Shown: piece by piece, positions 1-64,000 of the stretch | Position numbering within the stretch: the stretch's first letter is position 1 | Layout: every line of letters starts with the position of its first letter | Assembly (NCBI RefSeq): GCF_023277115.1 | Contig: NZ_JALQCS010000001.1 | Location: forward strand, 558,001-622,000 | Length of the DNA stretch: 64,000 nucleotides | Direction: 5' to 3' | From: Acidithiobacillus acidisediminis | Lineage (GTDB): Bacteria; Pseudomonadota; Gammaproteobacteria; Acidithiobacillales; Acidithiobacillaceae | Made by a program: the position numbers and the translations under genes | Notes under the pieces: generated by a model | Told to the model about the DNA's origin: nothing | The model's input: the letters and a program-made list of their open reading frames with translations, nothing else | The model's database searches: none

Positions 1-240
1 CCAGAAAAACTGGCGGAAGATCGAAATCTCCGGGAGGCTCTGCAACGTTGTGTGGCGGATTTGCCCGAGGCACAGCGTATGGCGTTCGTGCATCGGGAAT
101 GGTTGGGCGAGGATACCGCCTACTGTGCCCAGCAGCTTTTGACGAGCATCAATCACTTGGCCGTTTTGTTGCACCGGGCACGATTGCGCATCGCCCGTTG
201 CCTCGAGGCACTATTTCCGCAGGGAGAGGCGCGTTCGTGA
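1..240 (+). CDS. ECF-type sigma-70 factor, C-terminal part (partial)
   Basis: The reading frame is open from base 1 and ends at TGA 238-240, so the N-terminus lies outside the window. The visible 79 residues look like sigma region 4: the ADLPEAQRMAF start is the usual 'LPe.qR' entry to the region, followed by a helix-turn-helix in which LLTSINHLAVLLHRARLRI resembles the recognition helix and the RLHRAR-like tail of ECF factors. It would guide RNA polymerase to stress-type promoters. The next gene starts inside its stop codon (GTGA) and encodes a zinc-finger protein of anti-sigma type, the standard partner arrangement. The substrate promoters cannot be inferred from here. Confidence 0.75.
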   Translation, partial: PEKLAEDRNLREALQRCVADLPEAQRMAFVHREWLGEDTAYCAQQLLTSINHLAVLLHRARLRIARCLEALFPQGEARS

Positions 241-584
241 AGTATCGTCACCTCATGTTGACCTGTAAGGAGGCGGCTCAAGAAATCTCCAAAGCGCAGG
301 ATGGCCGCTTATCCACGCGCGAGCGTTTAATGCTGGCGATGCATCTGCTCTTTTGCGCCTCCTGCCGACAATACCAACGACAGGTACATTGGCTGAGCGA
401 AGTCTCCCGGAAATTGTTGGCACGATGGAGTGATCAACGCTTAGGCGAGGATTTCAAGCAAGGATTGCGTGAGCGATTGCGTCGATGCGACGCGACGGGA
501 CAGGCAACCGATCTCTATACGAATCCGTCGGACGATGAGACCGGTGGAGACCGCAGTGACGCAGACAGCAGGAGTCCGAAATGA
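237..584 (+). CDS. Putative zinc-finger (zf-HC2-like) anti-sigma factor
   Basis: Starts at GTG 237, overlapping the sigma stop codon by GTGA, with GGGAGAGG about 8 bases upstream. An in-frame extension to 48 would overlap the sigma gene and has no ribosome site. The product is about 115 aa, with Cys near residue 12, then an H...CASC cluster (MHLLFCASC), the spacing of the zf-HC2 anti-sigma zinc-binding domain. No membrane segment follows, so it would be a soluble anti-sigma factor. The tail is acidic and polar. It probably holds the upstream sigma factor inactive; the inducing signal is unknown. Confidence 0.6.
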   Translation: MKYRHLMLTCKEAAQEISKAQDGRLSTRERLMLAMHLLFCASCRQYQRQVHWLSEVSRKLLARWSDQRLGEDFKQGLRERLRRCDATGQATDLYTNPSDDETGGDRSDADSRSPK

Positions 585-931
585 GTAAATTAGCGATTGT
601 GTTGCTTTCCGATATGAAGGATCCAGTAAAAGTAGAAATGGCCATGCGCTATGCATTAGTGGCCAAACAAGAAAACGTACTAAAAGATATACGGTTCTAT
701 TTCTTTGGTCCTGGGGTGCGTGTTCCCGGGCAGGTTATGGGAGATCAACAAGCACTCCGGGAAGTTCTTGACCAACTTCTGGACAGTGGCATAGCAACGG
801 TCGCTTGTATCTACAATGCACGCCAAGCAGGAGAGGAAGAAAATCTGCGCAAGGCAGAGATCGAGGCAAAAGCCATTGGTTCGGAATTGACGCGTCTGAT
901 AGCGGATGGCTATCAGCTCCTGTCCTTTTAG
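581..931 (+). CDS. DsrE/TusD-like small sulfur-relay family protein
   Basis: A 116-aa soluble protein whose start overlaps the anti-sigma stop codon (ATGA). It opens with a beta strand (KLAIVLLSDM) and carries a second hydrophobic strand before YFFGPGV, resembling the Rossmann-like DsrE fold. One cysteine occurs in VACIYNARQ near residue 85, about where TusD/DsrE proteins carry their sulfur-accepting Cys. In sulfur oxidizers such proteins carry persulfide or act as accessory factors. Co-transcription with the sigma/anti-sigma pair suggests a redox or sulfur stress response. The exact subfamily cannot be fixed by eye. Confidence 0.5.
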   Translation: MSKLAIVLLSDMKDPVKVEMAMRYALVAKQENVLKDIRFYFFGPGVRVPGQVMGDQQALREVLDQLLDSGIATVACIYNARQAGEEENLRKAEIEAKAIGSELTRLIADGYQLLSF

Positions 932-1101
932 AATGCGCCGAGCGATGACAATCCGCATGCACACAAAAGTTCTCTTCAGCATACTGTTAGCCGCCAGCCT
1001 GTCTTTGGTGGTCTTTACCCCGGCCGATGCCAGTACTTTGGCAACTGGCCAGCAAACCGTTGAGCAAAAGCTGTGGACGCAGACGCTGCCGAAACAGTTA
1101 A

Positions 1102-2250
1102 GGAAGCTCTGACCTAGCCTAAAAAGGTGCGCCTTGTCCCCAGTATTGACCTAAGCACGTTGCTATCAGGTCACTTATCCGTCAAATTCCCCCATTTTCT
1201 GGAGAATTATTGGATATTGGGCACACCACTCCCTACGCGGCCAGGAGATATCTCCTCAGCATGTACAGATTGGCCAAGGCAAAGAGCGTGGTCAGTTGAG
1301 CACCGTTCTTGGCCAGACCCCGATATCTGGTTCGCTGATAACCGAATTGGCACTTCAGCACCCGGAAGGCGTGTTCTCCCCGGGCACGGATCCGGGCAAT
1401 GGCGCGGTTGTAGCGCTTGAGGGCCGCCAAGCCGGTTTTCTGCCCAGGATAGCGTCGCCGCGCTACCGCGTTCCGTATGCCTCGGGCCACCAGCGTGTCA
1501 TGCACCTGGGGATAGTCATAGCCCCGGTCAGCGAGGACCACCGACTCCTCTCCGGTAAGGAGCCCCTCCAGCCGCTGATGATCCGGTACCTTGGCCGCCG
1601 TGAAGTCCACCGCCTGTACGATACCTTGGAGATCCGTTGCCACATGCGCCTTCATCCCGAAATACCACTGATTCCCTTTCTTGGTGGAACTCATCTCTGG
1701 ATCCCGCTTGCGGTCTCGGTTCTTGGTGGAGCTCGGGGCGTGAATCAAGGTGGCATCCACGGTCTTGCCTTCCTGCAGCAAGAGCCCTTTCTCCTGCAAC
1801 ACGGACTGCACCTCGGCAAAGATGGCCTGGGCAAGCGCATGGCGCTCCAGTAAGCGGCGGAACTTCAGGATCGTGGTCTCATCGGGAACGAAGTCCCGAC
1901 CCAAGTCGATACCGACGAATTGACGGAGCAGAGGAACCTCGTACAGGGCCTCTTCCATCCCCGGATCGGAGTAGCCGAACCATTGCTGGAGAAAGTGGAT
2001 CCGCAGCATCCGCTCCAAAGGCATAGGTTTGCGGCCGCTGCCCCCCTTGGGGTAGTGCGGCTCGATCAAGGCCACAAGCCTGGCCCAGGGAACCACGGCA
2101 TCCATCTCGGCCAGAAAGCGTTCTCGCTTGGTCTGCTTGCGGCGTCGCGACAGGCTGGGCTCCTCGGCAAAGGTTATCTGTCCGGACATGGATAGCATCT
2201 CCTCGCTACTCGGTCAGCCCATTGTATCAGATGGCTAAATCAGAGACTCC
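1102..2250 (-). mobile_element. IS5-family insertion sequence, complete, with TTAA target duplication
   Basis: The two ends form imperfect inverted repeats: GGAAGCTCTGACCTAGCC at 1102-1119 and, on the reverse strand, GGAGTCTCTGATTTAGCC ending at 2250. Both are flanked by TTAA (1098-1101 and 2251-2254), the 4-bp YTAR-type duplication expected for IS5-group elements. The element is 1149 bp and carries one transposase gene. It inserted into the Dsb-like gene. The intact duplication and intact transposase indicate a fairly recent event. Confidence 0.9.
1233..2189 (-). CDS. IS5-family DDE transposase
   Basis: Encodes about 318 aa. I chose the ATG at 2189 because GAGGAG lies 9 bases upstream; an ATG three codons earlier abuts that site. 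The N-terminal region (RMLRIHFLQQWFGYSDPGMEEALYE) is the IS5-group domain. The catalytic acids appear as DATLIHAP, LADRGYD, and the glutamate in RARGEHAFRVLKCQFGY near the end. All three blocks are intact, so the transposase is probably functional. It catalyses cut-and-paste movement of the surrounding 1149-bp element. Confidence 0.92.
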   Translation of the reverse strand: MSGQITFAEEPSLSRRRKQTKRERFLAEMDAVVPWARLVALIEPHYPKGGSGRKPMPLERMLRIHFLQQWFGYSDPGMEEALYEVPLLRQFVGIDLGRDFVPDETTILKFRRLLERHALAQAIFAEVQSVLQEKGLLLQEGKTVDATLIHAPSSTKNRDRKRDPEMSSTKKGNQWYFGMKAHVATDLQGIVQAVDFTAAKVPDHQRLEGLLTGEESVVLADRGYDYPQVHDTLVARGIRNAVARRRYPGQKTGLAALKRYNRAIARIRARGEHAFRVLKCQFGYQRTRYRGLAKNGAQLTTLFALANLYMLRRYLLAA

Positions 2251-2779
2251 TTAACGTATATCCAGGATGGTCACGGCGGACCGGTTATTTATGATTTTCA
2301 GGACCCAAACTGCCCGTACTGTCATGCCCTTTATGAAAACGAAGCCCCGCTCATATGGGAAGGCAAGTTGACCGTGCACTATGTACCTATAGCAATCCTG
2401 ACGCCGGAGAGCGCGGGAGAAGCGGCGGCATGGCTATCATCGCCGCATCCAGTGCAAACGCTGCAGCATTTTGAAGCGATCGTGGGAACCGCATTTCAAA
2501 CGGGGGATTTCGCGCATCTCCCCCATGTACAGGTAACGGCAAAAATCCGCGAGGAACTGCAGGAAAACAAGAAAATGTTTCTTGAGTTAGGTTTTGATGG
2601 CTGTCAAACAGCGCCACGGATTGAACAGATTTAAGATGAAATCAGCGGCATCATTGACCATGTCGAGGCATGCCAGAACGCGCATTTGACCATTTTATAT
2701 CAAATGGTTGATCTGCCAGTAATGCTTTGGAAGACTGTTCAATATTCTGCGCTAATGGCTGTTCAACCGATGATGCTGC

Positions 2780-3292
2780 TTGACAAACAAACCTTTCTGT
2801 GACGGCTCGCATCAACGAGTGGGCTTTGACGGTACGGAAACGGCCGATCGCCGGGCCTATTTAGACCAAGCAAAGCGCATTCCGGGTCCGGTTATGTCGC
2901 TCACAGATGTCGAGAGCCTGTGCTCAGCCGCACGTTTTTGTGATCCCAATGGACAAGTCTGGAATCTCGTCTTAAAAACAGACCACCCAACGTCCCAGCA
3001 GCATTTCGTTACCCAGACGTGCGACTGTCCATCAGGTCGACTCGTCGCCTGGGACGACAAAACAGGCGAGGCTGTTGAGAAGGCCTTCGAGCCCTCTATT
3101 GCGCTGATTGAAGATCCTGACCAACACTGCTCTGGCCCAATCTGGCTCCGAGGCTACGTTCAGATCTATGGCGTCGATGGTTTCGCCTATGAACTCCGTA
3201 ATCGCGTTACGCTATGCCGATGTGGTGCGTCCAAGAACAAGCCCTTCTGCGATGGCTCGCATATCGCCATTGGGTTTATTGATCGGCTCTAA
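2780..3292 (+). pseudogene. CDGSH iron-sulfur domain protein, 5' part decayed
   Basis: A second CDGSH motif is complete (LCRCGASKNKPFCDGSH, bases about 3207-3260), and the first survives only as TNKPFCDGSHQRVGF. Each CDGSH motif (3 Cys, 1 His) binds a 2Fe-2S cluster, so the ancestral protein would have carried two clusters. The only available start is a TTG inside the first motif. Bases 2768-2785 still resemble the missing CRCGAS codons but with frame-breaking changes, so I read this as a truncated remnant. Upstream sequence 2635-2770 is open in one frame but not recognisable. Confidence 0.65.
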
Positions 3293-3478
3293 TCGAGTGC
3301 AGATCAGTTCCTCTTGCACACAAAAATCTCACAAACCATATCCATGCGCCCCTTGCTTGAGGCATAGGTTCCCAATGTCCGCTTTCAGTCTTTTGCTGTC
3401 CAAACCCTTTGACGCTCCGGCGGTATGACTCCGTGGGTACCGCCTGTCAGGTGCTCCAGGTCAGTATAGCTATCGGTG
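3293..3478. other. Intergenic junction between redox genes and mobilization operon
   Basis: Convergent gap between the CDGSH remnant (plus) and the relaxase end (minus). I see no gene, repeat or clear terminator in it. It probably marks the edge of the mobile backbone, because the regulatory motif and gene content change across it. Confidence 0.3.
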
Positions 3479-5017
3479 TCACTCCAGTTCAACATCGTTG
3501 CGGTCCGGTCCAGCCTTCCTGGATTCCCGTTCTTGCTTCTGCTTCTCCCGCTCTGCCCTCTGCTTCTCTTGCGCCTTCTGACGCTGCCGATCCAGAAGTT
3601 GTTCGTGCCAGTACCGCTGGAAGCCGGTGCTCGCTTCCTGGGCGGGTTCCATCCCGGCATTCAGCGCGTCGTCCAGAGCCTTTTCCGGGATACGCACCGG
3701 GCCCGGCCTATCTGGGATCGTCAGCCCATAGTCCTCGACGGCGGAGTAGGAGATGGTCTTGCCGTCCCTCTCGAAGGACTTGCCCTCGATGGCGACCAGA
3801 TGCCGCAGTTGCAGGTCCTGGGACGCACGGGCTTTCTCGATGGCCGCGTTCTGATAGACGATGTGCGCCCGATAGTCGGTGCCCTCGATGAGGATGTAGC
3901 TGCGGTCGTACTGCTCGTCCAGGCCGGTGCCCAGCACCCGGCCTACCAGGCGTTCCCCCGGCCGGAGCCTGGTCACCTGGGGCGGACAGCGGGGTTCGGT
4001 CATGAGGGCGCGGGCATGGGCGACCATCTTCGTGCGGGTCTGCAGGATTTCCAGTTCCCGCAACGCCTTGGTCCAGCCCGCCTCCAGCGCCCAGGTGGAG
4101 GAAGCGATCTTCTGGGCCAGCCCCAGCCGCTCCAGGGACTCCAGCCGCCGCATCCGCAGTCGCTGGTCGGCGTAACCCCGGTCTCGGGGTTTCCGGACCA
4201 CCTCGGCAAGAAAAGACATCCCATCGGGCAAGGGCTTAGCCTGCCGTTCGATCTCCCGGTCCAGTGGCGTCAGTTTGCGGGCATCTATCTGCTGCTCTTT
4301 TGCCCGCTGGACCTCGGCGGGGGAGCGATAGCCCAGACGCTCGGTAGCCACCTCCGACGCCAGATCGCGCATCCCCTTCCGGATCAGGTCCGGGGCGATC
4401 TGCAAGCCGTTATTGCCGCGGATCAGCAGATGCACGTGCGGATGCCCGGTATTGTAGTGATCAATGGCGGCCCACTCGACCTTTTCCGGGTGCCCGGTCA
4501 GGTGCGGAGCCAGCCGGGCCATGTAGTCGCGGGTGTACTCCCGCAAGTCCAGCCGGTCGCCGTCTTCCGGGGCCAGAATGACCTTGAACAATCGGGGATC
4601 ACCAGCCAACTGCCAGTCTTGCAACCGGGATGCAAGCGAAACCTTATCCTGCTTGGCATCGAAGCCATGCCCCTTCTCGCCATCTTTCTGGGCATCCTCA
4701 CGCTCCAGATAACTCCCATGGGCCGCCCACTGTCCCTGCTTGCGGTTGGGAACGTAGTTGACCTTCACCGTCGCCCGTCGGGCGGCTCCGGCATTCGGCG
4801 CACCGCTCGGCGCGGGCTTGAGCGCTCGGCGGCCAGACAGGATGCCCGATACCGCCTTTGCCCCGGTCATCGATCGGGGCAGCGCCCGCCGCTCCGCCGT
4901 GATCCGGCGCAGGACGCGGGCCGCCTGAGGCCGGCCGCGCCGTTCCTCTTCCTCGATGGTACGGCCGCGAACGAAGGATTTGCCCGATACCGACGTATCA
5001 GATCGCTTCTCGCTCAC
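3479..5017 (-). CDS. Relaxase (VirD2/DUF3363-like mobilization nuclease)
   Basis: Product of 512 aa starting at GTG 5017, which overlaps the stop of the upstream gene (GTGA). A longer frame reaching 5521 is only a shadow of that gene. The core includes VNYVPNRKQGQWAAHGSYLE (around residues 85-105, containing the likely catalytic Tyr) and IDHYNTGHPHVHLLIRG (about residue 180), the three-histidine metal motif of relaxases. The C-terminal half matches the DUF3363 layout and ends in a highly charged coiled tail. It would nick oriT and pilot the strand to the coupling protein at 56.2-58.7 kb. Last gene of the topB operon. Confidence 0.85.
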   Translation of the reverse strand: MSEKRSDTSVSGKSFVRGRTIEEEERRGRPQAARVLRRITAERRALPRSMTGAKAVSGILSGRRALKPAPSGAPNAGAARRATVKVNYVPNRKQGQWAAHGSYLEREDAQKDGEKGHGFDAKQDKVSLASRLQDWQLAGDPRLFKVILAPEDGDRLDLREYTRDYMARLAPHLTGHPEKVEWAAIDHYNTGHPHVHLLIRGNNGLQIAPDLIRKGMRDLASEVATERLGYRSPAEVQRAKEQQIDARKLTPLDREIERQAKPLPDGMSFLAEVVRKPRDRGYADQRLRMRRLESLERLGLAQKIASSTWALEAGWTKALRELEILQTRTKMVAHARALMTEPRCPPQVTRLRPGERLVGRVLGTGLDEQYDRSYILIEGTDYRAHIVYQNAAIEKARASQDLQLRHLVAIEGKSFERDGKTISYSAVEDYGLTIPDRPGPVRIPEKALDDALNAGMEPAQEASTGFQRYWHEQLLDRQRQKAQEKQRAEREKQKQERESRKAGPDRNDVELE

Positions 5018-5622
5018 AAGAGTCCCCAGAAAGTCACCAGCAGAAACAGCATCAGCAGCAGGAACCCGGTAACCTGCCAGATGCGCCGGGTAACTCGATC
5101 GTCCCTGGCCTGCACCAGGCAGGCGAGGCCCGACAGCAACAGGAGCAGCGCCCCGGACGGGGCCATCAGCAACGCGCCCACGGCTCCACTCGACAGCCAG
5201 CGGGGCGGCCGCCCAACGGCGAGGAGGTACCCGTAGCCGGTACCCAGAGCGAAGGCGATGACCAATGCAGACAGGACCCCAAGCAGCGGATAGGCCCAGG
5301 CCCCCCAGGGCTCCGGCACACCTCGCTCCGCTTCGCCCGCATTGGCCTTTGGCTGCGTCGGCTGGGCCTCTGGTTCCCTGGAGGGGCTCCCCTGCTCTGG
5401 ACTGGATCGGGAAGCGGGACCACGCTCCAGCGCCTCGGCAATGGCGGCGGGACTTTCCCCCATAGCCGGTTCGGGAGCCGGAGGAAGTTGCATGGCCTTT
5501 CCAAAAAGCCTCCCGGCCCACCTCCAGCGCGGCACCCAGACCGTGCCGCCCGGCGTGTCCTTGCGCAGGGCGCGGGGCGGAATGTACGGCTTATTCTGAA
5601 AGTCGGATTTCGTCTTCTGCAT
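5014..5622 (-). CDS. Membrane protein in mobilization operon
   Basis: About 202 aa from ATG 5622, preceded by GGAGGAATGGGGTG. The first half is soluble and Pro/Glu-rich; the second half has three membrane segments (WAYPLLGVLSALVIAFALG, a Gly/Ala/Leu segment SGALLLLLSGLACLV, and TGFLLLMLFLLVTFWGLL at the very C-terminus). It overlaps the genes on both sides: its start lies within the 90-aa gene and its TGA overlaps the relaxase GTG. I do not recognise the family. Coupling to the relaxase suggests a membrane anchor or accessory of DNA processing. Confidence 0.65.
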   Translation of the reverse strand: MQKTKSDFQNKPYIPPRALRKDTPGGTVWVPRWRWAGRLFGKAMQLPPAPEPAMGESPAAIAEALERGPASRSSPEQGSPSREPEAQPTQPKANAGEAERGVPEPWGAWAYPLLGVLSALVIAFALGTGYGYLLAVGRPPRWLSSGAVGALLMAPSGALLLLLSGLACLVQARDDRVTRRIWQVTGFLLLMLFLLVTFWGLL

Positions 5623-5863
5623 CACCCCATTCCTCCAGGATACGACGACGGGCATAGCCGATCAGGTCTTCCTTCCGCGTCCGGTAAAATCCCTCCAGCA
5701 GGAGGCGCTTGACGAGCATCTCCGCCTCGTCGCCCAGGCTTGCTGCCAGCCAGTCGGCCAGCTGCGTCTCTGGATCCACGGAATAGGCGGCGTACAGCAG
5801 GGGTAGATACCGTCGCGGGTCCTGCAATAACCGCGTTGCCCGCTCTTTCACCTCCGGCGTCAC
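5591..5863 (-). CDS. Small hypothetical protein of mobilization operon
   Basis: A 90-aa, Arg/Glu/Leu-rich, probably all-helical soluble protein starting at GTG 5863, which overlaps the HIRAN stop codon by GTGA. Its 3' end runs 32 bases into the following membrane-protein gene. There are no cysteines or recognisable motifs. Its place in a chain of overlapping genes supports that it is translated. Function unknown. Confidence 0.6.
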   Translation of the reverse strand: MTPEVKERATRLLQDPRRYLPLLYAAYSVDPETQLADWLAASLGDEAEMLVKRLLLEGFYRTRKEDLIGYARRRILEEWGDAEDEIRLSE

Positions 5864-6159
5864 AGCCAGAACACCACGATCTTTTGCCCGTTGGCGCCCG
5901 GGGTACGGATCTGCACCCGGCCTTGCAGGACCTTGCCCTGATCCAGCGCCTGAAGCACGGCACGGCGGTTATTGTCCTTACGGTAAAGCCAGCCCACGGG
6001 AACGTCTGGCCGGGTATCGAGCCAAACGCCTACCGCGTCCGGGTCATAGGGATTACGGGTATCCCGGCGCAGAAAGACCGCATTCTCGGCGGGCAGTCCG
6101 GTCATCCCGGTCGCCGCGGGGAACTCCCGGTTAAAGGCTAAATTCGATACCCGGCGCAT
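5860..6159 (-). CDS. HIRAN-domain protein
   Basis: A 99-aa single-domain protein from ATG 6159 (an extension to 6219 would run further into the acyltransferase gene). The segment NREFPAATGMTGL, then LRRDTRNPYDPDAVGV and VPVGWLYRKDN, follows the HIRAN pattern, a domain that binds 3' ends of single-stranded DNA and occurs in SNF2-type helicases such as HLTF. A free-standing HIRAN between topB and the relaxase fits a role in recognising DNA ends during strand processing. That role is inferred; the domain call rests on motif pattern. Confidence 0.65.
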   Translation of the reverse strand: MRRVSNLAFNREFPAATGMTGLPAENAVFLRRDTRNPYDPDAVGVWLDTRPDVPVGWLYRKDNNRRAVLQALDQGKVLQGRVQIRTPGANGQKIVVFWL

Positions 6160-6571
6160 GGCGCTCCTCTCCTTTCTCCGCGACAAAACCCCTTGGCCCG
6201 GCACGCACTGCGAGGACATCGGGGCAGGTCTGGCGGATGAGCCATTGGGCGCCCGGGCGGTCCGGGCGATCCGGTCCCTCCCGAAGTCCGGTTCCCTGCG
6301 GAAAGAGCGCCACGGCGTTTCCGCCCCGCAAAGCCCTTGCCAGGGTCCGCAAACCGAAGGGGCTTTCCGAATCTAGGGCTATCATCCGGTGTCCCCCCGC
6401 CATGCGCCCGTAAGTCCGCAGCAAGCGGGACCAGACAGGGTGGCGGGCGTAATCGGGATCGATGGGGAACAGCGCCCCGCGCATCCCGACGGCATGGGTC
6501 AACCACCAGGCCAGCCGGGGTCCATCCAGCAGCGAGGTATGGGGACGGGCGAGGATCAGCAGACCGCTCAT
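6131..6571 (-). CDS. Small LPLAT/PlsC-like acyltransferase
   Basis: Product of 146 aa from ATG 6571, overlapping the topB stop by ATGA. It has the acyltransferase signature blocks: RPHTSLLDGPRL (H-x4-D catalytic dyad) near residue 10 and ALFPQGTGLREG (the FPEGTRS block) near residue 90. The family normally transfers acyl chains to glycerophosphate lipids and is 200-250 aa; this version lacks an N-terminal membrane anchor. A lipid acyltransferase in a mobilization operon is unexpected, so the substrate should be left open. Confidence 0.65.
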   Translation of the reverse strand: MSGLLILARPHTSLLDGPRLAWWLTHAVGMRGALFPIDPDYARHPVWSRLLRTYGRMAGGHRMIALDSESPFGLRTLARALRGGNAVALFPQGTGLREGPDRPDRPGAQWLIRQTCPDVLAVRAGPRGFVAEKGEERHAPGIEFSL

Positions 6572-8802
6572 GCGCGTTTCCTCGGTTTGCCGGCCCGGAC
6601 CGTTCGGGACCCAGAAGCCGGCTCTTGCTTCGGCCACTCGGTTCCCAATTTCAACGGATCGTCCCGATCCGGCCAGAAGGCGGCGCTACAGGAAGGGCAG
6701 CGGTAATAGGGCTTGCCCGTGGACGTGGCCCGCGCCTGGGTGGCCGTACCATGGCAATGGGCACAGTCCGGTCCCTTGTCGTAGGTCCGGTTATCTGGTT
6801 GCCGTGTGCCAAAAGGTTCCCCCGGCTTGCCGTGGTCGTCGGCCAGCAAGGGGTGGGCATCCTGGTTGGAGCAGGCCCAGAAGAAAAGCCCCTTTTTCGT
6901 CTTGGACTCCAGACGCCGGACGGTCGCGTCGCCCTTGCAGAGGGGGCATGGGAGGGTGGCGGCGTTTTGCTTGCCGCCGCCTGCTGGGGCGGCCAGGGCC
7001 GCTCCCTGTTTGAGCCTGGCCACGGCGGCCCGCACCGTGTCCGCAACCGCCGCCGTCAGCTTTTCGGCGGGAACCCGGCCTTCGGCCACGGCTGAGAGCA
7101 AATCTTCCCAACGAGCCGTCGTCGCCGGATCCGCAAACTCGGCCAGATCCTGGCTTTCCAGATACGCGATGAGGGCGCGGCCCTTCGCCGTGGAGATCAA
7201 CTGCTTACCTTTCTTCTGGAGATACTGCCGCTGAATGAGCCCTTCGATGGTACTGGCACGGGTGGCTTCCGTCCCGAGACCGGAGGTCTCCTTGAGCTTC
7301 GCCTTCGCCGCCGGGTCCTCCACAAACTTGTGGATGTTGGACATGGCCTCGATCAACGAGCCGTCGGTGAACCGTGCTGGCGGCTTGGTCTGCTTTGCCT
7401 GCGCCTGCCCGCCTTGACCACGCACCGCATCTCCGGTTTGCAGGACCGGGAGCGGTGCCCTGGCTTCGTCGTCGCCTTCTTCCTCATCGAGGGAGATATT
7501 CCCATAGAGGCGCTTCCAGCCCGGGTCGATATCCTGGCGGCCGGTGGCCTTCCAGGTCTCGCCCCCGAGATCCACCAGGGCCGACAGGCTCCGGTAGCGG
7601 TACTCCGGCAGGAACAGCGCCACATAGGACTTCCAGATCAGCTCAAAGAGCCTCGCCTCGTCCCCGCCGAGTCCCGCGGCACTCTGGCCGGTCGGAATGA
7701 TGGCGTTGTGTGCCGTAATCTTGGCATTGTTCCACGCGGCGTGCTTGCGACCGGTATCCAACATTCCTTTGATCGCGTCAGGAACCGGCAAGGCCCGCAG
7801 GATTCTGGGCGCGTCGGAGTGCTGCTCTTCCGGCAAGTAGCGGCAGTCGGTACGCGGGTAGGTGGTGACCTTCTTCTCGTACAGCGCCTGACAGGTATCC
7901 AGCACTTGCTGAGCGGACATGCCGAAACGGGCGGAGGCCACCTTCTGGAGCGCCGACAAGCTGAAAGGCAGCGGTGCCGCCTGCTTCTGCTCCCGGGACT
8001 CGAAACGCGATACCCGGCCCGGCCCGCTGGCCTTGGCGGCTATCGCATCGGCCAGTTTCCGGTCGATCAGCCGGCCTTCCTCATCAAAGCCTGGGCCGTC
8101 CGTCCCTCTGGGCTCCCACTTCGCCAGAAACGCTCCATTGGCGTGCTGGCACTGGGCAAAGACCTCGAAGTAGTCGCGGGGAACGAAATGCTCGATGGCC
8201 AGATCCCGCCGGACCACCAAAGCGAGGGTGGGCGTCTGCACCCGGCCCAAAGGGAAAAGGTCCCCGGACTTGACGGTCACCGCGCGGGAGAGGTTCATGC
8301 CCACCACCCAGTCGGATTGACTGCGGGCCTCGGCGGCATCCCTCAGGGGCCGGTATTTCTCGTTGGACTCCAGGGCGGCGAAGGCCTTGCGGACATTCTC
8401 GGTATCCAGGGCCTTGAGCCACACCCGCTGGACGCGGCCGCGATAGCGGAAATGCTCCAGAATCTCGTCGATCAGCAGTTGCCCTTCCCGGTCCGGGTCT
8501 CCCGCGTTGATGACGGTATCCGCCGTCTTCAAGAGACTCCCGATTTTCTGGAGCTGGTCTTTCGCGTCCCGCTTGGGAAACTTCTTCCATTCGGCAGGCA
8601 TGATCGGCAGGTCCTCCATTCGCCAGACCTTCTTGCCCTTGGCCGTCTTGGGGACAGAATCGGGCAGATAGGCGTCGGGTTCCGCCTGCTCCAGGATGTG
8701 ACCAAAGGCGTTGGTGATCTCATAGTTGCGGGCCTGTGCCCCAAGACCCTCGCGGATGGCGCGAGCCATGGACGGCTTTTCGGCAATGATGACGGTTGGC
8801 AT
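6568..8802 (-). CDS. topB: DNA topoisomerase III (type IA)
   Basis: A 744-aa type IA topoisomerase beginning MPTVIIAEKPSMARAI, the TOPRIM start. The active-site tyrosine sits in KVTTYPRTDCRYL near residue 320. Further conserved blocks are DPDREGQLLIDEIL and FPLGRVQTPTLALV. The C-terminus carries zinc-ribbon cysteines (CPLCKGD, CAHCHGT, CPSC). It resolves interlinked or single-stranded intermediates in plasmid replication and transfer, and topB next to relaxase genes is common on conjugative elements. It is the first gene of a minus-strand operon ending with the relaxase, with a backbone-type promoter at 8832-8854. Confidence 0.92.
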   Translation of the reverse strand: MPTVIIAEKPSMARAIREGLGAQARNYEITNAFGHILEQAEPDAYLPDSVPKTAKGKKVWRMEDLPIMPAEWKKFPKRDAKDQLQKIGSLLKTADTVINAGDPDREGQLLIDEILEHFRYRGRVQRVWLKALDTENVRKAFAALESNEKYRPLRDAAEARSQSDWVVGMNLSRAVTVKSGDLFPLGRVQTPTLALVVRRDLAIEHFVPRDYFEVFAQCQHANGAFLAKWEPRGTDGPGFDEEGRLIDRKLADAIAAKASGPGRVSRFESREQKQAAPLPFSLSALQKVASARFGMSAQQVLDTCQALYEKKVTTYPRTDCRYLPEEQHSDAPRILRALPVPDAIKGMLDTGRKHAAWNNAKITAHNAIIPTGQSAAGLGGDEARLFELIWKSYVALFLPEYRYRSLSALVDLGGETWKATGRQDIDPGWKRLYGNISLDEEEGDDEARAPLPVLQTGDAVRGQGGQAQAKQTKPPARFTDGSLIEAMSNIHKFVEDPAAKAKLKETSGLGTEATRASTIEGLIQRQYLQKKGKQLISTAKGRALIAYLESQDLAEFADPATTARWEDLLSAVAEGRVPAEKLTAAVADTVRAAVARLKQGAALAAPAGGGKQNAATLPCPLCKGDATVRRLESKTKKGLFFWACSNQDAHPLLADDHGKPGEPFGTRQPDNRTYDKGPDCAHCHGTATQARATSTGKPYYRCPSCSAAFWPDRDDPLKLGTEWPKQEPASGSRTVRAGKPRKRA

Positions 8803-8831
8803 GAGCTATCTCCCAAAATACGCTGCGTTTG

Positions 8832-8854
8832 GGTATAGCCAGGCGCCGTGGCGA
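8832..8854 (-). promoter_or_regulatory. Backbone promoter motif before topB
   Basis: Read on the minus strand: TCGCCAC box, ten bases ending GGC, then TATACC as a -10-like hexamer, about 30 bases before the topB ATG. It belongs to a set of similar sites in front of backbone genes. Confidence 0.6.
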
Positions 8855-8915
8855 TCGGTAGGAGATGGGCTGTAGCCAAAGGTCGAGCAGGCGCCGAATC
8901 AAACGGAAATAGGAC

Positions 8916-8947
8916 CCGCACGGGAAAGCTATACCAAACCCGTGCGG
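8916..8947. repeat. 9-bp-stem hairpin around GCTATACC; related to 39913-39946
   Basis: CCGCACGGG (8916-8924) and CCCGTGCGG (8939-8947) are perfect complements around a 14-base loop containing GCTATACC. The adjoining 8948-8965 reads, on the minus strand, GGAACGCAAGATAAAG, which also directly precedes the hairpin at 39913. Both hairpins therefore belong to one repeat family, in inverted orientation. It could be a transfer-origin or protein-binding site. Confidence 0.6.
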
Positions 8948-9001
8948 ATCTTTATCTTGCGTTCCATGATTTCCGCTAAAATTTAACAGTCGGTATCGTT
9001 T

Positions 9002-9030
9002 ATGATAGCGTGAACCGTTCACGCTATCAT
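9002..9030. promoter_or_regulatory. Perfect 29-bp palindrome, likely operator
   Basis: ATGATAGCGTGAAC and its exact complement flank one central C. The palindrome ends 27 bases before the ATG of the winged-helix protein gene, an ideal position for autoregulation. I see no matching copy elsewhere in the window. Confidence 0.65.
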
Positions 9031-9057
9031 TTGTGGTACCAACTAGGGAGCGCAGGC

Positions 9058-9753
9058 ATGAAGCGGAAAAAGACGCTGGAACAGAAAACCTGGGATCGGG
9101 AACGGGTGATGGCGGGGCGGAAAAGGCTGCCACCCATCATCCAGGGTCGGATTCTGGCTGCGGAAGGCATCACCCTATCGCCTCAGTGCGCCACATTACT
9201 GCGGGCTATCCTGGAACAGACCACATGGGGGAGCGATCAATGGATCTTCGACGGAGTGGTCGGGCTGGTGGCGCAGCAGGCCGGATGCTCCACCGCTCAG
9301 GCGAACCGGTGTGTCAGTCGCTTCGTAGAGTTGGGCATCCTCGCCCCGACGAAAGCGTCCAATGGGTGTGGGAAGCCGAAGGAATACATTGTCCGCGCTG
9401 GATCGGGGGCCTCGGCGGAGCCGAGGCCGGAGCGAAGGATTATAGCGGGGCAGGAAAACCTTCCGTCCAGCATCCGGGGTCGGATACTGGCCGCGGATGG
9501 CCTCACCCTGTCGCCTCGATGCGCCACGCTGCTGCTGGCCATCCTGGAACAGACCGTGCGGGGGAATGATCAATGGATATTTGACGGAGTGGTCGGGGTG
9601 GTGGCGCAGCAGGCCGGATGCTCCACCACTCAGGCGAAACGGTGTGTCAGTCGCTTCGTAGAGTTGGGCATCCTCGCCCCGACGAAAGCGTCCAATGGGT
9701 GTGGGAAGCCGAAGGAATACATTGTCCGTGTCGAAGCGGAAATGCTGAGCTAA
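9058..9753 (+). CDS. Tandem-duplicated winged-helix DNA-binding protein
   Basis: A 231-aa protein from ATG 9058, with AGGGAG upstream. It contains two near-identical halves: LSPQCATLLRAILEQT...VSRFVELGILAPTKASNGCGK (about residues 35-110) and LSPRCATLLLAILEQT... (about 145-222). Each half looks like a winged helix: a helix, AQQAGCSTAQANRCVSRF as helix-turn-helix, and GKPKEYIV as the wing. The 3' portions of the halves are almost identical at DNA level, which suggests recent duplication or gene conversion. A perfect palindrome lies just upstream, so a two-domain monomer could bind both half-sites. Probably an element-encoded autoregulator. Confidence 0.65.
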   Translation: MKRKKTLEQKTWDRERVMAGRKRLPPIIQGRILAAEGITLSPQCATLLRAILEQTTWGSDQWIFDGVVGLVAQQAGCSTAQANRCVSRFVELGILAPTKASNGCGKPKEYIVRAGSGASAEPRPERRIIAGQENLPSSIRGRILAADGLTLSPRCATLLLAILEQTVRGNDQWIFDGVVGVVAQQAGCSTTQAKRCVSRFVELGILAPTKASNGCGKPKEYIVRVEAEMLS

Positions 9754-9764
9754 CGGCCGCAGAA

Positions 9765-9786
9765 GGCCCGCCACGGTGGGCGGGCC
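9765..9786. terminator. GC-rich hairpin between convergent genes
   Basis: GGCCCGCC (9765-9772) pairs with GGCGGGCC (9779-9786) across a 6-base loop, 12 bases after the winged-helix gene stop. No T-run follows on either strand, so termination would be weak or assisted. Confidence 0.45.
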
Positions 9787-9806
9787 TGGAAGGGGTCGGC
9801 GGACGC

Positions 9807-11030
9807 CTATTCGATCTCGGCGGCTTCCTGCTTCCGGGATACCGGAACGGCCTCGGCCGGCGTCCGCGGGGTTCTGGCCGCTTCCATCACCTGCTTCCGG
9901 CTCGCCGTCAGACGGTCGGTGGCGCGAGTCCGCTTCTCGACAGGAATCCCCTCGATGGTGACGTAACGGCCGTACTTATGGAGAGCTTCCCCGAGACGGT
10001 CCAGTGTGTCGTGAACGGCACGGTAGGCCGCCCCTCGGCCGGCATACCCGCCGACCTCCTGCATGACCTGGACGGCGATATTCTCGCCCCGCCCGGCTCC
10101 GTCGCGCTTCACGAAGACGAGTTTCCCGTCCGGCCCCAGCCGCCAATCGAACAGATGCGTGTTTTCGGAGAGGACCCGGTAGATGGCGTAATGCCTGGGG
10201 TTGAGTTCCGCGGCGGCGGCCAGGGACAGGGATCGGGATAGCCGGGATACCGCGATGGCCCGATCCGTATCCAGGGCCTCGGATTCAACCTGAGCCGGGA
10301 CTTCAATCGCTTGCGGCGTCTCGGACAGCGGTTGGTCGTGCAGATGGCCGGGCTCCACCCCATAGTCCCGGGTCGTGTTCTTGCGGTATCGCACGATAGC
10401 CGCCCGCAAGCCTGCCGGATCGTCCGGGGTGGCGTCCGCCTCGACCAAGGCTTGCAGAAAAGCCAGACGGGCCGTGTGCTGGGCGTCCTGACGGGACATC
10501 CCGGAGGCCTCGACTCCCCGCGTATGATCCTGAAAGGTCTTCTCGAAGGTCCTGAGGCTCGACGGTTCCACGTTCGGCAGGGACACCTCGATACCGCGCA
10601 GCCGGGCGGCAAGGCGGATGGACAACTCCGTCACTAGGGCACGGGCCCGGAATCGATTTTCCGCGCTTGGGCTGGCCAGATTCTGCGCTTGTGTTGCCAG
10701 CTGCTCGGCGTGGCGTAAACGCGCCGCGCGCTCGGCCGGGCAGGTGGACTGGGATGCCGCCTGACGCTCCCGCTCTGCCCGAGCCCGCCGGAAGTTGGGC
10801 AGATGATCCCAGACGGCTTGTATTTCAGCGTCCAGGTCGATCTTCGCTATCCTGGATATGCGGCGAATCAGATCCGCGTGGGACCTTAGGGTCTCCAGAG
10901 CGGATTTCGGGTGTCCCGCGGCTTCGGCCTGAGACAGGATTCCATCCAGCGTGGGCGCGGGTTTTGGCTCTTGCGGACACGGTGAGGGTGCTCCGGACGC
11001 CACCGCCTCCAGGTCATCGAGTTCAGACAT
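9807..11030 (-). CDS. Hypothetical backbone protein (407 aa)
   Basis: Starts at ATG 11030, preceded by AAAGGGGGATCC. A longer frame to 11564 would cover the next real gene. The protein is soluble, Arg/Ala/Glu-rich and largely helical, with a long helical centre and a basic C-terminal third. I see no catalytic motif. The acidic N-terminus followed by helices is reminiscent of plasmid DNA-binding or partition accessory proteins, but that is only an impression. It lies 11 bases after the preceding minus-strand gene, so the two are probably co-transcribed. Confidence 0.6.
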   Translation of the reverse strand: MSELDDLEAVASGAPSPCPQEPKPAPTLDGILSQAEAAGHPKSALETLRSHADLIRRISRIAKIDLDAEIQAVWDHLPNFRRARAERERQAASQSTCPAERAARLRHAEQLATQAQNLASPSAENRFRARALVTELSIRLAARLRGIEVSLPNVEPSSLRTFEKTFQDHTRGVEASGMSRQDAQHTARLAFLQALVEADATPDDPAGLRAAIVRYRKNTTRDYGVEPGHLHDQPLSETPQAIEVPAQVESEALDTDRAIAVSRLSRSLSLAAAAELNPRHYAIYRVLSENTHLFDWRLGPDGKLVFVKRDGAGRGENIAVQVMQEVGGYAGRGAAYRAVHDTLDRLGEALHKYGRYVTIEGIPVEKRTRATDRLTASRKQVMEAARTPRTPAEAVPVSRKQEAAEIE

Positions 11031-11041
11031 GGATCCCCCTT

Positions 11042-11479
11042 TCACTGAACGGTTTGCGTGGAGGCGTCCGCCACCATCAAAGCGGCGGTCTGCTCGGACA
11101 GCCAGGCCAGGGTATGCGGCTTGTCCGCGTGCGCTTGGAGCCAGCCCCGGATCGCTTCGGCTGGAGTTTGAGACAACTCCTCGAAAGCAGGCGCGAGGTG
11201 GCTGAGTCCGGCCTCCATGGCCAAGGCCACCGGGTCGTGCCAATACCTGCCCTTGGCTGCGTCGCAGTAATGCAGGGCAAAAATGTAGGGCTCCCGCTCG
11301 CCGGGATCTTGCAAGCAGGCATCGAGGCCGGACTGCAGGTCGGTCAGCAGATCCCGGCAACGGCCGTCGAAATCCTCCTGCCGATCCACAGGGCTGGTCT
11401 CCTGGGCGACCAAAACCAAGTTGGCAAAGAGGCGGGCGGTTGCCGCCGCCGCGAGGGTGTGAAAATCGTCTTCCAGCAT
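11042..11479 (-). CDS. Hypothetical backbone protein (145 aa)
   Basis: ATG at 11479, followed by an acidic, helical 145-aa protein (MLEDDFHTLAAAATARLFAN...). It includes scattered Trp/Tyr/His (FALHYCDAAKGRYWHD). No family recognised. A backbone promoter motif sits 42 bases upstream (11521-11543), supporting this start over the longer frame to 11764. It is followed at 11 bases by the 407-aa gene. Confidence 0.6.
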   Translation of the reverse strand: MLEDDFHTLAAAATARLFANLVLVAQETSPVDRQEDFDGRCRDLLTDLQSGLDACLQDPGEREPYIFALHYCDAAKGRYWHDPVALAMEAGLSHLAPAFEELSQTPAEAIRGWLQAHADKPHTLAWLSEQTAALMVADASTQTVQ

Positions 11480-11520
11480 TGGGGTTCTCCGGTTTCCAGT
11501 GCGTATAGCCCACGTACCGG

Positions 11521-11543
11521 GGTATAGCCGGAGCCGGCTGGGA
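11521..11543 (-). promoter_or_regulatory. Backbone promoter motif before 145-aa gene
   Basis: Minus strand: TCCCAGC box, spacer ending GGC, then TATACC. The CGCAAC core is weaker than in other members, but the 17-base spacing to TATACC and the ACCGA preceding it match the topB site. Confidence 0.5.
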
Positions 11544-11556
11544 TCGGTAGCCGGGA

Positions 11557-12102
11557 TTACGCAACGCTTTTGCCGAGGATGTGGTGCGAGGCTACCGCGT
11601 GCCCTATCGCCAGGGCGACCGGCTCGGGAAGATAAATCTGGATGGAGGGCTTCGCCATGTCCACGTCGATCACCAGCCGCTGCCCTTCCGCCGCCGCCCG
11701 GTAGGTCCGGTGCGCATGGGTGGACTGATCCGTCAGCAGGACCAGATAGTGAAAGAGCAGACATCCGACCAGGAATCCGGCCGGAGACTGGAACATGGGG
11801 AGGTATCCCTCGGGCTTACGCGGAGCCTCCGGGTTATCCGCTATCCACGGCGCATTTCGCACCGTGAGATCGTGGGCCTGGGACATGTGCAGAAAGGCCA
11901 GGCTATCGAGGGCGGGACGGATGACCGCATCCCGCAGCAGCCCGGCCACGATCGTGGCGTTCAAGACGCCTGGCGGGGCGGGCGGGACGCCCTGCTCCAG
12001 AAACAGACGGGCTTCCAGCAGGGCGAGGGTCAAGTCCGTGGCCGGCAGGACCCGGGCCGCCCGGTCTTTTTTGCTGGGCTTCGGTGTGCTGGTTTTCTTC
12101 AT
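11557..12102 (-). CDS. Hypothetical backbone protein (181 aa)
   Basis: ATG at 12102 encodes a lysine-rich N-terminus (MKKTSTPKPSKKDRAARV) followed by a mostly helical body and a hydrophobic stretch (AGFLVGCLLFHYLVLLT, residues about 105-121). It ends with an Ile/Val/Leu-rich region. The family is not recognised. A well-matched backbone promoter lies 31 bases upstream, and a terminator for the previous gene lies just beyond it. Confidence 0.6.
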   Translation of the reverse strand: MKKTSTPKPSKKDRAARVLPATDLTLALLEARLFLEQGVPPAPPGVLNATIVAGLLRDAVIRPALDSLAFLHMSQAHDLTVRNAPWIADNPEAPRKPEGYLPMFQSPAGFLVGCLLFHYLVLLTDQSTHAHRTYRAAAEGQRLVIDVDMAKPSIQIYLPEPVALAIGHAVASHHILGKSVA

Positions 12103-12132
12103 GACAACGCTCCAGGATTCCTAGTTCCTGTC

Positions 12133-12155
12133 GGTATAGCCAGAGCGTGTTGCGA
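12133..12155 (-). promoter_or_regulatory. Backbone promoter motif before 181-aa gene
   Basis: Minus strand: TCGCAAC, spacer ending GGC, TATACC; 31 bases from the start codon. A near-consensus member of the set. Confidence 0.6.
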
Positions 12156-12162
12156 TAGCCCG

Positions 12163-12188
12163 CAAAAAAGGCCGCCAGCAAGGCGGCC
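12163..12188 (-). terminator. Rho-independent terminator of the AntA-type gene
   Basis: On the minus strand GGCCGCC and GGCGGCC form a 7-bp stem with a 5-base loop, followed by TTTTTT. It lies 30 bases downstream of the antirepressor stop. Confidence 0.8.
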
Positions 12189-12217
12189 AGGGCAGGTGTT
12201 CAAGATGGCAAACCATT

Positions 12218-13204
12218 CTATCCGGTCAGCGAACGCAAAGGGATGGCCTCCCAAGGGACGAAATACGTCTTGACGATGCGATCCGGGAAAGCCGCTGCGC
12301 GTTTCTCCACACCGGGCAACGCTCGCAACGGTTCCCGCCAGGATCCGTTGCGATGCCAGAGGGTACCGCTGAGCACCTCAGCAAGTTCAGGACTGCGTAC
12401 CGCCACCACAAGGTAGGGGAGGCCGTTTCGCCACTTTGCGGCCAGACCCACAAGGGCAAGGGCGTGTTTACTGGCAAGATCCTCACACATAGCCGATTCA
12501 TACAAGGCATGGCCTACCAGCGTCGTCTCTGGACCTCTCCGCAACGGGGCACAGATCAACGCTCTCAGGAAGGCCTCCGGATCTCGGAGCCCGGATCGGT
12601 CAGTTTCCCAACCCCGCTCAGCAGCGCGCTCCTTCGGCAGAAACGCCCGCAGATCTATCCCGTGATGGTCCCACATGGCGTTGAGGAGGGCTTCCTGCCG
12701 GTCGGGCAAGCCCATCCCCATGGCCCGGAAGTTCCGGGCATAGGATTCAACGAGCCGGGCCATCCGGCTTACCCGCTCTACTTCCTGGGGGTCGAAGTCG
12801 GGAATTCCACAGGAGGGCTTGCGGGGCCGCTCCCGCAACGCCTTCTCGCAGGCGATGAAGTACCTCCGGGCTTCCCGGCCCTTGTGGTTGTTCTCGACCA
12901 TGGCCAGCTCCTTGGCCATGTCGAGGGTGAGCAGGTACTCGATGGTGCGCTGGGCGCGGGATTTTGAGCTCCCCAAATTTGGGGAGCTCAAACTTTCAAT
13001 ACAAACATAGTCTTGCCCTTCGATGAATCCGAACTTGGCAATACGGTCCTTGATCCAGGTCGAAAAGTCCTTGCCCGCCTCCAAAAAGCTGTGCAGATCG
13101 CGGGCATTGGCGGTCGGGAGGGCTTCCTGGTCCAGATCCGCAGTCTGGATGGGCAGCAAACGGGCTATTTCCAGGTCCTGGTTCTGGGAAATGCGCTTTT
13201 CCAT
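12218..13204 (-). CDS. AntA/AntB-type antirepressor with extra C-terminal domain
   Basis: A 328-aa protein from ATG 13204 (AAGGAG 8 bases upstream). Residues about 30-110 match the phage AntA/AntB antirepressor domain: NARDLHSFLEAGKDFSTWIK and then IEYLLTLDMAKELAM and REARRYFIACEKAL. Phage antirepressors of this class inactivate repressors. The C-terminal 75 residues (ALALVGLAAKW..., GTLWHRNGSWREPLRALPGVEK) recur at the end of the large P-loop protein at 13.7-16.3 kb. It sits next to the candidate origin, which makes control of replication or of the S24 repressor the likeliest roles. Confidence 0.75.
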   Translation of the reverse strand: MEKRISQNQDLEIARLLPIQTADLDQEALPTANARDLHSFLEAGKDFSTWIKDRIAKFGFIEGQDYVCIESLSSPNLGSSKSRAQRTIEYLLTLDMAKELAMVENNHKGREARRYFIACEKALRERPRKPSCGIPDFDPQEVERVSRMARLVESYARNFRAMGMGLPDRQEALLNAMWDHHGIDLRAFLPKERAAERGWETDRSGLRDPEAFLRALICAPLRRGPETTLVGHALYESAMCEDLASKHALALVGLAAKWRNGLPYLVVAVRSPELAEVLSGTLWHRNGSWREPLRALPGVEKRAAAFPDRIVKTYFVPWEAIPLRSLTG

Positions 13205-13234
13205 GGTGATCTCCTTGGCTGTGAGTTCCATGGT

Positions 13235-13257
13235 GGTATAGCCAAGAGGCGTTGCGG
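13235..13257 (-). promoter_or_regulatory. Backbone promoter motif before antirepressor gene
   Basis: Minus strand: CCGCAAC, spacer ending GGC, TATACC; 31 bases from the ATG at 13204. Confidence 0.6.
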
Positions 13258-13328
13258 CCAGGGGCTGCGCGGCGTCCGGCATGGCAGCCTGCATTCTGGC
13301 GATAAACAATCCTTTATTTTTCAACAAC

Positions 13329-13613
13329 CTTACCACTCTTACCAAAAGCTATACCAGATGGTAAGGGAAAAATGTCTTAATTTTCATAGGTCTTACCATC
13401 CTTACCACCCTTACCGCAAAATGACACTCGTAGCGAGGAAAAATTTCGTTTTTTAGATGGAACTGATTCTCATATAGGGGAGAGGTTCGGAAAAATTTTT
13501 TTCTCCATATTTTGGTGTCAAAAGCGGTAAGACCGGTAAGGGGCGGTAAGGTATCTGAAAAATAAAGAAAAACTCCCTTACCATCTGGTATAGCTTTTGG
13601 TAAGACCGGTAAG
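13329..13613. other. Candidate replication origin: symmetric CTTACC iteron array
   Basis: Twelve CTTACC/GGTAAG hexamers lie in 285 bp, many at 9-base periodicity (13329, 13338; 13392, 13401, 13410; 13526, 13535, 13545; 13599, 13608). The left and right halves are mirror images. A 30-bp perfect inverted repeat joins 13338-13367 to 13575-13604, and each inner triplet ends in CTTACCGC followed by four A or T and TGACAC. The centre, 13436-13510, is very AT-rich. No gene fits here. This resembles an iteron-type oriV or a strong partition/regulatory site, next to a P-loop replication protein. Confidence 0.65.
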
Positions 13614-13643
13614 GGGGTCGGTCGTTGAGAGGCTCCAGGCAGC

Positions 13644-13669
13644 AAAAAAAGACCGCCCATCAGGCGGTC
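13644..13669 (-). terminator. Rho-independent terminator of the P-loop replication gene
   Basis: Minus strand: GACCGCC / GGCGGTC stem (13651-13669) with a 5-base loop, followed by seven T. It lies 25 bases past the stop at 13694 and separates that gene from the iteron array. Confidence 0.85.
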
Positions 13670-13693
13670 AAGGCAGGTGATTGGAACTCACAG

Positions 13694-16294
13694 CTACATC
13701 AGGAGACTGGCCACCGGATGTCTGGGATGTGGGGCCTCCCCCGAATCTGCATCCAACACGATCGGCAAGGCCGCTACCGGTATGAGATACACCTTCACCG
13801 ATGTCCCTCGTAGCCACGCGACTTTTTTCTCTACGCCGGGCACTTCCCGAAGCGCCGACCCCCAGGATCCGTCCGCGTGCCATCGGGTCCCGCGAAGCAA
13901 ATTGGCCAGGCCCGGGTTGCGCACCGCCACAGCCAAACATGGACTATCTCCCGTCGTCTTGACGGCCATTCCCGCCATCGCAAGGGCTTTTTCGTCATCG
14001 GGGTCCGGGGTGGGCTTTCGCAGCACACGGGCGATGGTCTCCCCCACCGTATCGGTGACCCGCTGTACCCGGTCGTCACCGTTTTCGGTGCTGACGGTCT
14101 CTTCGATGGTCAGGATCGCCGAGCAGAGCGCCTGCAGAAACATTTCGGCCTCGCTGGCCTGCTCCCGGGCTTCGGTCACCTGTTCGGCGTGGTCGTACAT
14201 GACGGCCTTCGCCATGTCCTGCATGGGCACTCCCGGCATGGCTCCAGCCGTCCATGCGGCGGCGATGAGCGTTCCGAAGGTGTCCGCCTCGCGGGCATCT
14301 CCCCCGGGGGAGAGATGGGGCCACTCCGATTTCAAGGCGTCCAGGGCCTTCCTGAAGCGGTCCCAGCGCTGGATCGTTCCCCAGAAGAGTATCCGGGCCT
14401 CATTCAGGGACAGAACCGCTGGTTGCCTGGACCGGGTGATGAGGGGTCTCAGGTAGATCCGGACGATGCGGCTGGCGTCCGCCGGTTCGAGCGTGGGGTC
14501 CGATATGGACCCCAGGGCAAAACTTGTGGCGATACGGAAGCTGCGCCCTTTCTGGTCGGACGTGCCCTTGCGCACGTCGCCGCGGGCGCTGTAGGCCGAG
14601 CGCATGAGGGAGAGCATCCCGGCCGCGTTCTGCGCCGCACTCGCGGATTGGCTGGTTGCCTCCCGCTCCAGCTCATCGAGGATGCACGGGGAAGAACTGC
14701 TCTCCAGCGCCTGCCGGATGCCGGCGGGGGTGGATTCCTTGCCCATGTCGGTGAACCAGGCGTAGCCGCCCAGAGCGTGGTTCAGATAATCCAGCAAGGT
14801 GGATTTGCCGGAGCCTCTGGGCGAGATCAGCCAGATGCTCGGCCGGGCTTCCAGGGCTCCCAGAAACACCGTGGACAAGGCCCAGCCAAGGACCAGGAGG
14901 GCGGAACTCCGGTAGCGGAAATTCCAGGTGCCGAAATCCCCCAGGATTCGGCGAAGCACCTGGTCGTATTCCGCCTCGCCCGCCCGGACGTAGGACGGTG
15001 GCTGATTCTTGCCCTGGGCCGTGTAAATGTTGCGCCGGTCCTCCGCCAGCCGCTCCACCGGCTGGCCTGTGGCGTCGAGCGCCCCGTCCCGGCGGACGAT
15101 GACCAGACCACCCAGGTCCGGATCGTGCCAGACCCCGCAACCCCGCACCCGGCTTTCTTCCGAAAAAACTCCCCGGGTGATGCAGGCGTCGGTGATCTCC
15201 CGCCCGGCGCGGGCTGCGTCGAAGCGGGGATTGCCGTGCGCGTCCAGGTCCCCATAGTGGCTCTCGAAATACCCCCTGCCCATGATGGCCACCAGCATGG
15301 GCTGCTGCGTCAGGGCCGAGAGGGAAACCGTCATGAGGTTGTCTTGCGGCCGCGACCAAAGCACAACCGCGTGGCTATCGCTGCTCATGCCCAGCGGCAG
15401 GTATCCTCCGTCCCGCGCCGTGGCATCCGTGTTGGTGGCCCGCTCCACCAGTGGAGCAATCAGGGCAGAGTACGCCTGGCCGGCGTCTTCTCCCGCATCG
15501 ACTAGCAGGTCGTCGAGGCCTCGATGGCGGAGCGTGCGGGACTTCCCTTTGCCTTCCTGGGCCGGGGTCACCCATCCGGCGGATACCCGCAATCCCGTGA
15601 TAGTCCCCCGGATGAGCTTCGCCGCCTGAAGCGCGGCGAAGTACACGTCGGCGTTGAGGACATATCGCCCGCCGTTCAATCCGGTATAGCTGTCGATCCG
15701 TTCCAGCGGGACTTCGGATTTCTTGAGGGGCCTGCCGTCGGAGTCGAGGAGGACAATCAGGGTGTGGAGCCCGTAGTCTTCCACCAACCGGTGCAGCAGG
15801 TCGGCCAGCTCGGGGAGCAGGCCCCGTCTTGCTTCCTCGTCTTTTCCAAGCGGGTTCCGGAACATGCGGATGCCGGGCAGGGCCAGGGTCGGGATGCCGG
15901 CCTTGCACCCGGCGATGGCTTTTTTCTCCCCTTCGGTGAGCACGGCGACCCCCGCAGAGGCGTGGGGCAGGGCATCCAGGAATTGAGACGGAACATAGAC
16001 GTGTGAGCCTGACCCCGAGGGGGCCAGATAGCGGGGCGTTTCCCCATCGTGGGCCCCCAGCAGGCGCAGCCGCAAAAAAGGGACATCCTGATCGGCCATC
16101 GGCGCTCCCTTCAGAGCGTAGTACGGGATGCTGTACGCGCCTTCGGCGTGGATGCGTTGCTCCCGGTCCCGTCGCAGAGCGGCCCGGGCCGCGACATGAT
16201 CCAGGACCTGCGCCCCCCGAACATCGGCCAGCGTCAGGCCCGACCGCGCAAGGTCGGCCTCCGCGAGATTTTGCAGCGTTTGCTTTTCGACCAT
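13694..16294 (-). CDS. DUF3854/DUF927-like P-loop ATPase, probable replication helicase
   Basis: About 866 aa from ATG 16294, preceded by AGGTGA; an ATG at 16324 has no ribosome site. The N-terminal third contains VAVLTEGEKKAIAGCKAG (about residue 140), the Toprim-like DUF3854 pattern found in plasmid and phage primase-helicases. A P-loop ISPRGSGKSTLLDYL lies near residue 490, and SPCILDELEREA looks like Walker B. The last 80 residues repeat the C-terminal domain of the antirepressor (GTRWHADGSWGSALREVPGVEKK). Two tandem backbone promoters precede it and a terminator follows. Position beside the symmetric array suggests origin melting or priming. Confidence 0.7.
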   Translation of the reverse strand: MVEKQTLQNLAEADLARSGLTLADVRGAQVLDHVAARAALRRDREQRIHAEGAYSIPYYALKGAPMADQDVPFLRLRLLGAHDGETPRYLAPSGSGSHVYVPSQFLDALPHASAGVAVLTEGEKKAIAGCKAGIPTLALPGIRMFRNPLGKDEEARRGLLPELADLLHRLVEDYGLHTLIVLLDSDGRPLKKSEVPLERIDSYTGLNGGRYVLNADVYFAALQAAKLIRGTITGLRVSAGWVTPAQEGKGKSRTLRHRGLDDLLVDAGEDAGQAYSALIAPLVERATNTDATARDGGYLPLGMSSDSHAVVLWSRPQDNLMTVSLSALTQQPMLVAIMGRGYFESHYGDLDAHGNPRFDAARAGREITDACITRGVFSEESRVRGCGVWHDPDLGGLVIVRRDGALDATGQPVERLAEDRRNIYTAQGKNQPPSYVRAGEAEYDQVLRRILGDFGTWNFRYRSSALLVLGWALSTVFLGALEARPSIWLISPRGSGKSTLLDYLNHALGGYAWFTDMGKESTPAGIRQALESSSSPCILDELEREATSQSASAAQNAAGMLSLMRSAYSARGDVRKGTSDQKGRSFRIATSFALGSISDPTLEPADASRIVRIYLRPLITRSRQPAVLSLNEARILFWGTIQRWDRFRKALDALKSEWPHLSPGGDAREADTFGTLIAAAWTAGAMPGVPMQDMAKAVMYDHAEQVTEAREQASEAEMFLQALCSAILTIEETVSTENGDDRVQRVTDTVGETIARVLRKPTPDPDDEKALAMAGMAVKTTGDSPCLAVAVRNPGLANLLRGTRWHADGSWGSALREVPGVEKKVAWLRGTSVKVYLIPVAALPIVLDADSGEAPHPRHPVASLLM

Positions 16295-16321
16295 CTCTGT
16301 CACCTGCGCAAGGTTTATGTA

Positions 16322-16344
16322 CATATAGCGGCTATTCGTTGCGT
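16322..16344 (-). promoter_or_regulatory. Backbone promoter motif, start-proximal copy
   Basis: Minus strand: ACGCAAC, spacer ending CGC, TATATG. A variant -10 with the conserved CGCAAC and spacing, 28 bases before ATG 16294. Confidence 0.45.
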
Positions 16345-16366
16345 CCCGATGCCGACCGCCTTTCCG

Positions 16367-16389
16367 GGTATAGCCGGGATCCGTTGCGA
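16367..16389 (-). promoter_or_regulatory. Backbone promoter motif, distal copy
   Basis: Minus strand: TCGCAAC, spacer ending GGC, TATACC, 73 bases before ATG 16294. Together with 16322-16344 it makes a tandem pair, back to back with the polA site at 16448. Confidence 0.6.
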
Positions 16390-16447
16390 TTCGTCACCAA
16401 GCCCTTCGATCCCCGGATCCCCGCGGGAAAATCCCGCTGTCTGCGCA

Positions 16448-16470
16448 TCGCAACAACCCGCGGCTATACC
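16448..16470 (+). promoter_or_regulatory. Backbone promoter motif before polA-like gene
   Basis: TCGCAAC, ten bases ending GGC, TATACC; 51 bases before ATG 16522. The upstream 11 bases are almost identical to those of the ssb site. Confidence 0.65.
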
Positions 16471-16521
16471 TACCCGTGGGCCTGGTTCGTCCAGGCGTCG
16501 GGAACAGCAGGAGGAATTCTG

Positions 16522-19365
16522 ATGAACTGCGTAGTGGTGGTGGGCAACCGGATTTTTACCCCGGATGAAGTCATGGATATCGCGCTTGGAGACGCCGTCT
16601 GGGACAACGCGACCAGGACGCTGACCTATGTCAAAGGAACCCAGGCGGAGGATTTTGAATCTTCCGTGGGTACCCCTATCCAGCTGGCGGCGAACGATGG
16701 AAACGGCTTGGATCTATCCAGAGATCCCGGGGGTACCTGGGAAAACGAAGAAGATACGGATCCGCACCTGGGCCTCGATGATCTGGGGGAACCGACGGTG
16801 CGATCCCCGGTATTGGAACCCGGGTTTACCGCATTGGAGGAAGAGCGCTTTTCGCCAGCGGCCGCGGAGGAGGCAGCGTTTGCAGGATCCGAGCGCCTGC
16901 CGGAGACCCTGGCCGTGCTGTCCGCTGCCGATGCCGTGGTGCTCGACGTCGAGACGACGGCCCTCTCGGCCTATGATCACCCGGTGGCACCGGCCTTCTC
17001 GCAGAAGATCGGAGACAAAACCATCAAAGAACTGCTTGTAGCCGGCTGCTCCCTGGACATCCGGCCCAGGGCACGGGTGCTATCCCTCTACGTCCCACAA
17101 GACGGGTATCGGGTGGCTTTCGATCTGGCCCGTTTGATGGAAGACCACCGGGCCGCACTGGCCGGAGCCCTCCACGACAAGGTATGGATCGGCCATAACC
17201 TGGGTTTCGACTACGCCTGGATGCTGGCCTTGCATCCAGAGGTCCGGCCCCGGCGCATCATCGACACCCTGTTGCTGGCCACGACGCACCGGCCCCAGGC
17301 CCTGTACGAGATGCAGGCGGCGCTGGTCACCAACGGGATCCACGAGTGGAACATACGGGACGCCCTCTGGGACTATGTGCAAGGGAAGCTGTCCCGCAAA
17401 AAACAGGACGACGGCGACGGCGGGGCGCTGTCCCTGCAATCTCTGTCCCTGCTCTACCTGCAGGAAAGCCTCGACAAATCCTACCAGAAGCCACACAACT
17501 GGATGGTGGACCGGCTCACCCGGGCGCACTGGGAGTATTGCATGGGGGACGTGGAAACCCCTCTGCGCATTGCCCGCAAGCTCTTGCACCTGCCCGAAGA
17601 GGCGGACGCCGTCCAGATATTGCAAGCCCTGGATGGCGATGCCCGGGCGGCTCCGGCGTACCGGATCCTGGAAACGGCGCTCCATACCATAGCCCGGATG
17701 CACCACAAAGGGGTGCCCTGGTCCGCCGAGCGGGCTGCCGCTCTCGATGCGGATCTGGCTCGGGAGGCCCGGGAAGCGGCGGAGAAACTGCTGGAGATCG
17801 CGCCCGAGCTGAGGCAGACCATCGAGGTGCCCGGCAAGCCCACAAAGAAGCACCCCGACCCGGAGCCCTGGAAGATTTGCCCCATAGAAGATCTGCTATC
17901 GCCCAGCAAGGGGCTGACCGCCCCCGTAAAAGAGGCCATCGCGCACGCCATCGTGCAGGAGACGGGCAATTCGGCCCTGTTTCACTCGCCGGGCGGCGAC
18001 GGCCCGGCGGAATCCATCACGCTGGACGCGAAGCAGTTGGCCTTCGACTATCCCGATTCCCAAGTGGTCAAGCTGCTGGCCGCCGTGCAAGGCGCGGTAA
18101 AAGAGCGGGCGATGCTGTGTACGCTGGCCGCCTGTGCGCGAGACACGCGGGACGGGCGTATCCACCCCCTGACCGGCGTCACGACGATCACCGGACGGAC
18201 CTCCGCCACCAATCCGTCCTTGCAGCAGGTACCCCGGGACCCCCGATTCCGGGGGGTGTTTGCGGCTCGTCCCGGGCACCGGATCGTGGCCACCGATTTT
18301 GCTTCCATCGAGCTGCGAATTGCCGCGGCGCTCGGGGTGCGGGCCTGGGAGGTGCTGTCCGTGGTGGTGGACGCCCTTTCCCGCGGCCGGGACAGCCCAC
18401 ACTACAAAAGCCTTCCCCGAATCCGCAAGCGGATTGGCTGGATACTGGAGCACTGCCCGGACTTGGTAGCGTATCTGAAAAGCGGCGATCCGGACCCGCC
18501 GGATAGCCTGATAGAAACCGATCCGCCCGTTTTCGGCGAAGCCGCGATCGAGGACTACGCCCGGTCCGCGGCCTGCGATCTGGCAAAGTGGGTTTCCCGC
18601 CTACGCAAGGCAACCGGAGGGGACCCGCAACGCTTACCCTTCCGCGCAGTGTACCTGCACGGCCTGGATCCGCATTTGCTGACGGCCATCGCCATGCGGG
18701 CTCAGTCCGGAGAATTTGACCTGCGGGGGATGTCGCCATTGCAGTACCTGCAAAGTCTCCCGGCAGAGGAAACCGACATCCTCAAGAAGCGGATGAAAGA
18801 CGCCCGGCAGGCGGCGAAGGTCGTCAACTTTGGTGCGCTATACGGCCAGCAGCCGGCTGGTCTGCACCGCTTCGGGGTGGTGGGGTACGGGCTCAGATGG
18901 ACCGGGCAGGAGGCCGCCCAGGCCCACGAAGCCTGGTTCCGCCTGTACCCGGAGATTGGCCTGTGGCACTGGCTGATCCGTCGGTTTTTCGTGCAAAAAA
19001 AGCAGCCGATCCTGAATCCGTACAATCCGGTAGAGGCGGACCTGACCGGCAAGATTTATCGCTGGTCCACGCTGTCCGGCAGGATAGTCCTCTCTTCCAA
19101 GCTGACGTCCGCAGCCAACTATCAGGATCAGGGTACGGGAGCGGAAATCGCACTGCTGGCCATTGGCACCCTGCCCCAGGACATCCAGGCCATGCTCATC
19201 AATTTCGTGCACGATGAACTGGTTCTGGAGGTCCCGGAAAGTCGGGTAGATGAGGTAGTGCAGATCGTCGAAAAGACTATGGTGGAGGCCGCCAACCGAT
19301 TCCTGATGCCCTATGGAGTGCCCGCCGCCGTCGAGACGCAGGTGGGGGACGCGTGGGTGCATTGA
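16522..19365 (+). CDS. Element-encoded family A DNA polymerase with 3'-5' exonuclease
   Basis: A 947-aa protein from ATG 16522, preceded by AGGAGGAATT. It has no 5' nuclease domain; instead about 120 variable residues lead into a DEDD exonuclease (DVETTALS near 141, [10 protein letters not shown] near 224). The polymerase core has motif [16 protein letters not shown] near 590, motif [12 protein letters not shown] near 766 and motif [11 protein letters not shown] near 895. About 160 residues separate motifs A and B, longer than in E. coli Pol I. This looks like a replicative or gap-filling polymerase carried by the element, with ssb downstream under a sister promoter. Confidence 0.88.
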
Positions 19366-19393
19366 TCTGGCTACCATCCCCACTATCCGCCCA

Positions 19394-19416
19394 TCGCAAC
19401 AACCCGATGCTATACC
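19394..19416 (+). promoter_or_regulatory. Backbone promoter motif before ssb
   Basis: TCGCAAC, spacer ending TGC, TATACC; 46 bases before ATG 19463. Near-identical to the polA site. Confidence 0.65.
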
Positions 19417-19462
19417 CACCCAAGGCCGGATTTCCCAGCCTCTGAAACGCAAGGAGAACGCC

Positions 19463-19894
19463 ATGTCTGGAGTCAACAAAGCCATTTTACTCGGTCACCT
19501 GGGCCGGGACCCGGAAATGCGGTACATGCCCGACGGGACCGCCAACGCTACCCTGAACGTGGCAACGTCCGAGACCTACAAAGACCGCGACGGCAACAAG
19601 CAAGAGCGTACGGAGTGGCATCGGGCAGTTTTCTGGGGCCGGACGGCCGAGGTCGCGGGGGAATACCTTCGCAAAGGCAGCATGGTCTACATTGAGGGTC
19701 GCCTGCGCACCCGCAAATGGACGGACAAAGAGGGTCAGGACCGCTACACCACAGAGATCGTCGGCGACCGTCTCCAGATGGTTGGTGGACGACGGGATGG
19801 CGACGCTGACGACCGCGACGGCCAAGGTGAGTCGGACAGAGGTAAGGGAATGGATCCGGTCCCTGGGGACGAGTTCGACAATATCCCGTTTTAG
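19463..19894 (+). CDS. ssb: Single-stranded DNA-binding protein
   Basis: A 143-aa SSB from ATG 19463 (AAGGAG upstream). It starts [20 protein letters not shown], the OB-fold hallmark, followed by [20 protein letters not shown] and the [15 protein letters not shown] strand. The C-terminal tail is acidic and ends DEFDNIPF, the tip that recruits partner proteins. It would coat transferred or replicating single strands of the element. It is shorter than chromosomal SSBs in the linker. Last backbone gene before the cargo. Confidence 0.95.
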
Positions 19895-19917
19895 GGGCCC
19901 ACCATCACCGCGACTCC

Positions 19918-19935
19918 TGTCAACTACAGTTGACA
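19918..19935. promoter_or_regulatory. 18-bp dyad after ssb
   Basis: TGTCAACT and AGTTGACA are exact complements around AC, 23 bases beyond the ssb stop. There is no T-run, so it is more likely a protein-binding site than a terminator. Confidence 0.4.
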
Positions 19936-20018
19936 CATGCTTCAGGTGCTTGGCCTGCGGCTTTCGTTCAAAACGGCGCGCTCGGGCCGACCCGCTCGCG
20001 GGTAATAAAGTCCAGAAC

Positions 20019-20044
20019 GGGTATAGTTACGCCAGACAAGACGG
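20019..20044 (+). repeat. Backbone/cargo junction sequence, related to 60195-60221
   Basis: Contains TTACGCCAGACAAGACGG; the copy at 60195-60221 reads TTACGCTACACAAGACGG at the same place. Each lies 100-125 bases after the last backbone gene and before unrelated cargo. The rest of 19936-20206 holds no gene I can support. Confidence 0.5.
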
Positions 20045-20206
20045 TTTACAGCGGGCTCGCCAATGGTGCGTCAACGACAGGTACGCAGCGGAAGCAGACA
20101 TTGCCCCACCCGCAAGGATCGGATAATATCGATCAAAGGCAGACATTGCGTAAGCCATAAATATACGGCCGTCCTAATCAAGCATCGAAAATCTCCCATC
20201 AAAAAT

Positions 20207-21466
20207 ATGGATATCTTCGAATTCATCAGAAGTTGGAACCTAGATAAGAACCCTACCACGCCACGAACCTTTAAGAAGCGGGAAGTGGATCTGCTTCTCG
20301 AAGACATAGAGGCACTCTACACGTCTCCTGCTGAGCCAAAGATTGGGTCACTGAACCCCGGTATCCGGGATGGGCTCGATCTATTCAGTAGCCAGCCGCA
20401 GCGCCGTCTCGATTCGCTCAGCGTCCCCATCCTTCTTTCTAAGCGTGTATGGCTCCCAGACCCTGTCTTTTCGGCAATTGCACCAAGTGCAGCCAGTGTT
20501 TGGGAAAAAATGCCAGACTCAGGCAGCACCTACTTCACAAATGCACCCGTTATCCACACCGGATGGAAACATGTGGCTCAAATACCAGCTTCACAGCGGA
20601 AAGACGCACTCAGGACAATCTTTTCTGTGGCGATACCTCGCCTACTCAAGTTGGAACAGCTCGTACAGTGTGGTGCCATTGGTTTCTACTCCTGGGAGCG
20701 ACTGGTAGAGGATGATCTCCCAAAATTTCAGGAAACTGCGATGACTCTTAAGGAGTCCGGTTTGGTCGACAAAGTTGGAACGGCTTATCCGCAACATGAT
20801 TACAGTCTCGGGACGCGCTTGTCTGGCATACGCATCACTATTCAAGACGATCATCCCGTAACAGGAGCGAAAGCTGGAACGCCTCTTTGGATAAGTGAGA
20901 AGATGCCTATCCTGGTATACGGATTACTAAACGCGCTTACCTCCGACCGGCTGGCGAGTCGTTTTGAACCTTCGCTGCCAGGTGATCGCATAGTCTATGA
21001 TTTTGTCCGGTCAAACGGGAAAAGCTATACAGACAAGCCTTCGCAAGATAATTTCCTTCAACTTCCAGCGCTCGACGCTGCGGTATGGGAGGATGTTGTT
21101 GCAATCCGGAAGGATTCCGAACTACTGGATCGATTCCGCGAAATGCTTGCTGAGTTGAGTATCGCGGAATCATCACTAGCGGCTGAAGCGATACGGGGTG
21201 GGCTTAAGGACCTAGCCAAGGAGTTAAACGCAGACAAAGCCCTGCTTAAGCGAACTGGGTCGTCTACGTTGAATTTCCTGCTGGCGATCCTCGGCGGCAC
21301 ACTAGTTGGGGGTTATACCGGCAATTTAGCTAGCGGTGCCTTAACGACAGCAATGTCGGCCGGGATTCCATATTTAAAGGACCTTGCTGTAACAGCCTTT
21401 GGGGGGCAGGCGCGGGAGACTAAGCTGAGGTACGAAGTCGTGACCCGCATCTTACATCGATTCTAA
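20207..21466 (+). CDS. Hypothetical cargo protein (419 aa), possibly membrane-active
   Basis: From ATG 20207 the frame gives 419 aa; the longer frame from 20063 is not supported by a ribosome site. Base composition is clearly lower in G+C than the neighbouring backbone, so it was probably acquired separately. The body is soluble with no motif that I recognise. Near the C-terminus a Gly-rich hydrophobic stretch (LNFLLAILGGTLVGGYTGNLASGALTT, about 370-396, shown here in two overlapping parts: LNFLLAILGGTLVGG and GYTGNLASGALTT) could insert in a membrane. A single gene with such a tail at an insertion junction resembles orphan defence or toxin genes, but no function is claimed. Confidence 0.55.
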   Translation: MDIFEFIRSWNLDKNPTTPRTFKKREVDLLLEDIEALYTSPAEPKIGSLNPGIRDGLDLFSSQPQRRLDSLSVPILLSKRVWLPDPVFSAIAPSAASVWEKMPDSGSTYFTNAPVIHTGWKHVAQIPASQRKDALRTIFSVAIPRLLKLEQLVQCGAIGFYSWERLVEDDLPKFQETAMTLKESGLVDKVGTAYPQHDYSLGTRLSGIRITIQDDHPVTGAKAGTPLWISEKMPILVYGLLNALTSDRLASRFEPSLPGDRIVYDFVRSNGKSYTDKPSQDNFLQLPALDAAVWEDVVAIRKDSELLDRFREMLAELSIAESSLAAEAIRGGLKDLAKELNADKALLKRTGSSTLNFLLAILGGTLVGGYTGNLASGALTTAMSAGIPYLKDLAVTAFGGQARETKLRYEVVTRILHRF

Positions 21467-22007
21467 GACATGCCTCTAAACTATTTTCAATGGGAATCTG
21501 CCACTCCATGAATATCATAAGTATTGTTGGGCAACCCATTTTTCGCGCAGCGGGCAAATGCCAACTGCAATGCGTTAATATTGCTGGTCGGATTGCACCC
21601 GCCCCATCAGATCATCTGAGGGGCACCTCGAATAACCTCAAATTCCCGCATGGACATCGGCGCAACTCTCTGATTCAACGGCATCAGAATTTTGGCGAAA
21701 CGGGTTTTTCGAGGTCCCCTGAGAATAGTTCATAGGCATGTTCTAAGATCACGGAAATGCACAAGCCTATTTTCGACGCTAGGAAAGTCGGTTATGGGGT
21801 CGGATGCTGTCAATCTATCATCGGCAGCAAATGACCGCTTTCTTTGCGACCGTGAGCATCAAGGTGAATTTATCGCTTTCCCTTGGCGCTCGGCAAGCAG
21901 CATCGCCTCCCAGGTGGTCGCCTCGCGCAACGACAGACATCCTTGCCCCGTCATCGTCAGAGGATTCCATCTGGTAGACTCTCCTGGTCAGGTGAGGAGG
22001 TTACCGA
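21467..22007. other. Intergenic region before the first dinB copy
   Basis: No credible gene. From about 21868 the sequence is related to the 130 bases upstream of the second dinB copy (from 25917), including GGTAGACTCTCC / GATAGACTCTCC and the GAGGAGGTTA ribosome site, so the duplicated unit extends upstream of the gene. Confidence 0.45.
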
Positions 22008-23132
22008 TTGCCCAGCCCAACACCAGAGCGCAGCCCGGAGCTCCGCAAGATCATCCACGTGGATATGGATGCCTTCTTTGCAGCGGTCGAGCAACGCGAT
22101 CGGCCAGAGCTCCGTGGTCTGCCGGTGATTGTCGGTGGCGACCCCAATGGCCGGGGCGTCGTTGCGACGTGCAGCTATGAGGCACGACGATTTGGTATCC
22201 GCTCGGCCATGTCCGCAGCCAAGGCCCGTTCGCTCTGCCCCCAGGCCATCTTTGTCCGTCCCCGCATGGAAGCCTATCGGGAGGCCTCCCGCCAAGTGAT
22301 GGCCATCCTGCGCAGTTACACACCGCTGGTGGAACCCCTGTCTCTGGATGAGGCCTTTCTGGATGTGACTGCCGTAACGGCCAACGGAACCCTGGCAGGC
22401 GAGATCGCTCGGGAGATCCTGGATCGCATCCATCAAGAAACGGGGCTAACGGCTTCAGCAGGGGTCTCCTACAATAAGTTGCTCGCCAAGCTAGCCTCCG
22501 ACTGACGTAAGCCCCACGGGCTTTTTGTCATTCCACCTGAGCGCGGCCTCGCTTTCTTGGCGCCGCTGCCCGTTGGCAAGCTACATGGCGTGGGTCCGGC
22601 AACCGTCAAAAAGCTCTCGGCGATGGGCGTGGAAACGGTCTTGGATCTACGGAACCTCTCGCTGGAGTTTCTTGTGACCCATTTCGGCAAGTCGGGAGGC
22701 TGGTTTTACGACGTGGCGCGGGCGATCGACGAGCGGCCGGTACAGCCGTCCCGCCAGCGGAAGTCGGTGGGAACCGAACGCACCTTCTCCAAAAACTTGG
22801 AGGATCGAAGCGTCATGCGGACTACGCTACAGGAAATGGCCGCGCAAGTTGCGGCCCGCCTCCAGGCCTTGAACCTGGCGGGCCATACCGTGAATATCAA
22901 AGCGCGCTTTCCCGATTTTACCACGGTCACCCGAGCATATACGGCGACCGAGGGCATCGGAAGCGTGGATGCTATCGCGGCCTTGCTACCAGAGTTACTC
23001 GACCGAGCCGTTCCCAAGAGCGCGTCCGTGCGCCTGCTGGGGATCACCGTGAGCAGCTTGGTCGACGTCCTGGAAGCGAGCCAGGTAGCACACCAGTTGT
23101 GCTTGCTGGACGAAATCCTCAACCCGCGGTAA
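22008..23132 (+). pseudogene. dinB: Y-family DNA polymerase IV, copy 1, with nonsense codon
   Basis: Starts at TTG 22008 like copy 2 and is collinear with it throughout. A TGA at 22503-22505 replaces the Trp of KLASDWRKPHG, splitting the frame into 22008-22505 and an open remainder to 23132. The catalytic blocks [24 protein letters not shown] and [12 protein letters not shown] are in the first part; the thumb/little-finger domain and a clamp-binding-like HQLCLLDE tail are in the second. The rest of the sequence is undamaged, so inactivation is recent. It is an inactive paralogue unless the TGA is read through. Confidence 0.85.
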
Positions 23133-23307
23133 GAATATCGCCAGGGAATGGGCGGTGATGCAGCGGGAGCGGACATTCAGCAGGCTGGCCATCGTCTTCT
23201 CAAAACTCATCATCATGGCCGAAAACCGTGCCTTCATACCGATATGGCATTTTGAGAATTACAACTCATTGATTTTCGTTGCGGGCATAATCGGCATAAA
23301 AGGCCTC

Positions 23308-25218
23308 TCAAAAACGGTGGGTTATGACTTCAGAGTCATGCATCCATTTTACCAGGCTATCGGCCGTCATGGGTTTGGCAATCCAGTATCCTTGAAGGGT
23401 GTTGCACTGGATGGTCTGTAGTAGATCGGCGCACTCGACGGATTCCACGCCTTCAGCGATCACCCCGACCCCTATACCGTTTGCAGCTACGATGATACCG
23501 GAAACAATGGCGAGATCGTTTTTGTTCTTCAGTATGCTTTTCGTGAAGCTGCCATCGATTTTGATGGATGTTGCTGGAAACTTCTGCATATAGGTCAGAG
23601 ACGAGTATCCTGTGCCGAAATCGTCCAGGGATACGCCCAACCCCCACAGCCGACATTGCTGCAAAATCGAACAGACCAGTCGAAAGTCCGATATCTCTGC
23701 GGTTTCCGTGACCTCCAGCGTGATATTTCCCGGAGACACGCTGGGATTTTCAAGCACCAGGCTCTCGATATCCTCCAGAAACTTCGGATCAAGAAGATGA
23801 GTAACGCTCACGTTGACGGCTATAGGGATATCGAGCCCCTGGGTTTGCCACGCTTCTGCTTGAATGAGTGCGTTCTGCAGGACGAATCGACCAACCGGGC
23901 GCGCCAGTCGCTGGTGGTTCAGGGCGCTTCCGAAACTGGCCGGTGTCAGTACCCGGTCGTCCGAGTGTATTCGGAGCAGAGCTTCCACGCCGACCAATCG
24001 CACGCTACCTTGCGGAGCGCGGTGGACGATTGGTTGATAGTGTAGGCGTAGCGAGCCGTATTGCAGCGCCTGGGTAAGCAGCCGTACCGGCTGGATATCG
24101 TTTTCTGGGGTTGTTTCGGAAGACGCATTGTACAAGGTGAACTGGTCCTTTCCCCCATGCTTTGCCGCGTAGAGTGCACGATCGGCATGCCGAAGCAAGG
24201 TTTCCGGATCTTCATTCTCCAGAGGGTAAAGGGTCCAACCGAGGCTTGCCGAGTTCTCCACACACAGGTCGTCGTTTATTGTGATGGGTTCTCTCAGTGC
24301 GTCGAGGATACGGTGGGAGAGAATTTCCAGATCGTCCACACAAGTCAGCTCGCGAACAATCAGTCCAAACTCGTCGCCACCCAATCGGGCACACACATCG
24401 CCCGTGCGCAATGCGGACAAGACTCGTCGAGCCGTCTCCTGGAGCACGGCATCGCCGACGGCATGCCCCAAGGTATCGTTGATATCTTTCAGATTGTCTA
24501 AGTCGAGCATTCCGACCGCGAGCAGACGGTCGCTCTGGAGGGTAAGGGTACAGTGTCGTTGCAGTTCCGATTGGAACTTGCGTCGATTCGGAAGCCCTGT
24601 AAGAACGTCGGTAACGGCCTCACCCTTGAGTTGATCTATCAGGGAGCACTGATGCAGCATGGACTGGGCGGATCGCGCAAAGGCCAGGAAAGGGGCCTCC
24701 CCTACCTTCTGGAAATAGTCCTCTGAGTCTCCGTAAAGGACGATGACTCCCGATTGTCTCTCGTCTGGACACGAGAGCCGCAAGGCAATGGCCGTTTGAA
24801 ACCCGTACCGGCGCGCAGATCGACGCCAAGGTCCGTAGAGTGACCGCTTGGATATACCCATTTCCACCAAGTCGGCTCCGGAGATGGCTTGAAATACAGG
24901 CCCTCGCTTGGTGAGCAGATTGCGGCGGATTTTGAGGGTGTTTGCATACTCCAAGGCAGGCCCAACGGCGATCTGCGGGACGATCTCTTGGCTATTGCTA
25001 GGACCGATCCACAGCCAAGCCAAAAGGATGTGCGGAGTAGCTTCTACGAGAGTGCGACACAGCCCCTCCAGAAGGGCGCTGTGATCCATTGTGGTGACGA
25101 GCTCGGTGGCCTTTTCCAAGAGCGTCGCGGTCAGGCGATAGCGCTCTTCTGCGATCAAGTCGTCGGATATGGGGACCGATTGGCTGGGATAGACGGGCTT
25201 CTGTGGCTTGGAGAACAT
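23308..25218 (-). CDS. GAF-like, GGDEF and EAL domain cyclic-di-GMP protein
   Basis: A 636-aa cytoplasmic protein. Residues about 20-190 resemble a GAF-type sensor (LLEGLCRTLVEATPHILLAWLW...). The GGDEF domain follows with DVLTGLPNRRKFQSEL and an intact RLGGDEFGLIV active site near 290. The EAL domain has VGVEALLRI, EVTETAEISD, SLDDFGTGYSSL and IAEGVESVE, all catalytic blocks present. It could therefore make and degrade cyclic-di-GMP, controlling attachment or motility. No I-site (RxxD) is obvious before GGDEF. It has no operon partner; it lies between the two dinB copies. Confidence 0.9.
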   Translation of the reverse strand: MFSKPQKPVYPSQSVPISDDLIAEERYRLTATLLEKATELVTTMDHSALLEGLCRTLVEATPHILLAWLWIGPSNSQEIVPQIAVGPALEYANTLKIRRNLLTKRGPVFQAISGADLVEMGISKRSLYGPWRRSARRYGFQTAIALRLSCPDERQSGVIVLYGDSEDYFQKVGEAPFLAFARSAQSMLHQCSLIDQLKGEAVTDVLTGLPNRRKFQSELQRHCTLTLQSDRLLAVGMLDLDNLKDINDTLGHAVGDAVLQETARRVLSALRTGDVCARLGGDEFGLIVRELTCVDDLEILSHRILDALREPITINDDLCVENSASLGWTLYPLENEDPETLLRHADRALYAAKHGGKDQFTLYNASSETTPENDIQPVRLLTQALQYGSLRLHYQPIVHRAPQGSVRLVGVEALLRIHSDDRVLTPASFGSALNHQRLARPVGRFVLQNALIQAEAWQTQGLDIPIAVNVSVTHLLDPKFLEDIESLVLENPSVSPGNITLEVTETAEISDFRLVCSILQQCRLWGLGVSLDDFGTGYSSLTYMQKFPATSIKIDGSFTKSILKNKNDLAIVSGIIVAANGIGVGVIAEGVESVECADLLQTIQCNTLQGYWIAKPMTADSLVKWMHDSEVITHRF

Positions 25219-25378
25219 AGGGCCATAGTTAGAACAGGCTGGTTTTATGTCTACGCTATATTACCAGACACAAGGCATCATCGTGTCTGGTGGGTGCTGA
25301 CCTCTGTGGGCCGATGGCCTAATTTTCTGGGTTTTCCATCTGTCCAGTGAGGGCTGTTTCGAGACAAAACGATTGAAA

Positions 25379-25585
25379 TCATTTCAAGTCCTCCGGAGAA
25401 AGGCCAGTCTGCTTGGCAAGCCGCGCCAGCATCTTCGGGCCGATTTCTTCTCCGTCATGAAACGCAAACACCACGTCCGGCCTGCCGAGCGTTCGATGTG
25501 ATCCTGTCTGTCGCTTGACGCGCCAACCAATCCGGAGAAGTGCGGCCAAGACCAGTCGCGCCTTCAAAGAAGGCCATTGGCTCAT
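25379..25585 (-). CDS. hicA: HicA-type mRNA interferase toxin
   Basis: A 68-aa basic protein with the double-stranded RNA-binding-like HicA fold: LLRIGWRVKRQTGSHRTLGR, where the His in GSHRT is the expected catalytic residue, then VVFAFHDGEEIGPKMLARLAKQTG. Its start overlaps the stop of the hicB gene by four bases. HicA cleaves mRNA when free of HicB. Here the antitoxin gene comes first, the reverse of the classical E. coli order but seen in many hic loci. Confidence 0.85.
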   Translation of the reverse strand: MSQWPSLKARLVLAALLRIGWRVKRQTGSHRTLGRPDVVFAFHDGEEIGPKMLARLAKQTGLSPEDLK

Positions 25586-25797
25586 GCCTCAGCACGTTCC
25601 AGCGTCTCGATAGTGATGGGGGATGCCGCCATTTCACCTTCATCGAGGCGATCCGCTATAGCCCGCAGCGCCAGGGCCTCCACCTTAGCCGCCGCGTCGT
25701 TACGCGACACGCCATAACACATGACGCCAGGCAGTTCGGGTATCTCTGCTATCCAACGCCCGTCTTCTTCCTGTTCGTACTCAACATGGAGCTTCAT
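25582..25797 (-). CDS. hicB: HicB-type antitoxin
   Basis: A 71-aa protein from ATG 25797 (MKLHVEYEQEEDGRW); an upstream in-frame start at 25824 is less likely. It has the HicB N-terminal fold, with IPELPGVMCYGVSRNDAAAKVEALALRAI, the partially degraded RNase H-like domain. It would neutralise HicA. No clear C-terminal DNA-binding domain is present in this short form. A small dyad, TTGATTATCAA at 25859-25869, lies upstream and may be the operator. Confidence 0.8.
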   Translation of the reverse strand: MKLHVEYEQEEDGRWIAEIPELPGVMCYGVSRNDAAAKVEALALRAIADRLDEGEMAASPITIETLERAEA

Positions 25798-25870
25798 CTG
25801 ATCCGCCTCGCGCCCTGCGCTCACAATCTGCCTGTAGGGCTATAATCCCAGAATAATTTTGATTATCAAC

Positions 25871-25897
25871 GAATTACCGCTATCAGTCTCTTACCGC
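25871..25897. repeat. Copy of dispersed GAATNACCGCTWTCAGTCTC repeat
   Basis: GAATTACCGCTATCAGTCTC is shared, with few changes, with 36927-36953 and 39583-39609. It lies 74 bases upstream of the hicB start and between hicB and dinB copy 2. Confidence 0.5.
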
Positions 25898-26051
25898 CCA
25901 CGGCGCAGCACCTTGGCTGAATTTACCGCTTTCTATTGGCGGACGGCAAGCACAATCGTCCGATGCCCGTCAGCCCCAGATCCTTGGTCTATAGCCGCCC
26001 TCGTTACACGCCATCTGATAGACTCTCCAGATCAGACGAGGAGGTTATCGA

Positions 26052-27173
26052 TTGCCCAGCCCACCAGAGCGCAGCCTCGCTCTCCGCAAAATCATCCACG
26101 TGGATATGGACGCGTTCTTTGCGGCTGTGGAGCAACGCGATCGGCCAGAGCTCCGTGGTCTGCCGGTGATTGTGGGTGGCGACCCCAATGGCCGGGGCGT
26201 CGTCGCGACGTGCAGCTATGAGGCTCGACGATTTGGGATCCACTCGGCCATGTCGGCGGCACGGGCTCGCTCCCTCTGCCCGCAGGCCATCTTTGTCCGT
26301 CCCCGCATGGATGCCTATCGAGAGGCCTCCCGTCAGGTTATGGCTATCCTGCGCAGCTACACACCACTCGTGGAGCCACTGTCGCTGGATGAGGCCTTTC
26401 TGGACGTCACTGCTGCCACCGCCGATGGTATCCTGGCGGTCGAAATCGCCCGTGAGATACTGGGCCGCATTCATCGGGAAACGGGGCTGACCGCTTCGGC
26501 AGGGGTCTCCTACAATAAGTTGCTCGCCAAGCTCGCCTCCGACTGGCGCAAACCCCATGGGCTTTTCGTTATCCCGCCCGAACGTGGCCTCGACTTCCTG
26601 GCGCCGCTGCCCGTTGGCAAACTGCATGGTGTGGGTCCGGCCACTGTAAAAAAACTATCCGCTATGGGTATCGACACCGTCTCGGATTTGCGGGCGATGA
26701 CGCAGGAGCGGTTAATGAGGTGTTTCGGTAAGGCTGGAGCTTGGTTTTACGAAGTGGCGCGGGGGATCGATAGGCGGCCCGTGCAGCCGACCCGCCAACG
26801 GAAATCGGTGGGTACGGAGCGGACATTCTCGGAAAATCTGGAGGATCGAAGGACCATGCTGGCGACGTTACAACAAATGGCCGGGCAGGTTGCGGCCCGT
26901 CTCCAGGCACTCGCCTTGGCGGGCTGCACGGTGAACATCAAGGCACGCTTTCCCGATTTTGCCACGGTCACCCGAGCGCACACGGCGACCGAGGTCATCG
27001 GGAGTACGGAAACCATCGTGGCATTGCTACCAGAACTACTGGATCGGGCAGTTCCTCAGAGGGCGTCCGTGCGTCTGCTCGGAATCACAGTGAGTGGCCT
27101 CGCCCAAATCCAGGCGGCGAGCCGCGGCGCCCGCCAGCTGAACTTGCTGGACGAAATCTCCGATCTGCGGTAA
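26052..27173 (+). CDS. dinB: Y-family DNA polymerase IV, intact copy 2
   Basis: A 373-aa enzyme starting at TTG 26052 with GAGGAGG upstream. All Y-family blocks are present: [55 protein letters not shown] and the helix-hairpin-helix VGPATVKKL. The little-finger domain follows, and QLNLLDE near the end resembles the beta-clamp binding motif. It performs error-prone translesion synthesis. It is a close duplicate of 22008-23132, which is broken by a nonsense codon. The shared upstream leader suggests the same regulation. Confidence 0.93.
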   Translation: MPSPPERSLALRKIIHVDMDAFFAAVEQRDRPELRGLPVIVGGDPNGRGVVATCSYEARRFGIHSAMSAARARSLCPQAIFVRPRMDAYREASRQVMAILRSYTPLVEPLSLDEAFLDVTAATADGILAVEIAREILGRIHRETGLTASAGVSYNKLLAKLASDWRKPHGLFVIPPERGLDFLAPLPVGKLHGVGPATVKKLSAMGIDTVSDLRAMTQERLMRCFGKAGAWFYEVARGIDRRPVQPTRQRKSVGTERTFSENLEDRRTMLATLQQMAGQVAARLQALALAGCTVNIKARFPDFATVTRAHTATEVIGSTETIVALLPELLDRAVPQRASVRLLGITVSGLAQIQAASRGARQLNLLDEISDLR

Positions 27174-27325
27174 GAACATGTTAAGAGAATGGGAGGTGAT
27201 GCAGCGAAAGCTGTCATTCGTAATCAATCGGTGTAAATTGCGGGAATCAAGTTCTGAAGCGATTGAATGTTGTTCCGTGAACAGTGCCTGAGTCTGTACT
27301 GAGATTCTTGGAGGAATGCGTCATC

Positions 27326-27592
27326 ATGTCAAATTATACCCAGAAACATGATAAATCGGCTCTACGGGTGGCCATTGGAGTAATTACCATTGCCTTTCTC
27401 AGCGGCTGTGCCAATATGAGCCCAACGGGTCAAAGAGCACTGAGCGGTGGTGCTATTGGCGCTGCAGGTGGGGCAGTTTTGGGGACGGTAGTTGCTGGCA
27501 ATCCAGCGGTAGGTGCAGCGGTGGGCGGGGCTGTTGGCGCCGGGGTTGGAGCAGCGCTCCCACAAATTGAGAACGGATTAAACGGCAACTGA
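27326..27592 (+). CDS. Glycine-zipper lipoprotein
   Basis: An 88-aa lipoprotein from ATG 27326, with GGAGG upstream. A hydrophobic signal (VAIGVITIAFLSGC) ends in the lipobox FLSGC. The mature part is a glycine zipper: SGGAIGAAGGAVLGTVVAGN then VGAAVGGAVGAGVGAAL, with G-x3-G spacing typical of outer-membrane glycine-zipper lipoproteins. A paralogue lies at 36251-36538, sharing CANM(S/T)PTxQxALSGGAIG. It probably packs helices in or at the outer membrane. A single-gene unit. Confidence 0.8.
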   Translation: MSNYTQKHDKSALRVAIGVITIAFLSGCANMSPTGQRALSGGAIGAAGGAVLGTVVAGNPAVGAAVGGAVGAGVGAALPQIENGLNGN

Positions 27593-27639
27593 CCCAAGGC
27601 ACACGTATCCTTTTGAAAAGTCATGTATCATTCGATATT

Positions 27640-28041
27640 TCAATTTCCTGGCCGCAGCAGTTGCTGTAGATCGGCAATTCCCCTTTCAACCTCATCTCTC
27701 GCAACCGATGGTGAACCCACGGGGGTTGTTGATAAACACAATGGCGAAACTACGGCTCGAATTTGAGCTAGTTCGTTTCTTCCATTGGAAGCAAGGGGAT
27801 GTTTGCTCCCGCGGATCCGAAGTTTGTGAAGAATCTCGTGATATCGGATGCACTCCCTTGATATGCGGGAGGCACCGCTGGAAGAATCACGCAGTCGTTG
27901 CACTTTTTCGTTAGCCCCTTGGTTGGTTGCTATGTTGGAGTTCTGAACTATGTGTTGTTCTGGCACGGATGTTGCGCAACCCGTCAAAAAAGAGAGCACA
28001 ATGAATATTGTTCCGATTGGTGGCGATGTTGACTTTCCCAT
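27640..28041 (-). CDS. Hypothetical lipoprotein
   Basis: A 133-aa protein from ATG 28041. A signal sequence ends in the lipobox FLTGC (residue about 25). The mature domain is polar with two further Cys (RECIRYHEIL and SPLCLST) and is otherwise unremarkable. It ends in a helical ERGIADLQQLL segment. Family not recognised. Last gene of the minus-strand envelope cluster that starts at 30611. Confidence 0.6.
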   Translation of the reverse strand: MGKSTSPPIGTIFIVLSFLTGCATSVPEQHIVQNSNIATNQGANEKVQRLRDSSSGASRISRECIRYHEILHKLRIRGSKHPLASNGRNELAQIRAVVSPLCLSTTPVGSPSVARDEVERGIADLQQLLRPGN

Positions 28042-28074
28042 CGTGACTCCTTCCAACAATATCTGGCTTTTGCG

Positions 28075-28833
28075 TTATAGTCTACAAGTAGCCCCTATGC
28101 GGGAGGAAGGAGATGGAGCGCATCTCCCCCATTTCTGGTGGCTTATAACTTCTTGTAGATCGTACTGGTAACCGTCCTGCTTGAGTGTTTCATGCAGTAC
28201 TGCCATCTGCGGATAGTAGGGCTGATCGGATCGCAGATAAATCGTGCCGCTGGCGGACTGCACCGTTCCAAGCCGAAAGCTGGCTCCAGTCCCACGGAGA
28301 TCGGCCAATCCCCTTCCGCTGACGTCAAAATGATATGCCAATGTTGACTTTCCTCTGATGGTTTCTCCTGGTATTTCCGTAACGTTCTGCAGGTACGGCT
28401 GAAGCCGTTGCCAAGGGATAGATGTGAGAATTTGAATAGGGAGAGTCCCGGTGTGACAGCTCCCTCCAGGAGGGGAGGTGTGATACCATGCCTGGTTGCC
28501 GATGGTCTCGCTGCTCGCAGTTGCGGAAACCCTAGCAAAGAATTCGGTTTGCGCAGAGGCTTCGCTTTCCCTATTAGTCGGATCTACCGCTCCCCAAGCA
28601 GTGATTTGTGCCGGCGGGAACTTACTGATGGCGCTAATCCGAAAATGGAAGGGCGTCGATAAGAAATTCGTGATCCCGGACCGCAGCACTCTGGGCAGAG
28701 TTCCGGGATTCTTTACCGAAACTGGAGAGACGCTGGGTGCGACGGGCAAATCCATAACCTGCAGCGAGACCCCATAAACGATCCGCAGAGAAGAAAAAGT
28801 AAACCCCCTAGACGTTGCGAAAAAACGTGCCAT
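28075..28833 (-). CDS. Hypothetical protein of envelope cluster
   Basis: The frame is open from 28920; I take ATG 28833 with low confidence because the upstream part overlaps a hairpin at 28875-28895. The product is about 252 aa, Ser/Thr/Pro-rich, with a possible hydrophobic N-terminus (FTFSSLRIVYGVSLQVMDLPV) but no classical signal peptide. The C-terminal half reads like a beta-rich domain (TLAYHFDVSGRGLADLRG). No family recognised. It lies between an exported proline-rich protein and a lipoprotein on the same strand. Confidence 0.45.
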   Translation of the reverse strand: MARFFATSRGFTFSSLRIVYGVSLQVMDLPVAPSVSPVSVKNPGTLPRVLRSGITNFLSTPFHFRISAISKFPPAQITAWGAVDPTNRESEASAQTEFFARVSATASSETIGNQAWYHTSPPGGSCHTGTLPIQILTSIPWQRLQPYLQNVTEIPGETIRGKSTLAYHFDVSGRGLADLRGTGASFRLGTVQSASGTIYLRSDQPYYPQMAVLHETLKQDGYQYDLQEVISHQKWGRCAPSPSSRIGATCRL

Positions 28834-28923
28834 TTCTTGAGTGAGTTTATATCGCAAAACTCCTCGGGAGTTCAGCCTCTGCAAAAAACAGAGGCAGGAC
28901 TCCTTGGCTAATTGGCTCAATCC

Positions 28924-29244
28924 TTAGTGCCGCCAGACACCAGCCCATGGTGGCGGCCCTCGCCGCGGTGCTGGTGCGTAGTAGACCGGCGCCGCAGGTT
29001 CATACACGACGGCAGGCGGTGGGGGTGGCGCATATACTACGGGCGGAGGGGGTGCGTAGTATTCGGGTGCGGCATAATAAGCCCCCTGGTTGCTTACCTC
29101 CGCACTCAATCCTGGCAGCCCCAACCCCAAGGTGAAACCCAAGCCGTCTCCGTCATCATCATCTGCATAGGCCCCACTTGCACTAAGCAGCAACAATGCT
29201 GCTGTAATCAGAGCCATCCAACTTCTCGATTTATTCTTGTTCAT
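28924..29244 (-). CDS. Exported proline/tyrosine-rich protein A
   Basis: A 106-aa protein from ATG 29244 (AAGGAGG upstream). A signal peptide (MALITAALLLLSASGAYA) precedes a mature start of DDDDGDGLGFTLGLGLPGL, then repeated YYAPPPP / VVYAPPPPP blocks and a short tail. The motif L-x-F-x-L-x-L-G recurs in two other exported proteins here (33220-33663 and 34643-34987). It follows a beta-barrel protein gene by 26 bases, and the same pair recurs at 33.2-34.4 kb. Probably periplasmic or surface-exposed. Function unknown. Confidence 0.65.
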   Translation of the reverse strand: MNKNKSRSWMALITAALLLLSASGAYADDDDGDGLGFTLGLGLPGLSAEVSNQGAYYAAPEYYAPPPPVVYAPPPPPAVVYEPAAPVYYAPAPRRGPPPWAGVWRH

Positions 29245-29270
29245 TGTTGAACCTCCTTTTTCAAAGAGTC

Positions 29271-30062
29271 TCACGAAAAGACATATTGTACCCCCAAGCC
29301 AATACCGTAATCCGGACTGCCATTGGTTAAGCCTTTATCCACAAACAGCTGGATCCCTGAGCCTGCGGAAGTGAGATTATAGTTCCAGGCTAGGATTAGA
29401 TCAGCTGGCCCACTGTAGCCGGGCTGTTCTGATTGCGCTCCAGAAAACATCGCCGTGAAAATATTTCGCGGGGTGACTTCAAAGCTGGATCCAAGATTGT
29501 AAGTCCAGATGTTTTGCAGATTATCGCCGGGAGGATTGCCCACAATCCGATAGGCCAGGTGCGCGAATGGAAAGATGCGCGTGCCTATGTTGTCATTCAA
29601 GCCGACCCCAAACTCATAGTCGTTTCGTCCCGTGCCCAGCCCTTGGGCTGCCGAAGCAGTGCCAAGCTTCACCTTCGCGAAGGGCACAACCGAAGGGACC
29701 AGCCCTTGGTTTTGGATCGCAGTATAGTGAGCTGCCAGCCAGATGTCCCCTATGCCACTTGCGCTATGCGTTCCTGTGTTGGTTTGACCCCTACTGGCGA
29801 TTCCGCCGCCTGAGAGAGTGGCGCCATTAGGTAAACCTGACACGGACAGTTCGGGAACGGTAAGTTTTAGCCGAAGTGTGGAATTCTGGTACTGAAAGTA
29901 GGTAGAGTTATAGAAAATATTAAGGTTGCTATTGGTTCCGAAGGAGCCTTGATAGAAGGCTGGCAAATCTCCGATGGTAAACTGACCGGAGGCCTGCGCG
30001 GATCCCCACGCCAAGGCAGGAGATGCAATCAGTAGACAGAGACCCGTTTTGTATTTGCGCAT
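29271..30062 (-). CDS. Outer-membrane beta-barrel protein A
   Basis: A 263-aa protein with a signal peptide (CLLIASPALAWGSAQA) followed by alternating amphipathic strands and ending in QYVFS, the aromatic C-terminal signature of outer-membrane barrels. Segments such as IGDIWLAAHYTAIQNQGLV and DYEFGVGLNDNIG recall the 'MetA-pathway/transporter' type of barrel, which would have about 12 strands. It lies between a proline-rich protein upstream and exported protein A downstream, probably one operon. Substrate unknown. Confidence 0.7.
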   Translation of the reverse strand: MRKYKTGLCLLIASPALAWGSAQASGQFTIGDLPAFYQGSFGTNSNLNIFYNSTYFQYQNSTLRLKLTVPELSVSGLPNGATLSGGGIASRGQTNTGTHSASGIGDIWLAAHYTAIQNQGLVPSVVPFAKVKLGTASAAQGLGTGRNDYEFGVGLNDNIGTRIFPFAHLAYRIVGNPPGDNLQNIWTYNLGSSFEVTPRNIFTAMFSGAQSEQPGYSGPADLILAWNYNLTSAGSGIQLFVDKGLTNGSPDYGIGLGVQYVFS

Positions 30063-30086
30063 TCGAGATCCTCAAAAACGGAAGGA

Positions 30087-30112
30087 GCTCCAGAGGGCAT
30101 GTCCTCTGGAGC
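30087..30112 (-). terminator. Hairpin in the envelope operon
   Basis: GCTCCAGAGG and CCTCTGGAGC pair perfectly across six bases between the genes at 30120 and 30062. On the minus strand CCGTTTTTG follows 7 bases later, so it may be a partial terminator or mRNA-processing site setting different expression of the two genes. Confidence 0.5.
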
Positions 30113-30119
30113 GAGCACG

Positions 30120-30611
30120 TCAGTGGCTGAAATGCGGCACCTGAATGTGTGGCCTTTGAATATTCGGGCGCTCTATGTTAGGACGCATAATCATGGGACG
30201 AGCCATCATTCCATGCGGATGCATCGCACCGGGTCCAAAGTGATTGCCCCGCATCATACCGTCGTTATCGACGTAACCGTGCCGATGCTGCTGGACTTGG
30301 TTGTATGCCTGTGGGTTCCCAGGCATTGCCGGGGTGGCTGGATTTCCGGGACCATTAGGCTGTGCGGGGGTGGCTGCATACGAACGGGCTGGATAGGGAG
30401 GGTTCGTGGGCATAGGAGTTGGTGTGCCGGCCGGCTGAGTGGGCACCGAACCCCCAGGTGGCGGTGGTGTCATGGCTGCGGGCGGTGGGGGCATGGCTCC
30501 AGGGGTGGGAGCAGTTCCTCCTGGCGGTGGTGGAGGCAATGCCGCAGCGGCATAACCTGCAGTCATCGCAAGACCTATTCCAAAAAATGCTGACGCAAGA
30601 GCTTTATTCAT
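30120..30611 (-). CDS. Exported proline-rich, His/Met-tailed protein
   Basis: A 163-aa protein from ATG 30611. A signal peptide (ASAFFGIGLAMTAGYAAA) leads into PPPPPGG-type repeats, a Gln/Asn/Pro linker, and a C-terminus rich in His and Met (HPHGMMARPMIMRPNIERP..., ending HFSH). Within the tail RPNIERPNIQRPHIQ is a tandem RPxI repeat. His/Met-rich exported tails often bind copper or silver, so a metal-binding role is possible but unproven. First gene of the minus-strand envelope operon. Confidence 0.6.
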   Translation of the reverse strand: MNKALASAFFGIGLAMTAGYAAAALPPPPPGGTAPTPGAMPPPPAAMTPPPPGGSVPTQPAGTPTPMPTNPPYPARSYAATPAQPNGPGNPATPAMPGNPQAYNQVQQHRHGYVDNDGMMRGNHFGPGAMHPHGMMARPMIMRPNIERPNIQRPHIQVPHFSH

Positions 30612-30837
30612 GGGTGATCGTCCTCCGTTCGAGTTACCGCCAAGGAATTCAAGCATGAACTATGCCAGATGTGGCCGCAAGTGTTTATCATGGGACAGCA
30701 TTCGTCGCATGTACTCAAATGGCGACGGTCGTGCATTCATCTGACGGACAACACGCGCAATCACCTTGCACTGCGCCAGTTAGCTTCATGTCTACTTGTC
30801 GTCATATCGTGACAGCGGGGAGCTAGTGCCTCTGAGC

Positions 30838-31377
30838 CTAGAGCAAACCCAACAAATACCCTGCACCGCCCCAAAAGCTGACCCAGGTCACGGCACCGAG
30901 AACATTCCAGAGGTAGAAGTCTCGTAATGGAACTTCTGCAGATCCGGAAATATATCCCTGAAGCTGTCGCAGTGGCACCACAAAACGCCCAAAGAGGACC
31001 ACAATGCTGCCGTATTTCTCGAGGAATCGATGAGTTTTCTGTAAACGATCAGGTGTCACACCGATCCATTTCCCGTGTTTGCGTAGCCAGGAGATGCCCA
31101 CTCGGTCCGCAAGAAAATACGCGAGAAACCAACCCAGGGAGGTGCCAGCAACGGCGAGAAGGAAAAGCAAGCCCGGATTCAGCGTTCCTTGCGCGGCCAA
31201 AAAACCAGAAGCGATCAGAAAGGTCTCCCCGGGAGCAAAGATTACTCCTGCACTCTCGATCAGCAGACTGCCAAACACCATCCAGACGCCGTATTGACCA
31301 ACAACTCCAGCCCCTGCCTGCACGGTGGCGTGAAGTTCCTGCAGGTATGCCATTGCCTCATGATGCAACCATTGCAC
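30838..31377 (-). CDS. DedA-family membrane protein
   Basis: A 179-aa membrane protein from GTG 31377. The DedA/SNARE-associated core is clear: VFGSLLIESAGVIFAPGETFLIASGFLA, then FADRVG-like FLADRVGISWLRKHGKWIGV, and FGRFVVPLRQLQGYISGSAEVPLRDF with the conserved R-x3-P. (Motif strings are quoted in pieces: VFGSLLIESAGVIFAPGE and FLIASGFLA.) DedA proteins flip or recycle lipid carriers and affect envelope integrity and proton-motive force. The gene follows the preceding minus-strand gene by 9 bases. Confidence 0.85.
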   Translation of the reverse strand: MQWLHHEAMAYLQELHATVQAGAGVVGQYGVWMVFGSLLIESAGVIFAPGETFLIASGFLAAQGTLNPGLLFLLAVAGTSLGWFLAYFLADRVGISWLRKHGKWIGVTPDRLQKTHRFLEKYGSIVVLFGRFVVPLRQLQGYISGSAEVPLRDFYLWNVLGAVTWVSFWGGAGYLLGLL

Positions 31378-31386
31378 GATGTATCG

Positions 31387-31971
31387 TCATCCTTGCTGTA
31401 CTGCCCGTTTCTGGGCGGAGATTTTGGGTAACCAGTGATCCGTGGCAAAGTCTGGGAGTCTCTGCAATCGCTCTAGCGCCGCGTAGGCCGCTTTGGGATT
31501 GTCTTTGCGTAGCCACAGAGTGGCTTGTTTCTCGGAGGCAAGAATCGCACGATCCGCGGTCCTACGCCCCCACCAGCGAGCAAGCCCAGAAAACAGTCCA
31601 GAGGGCGGGTTTTCTGCAGCATGCAGCATCATTTTGTAGGTATGAGGATGCTCTAGTCCGCCGATTCCAACCAAGGTCAGCCAGAGCCTTTCTGCGGTAG
31701 TGAGCGGATCAAGCCAAACCGGGCTGACTGCGACACATCGAGCTTCTCTGCCAACAATCGCCGTGAGGTAGGGTGCATCCGGAATGTGCGCGACGTGCGC
31801 AATCGTTTTGCTACGATCCAGGTAAATGCTGGTTTTCGTCCCCGATAAACGGCGCGCCTGCGCAAAGATCCTTCGAGTCCTGGGCGATGGCTGAACCGCG
31901 TTCCTGCGCAACCAATGGCACGCACTTCTGGATGAGAGGATGACATGCGCGGATACCGTAGTGCTACCCAT
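31387..31971 (-). CDS. Hypothetical protein, faint M48-peptidase resemblance
   Basis: A 194-aa protein ending 9 bases before dedA, so probably co-transcribed. The C-terminal part (DRAILASEKQATLWLRKDNP then AAYAALERLQRLP) resembles the region after the zinc site in M48 peptidases, but no HExxH motif is present. The N-terminus is Arg/Ser-rich and may be cut short by the IS insertion upstream (transposase start 32074). In an alternative frame 31677-32294 also lacks stops, so a frameshifted longer ancestor is possible. Confidence 0.4.
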   Translation of the reverse strand: MGSTTVSAHVILSSRSACHWLRRNAVQPSPRTRRIFAQARRLSGTKTSIYLDRSKTIAHVAHIPDAPYLTAIVGREARCVAVSPVWLDPLTTAERLWLTLVGIGGLEHPHTYKMMLHAAENPPSGLFSGLARWWGRRTADRAILASEKQATLWLRKDNPKAAYAALERLQRLPDFATDHWLPKISAQKRAVQQG

Positions 31972-32073
31972 TCCAGCGGATAGGCCCAGTACCGCGGGGC
32001 GGCTCGAAAAACCTCATGGCCACTCGGGGTTTGATAGAATAGCGGTAGGCCGGATTGCAACGGAGTAGACGGG

Positions 32074-33099
32074 ATGATTGCGCGCAGGACTGCGGTGAAG
32101 AAGGACCTATTGGCCGATGAGGGGTACGTCCACAAGGTGGATGCCATTGGGGATCCTCTGCAGAAGATCGAGGCGGTGGTCGATTTCTCTGCGTTGGCGC
32201 AGGCGGTAGAAAAGATCGCTCCCCGCCCGGAGCAGCCCAAAGGTGGGCGCCCGCCATATCCGACCGAGGTGATGGTTCGGGTCTTGGTGGTCAAGCGTTT
32301 GCATGGCCTCTCTGACGAGCAGACGGAGTTTCAACTGCTGGATCGTCGCAGTTTCCGGCGTTTCTGTGGCCTGGAGCACTCCCGCAACATCCTCGATCGT
32401 ACGACCATCTGGAGCGTTGAGAACCGGATCGGGGTAGACGGTGTCACCGCCCTATTCAACGAGCTGGACCGACAGATTCGTGCCCATGGTCTGGAGGCCC
32501 GTGCCGGTCAGATCGTGGACGCCACCTTGGTTCCGGCACCCAGGCAACATTTCACGAAAGAGGAGAAGGCGCTGCTGGAACAAGATGCGGTCCCTGCGGA
32601 CTGGAAGCCCGCCAAGCGGCGGCAGAAGGACGTCGATGCCAGCTGGACCAAAAAAAAGCATGGCAAGTCCCACCACGGCTACAAGTTCACCGTGAGCGTG
32701 GATCGCAAGCACAAGTTGGTTCGGACCTGGATTGCCGACACCGCCAAGGTCCATGATTCCCAGCACTTGGAAGCAGCGCTGGACGAGTGGAACACCAGTG
32801 CGGAGATCTATGCCGACAAAGGGTATGTTGGGGCCGATCGAGAGGAGCGTTTACGGGAGCAAGGCTATCGTCCGCAGATTCAGCGCAAAGCGAAGCCAGG
32901 CAAAGCGCTTTCTGCCTGTCAGGAGCGACGGAATCGACGCATCGCGAAGGTCCGAGCACGCGTAGAGCATGTTTTTGCCGCCATCCACCAGTGGGGTGGC
33001 AAGCAGATCCGCACCATCGGCCAGGCCCGTGCCACCTTCGCCATGGGCATGATGGTGCTCGTCTACAATATGCGTCGCTTGGCCTTTCTGGGGGCGTAA
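32074..33099 (+). CDS. IS5/IS1182-like DDE transposase
   Basis: A 341-aa transposase. It begins with a DUF772-like domain (VDFSALAQAVEKIAP...GGRPPYPTEVMVRVLVVKR), followed by GQIVDATLVPAPRQHF (first Asp), SAEIYADKGYVGADREERL (second Asp) and VRARVEHVFAAIHQWGGK (Glu). These are the DDE residues of the IS5 superfamily, intact. Not closely similar to the 1.2-kb transposase. I could not define inverted repeats: no sequence before 32074 mirrors the hairpin at 33154-33178. Confidence 0.88.
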   Translation: MIARRTAVKKDLLADEGYVHKVDAIGDPLQKIEAVVDFSALAQAVEKIAPRPEQPKGGRPPYPTEVMVRVLVVKRLHGLSDEQTEFQLLDRRSFRRFCGLEHSRNILDRTTIWSVENRIGVDGVTALFNELDRQIRAHGLEARAGQIVDATLVPAPRQHFTKEEKALLEQDAVPADWKPAKRRQKDVDASWTKKKHGKSHHGYKFTVSVDRKHKLVRTWIADTAKVHDSQHLEAALDEWNTSAEIYADKGYVGADREERLREQGYRPQIQRKAKPGKALSACQERRNRRIAKVRARVEHVFAAIHQWGGKQIRTIGQARATFAMGMMVLVYNMRRLAFLGA

Positions 33100-33153
33100 T
33101 GCGTCCAGAGGTCAGGAAATAGAGGAAAAAATCCTACAACAGGATGAGAAAAC

Positions 33154-33178
33154 GGCTCAAAAAGTCCATTTTTGAGCC
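33154..33178. terminator. Perfect 10-bp hairpin after the transposase
   Basis: GGCTCAAAAA and TTTTTGAGCC pair around GTCCA, 55 bases after the transposase stop. It may be a terminator or part of the IS end. Confidence 0.5.
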
Positions 33179-33219
33179 TCGACAGGTTTCTTCATGCCGT
33201 GTGGTCTGATTTTTGGGGT

Positions 33220-33663
33220 TTATCGAGGTGCCCCGCGACCAACACCAGCGGCCATTTCCAGGAAGATTCTGTCAAGACTTTCTCCATGCGAATCATTCTT
33301 CCCAAAAGATAACGCCCACGGATCTATACGAGAAACGGGGGTGGTTTCCGAGGCTATCTGGGCGGTGACCCTCCCGGTGGTGGCTGTGGAAGGGGCCCTT
33401 GGAGGAGGTGGCGGTGGAGGACGAATCCCCAAGCCCGCGAAATATGCCCCAAGGGGCGGCGGAGCCGGTGCCCCTCGAGGAGGGGGCGGTGGCGGCGCTG
33501 GGTAGTACTCATAGTAATGCTGGGGGTAGTTGGAGAACCCTGTGGTCTACCCAGACCCACCCAAATCGAGGCTGAAATTCAACGGGTCGGCGTGCGCAAC
33601 TGCAACCCAGCCAAGACTCGATACGAGCAACACCGAGAGCAAGGATTTCTTCGGCGGCAACAT
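33220..33663 (-). pseudogene. Exported proline/tyrosine-rich protein B, amber-interrupted
   Basis: From ATG 33663 the frame encodes a signal peptide (SLLSVLLVSSLGWVAVAHA) and the mature start DPLNFSLDLGGSG, then a TAG stop. The same frame continues without another stop to TAA at 33220: TTGFSNYPQHYYEYYPAPPPPPP..., a proline-rich part like protein A. So a single nonsense codon splits an otherwise complete 147-codon gene. The C-terminal 60 residues (VSRIDPWALSFGKNDSHGE) do not match protein A. It follows barrel protein B by 29 bases, the same arrangement as at 29.2 kb. Confidence 0.65.
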
Positions 33664-33692
33664 GAAAGACTCCTTATTCCATCACGGAATGC

Positions 33693-34367
33693 TTAAAACG
33701 CCGCTCCAATTCCCACCGTGCCCCGCAACAGGTTGGGGGCGCCGGCTTGGGTGAAATCGTCATCGTGTAGGCCCACAAAGAAATTCAGATTGGCAACCAG
33801 AGGATAATAGGCGGTCACCCCCATCTGCAGCAGATTCGAGGATCGGTTATACCGCAGGGGCGGAAAGCCTGTGACGTGGCTGGTTTCCGAGACACCCCCC
33901 AGATATCCCAGATACCCGGTTACGTTCGCAAAAGGTAAGGAAGCTGCAGCGTACAAACCGCCGCCAAGGTTGTCGAGGCTCTGAGACGATTGGGAATTCA
34001 GATACGCATCGTTCTGCGAGAATCGGTTGTATTCGTAGCCCAGATACGGTCCGACTGCGAGAATCGGGCTTGCTGGGAAGAGGTAACCGATTTTCAGACC
34101 AAAGGTGTTGCTGTCACCGCTCGTATAGCCTTGATAGGCAGTGCCGAATTGATGGCGATACTTGGCGGTACCGAAAAGTCCATTCGAAAACAGGCTTCCC
34201 CGCACACCGAGGCCGCCGGTAGTGTTGCCATACTGGTTGGTGGTGCCCTGGACATTGCCGGACACGTCGGCCTGATTCATGACCGAGTAAATAGAGGCCT
34301 CTGCCGTTGCGGTAGCAGCGAGCAGACCGGTGCCAATCAATACTGCGAACAACCGATTTCTTTTCAT
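33693..34367 (-). CDS. Outer-membrane beta-barrel protein B
   Basis: A 224-aa protein with a signal peptide (LFAVLIGTGLLAATATAEA), multiple short amphipathic strands (GLKIGYLFPAS, AVGPYLGYEYNRF) and a terminal IGAAF with final Phe, typical of small OmpA/OmpW-like 8-strand barrels. It pairs with the downstream proline-rich exported gene, repeating the 30-kb pair although the barrels themselves differ. Function unknown. Confidence 0.7.
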   Translation of the reverse strand: MKRNRLFAVLIGTGLLAATATAEASIYSVMNQADVSGNVQGTTNQYGNTTGGLGVRGSLFSNGLFGTAKYRHQFGTAYQGYTSGDSNTFGLKIGYLFPASPILAVGPYLGYEYNRFSQNDAYLNSQSSQSLDNLGGGLYAAASLPFANVTGYLGYLGGVSETSHVTGFPPLRYNRSSNLLQMGVTAYYPLVANLNFFVGLHDDDFTQAGAPNLLRGTVGIGAAF

Positions 34368-34642
34368 GGGATCACTCCTGTTTCACGGCTTGTGAGCAAG
34401 GTCAGCAATCCTCGTGCCAACCGCAAAACGCCCTTCCTTTTCGTGGGGATACCGCGGCAAACAGTGTAACCCCTTGGTCACTTCCCCCAGAACTGTCGCC
34501 TGAAGGAGACGAGATCAGCCCCAATCGGCCTGGGGAGTGGCATCTCAGCGTTGAAGATGCGAGAGTTTCGCAGCCTGGCAGCGGATTTTACGGATTGGCA
34601 TCTTTCCTGCTTGGGTTTGCAGAGTACGATAGGGAGGCAGCA

Positions 34643-34987
34643 ATGAATAGCAAGCTTCACAGCCGTATAGTTCTTTGGGGAATCCCATTGGTCTTCTGGG
34701 CCGTTTTCGCCACAAGCCTCAGCAGCGCGCGGGCCGATACGCTCAGTTTGGCTTTGGGAGTACCCTCTGCCAGTGTCTGGGTACAACCTGCAGGAGGGGA
34801 CCTGTATACCGATGGCTACGGTCCGGCATATTCCTGGCGGGCGTATCGGAGAGAGGCGCATTGGGAGCGGCGCTGGGAGAAGCGTCAGCGTAAGGCGGAA
34901 CATCGCTACTGGAAGGCGCGCCGTAAATATTACAAGAGGATGTACAAAGCAGAGCGCAAGTACGACCGCTCGATCTATGGGTATTGA
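34643..34987 (+). CDS. Exported protein C with basic Arg/Tyr-rich tail
   Basis: A 114-aa protein from ATG 34643 (GGGAGG upstream). A signal peptide ends at SSARA, and the mature start DTLSLALGVPSASVWV matches the L-x-F/L-x-L-x-x-G motif of proteins A and B. The tail is instead strongly basic: WERRWEKRQRKAEHRYWKAR, then RKYYKRMYKAERKY. It has the look of a periplasmic protein that binds an acidic polymer. The next gene starts 12 bases downstream. Confidence 0.6.
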   Translation: MNSKLHSRIVLWGIPLVFWAVFATSLSSARADTLSLALGVPSASVWVQPAGGDLYTDGYGPAYSWRAYRREAHWERRWEKRQRKAEHRYWKARRKYYKRMYKAERKYDRSIYGY

Positions 34988-34999
34988 AGGAGAACACGA

Positions 35000-35224
35000 A
35001 TGAACATTGATGGGCGCAAACGCAAGGGCGTGAGGCTAGTTGGCTGGTTGACCCTCCTCGGGCTGAGCCTGGGGCTCACGGGTTGTTACGCAGAAGTTTC
35101 ACCGCCGCCTCCGGGTCCCGGAGGAGTTTACGGGCCACCGCCACCACCCCCTCCGCCCGGGCCAGGGGCTCCTCCGCCACCACCACCGGGTCCGCCACCA
35201 CCGCCTCCCGGATACTACAACTGA
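35000..35224 (+). CDS. Proline-rich lipoprotein
   Basis: A 74-aa lipoprotein: basic N-terminus, hydrophobic WLTLLGLSLGLTGC ending in a lipobox, and a mature chain composed almost entirely of Pro/Gly blocks ending PPPGYYN. Proline tracts of this kind act as rigid spacers across the periplasm. It is the second gene after exported protein C. Its 3' end overlaps the convergent transglycosylase gene by ten bases. Confidence 0.65.
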   Translation: MNIDGRKRKGVRLVGWLTLLGLSLGLTGCYAEVSPPPPGPGGVYGPPPPPPPPGPGAPPPPPPGPPPPPPGYYN

Positions 35225-35805
35225 TGGAGGAAGCGCTTCTGCGGCGACGAATCGGTTCTAACCTCTGCCCGCCGTAGAAACGTTTCAACGGTTTTCGCGT
35301 AGGTGACGGCAGATGGTGGAGGCGGTTCTCCCGAGGCTACCCGGGTGGGGCCGGCGTTATACGCCTCCAATGCCAAGGTCAGGTTTCCATGAAAGAGCTT
35401 GAGGAGGCTTTGCAGAAACTGCGCCCCACCCAGAATGTTCTGTTGCACTTGCCAGGGGTTGACGTGCAAAACCGTCCATGCGGTGGCTGGCATCAGCTGC
35501 ATGGGGCCAATGGCCCCAGCAGCACTGACTGCTCCTGCCCGCCCTCGACTCTCCACATAGACCACAGCGGCCAGAAGAGCTGGCGAAAGACCCGTCTTGT
35601 GGGATGCCAGCCGGATTGGCGCTACAAGGGATCCCGCCAAGCGATGCCAGGCTTGATTCCGCTCCGACACCATCACTTTCCATTGCAACACAACAGGGAT
35701 ACCGGGCGGGGCGGGTTGCAAGGATTGGGGGAGAAAAACGAATAGCGGCAGCAGAACGAGTCCCTGGATCCATCGATCCCGCTGACGAAGTCTGCCCAGG
35801 CGCAT
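35215..35805 (-). CDS. SLT-type lytic transglycosylase
   Basis: A 196-aa protein from ATG 35805. An N-terminal hydrophobic segment (WIQGLVLLPLFVFLP) is a signal or anchor. The SLT domain is complete: LLAAVVYVESRGRAGAVSAA with the catalytic Glu in VESRG, then GAIGPMQLMPATA and LALEAYNAGPTRV. It cleaves peptidoglycan to open the wall locally. It is the third gene of a coupled operon after the glycine-zipper lipoprotein and a 147-aa protein. Confidence 0.88.
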   Translation of the reverse strand: MRLGRLRQRDRWIQGLVLLPLFVFLPQSLQPAPPGIPVVLQWKVMVSERNQAWHRLAGSLVAPIRLASHKTGLSPALLAAVVYVESRGRAGAVSAAGAIGPMQLMPATAWTVLHVNPWQVQQNILGGAQFLQSLLKLFHGNLTLALEAYNAGPTRVASGEPPPPSAVTYAKTVETFLRRAEVRTDSSPQKRFLHQL

Positions 35806-35810
35806 GGTGA

Positions 35811-36254
35811 TCAATCCCGAGCGCAAGAGGGACTCGTGGGGACTGATTCCCCGCAGACGCGATCAAAAACGGACTGTACATTTGCCGCCAGTTTGTGAAG
35901 GACAGGATTTAGCGCCCTATCTCCGGGATCTTTACTCCACACCACGGGTATTGTGGTGTATACCCAGACTCCCGGTGGCCCCTCTCGCAGAAGCCACCGT
36001 ACCGGAAGAAACATCGCCAGCGCCTCTGACCGGTGAAAGAAGGTCCGGGAAATCCCAGGAAAATCCCAGAACATCACGAGAGAGTCGTTGGCAGGTCGGG
36101 CTGCCTTCCCTGACTCATCACACGGAGGGGCATACACATAGAGGAGATCAGCTCCCAGACAGCTCATCTCTGTAATCACCGAGCCTTCGACATCATTGAT
36201 GGATCGTGGCACCTGACCCGCCAGCTGTAAACCCTCGAATGGGTGATTCATCAT
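35811..36254 (-). CDS. Hypothetical protein between glycine-zipper and transglycosylase genes
   Basis: A 147-aa protein whose ATG overlaps the glycine-zipper stop (ATGA) and whose stop lies 5 bases before the transglycosylase ATG. This coupling is the main support. It has four Cys, several Trp, no signal peptide and no recognised domain. It could be cytoplasmic or exported by another route. Confidence 0.5.
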   Translation of the reverse strand: MMNHPFEGLQLAGQVPRSINDVEGSVITEMSCLGADLLYVYAPPCDESGKAARPANDSLVMFWDFPGISRTFFHRSEALAMFLPVRWLLREGPPGVWVYTTIPVVWSKDPGDRALNPVLHKLAANVQSVFDRVCGESVPTSPSCARD

Positions 36255-36538
36255 TGTCTATTTTGTGACAGCAATGCCCCGGCGGCAGCTCCGGCTGCGC
36301 CGCCGACGGCAGCACCCACGGCGGGACTCCCGCCAACCACGGCACCCATCACTGCACCGCCAGCCGCACCGATCGCCCCGCCACTCAAAGCAGATTGTTG
36401 GGTGGGCGTCATATTCGCGCAACCCGTGAGAGCCGTCAGGCACAGTGCGAAAAAGCAAGCCTTGCGACCATTGAAGCTAATCCGCAAGGTGGAAGACTGA
36501 GGCCGCTCCAGACCTCGTGATTTGGCAAACGAAGACAT
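36251..36538 (-). CDS. Glycine-zipper lipoprotein, second copy
   Basis: A 95-aa lipoprotein from ATG 36538 (GGGAGGG upstream). The signal ACFFALCLTALTGC ends in a lipobox; the mature part CANMTPTQQSALSGGAIGAA continues as a G-x3-G glycine zipper, and the chain ends LLSQNRQ. It is a paralogue of 27326-27592. Unlike that copy it leads an operon with a 147-aa protein and a lytic transglycosylase, which links the zipper to wall or envelope remodelling. Confidence 0.8.
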   Translation of the reverse strand: MSSFAKSRGLERPQSSTLRISFNGRKACFFALCLTALTGCANMTPTQQSALSGGAIGAAGGAVMGAVVGGSPAVGAAVGGAAGAAAGALLSQNRQ

Positions 36539-36690
36539 GGTGTACCCTCCCGCTTGTTGAGACAGCTTGAATAGCAGCATGTTTCGTGCCAAGAGGAAAG
36601 ATGCAACAATTCTCCGATGAACAGCAGAATTGGCGGCCAACATGCGAAGACTGACTGTAGCCAGATACCTACAGTAGCGAGACGACACTG

Positions 36691-36858
36691 ATGATTTACC
36701 CTCACGCGTTGCGTCGGATACTTCAAATCACCATTGTGCTTCTCTTACTGATTCCGCTCTCCGGATGTCTGGCTCTCATTGCACTCAATGGCGCCGGAAC
36801 TGTTGCCTATTACAATCTGCCGAAGAAGGATCGCCCCTCGTTGCACATTGAAAAATAG
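36691..36858 (+). CDS. Small lipoprotein (55 aa)
   Basis: ATG 36691 to TAG 36858 encodes a basic start, a hydrophobic stretch (ITIVLLLLIPLSGC) ending in a lipobox, and about 30 mature residues (LALIALNGAGTVAYYN, then KKDRPSLHIEK). Divergent from the glycine-zipper operon, 150 bases apart. Short and family unknown, but the lipobox and clean frame support it. Confidence 0.5.
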   Translation: MIYPHALRRILQITIVLLLLIPLSGCLALIALNGAGTVAYYNLPKKDRPSLHIEK

Positions 36859-36926
36859 GGAGCGTACCATTTTGTTTCAAATTGATGTGATATAACGCTA
36901 TCTATAGGCAAATTATTCAACACGTT

Positions 36927-39048
<2,122 letters not shown>

Positions 39049-39102
39049 GGGAATCTCCTCGAGGTTGTTCATAGCAAGTGCAAAAACAGTTCTGATGGAC
39101 TA

Positions 39103-39133
39103 TTCTTACAACCGTACCTGGGTACGGAGTCAA
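39103..39133 (-). promoter_or_regulatory. MerR-controlled mer promoter with 19-bp spacer
   Basis: On the minus strand -35 TTGACT (39133-39128) and -10 TAAGAA (39108-39103) are separated by exactly 19 bases, the overlong spacer of MerR-activated promoters. The spacer holds the perfect dyad CCGTACC-TG-GGTACGG (39112-39127), where MerR binds and untwists DNA on Hg(II) binding. Lies between divergent merC and merR. Confidence 0.9.
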
Positions 39134-39138
39134 CAACC

Positions 39139-39546
39139 GTGAAATCTCAAGAATCGGTACTCACGATTGGCCGCCTCGCGGAAGATGTGGGTGTCAACGT
39201 CGAAACGATCCGTTTCTATCAACGCAAGGGTTTACTACGCGAGCCCCCTCGTCCCCCTGGAGGGATTCGTCATTACACAGCAGAGGATGGAGCGCGGCTG
39301 AAATTTATCAAATCTGCGCAACGTCTGGGATTTAGTTTGGAGGAAATCCATCACTTACTTTTACTGGATGAGGGCATGCGCTGCAGCAAGGCGGCACAAA
39401 TCGCTGAAGATCATTTGACAGAAGTTCGCGCGCGTCTGCAGGATCTGCAGAGAATCGAAAACATCTTGGCAAATCTACTCGAGCAATGCAGTCGAGGGGA
39501 TAAGGATGTGGCATGCCCTCTCATTGCGGCATTGCAAGCGGACTGA
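39139..39546 (+). CDS. merR: Mercury-responsive regulator MerR
   Basis: A 135-aa protein from GTG 39139. The winged-helix start (LTIGRLAEDVGVNVETIRFY) and the dimerization helix are standard. Cys at positions 82, 117 and 126 are exactly the three Hg(II) ligands of Tn501-type MerR. It represses and, with Hg(II), activates the divergent merCA operon through the 19-bp-spacer promoter, and probably represses itself. Confidence 0.96.
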   Translation: MKSQESVLTIGRLAEDVGVNVETIRFYQRKGLLREPPRPPGGIRHYTAEDGARLKFIKSAQRLGFSLEEIHHLLLLDEGMRCSKAAQIAEDHLTEVRARLQDLQRIENILANLLEQCSRGDKDVACPLIAALQAD

Positions 39547-39897
39547 ACTTAATCCCCAACAACAAGAAAATTTTTCATCTAGCGAATGACCGCTTTCAGT
39601 CTCAAGCGGCCATGCCTCAGCGGGAGGATATTCCGCAGGAACGTGCTTGGCAACGATCAGAATCTGGCGGCGCCTGCGGAGGCTAAGTGACCAACCATCC
39701 TGCTTGGCGAACCGTGGATCATGACACGGGTCGCTCGTGGTCCTTAATTGTCTGCTTGACGTCATCCATCTTGTCCGACCGGTCAAGGTATTTGTCGTCG
39801 AGCAATGTCCATGTCCAAACCCACACCAGCGGCAGGATCTTAACCCTCTGTGCGTGAAACAAGGTAAGGCCGGAACAGTGTTAAACAGAACAGAACG
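39547..39897. other. Gene-poor stretch after merR with direct repeat and ORF remnant
   Basis: Contains the right copy of the mer-flanking repeat (39583-39609), which here can fold because CCGCTT and AAGCGG pair. On the minus strand about 39720-39880 encodes an open 50-codon stretch without ATG (KILPLVWVWTWTLLDDKYLD then DDVKQTIKDHERPVS and a stop), possibly a small-gene remnant. Nothing else is recognisable. Confidence 0.45.
39583..39609. repeat. Direct repeat flanking mer genes, right copy
   Basis: GAATGACCGCTTTCAGTCTC followed by AAGCGGC; 25 of 27 match to 36927-36953. It lies 36 bases past the merR stop. Confidence 0.6.
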
Positions 39898-39912
39898 GAA
39901 CGCAAGATAAAG

Positions 39913-39946
39913 CCTGCACGGGAAAGCTATACCTTTCCCATGCAGG
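39913..39946. repeat. 14-bp-stem hairpin around CTATAC; related to 8916-8947
   Basis: CCTGCA-C-GGGAAAG pairs with CTTTCCC-A-TGCAGG (one mismatch), leaving the loop CTATAC. It is preceded by GGAACGCAAGATAAAG (39897-39912 region), shared with the hairpin at 8.9 kb in inverted orientation. It marks the start of backbone sequence after the cargo. Confidence 0.6.
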
Positions 39947-39949
39947 CCA

Positions 39950-40131
39950 ACAACGGCGGGGCCTCCCCGGTACCTGCTCTGGCGAACCAGCCAGGGCACG
40001 CGCACGAGACCCGCCAGAAAATGCTGTTGATCAAATCGTCGGCAATGCCGAAGCCAGCCCCCATCATGAGGGACTGGCCGAAGCCCGAGTGCCCCCGCGC
40101 GCTCAGGAATCCGCCTGACTGCTTTATTCAA
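39950..40131 (-). pseudogene. Truncated copy of the 42.2-kb Gln-rich protein gene
   Basis: Minus-strand codons HSGFGQSLMMGAGFGIADDL then INSIF match the C-terminus of the protein at 42219-42644. Its TGA stop is changed to TGG here, so the frame reads on into the hairpin and stops at a TAG inside GGTATAGC. The N-terminal two thirds are missing. Evidence of a partial duplication of this region. Confidence 0.7.
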
Positions 40132-40178
40132 GAAATACCCGACCGTTCATGGCGGCCATGCGTCTTTCGCCATACCTG

Positions 40179-41228
40179 TCAGCGTAGGTTGTACCAGACC
40201 CCTCGGCCACTGCCGTGCAGGCTTAGCGTGCCGTGATCGACCAGCGCCCGAAAATGTTGCTTGAGCGTGTTGCGGCTAGCCCCGGTCAGTTTCATGACCT
40301 CACCGATGGTGACGCGGCCGTGCTCTCGGGCGAACTCAACGATCTGTAGCTGCAGTTCCGGCATGGCCGCCAGCACGATCTTTTCGCGATCGACCTTCTT
40401 TTCCAGGCGCCGAACCTGCTCGGCCAAGGATCTCAGGAAGAACATCAGCCACGGCTGCCAATTTGGCGCCTCTGTGCGGATCGTGCCTTGGGTCTGGCGC
40501 AAGGCCAGGTAGTAGGCTTCCTTGCTCTGCTCAATCACGCTCTCCAGAGAGCTGTAAGGCACATAGGCGTACCCGGCCTGCAGCAGCAGGAGCGTGGTCA
40601 GCACCCGAGAGAGCCGGCCGTTGCCATCCTGAAAAGGGTGGATCTCCAGGAACACGACGACGCACAGTGCAACGATCAACAGTGGATGCAGCCGGGCCGT
40701 CTCACGTTCCCGGTTCACCCACGCCACGAGCTCCGACATCAGGCGGGGCGTATCGAAGGGGGATGCGGTCTGAAACACGATACCGATCTGTGCGCCGGCT
40801 TCGTCAAAGGCGGCGACACTGTTCGACGTGGTCTTGTAGTTGCCACGATGCCAAGTGTCCTTCTCGCTGTAGCGCAGGAGGATCTGGTGCAACTGCTTGA
40901 TGTGGTTCTCGGTGATCGGGATGTCCTGCCAGGACGCAAACACCAGGTCCATCAGATCGGCGTAGCCAGCCACTTCCTGCTCATCACGGGTCGCGAAGGA
41001 CTTGATCTCCAGATTCGACAGCAGATGCTCCACCTCCCGGTCGGACAGCTTGCTGCCCTCGATGCGGGTCGATGAGCCGATGCTCTCGATGGTGGCCACA
41101 CGACGCAGGGCCGACAGCCGGTCGGGCGCGAGCGTGCCCAAGGCGCGCCAAGCGCCTTTGAACTCATCGATCCGGGCGATGAGGCCCAGGATCTCCGGCG
41201 TGATCTGGATAGTGTCGGTTCGCAGCAT
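40179..41228 (-). CDS. Fic-domain protein with C-terminal winged helix
   Basis: A 349-aa protein. An N-terminal Fic_N-like helical region contains the inhibitory-type SIGSSTRIEGSKLSDREVE. The Fic core has HPFQDGNGRLSRVL, matching HPFx[D/E]GNGR, so AMP-transfer chemistry should be intact. The last 70 residues (ITIGEVMKLTGASRNTLKQH as VTIGEVMKLTGASRNTLKQH) form a winged helix, suggesting it binds its own promoter. Two tandem copies of CGCCCATTTA/T at 41241-41260 lie just upstream of the start and could be the operator. Fic proteins modify target proteins such as topoisomerases or act as toxins. Confidence 0.85.
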   Translation of the reverse strand: MLRTDTIQITPEILGLIARIDEFKGAWRALGTLAPDRLSALRRVATIESIGSSTRIEGSKLSDREVEHLLSNLEIKSFATRDEQEVAGYADLMDLVFASWQDIPITENHIKQLHQILLRYSEKDTWHRGNYKTTSNSVAAFDEAGAQIGIVFQTASPFDTPRLMSELVAWVNRERETARLHPLLIVALCVVVFLEIHPFQDGNGRLSRVLTTLLLLQAGYAYVPYSSLESVIEQSKEAYYLALRQTQGTIRTEAPNWQPWLMFFLRSLAEQVRRLEKKVDREKIVLAAMPELQLQIVEFAREHGRVTIGEVMKLTGASRNTLKQHFRALVDHGTLSLHGSGRGVWYNLR

Positions 41229-41307
41229 GAACCAATACTACGCCCATTTACGCCCATTTTTGAGATGCCTGGCTGGCTTGGGTGGCGCTTGATGGGGCAA
41301 TGACGCT

Positions 41308-42036
41308 TCATCTCTGTGAATCAGTGAGTTCTGCATCAAGCACCTGTACAGCAATTTCCGGATAAGCCTGACCGCAGCGGGGACATGCCTTGCCGGCCTG
41401 GGGAATATTCATCCAGTAGCCGGATACCAGCCCCTTGGTCAGGGCGATGTCTCTTCCCAATACCGAGGCGGCAACAACGTGCCCACCTGGATTGGTGCTC
41501 AATCCTGCCAAAATCGTGATTCCAGGGTGCGCCTGCTGGACTTGTCGGCTGATGTCGGCCACGAAGGAGCGATACAGAGTGGGGTTGTTTTCAGCACCTT
41601 GGGCCTGGATTTCGTAGACAGGGACATAAGCTGCGATACGCGCAGCCAAGCGCAATCGAACAAACTCGGGGTAAATTTTTCCACGATATGAGGGGTCTAC
41701 ACTGCGAACGAGGTCTGTTGCTGGAGTGGCCACAAGCCATTGGTGGCGATATTCGGCGATTTCTGCCGCCCGACGATAGGCGCCCACGGGATTTTCGCGT
41801 TGCGATACTGGTGTTTGCGGCCAGTTTTCAAGATCAACGACCACCGCGCCCGATGGAAGTCGCGAAAGGCGGTTTACATTAGCCGTGGATGCCAGGCGGG
41901 TGGCCAATGGTGGCGCGTCTGGACTCCGACCAGAAATCCAGGTTTGCGGGCTGTTCAACGGGCCAGATAGTAGTGCGGCTCCGCCCGCCGCCAGTGCCAA
42001 TTTGGTGATAGCACTACCGGCGAACAACCAGATCAT
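41308..42036 (-). CDS. Hypothetical exported or anchored protein (242 aa)
   Basis: ATG 42036 with AGGATG upstream. An N-terminal hydrophobic segment (WLFAGSAITKLALAAGGAALL) anchors or exports it. The body has alternating strand/helix blocks (GAVVVDLENWPQTPV, GITILAGLSTNPGGHVVAA, GLVSGYWMNIP) that could be a TIM-barrel like those of polysaccharide-active enzymes. A CPRCG pair sits near the C-terminus. No catalytic motif can be assigned. Belongs to the minus-strand operon below the S24 repressor. Confidence 0.55.
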   Translation of the reverse strand: MIWLFAGSAITKLALAAGGAALLSGPLNSPQTWISGRSPDAPPLATRLASTANVNRLSRLPSGAVVVDLENWPQTPVSQRENPVGAYRRAAEIAEYRHQWLVATPATDLVRSVDPSYRGKIYPEFVRLRLAARIAAYVPVYEIQAQGAENNPTLYRSFVADISRQVQQAHPGITILAGLSTNPGGHVVAASVLGRDIALTKGLVSGYWMNIPQAGKACPRCGQAYPEIAVQVLDAELTDSQR

Positions 42037-42218
42037 GTTTTACATCCTGTGCTTCCCAATGTGTCACCCACTCCAATAGCCACAACGGCAAAAGGGTGGG
42101 GACAAGTTTTTCTACGGCGCGCACTGTGATGCTCGACATCCATTACCGCGTCTGCCCTGGCGCCGGACATGGCAATGGTCGCCGAGCAAACCCACGGCTC
42201 CAGCGCCGCAGCACTCGA

Positions 42219-42644
42219 TCAGAAAATGCTGTTGATGAGATCGTCGCCGATCCCAAACCCGGCCCCCATCATCAGGGCCTGACCGAAGCCCGAGTGCTCC
42301 AGCGAGCCCAGGAATCCACCCGACTGCTGCTGCGGATAGCCCTGGGGCATGGCTTGGGGTGTCTGCGGATACCCGGGTTGCCATTGCTGGCCCTGCCCCT
42401 GCATCGCCGCCAGATCGTTCTGCGCGGCTTGGTGCATAGCCTGCATGACCATCATCACCTGCTGCTGCTCCTGCTGGACGTTGAGGGCCAGTTCCTTGAG
42501 GTCCAGCAACCACTCCCGGGCGTCCTGGTTGCCACCATCGGCAGCAGTCTTGAGTTTGCCGGCGAGCGCCTGCAGGCTTTGCATCACCCCTTGCGCTTCC
42601 TGCTGCAGCTGGTTGTATTGCTGCTCTACGGTCTGCAGATCCAT
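42219..42644 (-). CDS. Gln-rich coiled-coil protein with Gly-rich C-terminus
   Basis: A 141-aa protein from ATG 42644 (GGAGGG upstream). Residues 1-80 are helical and Gln-rich (VEQQYNQLQQEAQGVMQSLQ), then a Gln/Pro-rich linker, and a C-terminus GFGQALMMGAGFGIGDDLIN ending in IF. The C-terminus is duplicated in the fragment at 39950-40131. The zinc-ribbon gene upstream ends 2 bases before its ATG. Function unknown; it may be a membrane-associated assembly factor. Confidence 0.6.
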   Translation of the reverse strand: MDLQTVEQQYNQLQQEAQGVMQSLQALAGKLKTAADGGNQDAREWLLDLKELALNVQQEQQQVMMVMQAMHQAAQNDLAAMQGQGQQWQPGYPQTPQAMPQGYPQQQSGGFLGSLEHSGFGQALMMGAGFGIGDDLINSIF

Positions 42645-42645
42645 T

Positions 42646-42897
42646 TCACAACCCTCCGTGGTATTTGAATGAGACTTCCCTACATTGGGGACAGACAAAA
42701 ACCTGGACGGCAAGTTTCTTCTCGAAGGCCTCTTCGCCCTCGTCCGCCAGCTGGCCAAGCACGGCTCCTGCCGCAGCTCCGGCCAGCCCCGTCAATCCGC
42801 CCATGCGGATTCCGTGCGCCCCTTTGTCTTCCATGGGCGACTGACAGCTAGGGCAGGTGGCCGTCATGGCCTCTTGATGCTCTCCGAATCCAAACAT
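42646..42897 (-). CDS. Small zinc-ribbon protein with Gly/Ala helix
   Basis: An 83-aa protein with CPSCQSP near residue 15 and CPQCREV near residue 70, two CxxC knuckles flanking a hydrophobic Gly/Ala-rich helix (GGLTGLAGAAAGAVLGQLA). This resembles 'zinc ribbon plus glycine-zipper' small proteins. It is immediately upstream of the Gln-rich protein gene. The function is unknown. Confidence 0.6.
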   Translation of the reverse strand: MFGFGEHQEAMTATCPSCQSPMEDKGAHGIRMGGLTGLAGAAAGAVLGQLADEGEEAFEKKLAVQVFVCPQCREVSFKYHGGL

Positions 42898-42924
42898 GGC
42901 ATGTTCCTCTTCGGCCGGACGTGC

Positions 42925-43206
42925 TTACGCGGGATTCAACTGCTCGACTAGGTGTTTTCCGGGCTGAAAGCGCACGGTTTTGCGGGCCGGAATCTCGATG
43001 GCGGCACCCGTGGCCGGATTACGTCCGGCGCGCGCCGCCCGCTCTTTGATCTGGAATCGGCCCAGATCGCCCAAGACCACCGCTTCGCCGGCAGCGAGCT
43101 GCTCCCGGTAAATATCGAGAAGGACATTCAGGGATTTTTCCACGACGGTTTGCGGCAGATCGCTGCGCTCGGCCATGAGACGCACAAGCTCTTTCTTTGT
43201 CAGCAT
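42925..43206 (-). CDS. HU/IHF-family DNA-bending protein
   Basis: A 93-aa protein from ATG 43206 (GAGAGG upstream), starting MLTKKELVRLMAERSDLPQT. It has the GDLGRFQIKERAARAGRNPA arm region with the RNPATG tip and KTVRFQPGKHLVEQLN end of HU proteins. It compacts or bends DNA, useful at replication or transfer origins. It is plasmid-type rather than chromosomal hupB by its divergent N-terminus. Confidence 0.93.
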   Translation of the reverse strand: MLTKKELVRLMAERSDLPQTVVEKSLNVLLDIYREQLAAGEAVVLGDLGRFQIKERAARAGRNPATGAAIEIPARKTVRFQPGKHLVEQLNPA

Positions 43207-43306
43207 GAGACATTCCTCTCCAGTAATCACGGCACCACGCCGGAATATACCGACGAATCCTGCAAGCCCGCAAATTAGCGGTTCCTTTTGATAGGCATGT
43301 GGTGGG

Positions 43307-43552
43307 TCAAAATCCGGGCTTGTTGCGGCCTCGCCAGCCGTAGACCGCCCTCCGCCACAAATCCCAAATAGGCAGTTTGGCGATAATCAGTCGATAGCCG
43401 TTCAGGTGTAGCTCGCGGGGTGACCCCCAAAAGTCTGTGGCAGCCCCTTGGATATGCAGCACCGTCTCGCCGTCCCTATCGGCCGTCCCCAGTACAGTAA
43501 GCAGCTTGCCGTCGCGCCGGACGACGACGCCGGCCATATTCACGGTGATCAT
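43307..43552 (-). CDS. Hypothetical protein (81 aa)
   Basis: ATG 43552 shares one base with the stop of the upstream gene (TGATG). Small beta-rich protein with a basic, Trp-rich C-terminus (IWDLWRRAVYGWRGRNKPGF). No family recognised. Part of the operator-controlled minus-strand operon. Confidence 0.55.
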   Translation of the reverse strand: MITVNMAGVVVRRDGKLLTVLGTADRDGETVLHIQGAATDFWGSPRELHLNGYRLIIAKLPIWDLWRRAVYGWRGRNKPGF

Positions 43553-43767
43553 CAGAGCACCACCTTCCGCACCTGACCAGCCCGGCGGATCAGGGCCGAG
43601 AGATCGCGGATCGGGGTAGCACGGTCGAACAGAAAGGTCAGAACGGCACCGTCCCGATAGGAGACCGCAACCGGGATGGGTTCAGCCAGCCGCGGCTGGA
43701 CGGACTTCCCCTGCGCTTCCCGATGTCCCTGGTGGAAAGGTATACCCTTGCGAATAGCGTTTTGCAT
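43552..43767 (-). CDS. Hypothetical protein (71 aa)
   Basis: ATG 43767 has GGAGG six bases upstream, better than the ATG at 43779 that overlaps that site. Basic, beta-rich, with RDGAVLTFLFDRATPIRDLS. No family recognised. First gene of the operon headed by two ATAAC-N4-GTTAT operators. Confidence 0.55.
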   Translation of the reverse strand: MQNAIRKGIPFHQGHREAQGKSVQPRLAEPIPVAVSYRDGAVLTFLFDRATPIRDLSALIRRAGQVRKVVL

Positions 43768-43817
43768 GACAGCCTCCACGATGCCGCACCGGTGAGGGCG
43801 GCTTATGTGGAGTTATA

Positions 43818-43855
43818 ATAACCATAGTTATCAATATGTCAATAACTACGGTTGT
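43818..43855. promoter_or_regulatory. Two S24/Cro-type operators before the 71-aa gene
   Basis: ATAACCATAGTTAT (43818-43831) and ATAACTACGGTTGT (43842-43855) share the ATAAC-N4-GTTAT dyad with sites around the S24 and Cro gene starts. They lie 50-90 bases upstream of the 71-aa gene, so the repressor probably controls this minus-strand operon. Confidence 0.75.
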
Positions 43856-43890
43856 TCCCTGACACCAAAAGGTGCGACCTCGCGCTGGCG

Positions 43891-44577
43891 TCACAACTTA
43901 TTGGTTCGGCGCATTATCCTGTTGTGCTGAACGACTGTGCCGATAATGGCGATCTGATCCAGATCGGAACGCAGGGTGGGATAGTCGGGGTTCAAAGGCA
44001 CCAGCTCAAAGTATTCTTGCCCTTTTTCGTTTCTCCCCCGAGGCCTGTATTTTTTAAAGGTGGCCTCCTGGTCGTCGTTTTTGGCGATGACATAATCCCC
44101 GGGTTGCGGGGTTATGTCAGGGTCAATGATCACAATATCCCCTGGAACAAACTCCGGCACCATGGAGTCCCCATGGATCCGTAGTGCAAAAGCAAACTTG
44201 GATGTATCGACCAAGACGGGCACTTTCTTCTCATAGGCTCCGAGAGCGTATGGATCGGTGACACTGGTCATCTTGCCGGCAGCAACGCAGCTGATCAGCG
44301 GCACCGTCCGAATGGGTTCATCTATTGGCTCGATATTGACATCAAAGCCGGGCTTGCGTGGAGCGCTCGCGTCTACCATTTCTCCCTTGCCAGTAGCCAG
44401 CCATTCACTGCTGACTCCACATGCTGAGGCGATCTGTATAGTGAACTTCGACGCCCCCCCAGATCGTTCCAATTTTTGGATGCCTGGCTGAGACATCCCA
44501 ACCGCCTCTGCAAGCTGGGCCTGTGTCAGCCCGGCATGCTCTCTAGCCATCCTTACTCTTTCGGCAAAGGTCTTCAT
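43891..44577 (-). CDS. CI/LexA-type repressor with S24 peptidase domain
   Basis: A 228-aa protein from ATG 44577. N-terminal helix-turn-helix: LTQAQLAEAVGMSQPGIQKL. The C-terminal domain has the cleavage-type Ala-Gly (SCVAAGKMTS), the nucleophile in RIHGDSMVPEFVPGDIV and the base lysine in ATFKKYRPRG. So it should self-cleave with activated RecA, releasing repression after DNA damage. It faces the Cro-like gene across an operator cluster, the classic CI/Cro switch. It likely maintains the quiescent state of the element. Confidence 0.92.
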   Translation of the reverse strand: MKTFAERVRMAREHAGLTQAQLAEAVGMSQPGIQKLERSGGASKFTIQIASACGVSSEWLATGKGEMVDASAPRKPGFDVNIEPIDEPIRTVPLISCVAAGKMTSVTDPYALGAYEKKVPVLVDTSKFAFALRIHGDSMVPEFVPGDIVIIDPDITPQPGDYVIAKNDDQEATFKKYRPRGRNEKGQEYFELVPLNPDYPTLRSDLDQIAIIGTVVQHNRIMRRTNKL

Positions 44578-44589
44578 GCTCACCACGCT

Positions 44590-44662
44590 ATAACCAAAGG
44601 TATCAGTTGAAAACACACCAGGGTTATTGACAGTTCAATAACCCCAGTTATACTGCGGTTAT
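44590..44662. promoter_or_regulatory. CI/Cro operator cluster
   Basis: Three ATAAC-N4-GTTAT-like sites: 44590-44603, 44638-44651 and 44649-44662, plus a 22-bp dyad 44622-44643 (GGTTATTGA...TCAATAACC) containing TTGACA as a likely -35 for the plus strand. The last site covers the Cro start codon. Confidence 0.8.
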
Positions 44663-44945
44663 GGAACCAACACCCTCCTTGTTGCTGGCACTGCAAATTG
44701 CAGGTTCGCAGAGAGCCCTGGCCAAACTGGCCGGGGTATCCCAGCCCGCTGTCCACAAGTGGGTGAAGGGGCTGTCCAGTCCGGGGCTAAAAGCTTCCGT
44801 TCAGATCGAACGTGCCACCAACGGCGCCATCACCCGCTCCGACCTCCGCCCCGACATCTTTGGCCCCCTCGACGCCACGCCGGGCACCGGGCCCATAGAA
44901 CCCGCCCAACTCCCTCTTCACAGGAGGAACCATGACCATGAGTAA
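44661..44945 (+). CDS. Cro/YdaS-like DNA-binding protein
   Basis: A 94-aa protein with ALQIAGSQRALAKLAGVSQP then AVHKWVKGLSSP, the YdaS/Cro helix-turn-helix in which Ser-Gln-Pro-Ala starts the recognition helix. The tail is Pro-rich. Its start codon lies inside an operator, so its expression is tied to the S24 repressor opposite. It would act as the lytic-like switch protein. The sigma-like gene starts within its last codons. Confidence 0.8.
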   Translation: MEPTPSLLLALQIAGSQRALAKLAGVSQPAVHKWVKGLSSPGLKASVQIERATNGAITRSDLRPDIFGPLDATPGTGPIEPAQLPLHRRNHDHE

Positions 44946-46362
44946 CCTACAGGTCCTGGATCGAGACCAGGACGCGGGAGTCCACCCGCGCATCGACCGG
45001 ATCCGCTCCAGGCGCGACCGAGAAGAGGAACAAGAGGAACGCGTGTTCAGCATCCGCTTCTGCGAGCTATACCGAAAAGAAACCCGGACCCGGCGGGAAG
45101 AGGCGGAACTGTCCGCCCAGTATGCACGGGCTTACGACAAGGCGCACCATGCCGTCGCCTGCCTGGCCCGGCATGTCGGGTTTTCCGACCCGGATATTCT
45201 TGCCGACTGCGGGACCACGTTGCTGGATTTTGGCGCCCGGCGCTTCGACTGGCGCGACTACCCCAACGCCACGCTGTTCGGATATTTCCAGGGAATTGCC
45301 CGGGCATACCTGCACAAGCACAAGGATTTCCTGACGTTCTCCCGCCGGCTCACGGGCTGCGGGTACGCCACCACAGATATGCTTACCCAGGCCGTGTTCG
45401 GTCGCCCCGACGATGAAGACCGGCCAGAGGCCGTGGTAGCCCACGAGCATGATGACCGGACGGTAGACCTGTTTGACAGCCCGGAGTTGAGCTTTCTGGA
45501 ACCCCTCTATGCGTCCGAGTACGAATCCTCCTTTGGCGAGGATCCGGCCCTCTCCCTGGAGCGGCGAGAGAGGCGAGATGGGGTGGACGCTCAGTTCCAG
45601 GCAGTCGAGGAAGCTTCGGCTATCCGCTCAGTCTCCGGTTGGCTGGACTTTACCATTGCCCACATTGCGGAGTCCCATCCGTCCCTGACGGACATTCTGG
45701 TCCGTGCCCCCCAAATCATTGACCAACTGGCGACGATCACAGGAGCCCGCCTCACCGACCTCGCCAAGCGCCTGATCACCCGCGTCAAGGCCGGATGCCG
45801 GATCGCCCTCACCCTGCTGCAGGCGCTGCGTGAGAGGCTGCATCCGGAGCGGAACCGCCGGGCCAGGGATCTGATCGACGAGGTTCTATTGCCCCTGGAG
45901 GCCCAGGAGATTCCGGAGCCAGAACCATCCGGACCGGAATTGCGGGACCCGCCCGCCCTTCCTGAGGCTGTGGCCACCCTCCCGATTCCGGACGTCCCGG
46001 AACACTTGGCCGTACCCGGCCCATGCCTGGATCTGGCGGCGGCCATTCCCACGGAAGACCGGGATCTCGGATGGCTCATCGACACCGAAGATCTTCGGCA
46101 AGGCCGCGTACCGCCGCCAAAGCCTCGCTACGTCCCGGTCGATCACGCCCCCGTGGATCCCCCCGGTGTACCGCCGTTGCTGGACGAGCACGCACCCCCT
46201 GGCGGGCCGCCCGCCATCGTATTCCATGGCTTCTCTTGCAAACCGGCACCTTGGGACACCTGGCGGAAGTTCACCTCCTTGGCGGGGGTGATTCCACGCC
46301 TTCCCGATCCACCACCTGCAGTGTGGACCCAGCGCGCACCGGAATGGCAGATCGGGAGGTGA
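44932..46362 (+). CDS. Divergent sigma-70-like protein (476 aa)
   Basis: ATG 44932 with AGGAGG upstream; overlaps the Cro gene. Residues about 60-140 resemble sigma region 2: DPDILADCGTTLLDFGARRF and TLFGYFQGIARAYLHKHKDF, where 'YFQGIAR' parallels the 'WLYRIARN' element. DPALSLERRERRDGVDAQFQ parallels the ECF linker, and residues about 225-290 (ILVRAPQIIDQLATITGARL, then DLAKRLITRVKAGCRIAL) parallel region 4. The C-terminal 170 residues are Pro-rich. I infer a distant sigma factor, not a certain one; it could be an unrelated helical protein. Confidence 0.4.
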   Translation: MTMSNLQVLDRDQDAGVHPRIDRIRSRRDREEEQEERVFSIRFCELYRKETRTRREEAELSAQYARAYDKAHHAVACLARHVGFSDPDILADCGTTLLDFGARRFDWRDYPNATLFGYFQGIARAYLHKHKDFLTFSRRLTGCGYATTDMLTQAVFGRPDDEDRPEAVVAHEHDDRTVDLFDSPELSFLEPLYASEYESSFGEDPALSLERRERRDGVDAQFQAVEEASAIRSVSGWLDFTIAHIAESHPSLTDILVRAPQIIDQLATITGARLTDLAKRLITRVKAGCRIALTLLQALRERLHPERNRRARDLIDEVLLPLEAQEIPEPEPSGPELRDPPALPEAVATLPIPDVPEHLAVPGPCLDLAAAIPTEDRDLGWLIDTEDLRQGRVPPPKPRYVPVDHAPVDPPGVPPLLDEHAPPGGPPAIVFHGFSCKPAPWDTWRKFTSLAGVIPRLPDPPPAVWTQRAPEWQIGR

Positions 46363-46365
46363 ACC

Positions 46366-46599
46366 GTGGATCGTCTGTTGACCGCAGCCGAACTGGCCCA
46401 GGTTCTGGGACTGTCCCGCAAGACCGTCGTCAGCCGTGACCCCAGGACGCTCCCGCTGGCGGTGCTTCTGCCGGGTTCGCGAGGCCGCCGCTGGCGGGAA
46501 AGCGACGTGCAAGCCTGGCTTTCCGGACTGCCGCAAGCCCTGCCGGCGACCCCCACCGCGCCGCGCCCTCGTGGGCGGCCAAGAAAGGAGGTGTCATGA
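46366..46599 (+). CDS. AlpA-type helix-turn-helix protein
   Basis: A 77-aa protein from GTG 46366 (GGGAGGTGA upstream). The N-terminal part LLTAAELAQVLGLSRKTVVS is a MerR-like HTH_17 domain of the AlpA/excisionase type, followed by GRRWRESDVQAWLSGLP. The tail is basic and AT-hook-like (RPRGRPRKE). Its stop overlaps the methylase start (ATGA). Probable regulator or directionality factor. Confidence 0.75.
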   Translation: MDRLLTAAELAQVLGLSRKTVVSRDPRTLPLAVLLPGSRGRRWRESDVQAWLSGLPQALPATPTAPRPRGRPRKEVS

Positions 46600-47495
46600 G
46601 GAGCCCCATTCCCTATCTGGGCGGCAAGGGCCGCATGGCGGACAAAATCCTGCCCCTGTTACCCGCGCCCAACCGGTTCCAGACCTACGTCGAACCCTTT
46701 TGCGGTGGGGCCAGCCTGCTGTTTGCCCGCCGTCCCATGGGTATCGAGGTGATCAGCGACCGTAACGGGGACGTGATCCACTTTTTCCACGTGCTGCGTC
46801 ACCGTGGAGAAGAGCTACGGGAATATCTGCAAAACACGCCTTATGCGCGGGCGGTCTATGACCAGTGGTCCGACCCGCGTTACATCTGCTCTGACGACAT
46901 TGAGCGCGCGGCCCGAACTTTTTTCCTCGCCCGGGCAACCTTCATGGCCGAGACGCAACGGCCAGAGGATCGGGCTCCCGCGGGCTTCGCGGTGGCGAAG
47001 TACCTGGACAACCGCGCCCGGTCGATGCGGAACAAGGTGGACGAGGAATTATTGCTGGCCCGCGACCGGCTGCGGAAAGTCATCATCGAGCAGGCCGATG
47101 CGCTGGAGATCATCGAACGCTACGACAGCGAGCATGCCGTCCTCTACTGCGACCCGCCCTACATGGCGGAGACCCGGAAGGGGGGAGGCTACGCCCACGA
47201 GTACAGCGACGAGGATCACCGGGCGCTCCTGGAGCGTCTGAAGCGGAGCCCGGGTCATGTCGCCATCTCGGGCTACGCGCACCCCCTCTACGCCACTCTT
47301 CTGGAGGCCGACGGCTGGGAGCGCCGGGATTTCGCCTGGCACTGCAACACGGTGCGGAACTCGACAGGCAAGGAGAACCCGGCCCTGGAAGCGCAGCGCA
47401 CGGAATCCCTCTGGCTGAATCCGCGCCTAGTGGAGTATCACGCGCAGAATGCCGCCCGGCAGCAATCGATTTTTGGGCATCTGGAACTGGCCTGA
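46596..47495 (+). CDS. D12-class DNA adenine methyltransferase
   Basis: A 299-aa Dam-family enzyme. SAM-binding YVEPFCGGASLLFA near residue 30 and catalytic DPPYMAETRKGGGY near 185 are intact, with IPYLGGKGRMADKIL at the N-terminus. It methylates adenine N6, probably at GATC-like sites. On mobile elements such orphan methylases protect against host restriction or time replication. It follows the HTH gene by an ATGA overlap. Confidence 0.93.
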   Translation: MRSPIPYLGGKGRMADKILPLLPAPNRFQTYVEPFCGGASLLFARRPMGIEVISDRNGDVIHFFHVLRHRGEELREYLQNTPYARAVYDQWSDPRYICSDDIERAARTFFLARATFMAETQRPEDRAPAGFAVAKYLDNRARSMRNKVDEELLLARDRLRKVIIEQADALEIIERYDSEHAVLYCDPPYMAETRKGGGYAHEYSDEDHRALLERLKRSPGHVAISGYAHPLYATLLEADGWERRDFAWHCNTVRNSTGKENPALEAQRTESLWLNPRLVEYHAQNAARQQSIFGHLELA

Positions 47496-47509
47496 ACCCG
47501 ACCAAAAGC

Positions 47510-47534
47510 TATACCCGCCACGGCTGGCTATACC
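47510..47534 (+). promoter_or_regulatory. Two TATACC boxes before the ArdC-like gene
   Basis: AAAGCTATACC (to 47515) and GGCTGGCTATACC (TATACC 47529-47534), 31 bases before the GTG start. The GGC-TATACC half of the backbone promoter is present but the TCGCAAC box is poorly matched. Confidence 0.45.
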
Positions 47535-47564
47535 CAGGCGGAAAGAGCACTTTGGGGGTGATCC

Positions 47565-50500
47565 GTGGCAAAACCAGCGAAAGAACCAAAGGAACGCCGC
47601 GATCTGCGGATGGAGGTCGCCAACCGGCTCCTGGAGCACATCGAGCAGGGCACGGCACCATGGCAAAAGCCCTGGGAAGCCGGGCAGATTCTGCCCCCGA
47701 TCAACGCGGTGACCGGCAAGCCCTATCGGGGCGTGAACTACCAGAATCTGATGACCCTCTCCCCGGATCCTTCGGATCCGCGCTGGTGCACCTACAAGCA
47801 AGCCCGGGAACAGGGCTGGCAGGTACGCGAAGGATCTTCGGGTATCCCCATCGAGGTCTGGAAGGAATACGAGCATAAGCGCACCCCGGAAGAGATCGAG
47901 ACGATCCGCCAGGAATCCGGAAAGTCGATCCAGGACATAGAAAAGACCGAAAAACGCCTGGGTGTGCGCTACTACAGCGTCTTTCACGCATCTCAGATCG
48001 AAGGCATCCTGCCCCTGGCGCGCCCGGAGCGCGGCCATGGATTGAAAGGGCGGCCCGACCCCCGGCTGGATGGCCTGTCCGAAGCCATGGGAATAGCCGT
48101 GCGCCGGGGCGGCAGCAAAGCCTTCTATCGTCCCGGTGAAGACTTCGTGCAGATGCCCAGGATCGAGGATTTCCATACCGCCACCGGTCACGACACTACG
48201 CTTCTGCATGAGCTATCCCATGCGACCGGACATCCCCAGCGCCTGAACCGGGAGTTCGGAAAAACCTTCGGGGATCAAAAGTACGCCATCGAGGAACTGC
48301 GGGCCGAGATGTCGGCGGCCATGACCGCCGCCGCTTTGGGTATCGGTTTCGACCCTGCCGCGCAAACCGTGGAGGAAGGCCGCGAGACCGGCAACTCCGC
48401 GGCGTATCTTGCCTCCTGGCTGGGTACCCTGCCCGAGAAGGAGCGTAAGCAGATCCTCATCCAGGCCATCAAGGACGCCCAGGCCATCAGCGATTTCCTC
48501 ATCGAGCGCACGCCAGCGTTACAGGTGGAGCCGGGTCGCGCCCCGGAGCCTGCTCCAGAGGCAGATCCGTCCCCGGAAATTCCGGCCACCAAATCCATAC
48601 TGACTCAGGTCCCCGACGATGTGCGTCCCTTCCTAGGCGTCCGGCAGGCCGCCGTCACGGACGAACTCCTGGGTGGCGAGGAAAAAGCCTTTTTCTCGGA
48701 CAAGATGCGGGAGCTGCAGGAGATCCTCCGGCAGATGCCGGCGACCTACGAAAGCGACGGCCTGCCGGACGGCGAGCGGCCCGTCTCCCTGCGCTACTTC
48801 GGCCCTAACGGCGCCCAGTGGTTCATCATCGAGAAGGACCGCGGTGACCCTGAAAATGAGGGTCCTGGTTTCCCAAGGCAGATACAGGCCTTTGGTCTTG
48901 CGGATCTAGGTATGGGGTACCCAGAAATGGGGTATATCAGCATCCCGGAGATCACCCGCGCCGGGGCGGAGCTGGATTACCACTTCACGCCGACCACACT
49001 GTTGGAGATCAAGCGGGAGCATTATCCGGATCTGCTTCCCAAGGAACAGGAGCCGGAGCAGCCGACCGCTGCGATGGCGGACCTCAGGGAGCAGGCGCTG
49101 GCAGCGTACCAAGCCTTTTACGACGCTCTACCGGAGCGCGCCGAAGCCTTGATTCAGCGGACCATGGAAGTCTCCAAATCCCTGGCCCCGGCAGACTTTG
49201 CCGGTCACGAAAAAATGCTGCGCGAATACCGGGCGGACGTTGATGAGACCTTCGGCATCATCCGTGAAGGGGAATACCGCGGATCGTCGCGTCCGGAGGT
49301 GGAGTTGATGCAGGCTCTGCCCGGGGAGTCGATTTACAACATTCCGGAGGTGAAAGCGCGCTTCGCGCAATCCTTGCCGGTTCAGGACCGGATAGGGGAA
49401 ACCCGCCACGCCCTGGAAAGCGACTTCAAGAATCGCCTCAAGAAACACGGTAAGGAGCTGCTGGAGTCTGGGTCACTGCAGGACCCAAAGGAAATCACCC
49501 TCGCTTGCCTATGGAAAAGCGGCGCCGTGGTCCGGCCGGGCAGCGGGATGGCGGATAAGTTTGTGCAGGCGGTCGAGGACAGGAACCTTGAGCACGTAAT
49601 TCGCTGGATCGGCACCAACAGTCAGAACCCCGGCTCTGAGGAAGCCTTTTCCCGCCTGACCGGAGTGAAACTCGGGAAGACGCAGAAAGAACGTGTGGCG
49701 CAATTGCAGGAGTGGGCGGGCCCTGATCGTGTGGCGGCCATGGAACAAGCGCATGCGGAGCGTAGAGAAAAACGGGAAGAGGAGCGCAAGGTTCGGGGCG
49801 TAACCCACGCCTGGGGAAATTTGCAGTCGTTCCGGGTCCATATGGGGGACGACCGGATCATCGATGGTCAATCCTATGTTGCAGAGAAGGTGGCTCAAGG
49901 CCAGGACCACGTGGTCTCCCGGAAGGAGGGCGCGGTAACCGCGTACTACCTGTTGAACCCGGAAACCCGTGATCTCAGCGGGGTACGCAAGCCGGCATTC
50001 ACCCAGTATGCCAAAGCGGTATTAGCACTGAATCCCGAGGGTGACGTGCGCAAGGCCATGGAGCGGGCGGGGCTATCTCAGCACCTGCCTATCGTGGAAA
50101 AGCCTCCAGTGGAGCCGTCTGGGGTACCAGATCCCGCCAGCGAAAGGGAAACGACGGACCCCTTCGAGGCCAAGCGCCGCGCCGTGGTGCAGGCATTGGA
50201 ATCCTTGGGATGGGAGAAGCGGCCTGGAGAGCCGGAGGGTGGCAACCTGCTCAAAAAAGCCTTTCTGGTGCGCAAGGACCCCGCCAAGGGAGGAGAGTAT
50301 TTCCGGGGAAAGGCCGGGTTTGAAACGCAGGCCGACGCCCACGTGCGCACCAACGGTATCCGGGTGGAGTTCGGGGATAACCCGTACTTCGTGACGGATC
50401 CCACGGCCATTACTGTGGGCCGCACAGCGCCTGCCCCGGAAGCGGTGGCCGAACGCATCGACGCCCAGACCAAGGCGCAGATCGCCAAAGCGTTCGAGCA

Positions 50501-50897
50501 CCTGGGAGTGACGGCGGTGGTGGATGGCGGGACAAAAAGCATCCCGGGAAAGCCCGAACCGTCCCGCGACCCGGCTTCCGCTCTCCATGAACTCTCCCGC
50601 GCCCTGGACGCCCTGAACGGGCATACCTTGCCCGTCACCCAAAAGGACGGCACGCAAAAGACGGTGGCGGCCCGGGACTATCTGGAAGCTGGCCTTGGCC
50701 GGGGCATGACCGCCACCGAGGACCTGGGGAGCGCCGTGCGCTGGTACAACCCGGAACACGGAACGCGGTTCTCCCGGACCATCACCGATGACAAGCTGGC
50801 GGCCGCGCTCAAGCAGGCCGCCGCCGTGGATAGGAATGTGGGCAACGCCATACACGCCGCCCAGCGCAGCAAGGTCAACGAATTGGAATTCGAATAG
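47565..50897 (+). CDS. Giant ArdC-like antirestriction/zincin protein with accessory domains
   Basis: A 1110-aa protein from GTG 47565. Residues 1-300 are a complete ArdC-type unit: an ssDNA-binding N-terminus (WQKPWEAGQILPPINAVTGK, GVNYQNLM) and a metallopeptidase-like domain with TLLHELSHATGH and downstream EELRAEMSAA. Residues about 340-480 resemble DUF2958. The remaining 600 residues are helical, with repeated accessory segments of the 'large polyvalent protein' kind. ArdC protects incoming single-stranded plasmid DNA from cleavage, so this may be sent with or expressed on entry of the element. ArdC proteins are usually about 300 aa. Confidence 0.8.
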   Translation: MAKPAKEPKERRDLRMEVANRLLEHIEQGTAPWQKPWEAGQILPPINAVTGKPYRGVNYQNLMTLSPDPSDPRWCTYKQAREQGWQVREGSSGIPIEVWKEYEHKRTPEEIETIRQESGKSIQDIEKTEKRLGVRYYSVFHASQIEGILPLARPERGHGLKGRPDPRLDGLSEAMGIAVRRGGSKAFYRPGEDFVQMPRIEDFHTATGHDTTLLHELSHATGHPQRLNREFGKTFGDQKYAIEELRAEMSAAMTAAALGIGFDPAAQTVEEGRETGNSAAYLASWLGTLPEKERKQILIQAIKDAQAISDFLIERTPALQVEPGRAPEPAPEADPSPEIPATKSILTQVPDDVRPFLGVRQAAVTDELLGGEEKAFFSDKMRELQEILRQMPATYESDGLPDGERPVSLRYFGPNGAQWFIIEKDRGDPENEGPGFPRQIQAFGLADLGMGYPEMGYISIPEITRAGAELDYHFTPTTLLEIKREHYPDLLPKEQEPEQPTAAMADLREQALAAYQAFYDALPERAEALIQRTMEVSKSLAPADFAGHEKMLREYRADVDETFGIIREGEYRGSSRPEVELMQALPGESIYNIPEVKARFAQSLPVQDRIGETRHALESDFKNRLKKHGKELLESGSLQDPKEITLACLWKSGAVVRPGSGMADKFVQAVEDRNLEHVIRWIGTNSQNPGSEEAFSRLTGVKLGKTQKERVAQLQEWAGPDRVAAMEQAHAERREKREEERKVRGVTHAWGNLQSFRVHMGDDRIIDGQSYVAEKVAQGQDHVVSRKEGAVTAYYLLNPETRDLSGVRKPAFTQYAKAVLALNPEGDVRKAMERAGLSQHLPIVEKPPVEPSGVPDPASERETTDPFEAKRRAVVQALESLGWEKRPGEPEGGNLLKKAFLVRKDPAKGGEYFRGKAGFETQADAHVRTNGIRVEFGDNPYFVTDPTAITVGRTAPAPEAVAERIDAQTKAQIAKAFEHLGVTAVVDGGTKSIPGKPEPSRDPASALHELSRALDALNGHTLPVTQKDGTQKTVAARDYLEAGLGRGMTATEDLGSAVRWYNPEHGTRFSRTITDDKLAAALKQAAAVDRNVGNAIHAAQRSKVNELEFE

Positions 50898-50906
50898 GAG
50901 ACGGGC

Positions 50907-51275
50907 ATGGGATGGTTCAGCGGGATATTCGGCACCAACCAGGCACATGCGACCGGCGGCAATCTCTGGATCGGAGCCGATCCAGAGCATCTGCAGCCCG
51001 TAGACGACCCGGAGGGCTTGGGCGGCTACCAGCTTGCCATCGACAAGCTGACCCGCGAGACGGCCCCGAAGCGGATATATCTCCGGTCCGGCGATCCAGA
51101 GGACCTGAGCATGGTCCGGAAGGCCCTGGAGTATCTGTCCTATATCGGCGGCGAGATTGCCGTCGCGGAGCAGATGCCGGACGACGAGGTGGCTGCGATT
51201 TTTGGTGTGGATGTGCCCATCTATCGGGCGGCGTTGGCGGATCCCGACGGTAATGCGGGGGAGCATGCCGGATGA
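50907..51275 (+). CDS. Hypothetical protein (122 aa)
   Basis: ATG 50907, GGAGA upstream, 9 bases after the ArdC-like gene. Acidic, soluble, starting GWFSGIFGTNQAHATGG and including LAIDKLTRETAPKRIYLRSG. It resembles no family I know. Operon position suggests a role with the DNA-protection genes. Confidence 0.6.
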   Translation: MGWFSGIFGTNQAHATGGNLWIGADPEHLQPVDDPEGLGGYQLAIDKLTRETAPKRIYLRSGDPEDLSMVRKALEYLSYIGGEIAVAEQMPDDEVAAIFGVDVPIYRAALADPDGNAGEHAG

Positions 51276-51326
51276 CCCAACGGCAGCACACCCGCCCACG
51301 AGGAAAACGCACAGGAGAAAGACATC

Positions 51327-52379
51327 ATGGTAACGCAGGCAGCGATTGAGGAATCCCGAGAGGTGTTCGAGGCGGCGGACTCGGCAGGCCGCATGGGGCC
51401 AACGGAAAAGTCCCGCGCGGTTCCGAAGGTCTTCAAGAAAAAGCTGACCCTGCCCATCACAGGCGAGATAGACCTTCCCCAGGTGGTGCAGGAGGCCATG
51501 AATTATCGGGTGGAGATGGTCCCTCTGGTCCTCGATGAGGGCTCGGTCCTCGCACGCTCCGAACTGAAGCCCGGCGAGCAACCCATTGCCTACGAGGTGC
51601 TCCGGAGGGGGAATGATCTGGAAGGATTGGACCCCCAGTTTTCCGTCACGTTGGATCGGATGCGCTTCGACACCCGCCAGGATCCCCAGGCGGCGGAAAA
51701 AGCCATCCAGAAGGCACGGGAACTCGCCGCGCAGAAGCTCGGCATGAGCCAGCTGATCCCCGGATACGACAAAGCGACCCCGGAAAACCAGGAAAAGCTC
51801 CTGAAATCCGCCTTCCATGACGCCCTGGACGACGGGAAGGCACGCGCCAAGATTCCTGAACAAAGCCAGGAATCCGGCCCGGCCAAGCCTGGACCAAAAA
51901 GCCCCGAACCGGACAACGCGGAGCGGCTCCAGAACTGGCCCGACGCACAGCGTACCCCGCCGGCCAAAGCGCGCCCGGTTTTCGAGCGCCACGCCCCGGA
52001 GCCCCTTCTGGCGCACAAGAACCGGCCTTTGGTTTTGGACTACGGGGACCATATTACGGTCACCCGGCGGGCCATGATGGGTATCGGCACATCGGCGAGA
52101 CAAAGGCGCGAGCAGGCCGTCAGCACCGCCCTGCAGGCCGCCGTACAGCGGTTCGGGGAACCCGTCCACTTCGAGGGCAATCCCCAGTTTTTGCGAGAGA
52201 CCGCAGCAATGGCCGTGAAGCTGGGGATTTCGTTGGAACCCGGCAGCAAGCTGGCCGAAGAGGTGTATCGGGAGGCTCAGGAACAGGCCGCACGGGAGCG
52301 GGGGAACATGCTGGGTCCGGCCAGAAAGGCACCGGAGCCGCAAAAAAACCTGCAGCAGGATCATGGATTGGAACGGTAA
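51327..52379 (+). CDS. LPD7-domain protein
   Basis: A 350-aa protein (AGGAG upstream). The C-terminal segment, about residues 215-330 (LVLDYGDHITVTRRAMMGIG, RREQAVSTALQAAVQRFGEP, FEGNPQFLRETAAMAV), matches the LPD7 'large polyvalent protein' domain that accompanies relaxases and other plasmid-transferred proteins. The N-terminal part is mixed alpha/beta. Its partner-linked domain supports a role in transfer or early establishment. Upstream 51276-51326 is a short spacer. Confidence 0.6.
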   Translation: MVTQAAIEESREVFEAADSAGRMGPTEKSRAVPKVFKKKLTLPITGEIDLPQVVQEAMNYRVEMVPLVLDEGSVLARSELKPGEQPIAYEVLRRGNDLEGLDPQFSVTLDRMRFDTRQDPQAAEKAIQKARELAAQKLGMSQLIPGYDKATPENQEKLLKSAFHDALDDGKARAKIPEQSQESGPAKPGPKSPEPDNAERLQNWPDAQRTPPAKARPVFERHAPEPLLAHKNRPLVLDYGDHITVTRRAMMGIGTSARQRREQAVSTALQAAVQRFGEPVHFEGNPQFLRETAAMAVKLGISLEPGSKLAEEVYREAQEQAARERGNMLGPARKAPEPQKNLQQDHGLER

Positions 52380-52394
52380 AAAAGGAGAGCAGTC

Positions 52395-53546
52395 ATGCCA
52401 GTACGAATGATGCAGCGCAACAACCTGGTCAACGGCTTCATCGAGCTCAACGACGAGGCCACGGAAAAGGCTCTGGCCCAGGCCAAGGCCGAAATCGGCG
52501 ACGCCGCCTGGAAACAGGGGCATAGCCCGGAGAGCGAGCAGGTTATCCGGGCCGCCCTGAAAGCGCAGGGGGCCCGCTACGAGACGGAACTGAGCGGGCA
52601 GCTCACAGGGGTTTCCCTGGCTGAAACCCAGGCCAACGGCGCGAAGTTCCAGAAACTGCGCGTTACCCTGGAAAACGGCGAGGACAAGACCATCCTGTCG
52701 GCCGACCTGGGAAGCGAGTACGCCCAGCGCCTCATCGCCAAGCTGGATCGCGCGACCCAGGAGCACGCAGGCCAGATGGTGACCATCGGCGGCTTCGCGG
52801 AACCGGTGGAGAAAAACGGGCGATCCTTCACCAATCACGTGGCCACCCTGAAAGACGCCCAGAAGCAGGAAATCCAGGCCGCTCCCGGGCACTTCGAGCG
52901 GGCGAAGGAAGCCATCGACAAGGCGCAGGAGCCTCTGCGGCAATCCGGCATGGGAGAAAACCGGGAGATCCTGAACCAGGTCGCTCGGGCCGCGCGGGAG
53001 CAGTATTTTGCGAGCGTAGTTACGGATCTGGCCGGCCGTCTCAAGGAGCAGGGCGTCACCCAGAAGCAGAGGCTCCCACGCCTGGAAGGCCACCAGAAGG
53101 ACGAACAGGGGACCTGGCGCAGCGTAGGGCTCTACGCGGACCAACAGGGCAAGCCCCGCGGCGTCCTGGTAGTCGAGAACAAAGGGCAGGGCTTGAAGGA
53201 GCGCCACAGCGTCGAGTTTCAGGAGCGCACCTCGAAATCGGGTATCCCCATGCTGGCCGCATCCGTGGCGCGGGAGGATGGAAGCAAGCTCTACGTCAAC
53301 GTCCTGCCCCATGAGAACCGCAGCACGGGGGAGAAATTCCTGTCCGCCTCTTTCGGGGAACGGGACCCGGCAGGCACCTTCCGGCAGATCGAGGGCCAAG
53401 GCGGCGGTCTGAAGCCCAACGAGGCCATGATACAGACCGGGGACAAGGACCGTACGGTGCAACTGGTCCACGACAAACTGGGCGTGGACGTGCTGGCGAA
53501 GCACCGCGAAAAAGGGCAGGAACTGGTCCAGGGAGTGGAGCGGTGA
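52395..53546 (+). CDS. Hypothetical protein (383 aa) of the establishment operon
   Basis: ATG 52395 with AAAGGAGAG upstream. Contains a central beta-rich stretch (GAKFQKLRVTLENGEDKTIL) and a C-terminal half with EGHQKDEQGTWRSVGLYADQ, which could be a single-stranded DNA-binding-like fold. N-terminal helices are Glu/Lys-rich. No enzyme motif. The next gene starts at an overlapping GTGA. Function unknown. Confidence 0.6.
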   Translation: MPVRMMQRNNLVNGFIELNDEATEKALAQAKAEIGDAAWKQGHSPESEQVIRAALKAQGARYETELSGQLTGVSLAETQANGAKFQKLRVTLENGEDKTILSADLGSEYAQRLIAKLDRATQEHAGQMVTIGGFAEPVEKNGRSFTNHVATLKDAQKQEIQAAPGHFERAKEAIDKAQEPLRQSGMGENREILNQVARAAREQYFASVVTDLAGRLKEQGVTQKQRLPRLEGHQKDEQGTWRSVGLYADQQGKPRGVLVVENKGQGLKERHSVEFQERTSKSGIPMLAASVAREDGSKLYVNVLPHENRSTGEKFLSASFGERDPAGTFRQIEGQGGGLKPNEAMIQTGDKDRTVQLVHDKLGVDVLAKHREKGQELVQGVER

Positions 53547-53818
53547 AGCACGGACAGGCGCTGGAACAATGGGCCCTGGCCGATCTCGGCAGGGTCAAGG
53601 ACGAGCCGCGGCGGGAGCGCCTGAAAAAGCTCCTGGCGGAACTGCACCGGCACCCGGACAGCCATACCCTGCCCGTGGGGTCGGTGCAGAGGCAGCTGGT
53701 CGAGTCCCACGAGCGCCGGGTCCTGGAGCACGCCATGCACCTGGGCTATGTACCGCCGGAAAAGGCGATCCAGGACCTGGGCATACATCTGGGTCTGGAG
53801 TTGGGTCTGGGACCCTGA
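53543..53818 (+). CDS. Hypothetical protein (91 aa), last of the operon
   Basis: GTG 53543 overlaps the previous stop. Charged helical protein (KDEPRRERLKKLLAELHRHP) with an amphipathic C-terminus. No family recognised. Following 53819-54057 holds no gene and leads into the VapBC module on the other strand. Confidence 0.5.
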   Translation: MKHGQALEQWALADLGRVKDEPRRERLKKLLAELHRHPDSHTLPVGSVQRQLVESHERRVLEHAMHLGYVPPEKAIQDLGIHLGLELGLGP

Positions 53819-54057
53819 GTCCTCCCTGGGTACGCAACATGGCCGTTTCCCAATGGATCGTCGAACCGGGTTCATCAACGGCCCGCCGCTTTCCATCGAC
53901 AATCCGCCAATCATCCGATGGGCAAATTTCTCAGAGTGGTAATCCGTTGATATACAGGATGGCCTGTATTGCCCATAGCTCGGCGACCTGGCCAAATGGC
54001 CGGTGTCGCCACGTTGTCACGACGCTGGCAGCGCCGCGGGGGAACGCTCCTGCGCCG

Positions 54058-54480
54058 TCACCGCATGGCCTCCCACGGGTTGATGACGTTGAGGCCGGCC
54101 GCCTGGAACGGCGCAACGTCGCGCGTGGCGACCGTGAAGCCGCGCGCTTTCGCAATGGCGGCGATGTAGCCGTCTGGCGTAGGGAAGCCCTTGCCGGCAG
54201 AACGGGCGGTAACGGCCAGATCGGCGTAGTGCCGGGCTGCGTCGGTGTCGAAGGCAAGCACGCGATCCCCGAATAGTTCCAGCAGGCCATCCAGCGTTTG
54301 CGACAGCGTATCCTTGCGCCGGCCAGACGGCAGGGCACCGATGCCGAACAGCAGCTCGGCAAGCGTGACGCTGGACAGGTAAAGCGTTTCGGCAACCTGC
54401 GCATCCAGCCACGCCCGCACGGCGGAATTCGGTTCCGCTTTCATCGCCTCGGAAATGACGTTGGTATCCAGGACGATCAT
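54058..54480 (-). CDS. vapC: VapC/FitB PIN-domain toxin
   Basis: A 140-aa PIN nuclease starting MIVLDTNVISEAMK with the first catalytic Asp, then SSVTLAELLFGI (Glu), and PTPDGYIAAIAKARGFTVAT with the terminal acidic pair. RNase toxins of this type cleave tRNA or rRNA. The start overlaps the antitoxin stop by four bases. The order antitoxin-toxin and the FitA-like partner point to the FitAB branch of VapBC. Confidence 0.9.
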   Translation of the reverse strand: MIVLDTNVISEAMKAEPNSAVRAWLDAQVAETLYLSSVTLAELLFGIGALPSGRRKDTLSQTLDGLLELFGDRVLAFDTDAARHYADLAVTARSAGKGFPTPDGYIAAIAKARGFTVATRDVAPFQAAGLNVINPWEAMR

Positions 54481-54731
54481 TCAAAGCTCATCGGCTCGGC
54501 CGGAGTCTTGTCGCGGAGCTGGTTGAGATGCTCCGCTTCGTCATCGGTCAGCCCGACACGGCGGCCCAGTTCGGCCAAGGCCGTGCCCAGGCGAAGCCGC
54601 TCCGATGGGCGCACGGTCGATTCGAGGATGTCACGGATTTCTGCCTCGGTGCTGCGGCCGTGCGTTGCCGCACGTACACGAAGCGCGCGATGCACCTCGT
54701 CCGGCAGATTTCTAACGGTGACTGTCGCCAT
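54477..54731 (-). CDS. vapB: FitA/VapB-type antitoxin
   Basis: An 84-aa protein from ATG 54731 (AGGTGG upstream). It starts MATVTVRNLPDEVHRALRVR, the ribbon-helix-helix DNA-binding fold with the FitA-like HGRSTEAEIRDIL. The C-terminus, acidic, would cover the PIN active site. It probably autoregulates vapBC. The module stabilises the element against loss and is unrelated to the flanking transfer operons. Confidence 0.88.
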   Translation of the reverse strand: MATVTVRNLPDEVHRALRVRAATHGRSTEAEIRDILESTVRPSERLRLGTALAELGRRVGLTDDEAEHLNQLRDKTPAEPMSFE

Positions 54732-54913
54732 GTTGACCACCTGTGCATTTGTGCTATCAATGCAGTCATTCTAAGCAGACTGATATCTCCGCGCAACAGG
54801 TCGAAAACATGGCTGATCCCTTACTTGCATTCGTAGGAGCAAAAGACGCTGTCTGACGGAAGAGGGCGGATGGCCCCAAGCCGGCCGCACCGCCCATCCC
54901 CTTTTTGGCTGGC

Positions 54914-54919
54914 TATACC
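54914..54919 (+). promoter_or_regulatory. GGCTATACC box before traF
   Basis: GGCTGGCTATACC ends at 54919, 33 bases before the traF start. No TCGCAAC box upstream, so only the -10-like half is recognisable. Confidence 0.4.
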
Positions 54920-54952
54920 CGAGCAGGAACTTGCAAAAGGATTTGCTCTGGC

Positions 54953-55627
54953 ATGCACAAGCCCGCCCTTTCCACCGTATTCATCGGCGCGACGGCCATG
55001 GTCACCTTGCCCTTGGCCACCCTTTTCGCCATTGGGCGTGCGGAACACTGGTCGCTCAACATCACGACCTGTATGCCGCTCGGTTTCTACCAGCGCGGCC
55101 CGAGGCCCTTGCACCTGAAAGATGGCGATCGGGTGTATTTCTGCCCGCCCGTCCATGAGCATCTGCCGATCTCCTTCACCGGCCCATCCGCCATGGTGGA
55201 TGCCGCCCCCAAAGGGGACAACCCGGCCCTGTACGAGGCCATCACCGGGCTCTGGCTGGAGCACGCGCCCCATGGCCAATGGGCCTGCGCCGGTCAGCTC
55301 ATGCCCTTCGCCAAGATCGTCGCCGCAACGGCGGGCCAGACCGTGGAGATCACCCGCCAAGGCGTCATCGCCAACGGTCGTCTGCTTCCCAACAGCCGGA
55401 TCGTGTCCCGGGTGGACGGTATCCCGGTCATCCATCTGCCCATCGGCACGAAGCTCACCATCCCCAAGGGCTATTTCTGGGACTACGCCCCTGGCACCTT
55501 TGCTTACACCAGCGCCTACTACGGTCCCGTGCCGGCGAAAAACATCCTGGGCAGCCTGCAACCGGCCCTGGTGATCCCGGGAAGTCAGTATTGGTACACC
55601 GACAAGATCCAGAAGGAGAAACCATGA
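54953..55627 (+). CDS. traF: TraF-like conjugative S26 signal peptidase
   Basis: A 224-aa protein from ATG 54953, with an N-terminal membrane segment (VFIGATAMVTLPLATLFAIG). The S26 fold is seen in HWSLNITTCMPLGFYQR, LMPFAKIVAATAGQTVEI (catalytic Lys in FAKIV) and GYFWDYAPGTFAYTSAYYGP. The usual nucleophile Ser before Met-Pro is Cys here (TGT codon). TraF processes the pilin into its cyclic form for mating-pair formation. Start of a transfer cluster with the transglycosylase, 4-base overlap. Confidence 0.85.
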   Translation: MHKPALSTVFIGATAMVTLPLATLFAIGRAEHWSLNITTCMPLGFYQRGPRPLHLKDGDRVYFCPPVHEHLPISFTGPSAMVDAAPKGDNPALYEAITGLWLEHAPHGQWACAGQLMPFAKIVAATAGQTVEITRQGVIANGRLLPNSRIVSRVDGIPVIHLPIGTKLTIPKGYFWDYAPGTFAYTSAYYGPVPAKNILGSLQPALVIPGSQYWYTDKIQKEKP

Positions 55628-56247
55628 TTCTGCCCGCCCTGATCCAGCAATGCGCCCCGCAAATCGCCCCGGCCACCATGACGGCCATCGTCCGCGTCGA
55701 GTCCGGGGGTAACCCACTCGCCATGTGGAACAACACCACCCGAAACCTGGTGATTCCAAGCAACCGGCAGCAGGCCATTGCCTATCTGCGGCAGGCCATA
55801 GCTAGCGGGCAGCGGGTGGACGTGGGCCTCGCCCAGGTAGACACGGAGAACTTCGCCACCTTCGGATTGACACCGGCTACGGCGTTCGATGCCTGCACCA
55901 ATCTCCGGGCGGGTGCGCAGATCCTCACGGCGGCTTATCGCCGGGCGGTGGCCACCTTCGGTCCCGGGCAAAGCGCGCTGTATCACGCCTTCGAGGCGTA
56001 CAACTCCGGGCGATTGTGGGGCGATGGCGTCTATGCCAGGCGTATTCTGGCCGCCTTCGGCCATCCGTTTCCCTTGGGCGCAGGGGGTGTGTGTCCCCTC
56101 TCTAGCCCAAGTCATGGCCGGGCGTACCGGGTGGAAACGGTGCGATGGAATCCGGGACGTGCCCATGCGAGGCCAGAGCCATCACGGCTGGCCTATGTGC
56201 TGACCTGGGGGCCCATCACGCGGACACCTTCCCCTGCAGCCCCTTGA
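55624..56247 (+). CDS. Conjugation lytic transglycosylase (VirB1-like)
   Basis: A 207-aa protein whose ATG overlaps the traF stop. The catalytic Glu lies in TAIVRVESGGNPLAMW, and VDVGLAQVDTENFATFGLTP then HAFEAYNSGRLWGDGVY complete the SLT-type domain seen in VirB1/TrbN proteins. No signal peptide is obvious. It would open peptidoglycan for the transfer channel. Its 3' end overlaps the convergent coupling-protein gene by 32 bases. Confidence 0.82.
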   Translation: MILPALIQQCAPQIAPATMTAIVRVESGGNPLAMWNNTTRNLVIPSNRQQAIAYLRQAIASGQRVDVGLAQVDTENFATFGLTPATAFDACTNLRAGAQILTAAYRRAVATFGPGQSALYHAFEAYNSGRLWGDGVYARRILAAFGHPFPLGAGGVCPLSSPSHGRAYRVETVRWNPGRAHARPEPSRLAYVLTWGPITRTPSPAAP

Positions 56248-58714
56248 ACGAGACGTTCTCCGCATAACGGTCCAGACGCTTCCGATCCGGTCGCCACGCA
56301 GCTACTCCACCGCTGGCCTGAACCAGCTCCGGCGGGAGCGTGTCGCCCGCTGTTCGGGCGAGCCAGGCGATCTTCGTGATCTGGTCCTGCGCGTCGCGGA
56401 TATCCGGGTCGCCGTCGAGCAGGCCGTCCTGCGGGTCGTCCCCATCCGGCTCCTGGGCCGCGCCAGAGGAGTCTGCCAGGGCTTCTACGGATTTCAGGCC
56501 GGAGGGAGATTCGGGATCCTGAGCGGGGACGGCGTCTCCCTCCTGCTTGACGGGATCGGCAAAATCCTCGTCCACCAGAGCGGAGGCCTCCGGCGGGGCG
56601 GCCACCCGCTCCGCCTGGCCATGCCCCAAAAGCGTCTCGTAGTAGTTGTCCGGACGCTTGCTGATCTCGTCCCGATGGTCCGGCGGGTTCATCTGCGCCC
56701 TTTCCAGGAAGGTCTCATTTTTGAAGTACAGGATTTGCCTGCCGTACACCGGCGCGAATCCGGCCACCATGACGATCATGTCGCCGGCCTGCACGATGTC
56801 CGATCCCTTCTTGACCGGGCCACGCAGGCGCAGGACCTCGTCCGGGGTCAGGAGATCCCGGGCCTGGTAGGTGATAGACCGGCTCTGTCCTTTGGGGGAC
56901 GGCAGAAAGGACCCCTCCAGGCTTTGGGTAGTGTTCTCCATGGCGATGGTCTTCTTGCCCAGGGTCTTGGAGAGCCATTCCGCCGTCGTCACGTCGTTGG
57001 GCGCGTAGAAGATGCGCACGTGGCAGTTCTCGACGATGACCGAGCCGCCCGCCTTGCCGTAGCCGTGGCCTTCGTCCTCCAGCTGCGACTTGCTCTGGGT
57101 GATCAGGAAGAGCTTGACGTTGTAACCGGCGAAGAAGGCGATAGCGTCCTGGAAGATGTCCATCTTCCCGAGGCTCGGGAACTCGTCCAGAAGCAGCAGC
57201 AAGGGGTGCTTGCCCTTGCAGACCATACGCCCCGCTTTAGGGATCAGCCGGTCCTCGCCGGTGAATTTCGAGGCGATGAGGTTCAGGACCAGACGGATGA
57301 GGGGCTTCAGGCGGTTTTTGTCTTCGGGGCTGGTCACCAGATAAAGGGACACCGGCTGGTCGGCGTCCTGGAGATCGGTGATGTGGAAGTCCGAGTATGC
57401 CGTCCACTGGGCGACGATGGGATCCCGATAGAGGGAGAGGAAGCTCATCATGGTGGAGATCACGCCCGACTTCTCGTTGGGAGCCTTGTTCTTCATTTCC
57501 TTGGCCGACTGGGCGATGACGGGGTGGACTTCCGCGTCCCCGTACTGGCTGACCCATACCCCTGCCAGCCGGGAGCTCTCTGGGCGGTGCTTTGTCCGCA
57601 TCATCTCGTCGAAGGCATCGTCCACGGAGGCCAGCTTCGGATCGTTCAGGAAGGCGGCAACACCCCGCATGGTCTTGTCCTGCCCGGCGTAGAGCACGTG
57701 CAGGATGACGGAGGTCAGCAGGGCAAAGCCCGTCTTCTGCCAGTGATCGTTCAGACCCTTGCCATCGGGATCCACGATCATGGTGGCGATGTTCATGACA
57801 TCCTTGACCTCGAAGGGCGTACCGATGCGGACCTCTTCCAGGGGGTTGAAATGGCAGCACTGGGTTTCGGTGCCCCGGTCGCCGTTGTTGGCCTCCACGC
57901 CATTTTCCGGGTCCGCGTCCAGACCGAAACCAGGATTGAATTTCAAGATCCGATGCCCGATGGATTTTCGCCAGCCAGCGGTCAGCAAGTAGTTTTCGCC
58001 CTTGATGTCGTGGACCACCACACTTTCCTGCCAACCGCCCAGAAGGGTCGGCAGGACCAGACCCACCCCCTTACCGGAGCGGGTGGGCGCAAAGCAGATG
58101 ATGTGCTCCGCGCCCGCATGCTGGAGATAGACGGTGTGCCCTTTTTCGTCCACGAAGCCCCCCACGTAACAGACGCGGGGCCGGCCCTGACTGTCGGGGC
58201 TGGGAGCACCCCAAAGGGCGCGGCGGACGGCCTGTCTGAGCCTGATGGACAGGCTAGACTTAGCCATGGCCAGCAAGGCCATCTGCTCCACTTCCTCACG
58301 GCTCGCCCAGTGGGCCGAACCGTGCAGGCCGGTCTCATAGATCTGTTTTTGCAGTCTTCCGGCGCGGATGAACTGCCAGGCCGCCATCGCCAAAGTGGGC
58401 ACGGCAGCCATGCCCCCCGCCACCTCGACCGTCTTTTGCATCCTGGGGTATTGCCAGAACTGGACCGCCATTTTGCCCAACTCCAGCGGAGAATATATGG
58501 GCAGCCCCAAGAACGGTTTGGCAACGTAGCCGGGGAAGAAATTCGGCGCGTACGCACCGATGACGTAATGGACGCCCAAAGACGCACCCAGATAGGCCGA
58601 TGCAATGCCAGTCATGGCGGTGGCGATCATGCCCAGCGCCGGAGCGTTGCGGATCTGCTGCTGCTTCCGGTAGTCAAGAATGTTCTGATCGGGCTGGTGG
58701 ACACGCGCGGCCAT
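56216..58714 (-). CDS. traG: VirD4/TraG-type coupling protein
   Basis: An 832-aa ATPase. Two N-terminal membrane segments, then Walker A FAPTRSGKGVGLVLPTLL near residue 210 and Walker B HPLLLLLDEFPSLGKMD near 505, plus the FLITQSKSQLEDEGHGYG block. This is the type IV coupling protein that delivers the relaxase-DNA complex to the secretion channel. The C-terminal 170 residues are acidic and variable, likely the relaxosome contact. Divergent from traB; each gene has its own backbone promoter in the 190-bp gap. Confidence 0.95.
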   Translation of the reverse strand: MAARVHQPDQNILDYRKQQQIRNAPALGMIATAMTGIASAYLGASLGVHYVIGAYAPNFFPGYVAKPFLGLPIYSPLELGKMAVQFWQYPRMQKTVEVAGGMAAVPTLAMAAWQFIRAGRLQKQIYETGLHGSAHWASREEVEQMALLAMAKSSLSIRLRQAVRRALWGAPSPDSQGRPRVCYVGGFVDEKGHTVYLQHAGAEHIICFAPTRSGKGVGLVLPTLLGGWQESVVVHDIKGENYLLTAGWRKSIGHRILKFNPGFGLDADPENGVEANNGDRGTETQCCHFNPLEEVRIGTPFEVKDVMNIATMIVDPDGKGLNDHWQKTGFALLTSVILHVLYAGQDKTMRGVAAFLNDPKLASVDDAFDEMMRTKHRPESSRLAGVWVSQYGDAEVHPVIAQSAKEMKNKAPNEKSGVISTMMSFLSLYRDPIVAQWTAYSDFHITDLQDADQPVSLYLVTSPEDKNRLKPLIRLVLNLIASKFTGEDRLIPKAGRMVCKGKHPLLLLLDEFPSLGKMDIFQDAIAFFAGYNVKLFLITQSKSQLEDEGHGYGKAGGSVIVENCHVRIFYAPNDVTTAEWLSKTLGKKTIAMENTTQSLEGSFLPSPKGQSRSITYQARDLLTPDEVLRLRGPVKKGSDIVQAGDMIVMVAGFAPVYGRQILYFKNETFLERAQMNPPDHRDEISKRPDNYYETLLGHGQAERVAAPPEASALVDEDFADPVKQEGDAVPAQDPESPSGLKSVEALADSSGAAQEPDGDDPQDGLLDGDPDIRDAQDQITKIAWLARTAGDTLPPELVQASGGVAAWRPDRKRLDRYAENVSFKGLQGKVSA

Positions 58715-58749
58715 ACAGGGTCCTTCTGCAAAAGAAAACGGGCTATTCC

Positions 58750-58772
58750 GGTATAGCCAGCGTGGCGGCGGA
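58750..58772 (-). promoter_or_regulatory. Backbone promoter motif before traG
   Basis: Minus strand: TCCGCCGCCAC box, spacer ending GGC, TATACC; 36 bases before ATG 58714. Confidence 0.55.
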
Positions 58773-58855
58773 TCGGCAGGTCTTGCAGACGGCAGGCCTT
58801 ACTGACGGCAGGAACTGGCCGGTGGTGGACACCCGATGACGAAAAGCGGGGCTTA

Positions 58856-58878
58856 TCGGTAGCGAGCGAGGCTATACC
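58856..58878 (+). promoter_or_regulatory. Backbone promoter motif before traB
   Basis: TCGGTAG box, spacer ending GGC, TATACC; 30 bases before ATG 58909. A weaker member, but the spacing is exact. Confidence 0.5.
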
Positions 58879-58908
58879 AAAACGGACCCGTTGCTATTCA
58901 GGATCGTC

Positions 58909-60093
58909 ATGTTCCGCCGTCCCGGCTTTGCCATTCCCCTCTCGGCCCTCTGCGGGGCCTCGTGGATGCTGCCCATGCCCTGGGTAGGCCCGCTGCTCTC
59001 CCTGGCCTTCGTGGGCCTCGTGCTGGCCCAGAAAAAGCCCCTGCGTCGCTATCTCGTAGCCTTGGCCTACTACGGCGCGGGCAGCGTGGGATTGCTGCGC
59101 GGGGTGGCCGTCTTCTTCGGCCCGCACGCGCCGTTCTGGGAAGGGGCTTTCCTCTGGCTGGGATCGTCCGCCTTGCTCGCGGCGGGATGGAGTCTTGCGG
59201 ATCGTCCCTGGAGAGCCATCGTTGTCCTGCTCTTCGATGCCCTGGTGCCGCCCCTGTCCTTTTTTGACTGGCTCTCGCCGCTGGCGTCCGCCGGCGTGTT
59301 ATTCCCCGGCTTCGGAGGGGTGGGACTGATACTCACACTTGTCTGGGCGATAGGTGTCTGGTACCTGTTGTGGCCTCTGGAAGATCGGGATCAGGCCTGG
59401 ACCGCGGCGCTACTCTTCGGCGCCGTCATGATTGCCAATGCCTGGCCCATGCTGTACCCCGCCCAGCCTCCAGCCGGATGGCGCGGCGTGGATCTCCACG
59501 TGGGTCCTGCCACCACCAACATCCTGGCCAACCAGGCGCGTCACACCGCGATCCTGCGGGAGACCATGGCCCGGTCCCGGAATGCCAAGGTCCTGCTGCT
59601 ACCGGAAACCCTGGAGACCGACTGGGCAGGCAATGCCTGGGCCATCCAGCAGGTGGTGCCCCGTGGGCAGACCTGGCTCGTGGGGATGTCCGTGCCGAGG
59701 CGACCTGGACTGCTGACGGACTCCATTGTTGCGTTACAGCATAACAAGCCGCAGAAGATCCTGTTCAATTCGGCCTTTCCGGTGCCAGTCTCCATGTGGC
59801 ATCCCTGGTCCCGGGGCACAGGCTATGTCGACAGCCAGAACGTGGGCTACGAGGCGTCCTGGTGGGAACCCGCCCGGAAAATCGGCGGGATCCGGGCCTG
59901 GGCCAGTATTTGTTATGATCAGCTCTTGCCCTGGGTCTGGATGGAGGCCCTCATCCAGCACCCGCAGGTGATCCTGCTCACCAACAATGAGTGGTGGGCA
60001 CGAGGCACAGGGATACCCACGGTTCAGCGAAATACTGCCTGGGCCTGGGGCAGACTGCTGGGGACCCCAGAGATCAAGGCGGAGAACACTTGA
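58909..60093 (+). CDS. traB: TraB-like conjugal transfer protein (membrane nitrilase fold)
   Basis: A 394-aa protein from ATG 58909; an in-frame TTG at 58891 has no ribosome site. The N-terminal half has five to six membrane segments. The C-terminal half is a carbon-nitrogen hydrolase fold: LLLPETLETDWAGNAW (catalytic Glu), then WASICYDQLLPWVW with the Cys, and a final NNEWWARGTGIPTVQ. TraB proteins of Ti-like plasmids share this layout with apolipoprotein N-acyltransferase and are needed for efficient transfer. Last backbone gene. Confidence 0.85.
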   Translation: MFRRPGFAIPLSALCGASWMLPMPWVGPLLSLAFVGLVLAQKKPLRRYLVALAYYGAGSVGLLRGVAVFFGPHAPFWEGAFLWLGSSALLAAGWSLADRPWRAIVVLLFDALVPPLSFFDWLSPLASAGVLFPGFGGVGLILTLVWAIGVWYLLWPLEDRDQAWTAALLFGAVMIANAWPMLYPAQPPAGWRGVDLHVGPATTNILANQARHTAILRETMARSRNAKVLLLPETLETDWAGNAWAIQQVVPRGQTWLVGMSVPRRPGLLTDSIVALQHNKPQKILFNSAFPVPVSMWHPWSRGTGYVDSQNVGYEASWWEPARKIGGIRAWASICYDQLLPWVWMEALIQHPQVILLTNNEWWARGTGIPTVQRNTAWAWGRLLGTPEIKAENT

Positions 60094-60352
60094 CTCATCA
60101 GAAATCCAGGGTTACTCCCTTTCGGCCGACTACGGCCCTAATCGAGTTTATTGATCTCTAGATGGTTCCTTCGTACAACATCGACAAATAAACTCGGTGT
60201 AGGTTACGCTACACAAGACGGACAAGTGGGGTCGGTCAGGCTACCGGCTATTGCGAGGTGTCCGTGCGCGTAGCACGAAACGCCAGTAGAAGCGGTAGAG
60301 CCCTGTCGGAAAGCCGGAAATATAGTTTCAAAGGGAGAGGAACTCCAACCGC
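60094..60352. other. Junction between backbone and restriction module
   Basis: No gene. It contains the 60195-60221 sequence related to 20019-20044; within it GTGTAG and CTACAC pair around GTTACG. The first half is AT-richer than the flanks. Confidence 0.5.
60195..60221 (+). repeat. Backbone/cargo junction sequence, second copy
   Basis: Ends TTACGCTACACAAGACGG, compared with TTACGCCAGACAAGACGG at 20044. It lies 102 bases after traB, just as the first copy lies 125 bases after ssb. Confidence 0.5.
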
Positions 60353-63085
60353 ATGGCATTGCACCCGAATTTCCCACGCTCTCCCTACGAGATATTGCCT
60401 CCAGACTTACGCTGGTTCCCTGCGGCGGAAGAACTGCGCAGCACCGCCTATGAAAAACTTTTGCCGCCCCTAGTCGCCAAGGTTCGTGAAGAGGTCAAAG
60501 TGTGGCGTGATGCCGGCTACGCGGGCGCATCGGCCACCTCACGCGACTTGCTGACTTGGTGGTTTGACATCGATCACCTGATCGAGCAGGTCGATGGCGC
60601 ACAAAGCCAGTTCCGCTATTACTTCGCGCAGCGCGAAGCGGTCGAGACGGTCATCTGGCTTTATGATGTGCGCGGTGCGCGCGACAAGTTCGATCTGTTG
60701 CGTTTCGACGCCTCTGGTGCCGTGTCGGCCAATATGTTCGATGAGGCTTGGCCACGTTTCGTGGTCAAGATGGCAACTGGCGCAGGCAAGACCAAGGTGC
60801 TGTCGCTGCTGATCGCCTGGAGCTACTTTCATAAGCTCTATGAGCCGGATTCGGCGTTGGCACGCAACTTCCTGCTGATCGCACCCAATATCATTGTGCT
60901 CGACCGTCTTCGCAGCGACTTCGACGGGCTACGCATCTTCTTCAATGATCCGGTGCTGCCTGACAATGGCCATGCTGGCCACAACTGGCGGGACGATTTT
61001 CAGATGGCCCTGCACATCCAGGACGACGTGCGCATCGTTCGGCAGACAGGCAATCTTTTCCTGACCAACATTCACCGAGTCTATCTCGGCGAGGTGACAG
61101 AGCCCTCGCTGGAGGATGATGACCTGCGCAACTACTTCCTCGCGCCGTTCGGTGCCAAGCCCGTTGGCAAGACCACCGACAGCAACACCGACCTGGGCGA
61201 AATCGTGCGCGAGATCGATGAGCTCGCCGTGTTCAATGACGAGGCGCACCACATCCACGACAGCCGCTTGGCCTGGTTCCAGTGCATCCAGGACATCCAC
61301 CACAAGCTGCTGCAGAAGGACCTGCAGCTATCCATTCAGGTGGACGTGACGGCCACCCCCCGCCACGACAACGGCGCGATCTTCGTGCAGACGGTGAGTG
61401 ATTATCCGCTCGTCGAGGCCATTGCCCAGAACGTGGTCAAGCATCCGGTGCTGCCGGATGCTGCCAGCCGCGCCAAGCTTGCCGAGCACCAAAGCCCGAT
61501 CATCTCCGAGAAATACGCCGATTACCTCAACCTGGGCATCGAGGAATGGCGCAAGAGCTACGCCGAACACGAGAAGCTGGGCAAGAAGGCGGTGCTGTTC
61601 GTCATGGTAGACGACACCAAGAACTGCGACGAGGTGGGCAGCCACTTGGAGAAGATTTGTCCGGAACTGCAGGGCGCGGTTCTGGTGATCCACACCAAGA
61701 ACAACGGCGAGATTTCCGAGGCGGCCTCCAGCAAGAGCAAGGAAGAGCTGGAGCTGCTGCGCAAGCAGTCCAATGAAATCGACACCTGGAAGTCGCCCTA
61801 CAAGGCGATTGTTTCAGTGCTGATGCTCAAGGAAGGTTGGGACGTGCGCAACGTCACCACCATCGTCGGCCTGCGAGCCTATGCCGCCAAGAGCAACATC
61901 CTGCCGGAGCAAACCCTCGGGCGCGGCCTGCGCCGCATGTATTTCGGCAGTGAGCAGCGCGAGACGGTTTCGGTCATGGGCACCCCGGCCTTCATGGATT
62001 TCGTGGAATCCATCCAGAACGAAGGCGTCACCTTCGACCGTGTGCCGATGGGCGGCGCCGACGGGCGCGCACGGCAAGATTCTCTTGTCGTTGAGGTTGA
62101 AACGGAATCCCCTGACAAAAATATCGACGAACTCGACATCGCGGTGCCGCGCCTGACCCGGCGCTACAACCGGGAATTCAAAGACCTGACCGAGCTGGAG
62201 CCAGAACACTTCGGCAACCAGAAGCTGCCGATCAAGACCTTCTCGCCGGAAGAAACCCGCGAAATCGTCTTCAAGACCATGCTCGAAGGTGAGGTCGATC
62301 ACACGATGCTGCTGGATGGCAGCGGCCCAGGTGATTACCGTTCCGTGGTGGCATTTTTTGCGCGTCAGCTACTCAAAGATTTACGCCTCGTTGGTGGCTA
62401 CGACCAACTCTATCCAAAGGTCAAGACCTTTCTCCGCGACCATCTCTTCACCAGCTCCGTCGATCTGGAAGACCCGGTGGTCCTGCGCAACCTATCCGAG
62501 CCGGAAGTTGGCAAGGTGGTATTCAACCACTTTCGTGCAGCGATCAACGCGCTGACGATCTACGAAGGCGACAGCTCGCGGATCGACGGTTACATCCGGT
62601 TGCGCGACACCCGGCCGTTCCGAACCGAGCCGCGCGGCTTCGTCCAGGCGAAGAAATCAGTGTTCAACCGCATCGTCGGCGAGGCCAATGCAGACAGTCT
62701 GGAACTGGCCTTTGCCGCGTTCCTGGAGAGCGCGCCCGACGTGCAGGCATTCGGCAAGAACTACATGGCCGTGGGCTTTAAGATCGAATACGTCAAGGCC
62801 AACGGCGAGCTATCCACCTACACGCCGGATTTCCTTGTACGTACCACGGACGGCAAGGTATGGATCGTCGAGACCAAGGGCCGCGAGGAGATCGACTTGC
62901 CGCAGAAAATGGCTCGCCTGCACCAATGGTGCGAAGACGCAACTGAGGCTAGCAAAAACAATGGGGGGCCGAGCTACCACTTCGTCTATGTCGATCAGGA
63001 GAGCTTCACGCAACACAAGCCTTCCACATTCGCGGGGCTGGCCAGCGTATTCCGTGACTACCAAGACCAAGAAAGCAAGGGCTAA
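60353..63085 (+). CDS. Type III-like restriction helicase-nuclease subunit
   Basis: A 910-aa protein (GAGAGG upstream). Superfamily 2 motifs: FVVKMATGAGKTKVLS near residue 140, VFNDEAHHIHD near 295, QVDVTATPRHDNG near 330, and LPEQTLGRGLRRMYF near 525. A PD-(D/E)xK nuclease follows at the end: YTPDFLVRTTDGKVWIVETK near 822. This matches the 'BPTD_3080-type' restriction endonuclease family as I remember it. It cuts DNA not modified by the next gene's methylase. The order res then mod is the reverse of classical type III loci. Confidence 0.88.
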   Translation: MALHPNFPRSPYEILPPDLRWFPAAEELRSTAYEKLLPPLVAKVREEVKVWRDAGYAGASATSRDLLTWWFDIDHLIEQVDGAQSQFRYYFAQREAVETVIWLYDVRGARDKFDLLRFDASGAVSANMFDEAWPRFVVKMATGAGKTKVLSLLIAWSYFHKLYEPDSALARNFLLIAPNIIVLDRLRSDFDGLRIFFNDPVLPDNGHAGHNWRDDFQMALHIQDDVRIVRQTGNLFLTNIHRVYLGEVTEPSLEDDDLRNYFLAPFGAKPVGKTTDSNTDLGEIVREIDELAVFNDEAHHIHDSRLAWFQCIQDIHHKLLQKDLQLSIQVDVTATPRHDNGAIFVQTVSDYPLVEAIAQNVVKHPVLPDAASRAKLAEHQSPIISEKYADYLNLGIEEWRKSYAEHEKLGKKAVLFVMVDDTKNCDEVGSHLEKICPELQGAVLVIHTKNNGEISEAASSKSKEELELLRKQSNEIDTWKSPYKAIVSVLMLKEGWDVRNVTTIVGLRAYAAKSNILPEQTLGRGLRRMYFGSEQRETVSVMGTPAFMDFVESIQNEGVTFDRVPMGGADGRARQDSLVVEVETESPDKNIDELDIAVPRLTRRYNREFKDLTELEPEHFGNQKLPIKTFSPEETREIVFKTMLEGEVDHTMLLDGSGPGDYRSVVAFFARQLLKDLRLVGGYDQLYPKVKTFLRDHLFTSSVDLEDPVVLRNLSEPEVGKVVFNHFRAAINALTIYEGDSSRIDGYIRLRDTRPFRTEPRGFVQAKKSVFNRIVGEANADSLELAFAAFLESAPDVQAFGKNYMAVGFKIEYVKANGELSTYTPDFLVRTTDGKVWIVETKGREEIDLPQKMARLHQWCEDATEASKNNGGPSYHFVYVDQESFTQHKPSTFAGLASVFRDYQDQESKG

Positions 63086-63087
63086 GC

Positions 63088-64000
63088 ATGGCAAAACAAG
63101 ACAAGAAAGCCTATGACCTGAGCGAAGCCGAGCTACGCGACCTAGTGACTTTGATCCAGCAAGGCAAGGCCTTGCCGGAGAAATATCGCTTCATCCTGTT
63201 CGAGGACAAGCGCGAAGTCGAGTTGGTCTGGAATGGCAAAACGCGAGACGTATGTACCACGGTGCTGCCCTTTCAGACACTGGAGCACGTGGACGAGCCG
63301 CGCACCGAGACCAAGACCCAGGGCGAGCTATTCGATCCTCGCGGCCGGCAGGTCAAGGGGTGGACAAATAAGCTCATCTGGGGCGACAACAAGCTGATCC
63401 TGTCTTCGCTCAAAGCGGGTGCCCTGCGCCAGCAGATCGAGGACGCCGGCGGCCTCAAGCTGGTGTACATCGACCCGCCCTTTGACGTTGGCGCGGACTT
63501 CTCCATTGACATCGAGATCGGCGGTGAGACCTTCCACAAAGAGCCAAACCTGCTGGAACAGATCGCCTACCGCGACACCTGGGGGAGAGGGGCAGATTCG
63601 TTCATCAGCATGATCTACGAGCGGTTGATTTTGATACGCGATTTGCTGGCGGAGGACGGGAGCATCTATGTGCATTGCGATTGGCGGTTAGATAGCCTCA
63701 TACGGCTAGTGCTTGACGAAGTATTTGGTAGAGGTGGCGACAACGGTGCCGCTGGATTTCGTAACGAAATCATCTGGCACTTCACACAGGGAGGGAAGGG
63801 GGCGAAGCATTGGGCCAGGAAACACAACACCATCTTTTATTTCTCGAAAACCGATAGTCCCATCTTCAACCAAGATTCTGTGCGCTTTGCCTTTACACCT
63901 CACAAGCAAGACGAAAAAGGCGAAAACTACGGCGGCCGCATGGGAGTAGATGAAGATGGTCGCCGTTATGTGGAAAAATGGGGGACAGGGAAGAAGAGGC
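63088..64000 (+). CDS. Type III-like site-specific DNA methyltransferase, partial
   Basis: ATG 63088, two bases after the restriction gene stop; continues past the window edge. The 304 visible residues contain KLIWGDNKLILSSL and the catalytic KLVYIDPPFDVGADFS, an N6-adenine/N4-cytosine methylase of the DPPF class, then EDGSIYVHCDWRLDSLIRLV. It would modify the recognition site and, with the helicase subunit, form the restriction complex. The target recognition region lies beyond the visible part. Confidence 0.9.
   Translation, partial: MAKQDKKAYDLSEAELRDLVTLIQQGKALPEKYRFILFEDKREVELVWNGKTRDVCTTVLPFQTLEHVDEPRTETKTQGELFDPRGRQVKGWTNKLIWGDNKLILSSLKAGALRQQIEDAGGLKLVYIDPPFDVGADFSIDIEIGGETFHKEPNLLEQIAYRDTWGRGADSFISMIYERLILIRDLLAEDGSIYVHCDWRLDSLIRLVLDEVFGRGGDNGAAGFRNEIIWHFTQGGKGAKHWARKHNTIFYFSKTDSPIFNQDSVRFAFTPHKQDEKGENYGGRMGVDEDGRRYVEKWGTGKKR

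Follow-up and report, generated by a model that had tools for sequence, protein, structure and literature searches.

A mirror-symmetric iteron array beside a helicase-type replication gene as the probable origin of an Acidithiobacillus ICE

Why should a dozen copies of one hexamer be packed into less than 300 bp next to a replication gene? The DNA analysed here (the window: 64,000 nucleotides of Acidithiobacillus acidisediminis, bases 558001-622000 of a 2.78-Mb contig) contains such an array immediately 3' of rep, a gene for a primase-helicase-like protein. A sequence-only reading had proposed that the array is a candidate origin of replication, and placed it on a plasmid. The first proposal gains support from conserved arrays in relatives and from the matching grammar of the EcCICFT073 origin, and an origin function is proposed here from that comparison. 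The second does not stand: the carrier is a chromosomal ICE.

Architecture of the array and its neighbouring genes

The hexamer count gives 12 exact copies of CTTACC/GGTAAG within 285 bp (13329-13613), where about 0.07 would be expected by chance (Poisson P ~2e-23). The 64-kb window holds 31 exact copies in total versus 15.5 expected. When all hexamers are scanned for 350-bp clusters across it, the array reaches 12 copies and every other place 6 or fewer. Genome-wide, pairs of CTTACC with a 3-base gap occur at five sites in the array and at one site outside. The twofold symmetry that had been described is borne out, each of the 12 hexamers having a mirror partner of opposite orientation about an axis at ~13471 (tolerance 0.5 bp). 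In the sense of rep, that is, reading the minus strand, the orientations are ++-+++ on one side of the core and ---+-- on the other: a pair, an inverted single, a triplet, the core, an inverted triplet, a single and an inverted pair, with steps of 9, 22, 32, 10, 9, 116, 9, 9, 32, 22 and 9. Five steps are thus of 9 bp and one of 10 bp, in agreement with the many 9-base steps first noted. The outer arms do form a perfect inverted repeat, although of 32 bp rather than the 30 bp reported, and the short motif said to lie in each arm is found in both. The "75-bp AT-rich core" corresponds to the AT-rich part (76 bp, 68% AT) of a larger core, since the gap between the innermost iterons spans 110 bp (64% AT). 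The features are as follows, with iterons given by their start positions.

12218..13294, minus: AntA-domain protein; start codon uncertain, 13294 or 13231
13329..13343, plus: outer iteron pair, left arm (CTTACC at 13329 and 13338)
13337..13368, plus: left 32-bp inverted-repeat arm, containing CTTACC...GCTATACC...GGTAAG
13360..13365, minus: single inverted iteron, left arm
13366..13391: AT-rich spacer between outer group and inner triplet, left (26 bp, 73% AT)
13392..13415, plus: inner iteron triplet, left (13392, 13401, 13410; 9-bp phase)
13416..13525: core between the triplets, 64% AT (13437-13512: 68%), symmetry axis 13471; putative melting site
13526..13550, minus: inner iteron triplet, right (13526, 13535, 13545)
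13551..13576: AT-rich spacer, right (26 bp, 73% AT)
13574..13605, minus: right 32-bp inverted-repeat arm, with GCTATACC as in the left arm
13577..13582, plus: single inverted iteron, right arm
13599..13613, minus: outer iteron pair, right arm (13599, 13608)
13669-13651, minus: intrinsic terminator of rep (GACCGCC-TGAT-GGGCGGTC-TTTTTTT)
13694..16324, minus: rep, 876-aa primase-helicase-like protein; DUF3854 Toprim-like N-terminus, P-loop at ~504-508, C-terminal domain 775-857 (proposed iteron binding, by analogy)
16003..19365, plus: family-A DNA polymerase with 3'-5' exonuclease, motifs A/B/C intact, divergent from rep; true start probably near 16520
19463..19894, plus: single-strand DNA-binding protein (SSB)

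The role suggested for the core is borrowed from SaPI/PICI origins (PMC6092414). An extra copy of TGGTATAGC, a motif of the outer arms that is not an iteron, lies at 13234-13242 near the start of the AntA gene, and a TATACCAGA-type motif is also retained within the outer arms of the array of a related element (L010, below). Searches for DnaA boxes and IHF sites returned one-mismatch matches only, to which we give no weight, and Rfam and tRNA scans of the window returned no matches.

Both flanking genes had been recognized from their reading frames as a P-loop replication-type and an AntA-type protein, and domain assignment (DUF3854 plus P-loop, and AntA) bears this out. Along the minus strand the order is rep, terminator, array and AntA-domain gene, with 81 bp from the rep stop to the first iteron. 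The terminator placed on one side of the array is the minus-strand hairpin that closes rep, and the relatives L009 and L010 show it too.

Sequence profiles say little about Rep. DUF3854 is its sole Pfam match, with no match to DUF927 or D5; PHROGs labels a related family as DNA primase; searches of PDB sequences with Rep and with profile A1 gave P-loop noise only, and a search of viral contigs with Rep as single protein query gave no matches. A structure model of residues 296-876 (mean pLDDT 71) finds as its best fold match the SCCmec Cch active helicase (5dgk, E 6e-9, 609 alignment columns), followed by NrS-1, D5/E5-type helicases and PriRep1 (7pds). The TM-scores against Cch are modest (0.38-0.42) and thus support membership in the fold, not a particular domain arrangement; the model supports placing Rep among predicted Cch/D5-type helicase initiators. 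The C-terminal domain modelled in isolation (pLDDT 82) had no significant match to a solved structure, the top-ranked hit being a plasmid DNA-binding protein bound to its DNA site (E 0.57), and its DNA-binding role therefore rests on analogy.

The AntA-domain protein is connected to Rep through this same domain: its C-terminus (272-353) is a copy of the Rep C-terminal domain, 46% identical over 82 aa. In L010, the counterpart (L010:11719-12750) has Bro-N in place of AntA, followed by a copy of the domain 53% identical over 99 aa to that of its own Rep. Each copy is nearer to its own Rep than to that of the other element (46% versus 34% in the window, 53% versus 49% in L010). The AntA and Bro-N proteins, at equivalent positions and with a common C-terminal domain, have the appearance of an N-terminal domain swap. 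Given the shared domain, the AntA/Bro protein is probably a second ligand of the iterons, regulating the origin, the promoter of its own gene, or both.

A chromosomal ICE carries the array

Beyond the window, the contig carries 55-bp perfect direct repeats of the tRNA-Phe 3' end (contig 524301-524355 and 627381-627435). Between them are encoded a tRNA-adjacent integrase, ParA/ParB, VirB8/CagX/TrbL/TrbE/TrbB-type proteins, a relaxase-like protein, a topoisomerase, a coupling protein (T4CP) and an S24/HTH regulator. Integrase, relaxase, T4CP, Trb-type T4SS and direct repeats in a tRNA gene, the features that define an ICE, are all there, and the element is an ICE of ~103 kb inserted in tRNA-Phe, with the array at ~47 kb within it. 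With the window lying inside a 2.78-Mb contig and an ICE, we rejected the plasmid interpretation. Classification as a PICI (a small, helper-packaged phage satellite) was likewise rejected for an element of this size with relaxase, T4CP and Trb T4SS. Comparable ICEs are found in A. caldus and are known to excise (PMC3826726). The GC skew of the 103-kb element shows no clean turn at the array; the cumulative GC minimum lies 4.8 kb and the TA maximum 3.1 kb from it, but this signal is weak and confounded by gene orientation, and we do not count it as support.

The ICE carries several IS elements. At window 9010-9753, a 247-aa HTH-like protein consists of two near-identical halves of ~95 residues, a recent internal duplication. 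Two near-identical Y-family (DinB-like) polymerase genes lie at 22008-23132 and 26052-27173, the former broken into two reading frames and the latter intact, suggesting duplication and decay. Probable mercury resistance occupies 36948-39546, with a MerA-like reductase bearing a heavy-metal domain and a MerR-like regulator assigned from sequence alone, and a Fic-domain protein at 40182-41228 strongly matches the SoFic defence model. Near the right end of the ICE is a type III restriction-modification pair (window 60353-63085 plus L040:201-1340; res, 910 aa, and mod), and after mod a 903-aa protein (L040:1365-4073) with PHP and SMC-like ATPase domains that matches the PADLOC Ppl defence model.

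Arrays in relatives and competing explanations

The closest named relative of the genome is Acidithiobacillus sp. YTS05, in which the array is identical to that of the window at 301 of 301 positions. For a wider comparison, we inspected the flanks downstream of every rep homologue for hexamer clusters. All seven loci with at least 30% Rep identity and readable flanks have an array, located 3' of rep or of a rep-polA pair: L037 (98% Rep identity, CTTACC); L010, a second element in YTS05 (rep 67% identical, CTTACA); L027 (GGTTAC); L028 (TGTTACC, the array after a rep-polA pair with a 135-bp gap); L029 (two adjacent arrays, CGCACA and GTAACC); L032 (TGTTACC); and L035 (GGTTCC, on a contig that holds the rep 3' end only). 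Except in L037, the hexamer differs from that of the window. The sequence-only reading had named loss of the array from close relatives with the neighbouring replication genes as evidence against it. The outcome favours that reading: YTS05 retains these genes and an unchanged array, and all family-level relatives with readable flanks have one at the same place, its hexamers mostly altered. L010 also preserves the surrounding gene order (SSB, PolA, rep, array, regulator, then the same small ORFs). A search for the array at the DNA level in plasmids returned only fragments of antA; hexamers and cores diverge, so that such a search is insufficient and protein-led searches are required.

Among loci with 20-30% identity, arrays occur in three small Arsenophonus plasmids (GTTACC, GTTGTA, ATTACA), an Atlantibacter plasmid (L043), Bdellovibrio phage phi1422 (L066) and the related IMG/VR phage contigs L080 and L085, and in an Acinetobacter phage on the 5' side of the rep homologue. 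Counts of a single hexamer per 350 bp 3' of the initiator gene reach 7-13 (L010, L037, L027, L029, L032, L042, L060, L068, L043, L066), whereas shuffled sequences give maxima of 4-6, in a test that was chosen after the window had been seen and on loci that are not mutually independent. No comparable cluster lies 5' of rep among these genes, the Acinetobacter phage excepted. No array was found downstream of L033 and L034, the most diverged G005 copies, in the 696 bp that remain on the contig of L030 (a G011 relative), or within 1.3 kb of many distant helicase homologues, mostly from large phages and including the majority of those found there.

Across elements the hexamer changes (CTTACC, CTTACA, GTTACC, CGCACA, GGTTCC, GTTGTA, ATTACA) while the mirror layout is retained, as expected if the partner protein changes along with its sites. 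With the same script, the mirrored iterons number 12/12 in the window, in the second L029 array (L029b) and in L066, 14/16 in L035, 12/14 in L028, L032 and L060, and 12/13 in L068; symmetry is not significant for L027, L029a, L043, L047 and L080. At L029, two full arrays with different hexamers (12995-13300 and 13620-13960) share one upstream rep, as if two origin specificities occupied the same locus. In the Atlantibacter plasmid (L043:8560-9000), the left half has mostly GGTAACA and the right half GGTAATA, so that the two halves of one putative origin have diverged.

These distributions bear on what the array does. It could serve only as an operator, its hexamers bound by the AntA protein or by Rep to regulate antA, with no origin function. 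The antA start, 35-98 bp from the array, and the Rep-like C-terminal domain of its product are compatible with this, and a regulatory side role is likely. As the whole explanation we find it unlikely, given that no AntA-type gene adjoins the array in the family relatives L027, L028, L029 and L032 or in the mobile-element loci L042 and L066. In YTS05, moreover, the array is unchanged although an insertion of ~1 kb that has an IS-like end now lies between it and antA. No sigma-70-like promoter was found in 13150-13800, and a 12-site mirror array around an AT-rich core far exceeds the needs of an operator.

Two alternatives invoke other functions of the ICE. Centromeres too are iterated sites, and the element encodes ParA and ParB, but parAB lies at the far left end, ~40 kb away; in other elements the array goes with rep rather than par, and its hexamer varies together with rep, making a partition site extremely improbable. 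It is equally hard to credit that the array is part of the conjugative oriT: inverted repeats are typical of such sites and a relaxase is encoded at 3482-5521, but ~8 kb separates this gene from the array, and phages and small plasmids without an annotated relaxase have such arrays too. Finally, the array might be a former origin, now inert in a stranded and permanently integrated island, as a chromosomal location and several IS elements would allow. We regard this as very unlikely, because the twelve sites, both arms, rep, polA and ssb are all intact, the YTS05 array shows no change, and perfect attachment repeats and an integrase are present.

Proposed function and comparison with known origins

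From this comparison, the array is very probably the vegetative origin of the ~103-kb ICE, at which Rep would bind and the core would melt, with forks leaving both ways after excision. The symmetry and the hexamer count far beyond chance point to an origin, as do the clustering of Rep, PolA and SSB beside the array and the synteny of this module in the 67%-identical element. We suggest that Rep, with its Toprim-type N-terminus, acts as a replicative helicase that loads itself, and that the C-terminal domain would hold copies of the protein on the 9-bp-phased CTTACC iterons of both sides. Occupancy of both iteron sets would place a helicase assembly on each side of the AT-rich core, the two facing in opposite directions; as the core melted, two helicase rings, and with them two forks, would depart in opposite directions. 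Bidirectional replication would begin once the ICE is excised as a circle, and the family-A polymerase and SSB of the ICE would probably aid priming or synthesis. Binding and melting are proposed by analogy with SaPI Rep and SCCmec Cch2: both use the C-terminal domain to recognize iterons directly downstream of their own genes (PMC7581432).

With its presence in a conjugative ICE that has another initiator subfamily, and in related phages and plasmids, the layout would become a replication cassette of general occurrence in mobile DNA. We put forward tentatively, as a possibility somewhat less likely than not, that a mirror-iteron origin with its matching self-loading helicase is a free-standing cassette of conjugative ICEs, small plasmids, phages and phage satellites rather than a hallmark of PICIs alone. 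On this view, the second protein of the Acidithiobacillus ICEs, an interchangeable AntA or Bro-N domain fused to a duplicate of the initiator C-terminal domain, would recognize the same iteron code as the initiator and, by competing with it, turn the origin on or off. Such fusions suggest a simple route to an origin regulator, namely borrowing the DNA-reading domain of the initiator. The proposed origin gives acidophile ICEs a testable means to multiply after excision, and since the hexamers vary in nature alongside diverging initiators, the helicase recognition code can be tested directly.

The nearest counterparts are the origins of SaPIs and PICIs, in which two iteron sets lie around an AT-rich region immediately 3' of rep (PMC6092414). 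The EcCICFT073 rep-ori replicon has been functionally tested in E. coli (PMC6092414), and we used it as a positive control: its intergenic region has 11 GGTAGA iterons, 10 of them exactly mirrored, in the order 2-1-3/2-1-2, versus 2-1-3/3-1-2 in the window with the same relative orientations. EcCICFT073 differs in having one iteron fewer, a shorter core (25 versus 110 bp) and other spacers. The window shares with SaPIbov1 and EcCICFT073 the facing iteron sets across an AT-rich region and the site 3' of the initiator gene (PMC6092414, PMC7581432), together with a predicted helicase of the Cch/D5 type and iterons particular to each element, here CTTACC versus CTTACA in the 67%-identical paralogue. 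It departs from them in its host, a 103-kb conjugative ICE with Trb-type T4SS and ParAB and not a phage satellite; in its initiator, which combines a DUF3854 N-terminus with a Cch-like predicted helicase fold whereas that of EcCICFT073 is D5_N/DUF5906, the P-loop alone being common to both in profile comparison; and in the additional AntA/Bro protein with the initiator's C-terminal domain.

SCCmec Cch/Cch2 modules similarly combine a self-loading helicase with repeats recognized directly downstream of its gene (PMC7581432), and SCCmec pattern 2 adds a family-A polymerase with a small ssDNA-binding partner (PMC10061031). The putative origin of SCCmec type V, however, has three iterons (PMC7581432) versus the 12-site mirror array of the window, where the polymerase is full-size, has an exonuclease and is paired with a canonical SSB. 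TnGBS1/2 are likewise ICEs whose replication has its own machinery and does not depend on the relaxase (PMC5704250), but they use two distinct theta systems of their own. Within the acidithiobacilli, IncQ plasmids of the pTC-F14 family have repeated initiator-binding sites too (PMC12375680); these are 22-bp iterons served by RepC with a separate helicase and primase, and they lack a two-sided hexamer mirror array. A classical one-directional iteron origin (Rep_3/IncQ, with direct iterons and a small non-helicase Rep) was rejected, as the iterons are mirrored and the initiator is large and helicase-type. The contrast first drawn with such plasmids is therefore correct, but the arrangement is not unprecedented, two-sided symmetry being the hallmark of SaPI/PICI origins; a 2018 survey reported that layout in no other known bacterial replicon. 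What is new here is the conjugative ICE as host, the initiator subfamily, the spread of the array, under other hexamers, to phages and plasmids, and AntA/Bro neighbours that reuse the C-terminal domain of the initiator.
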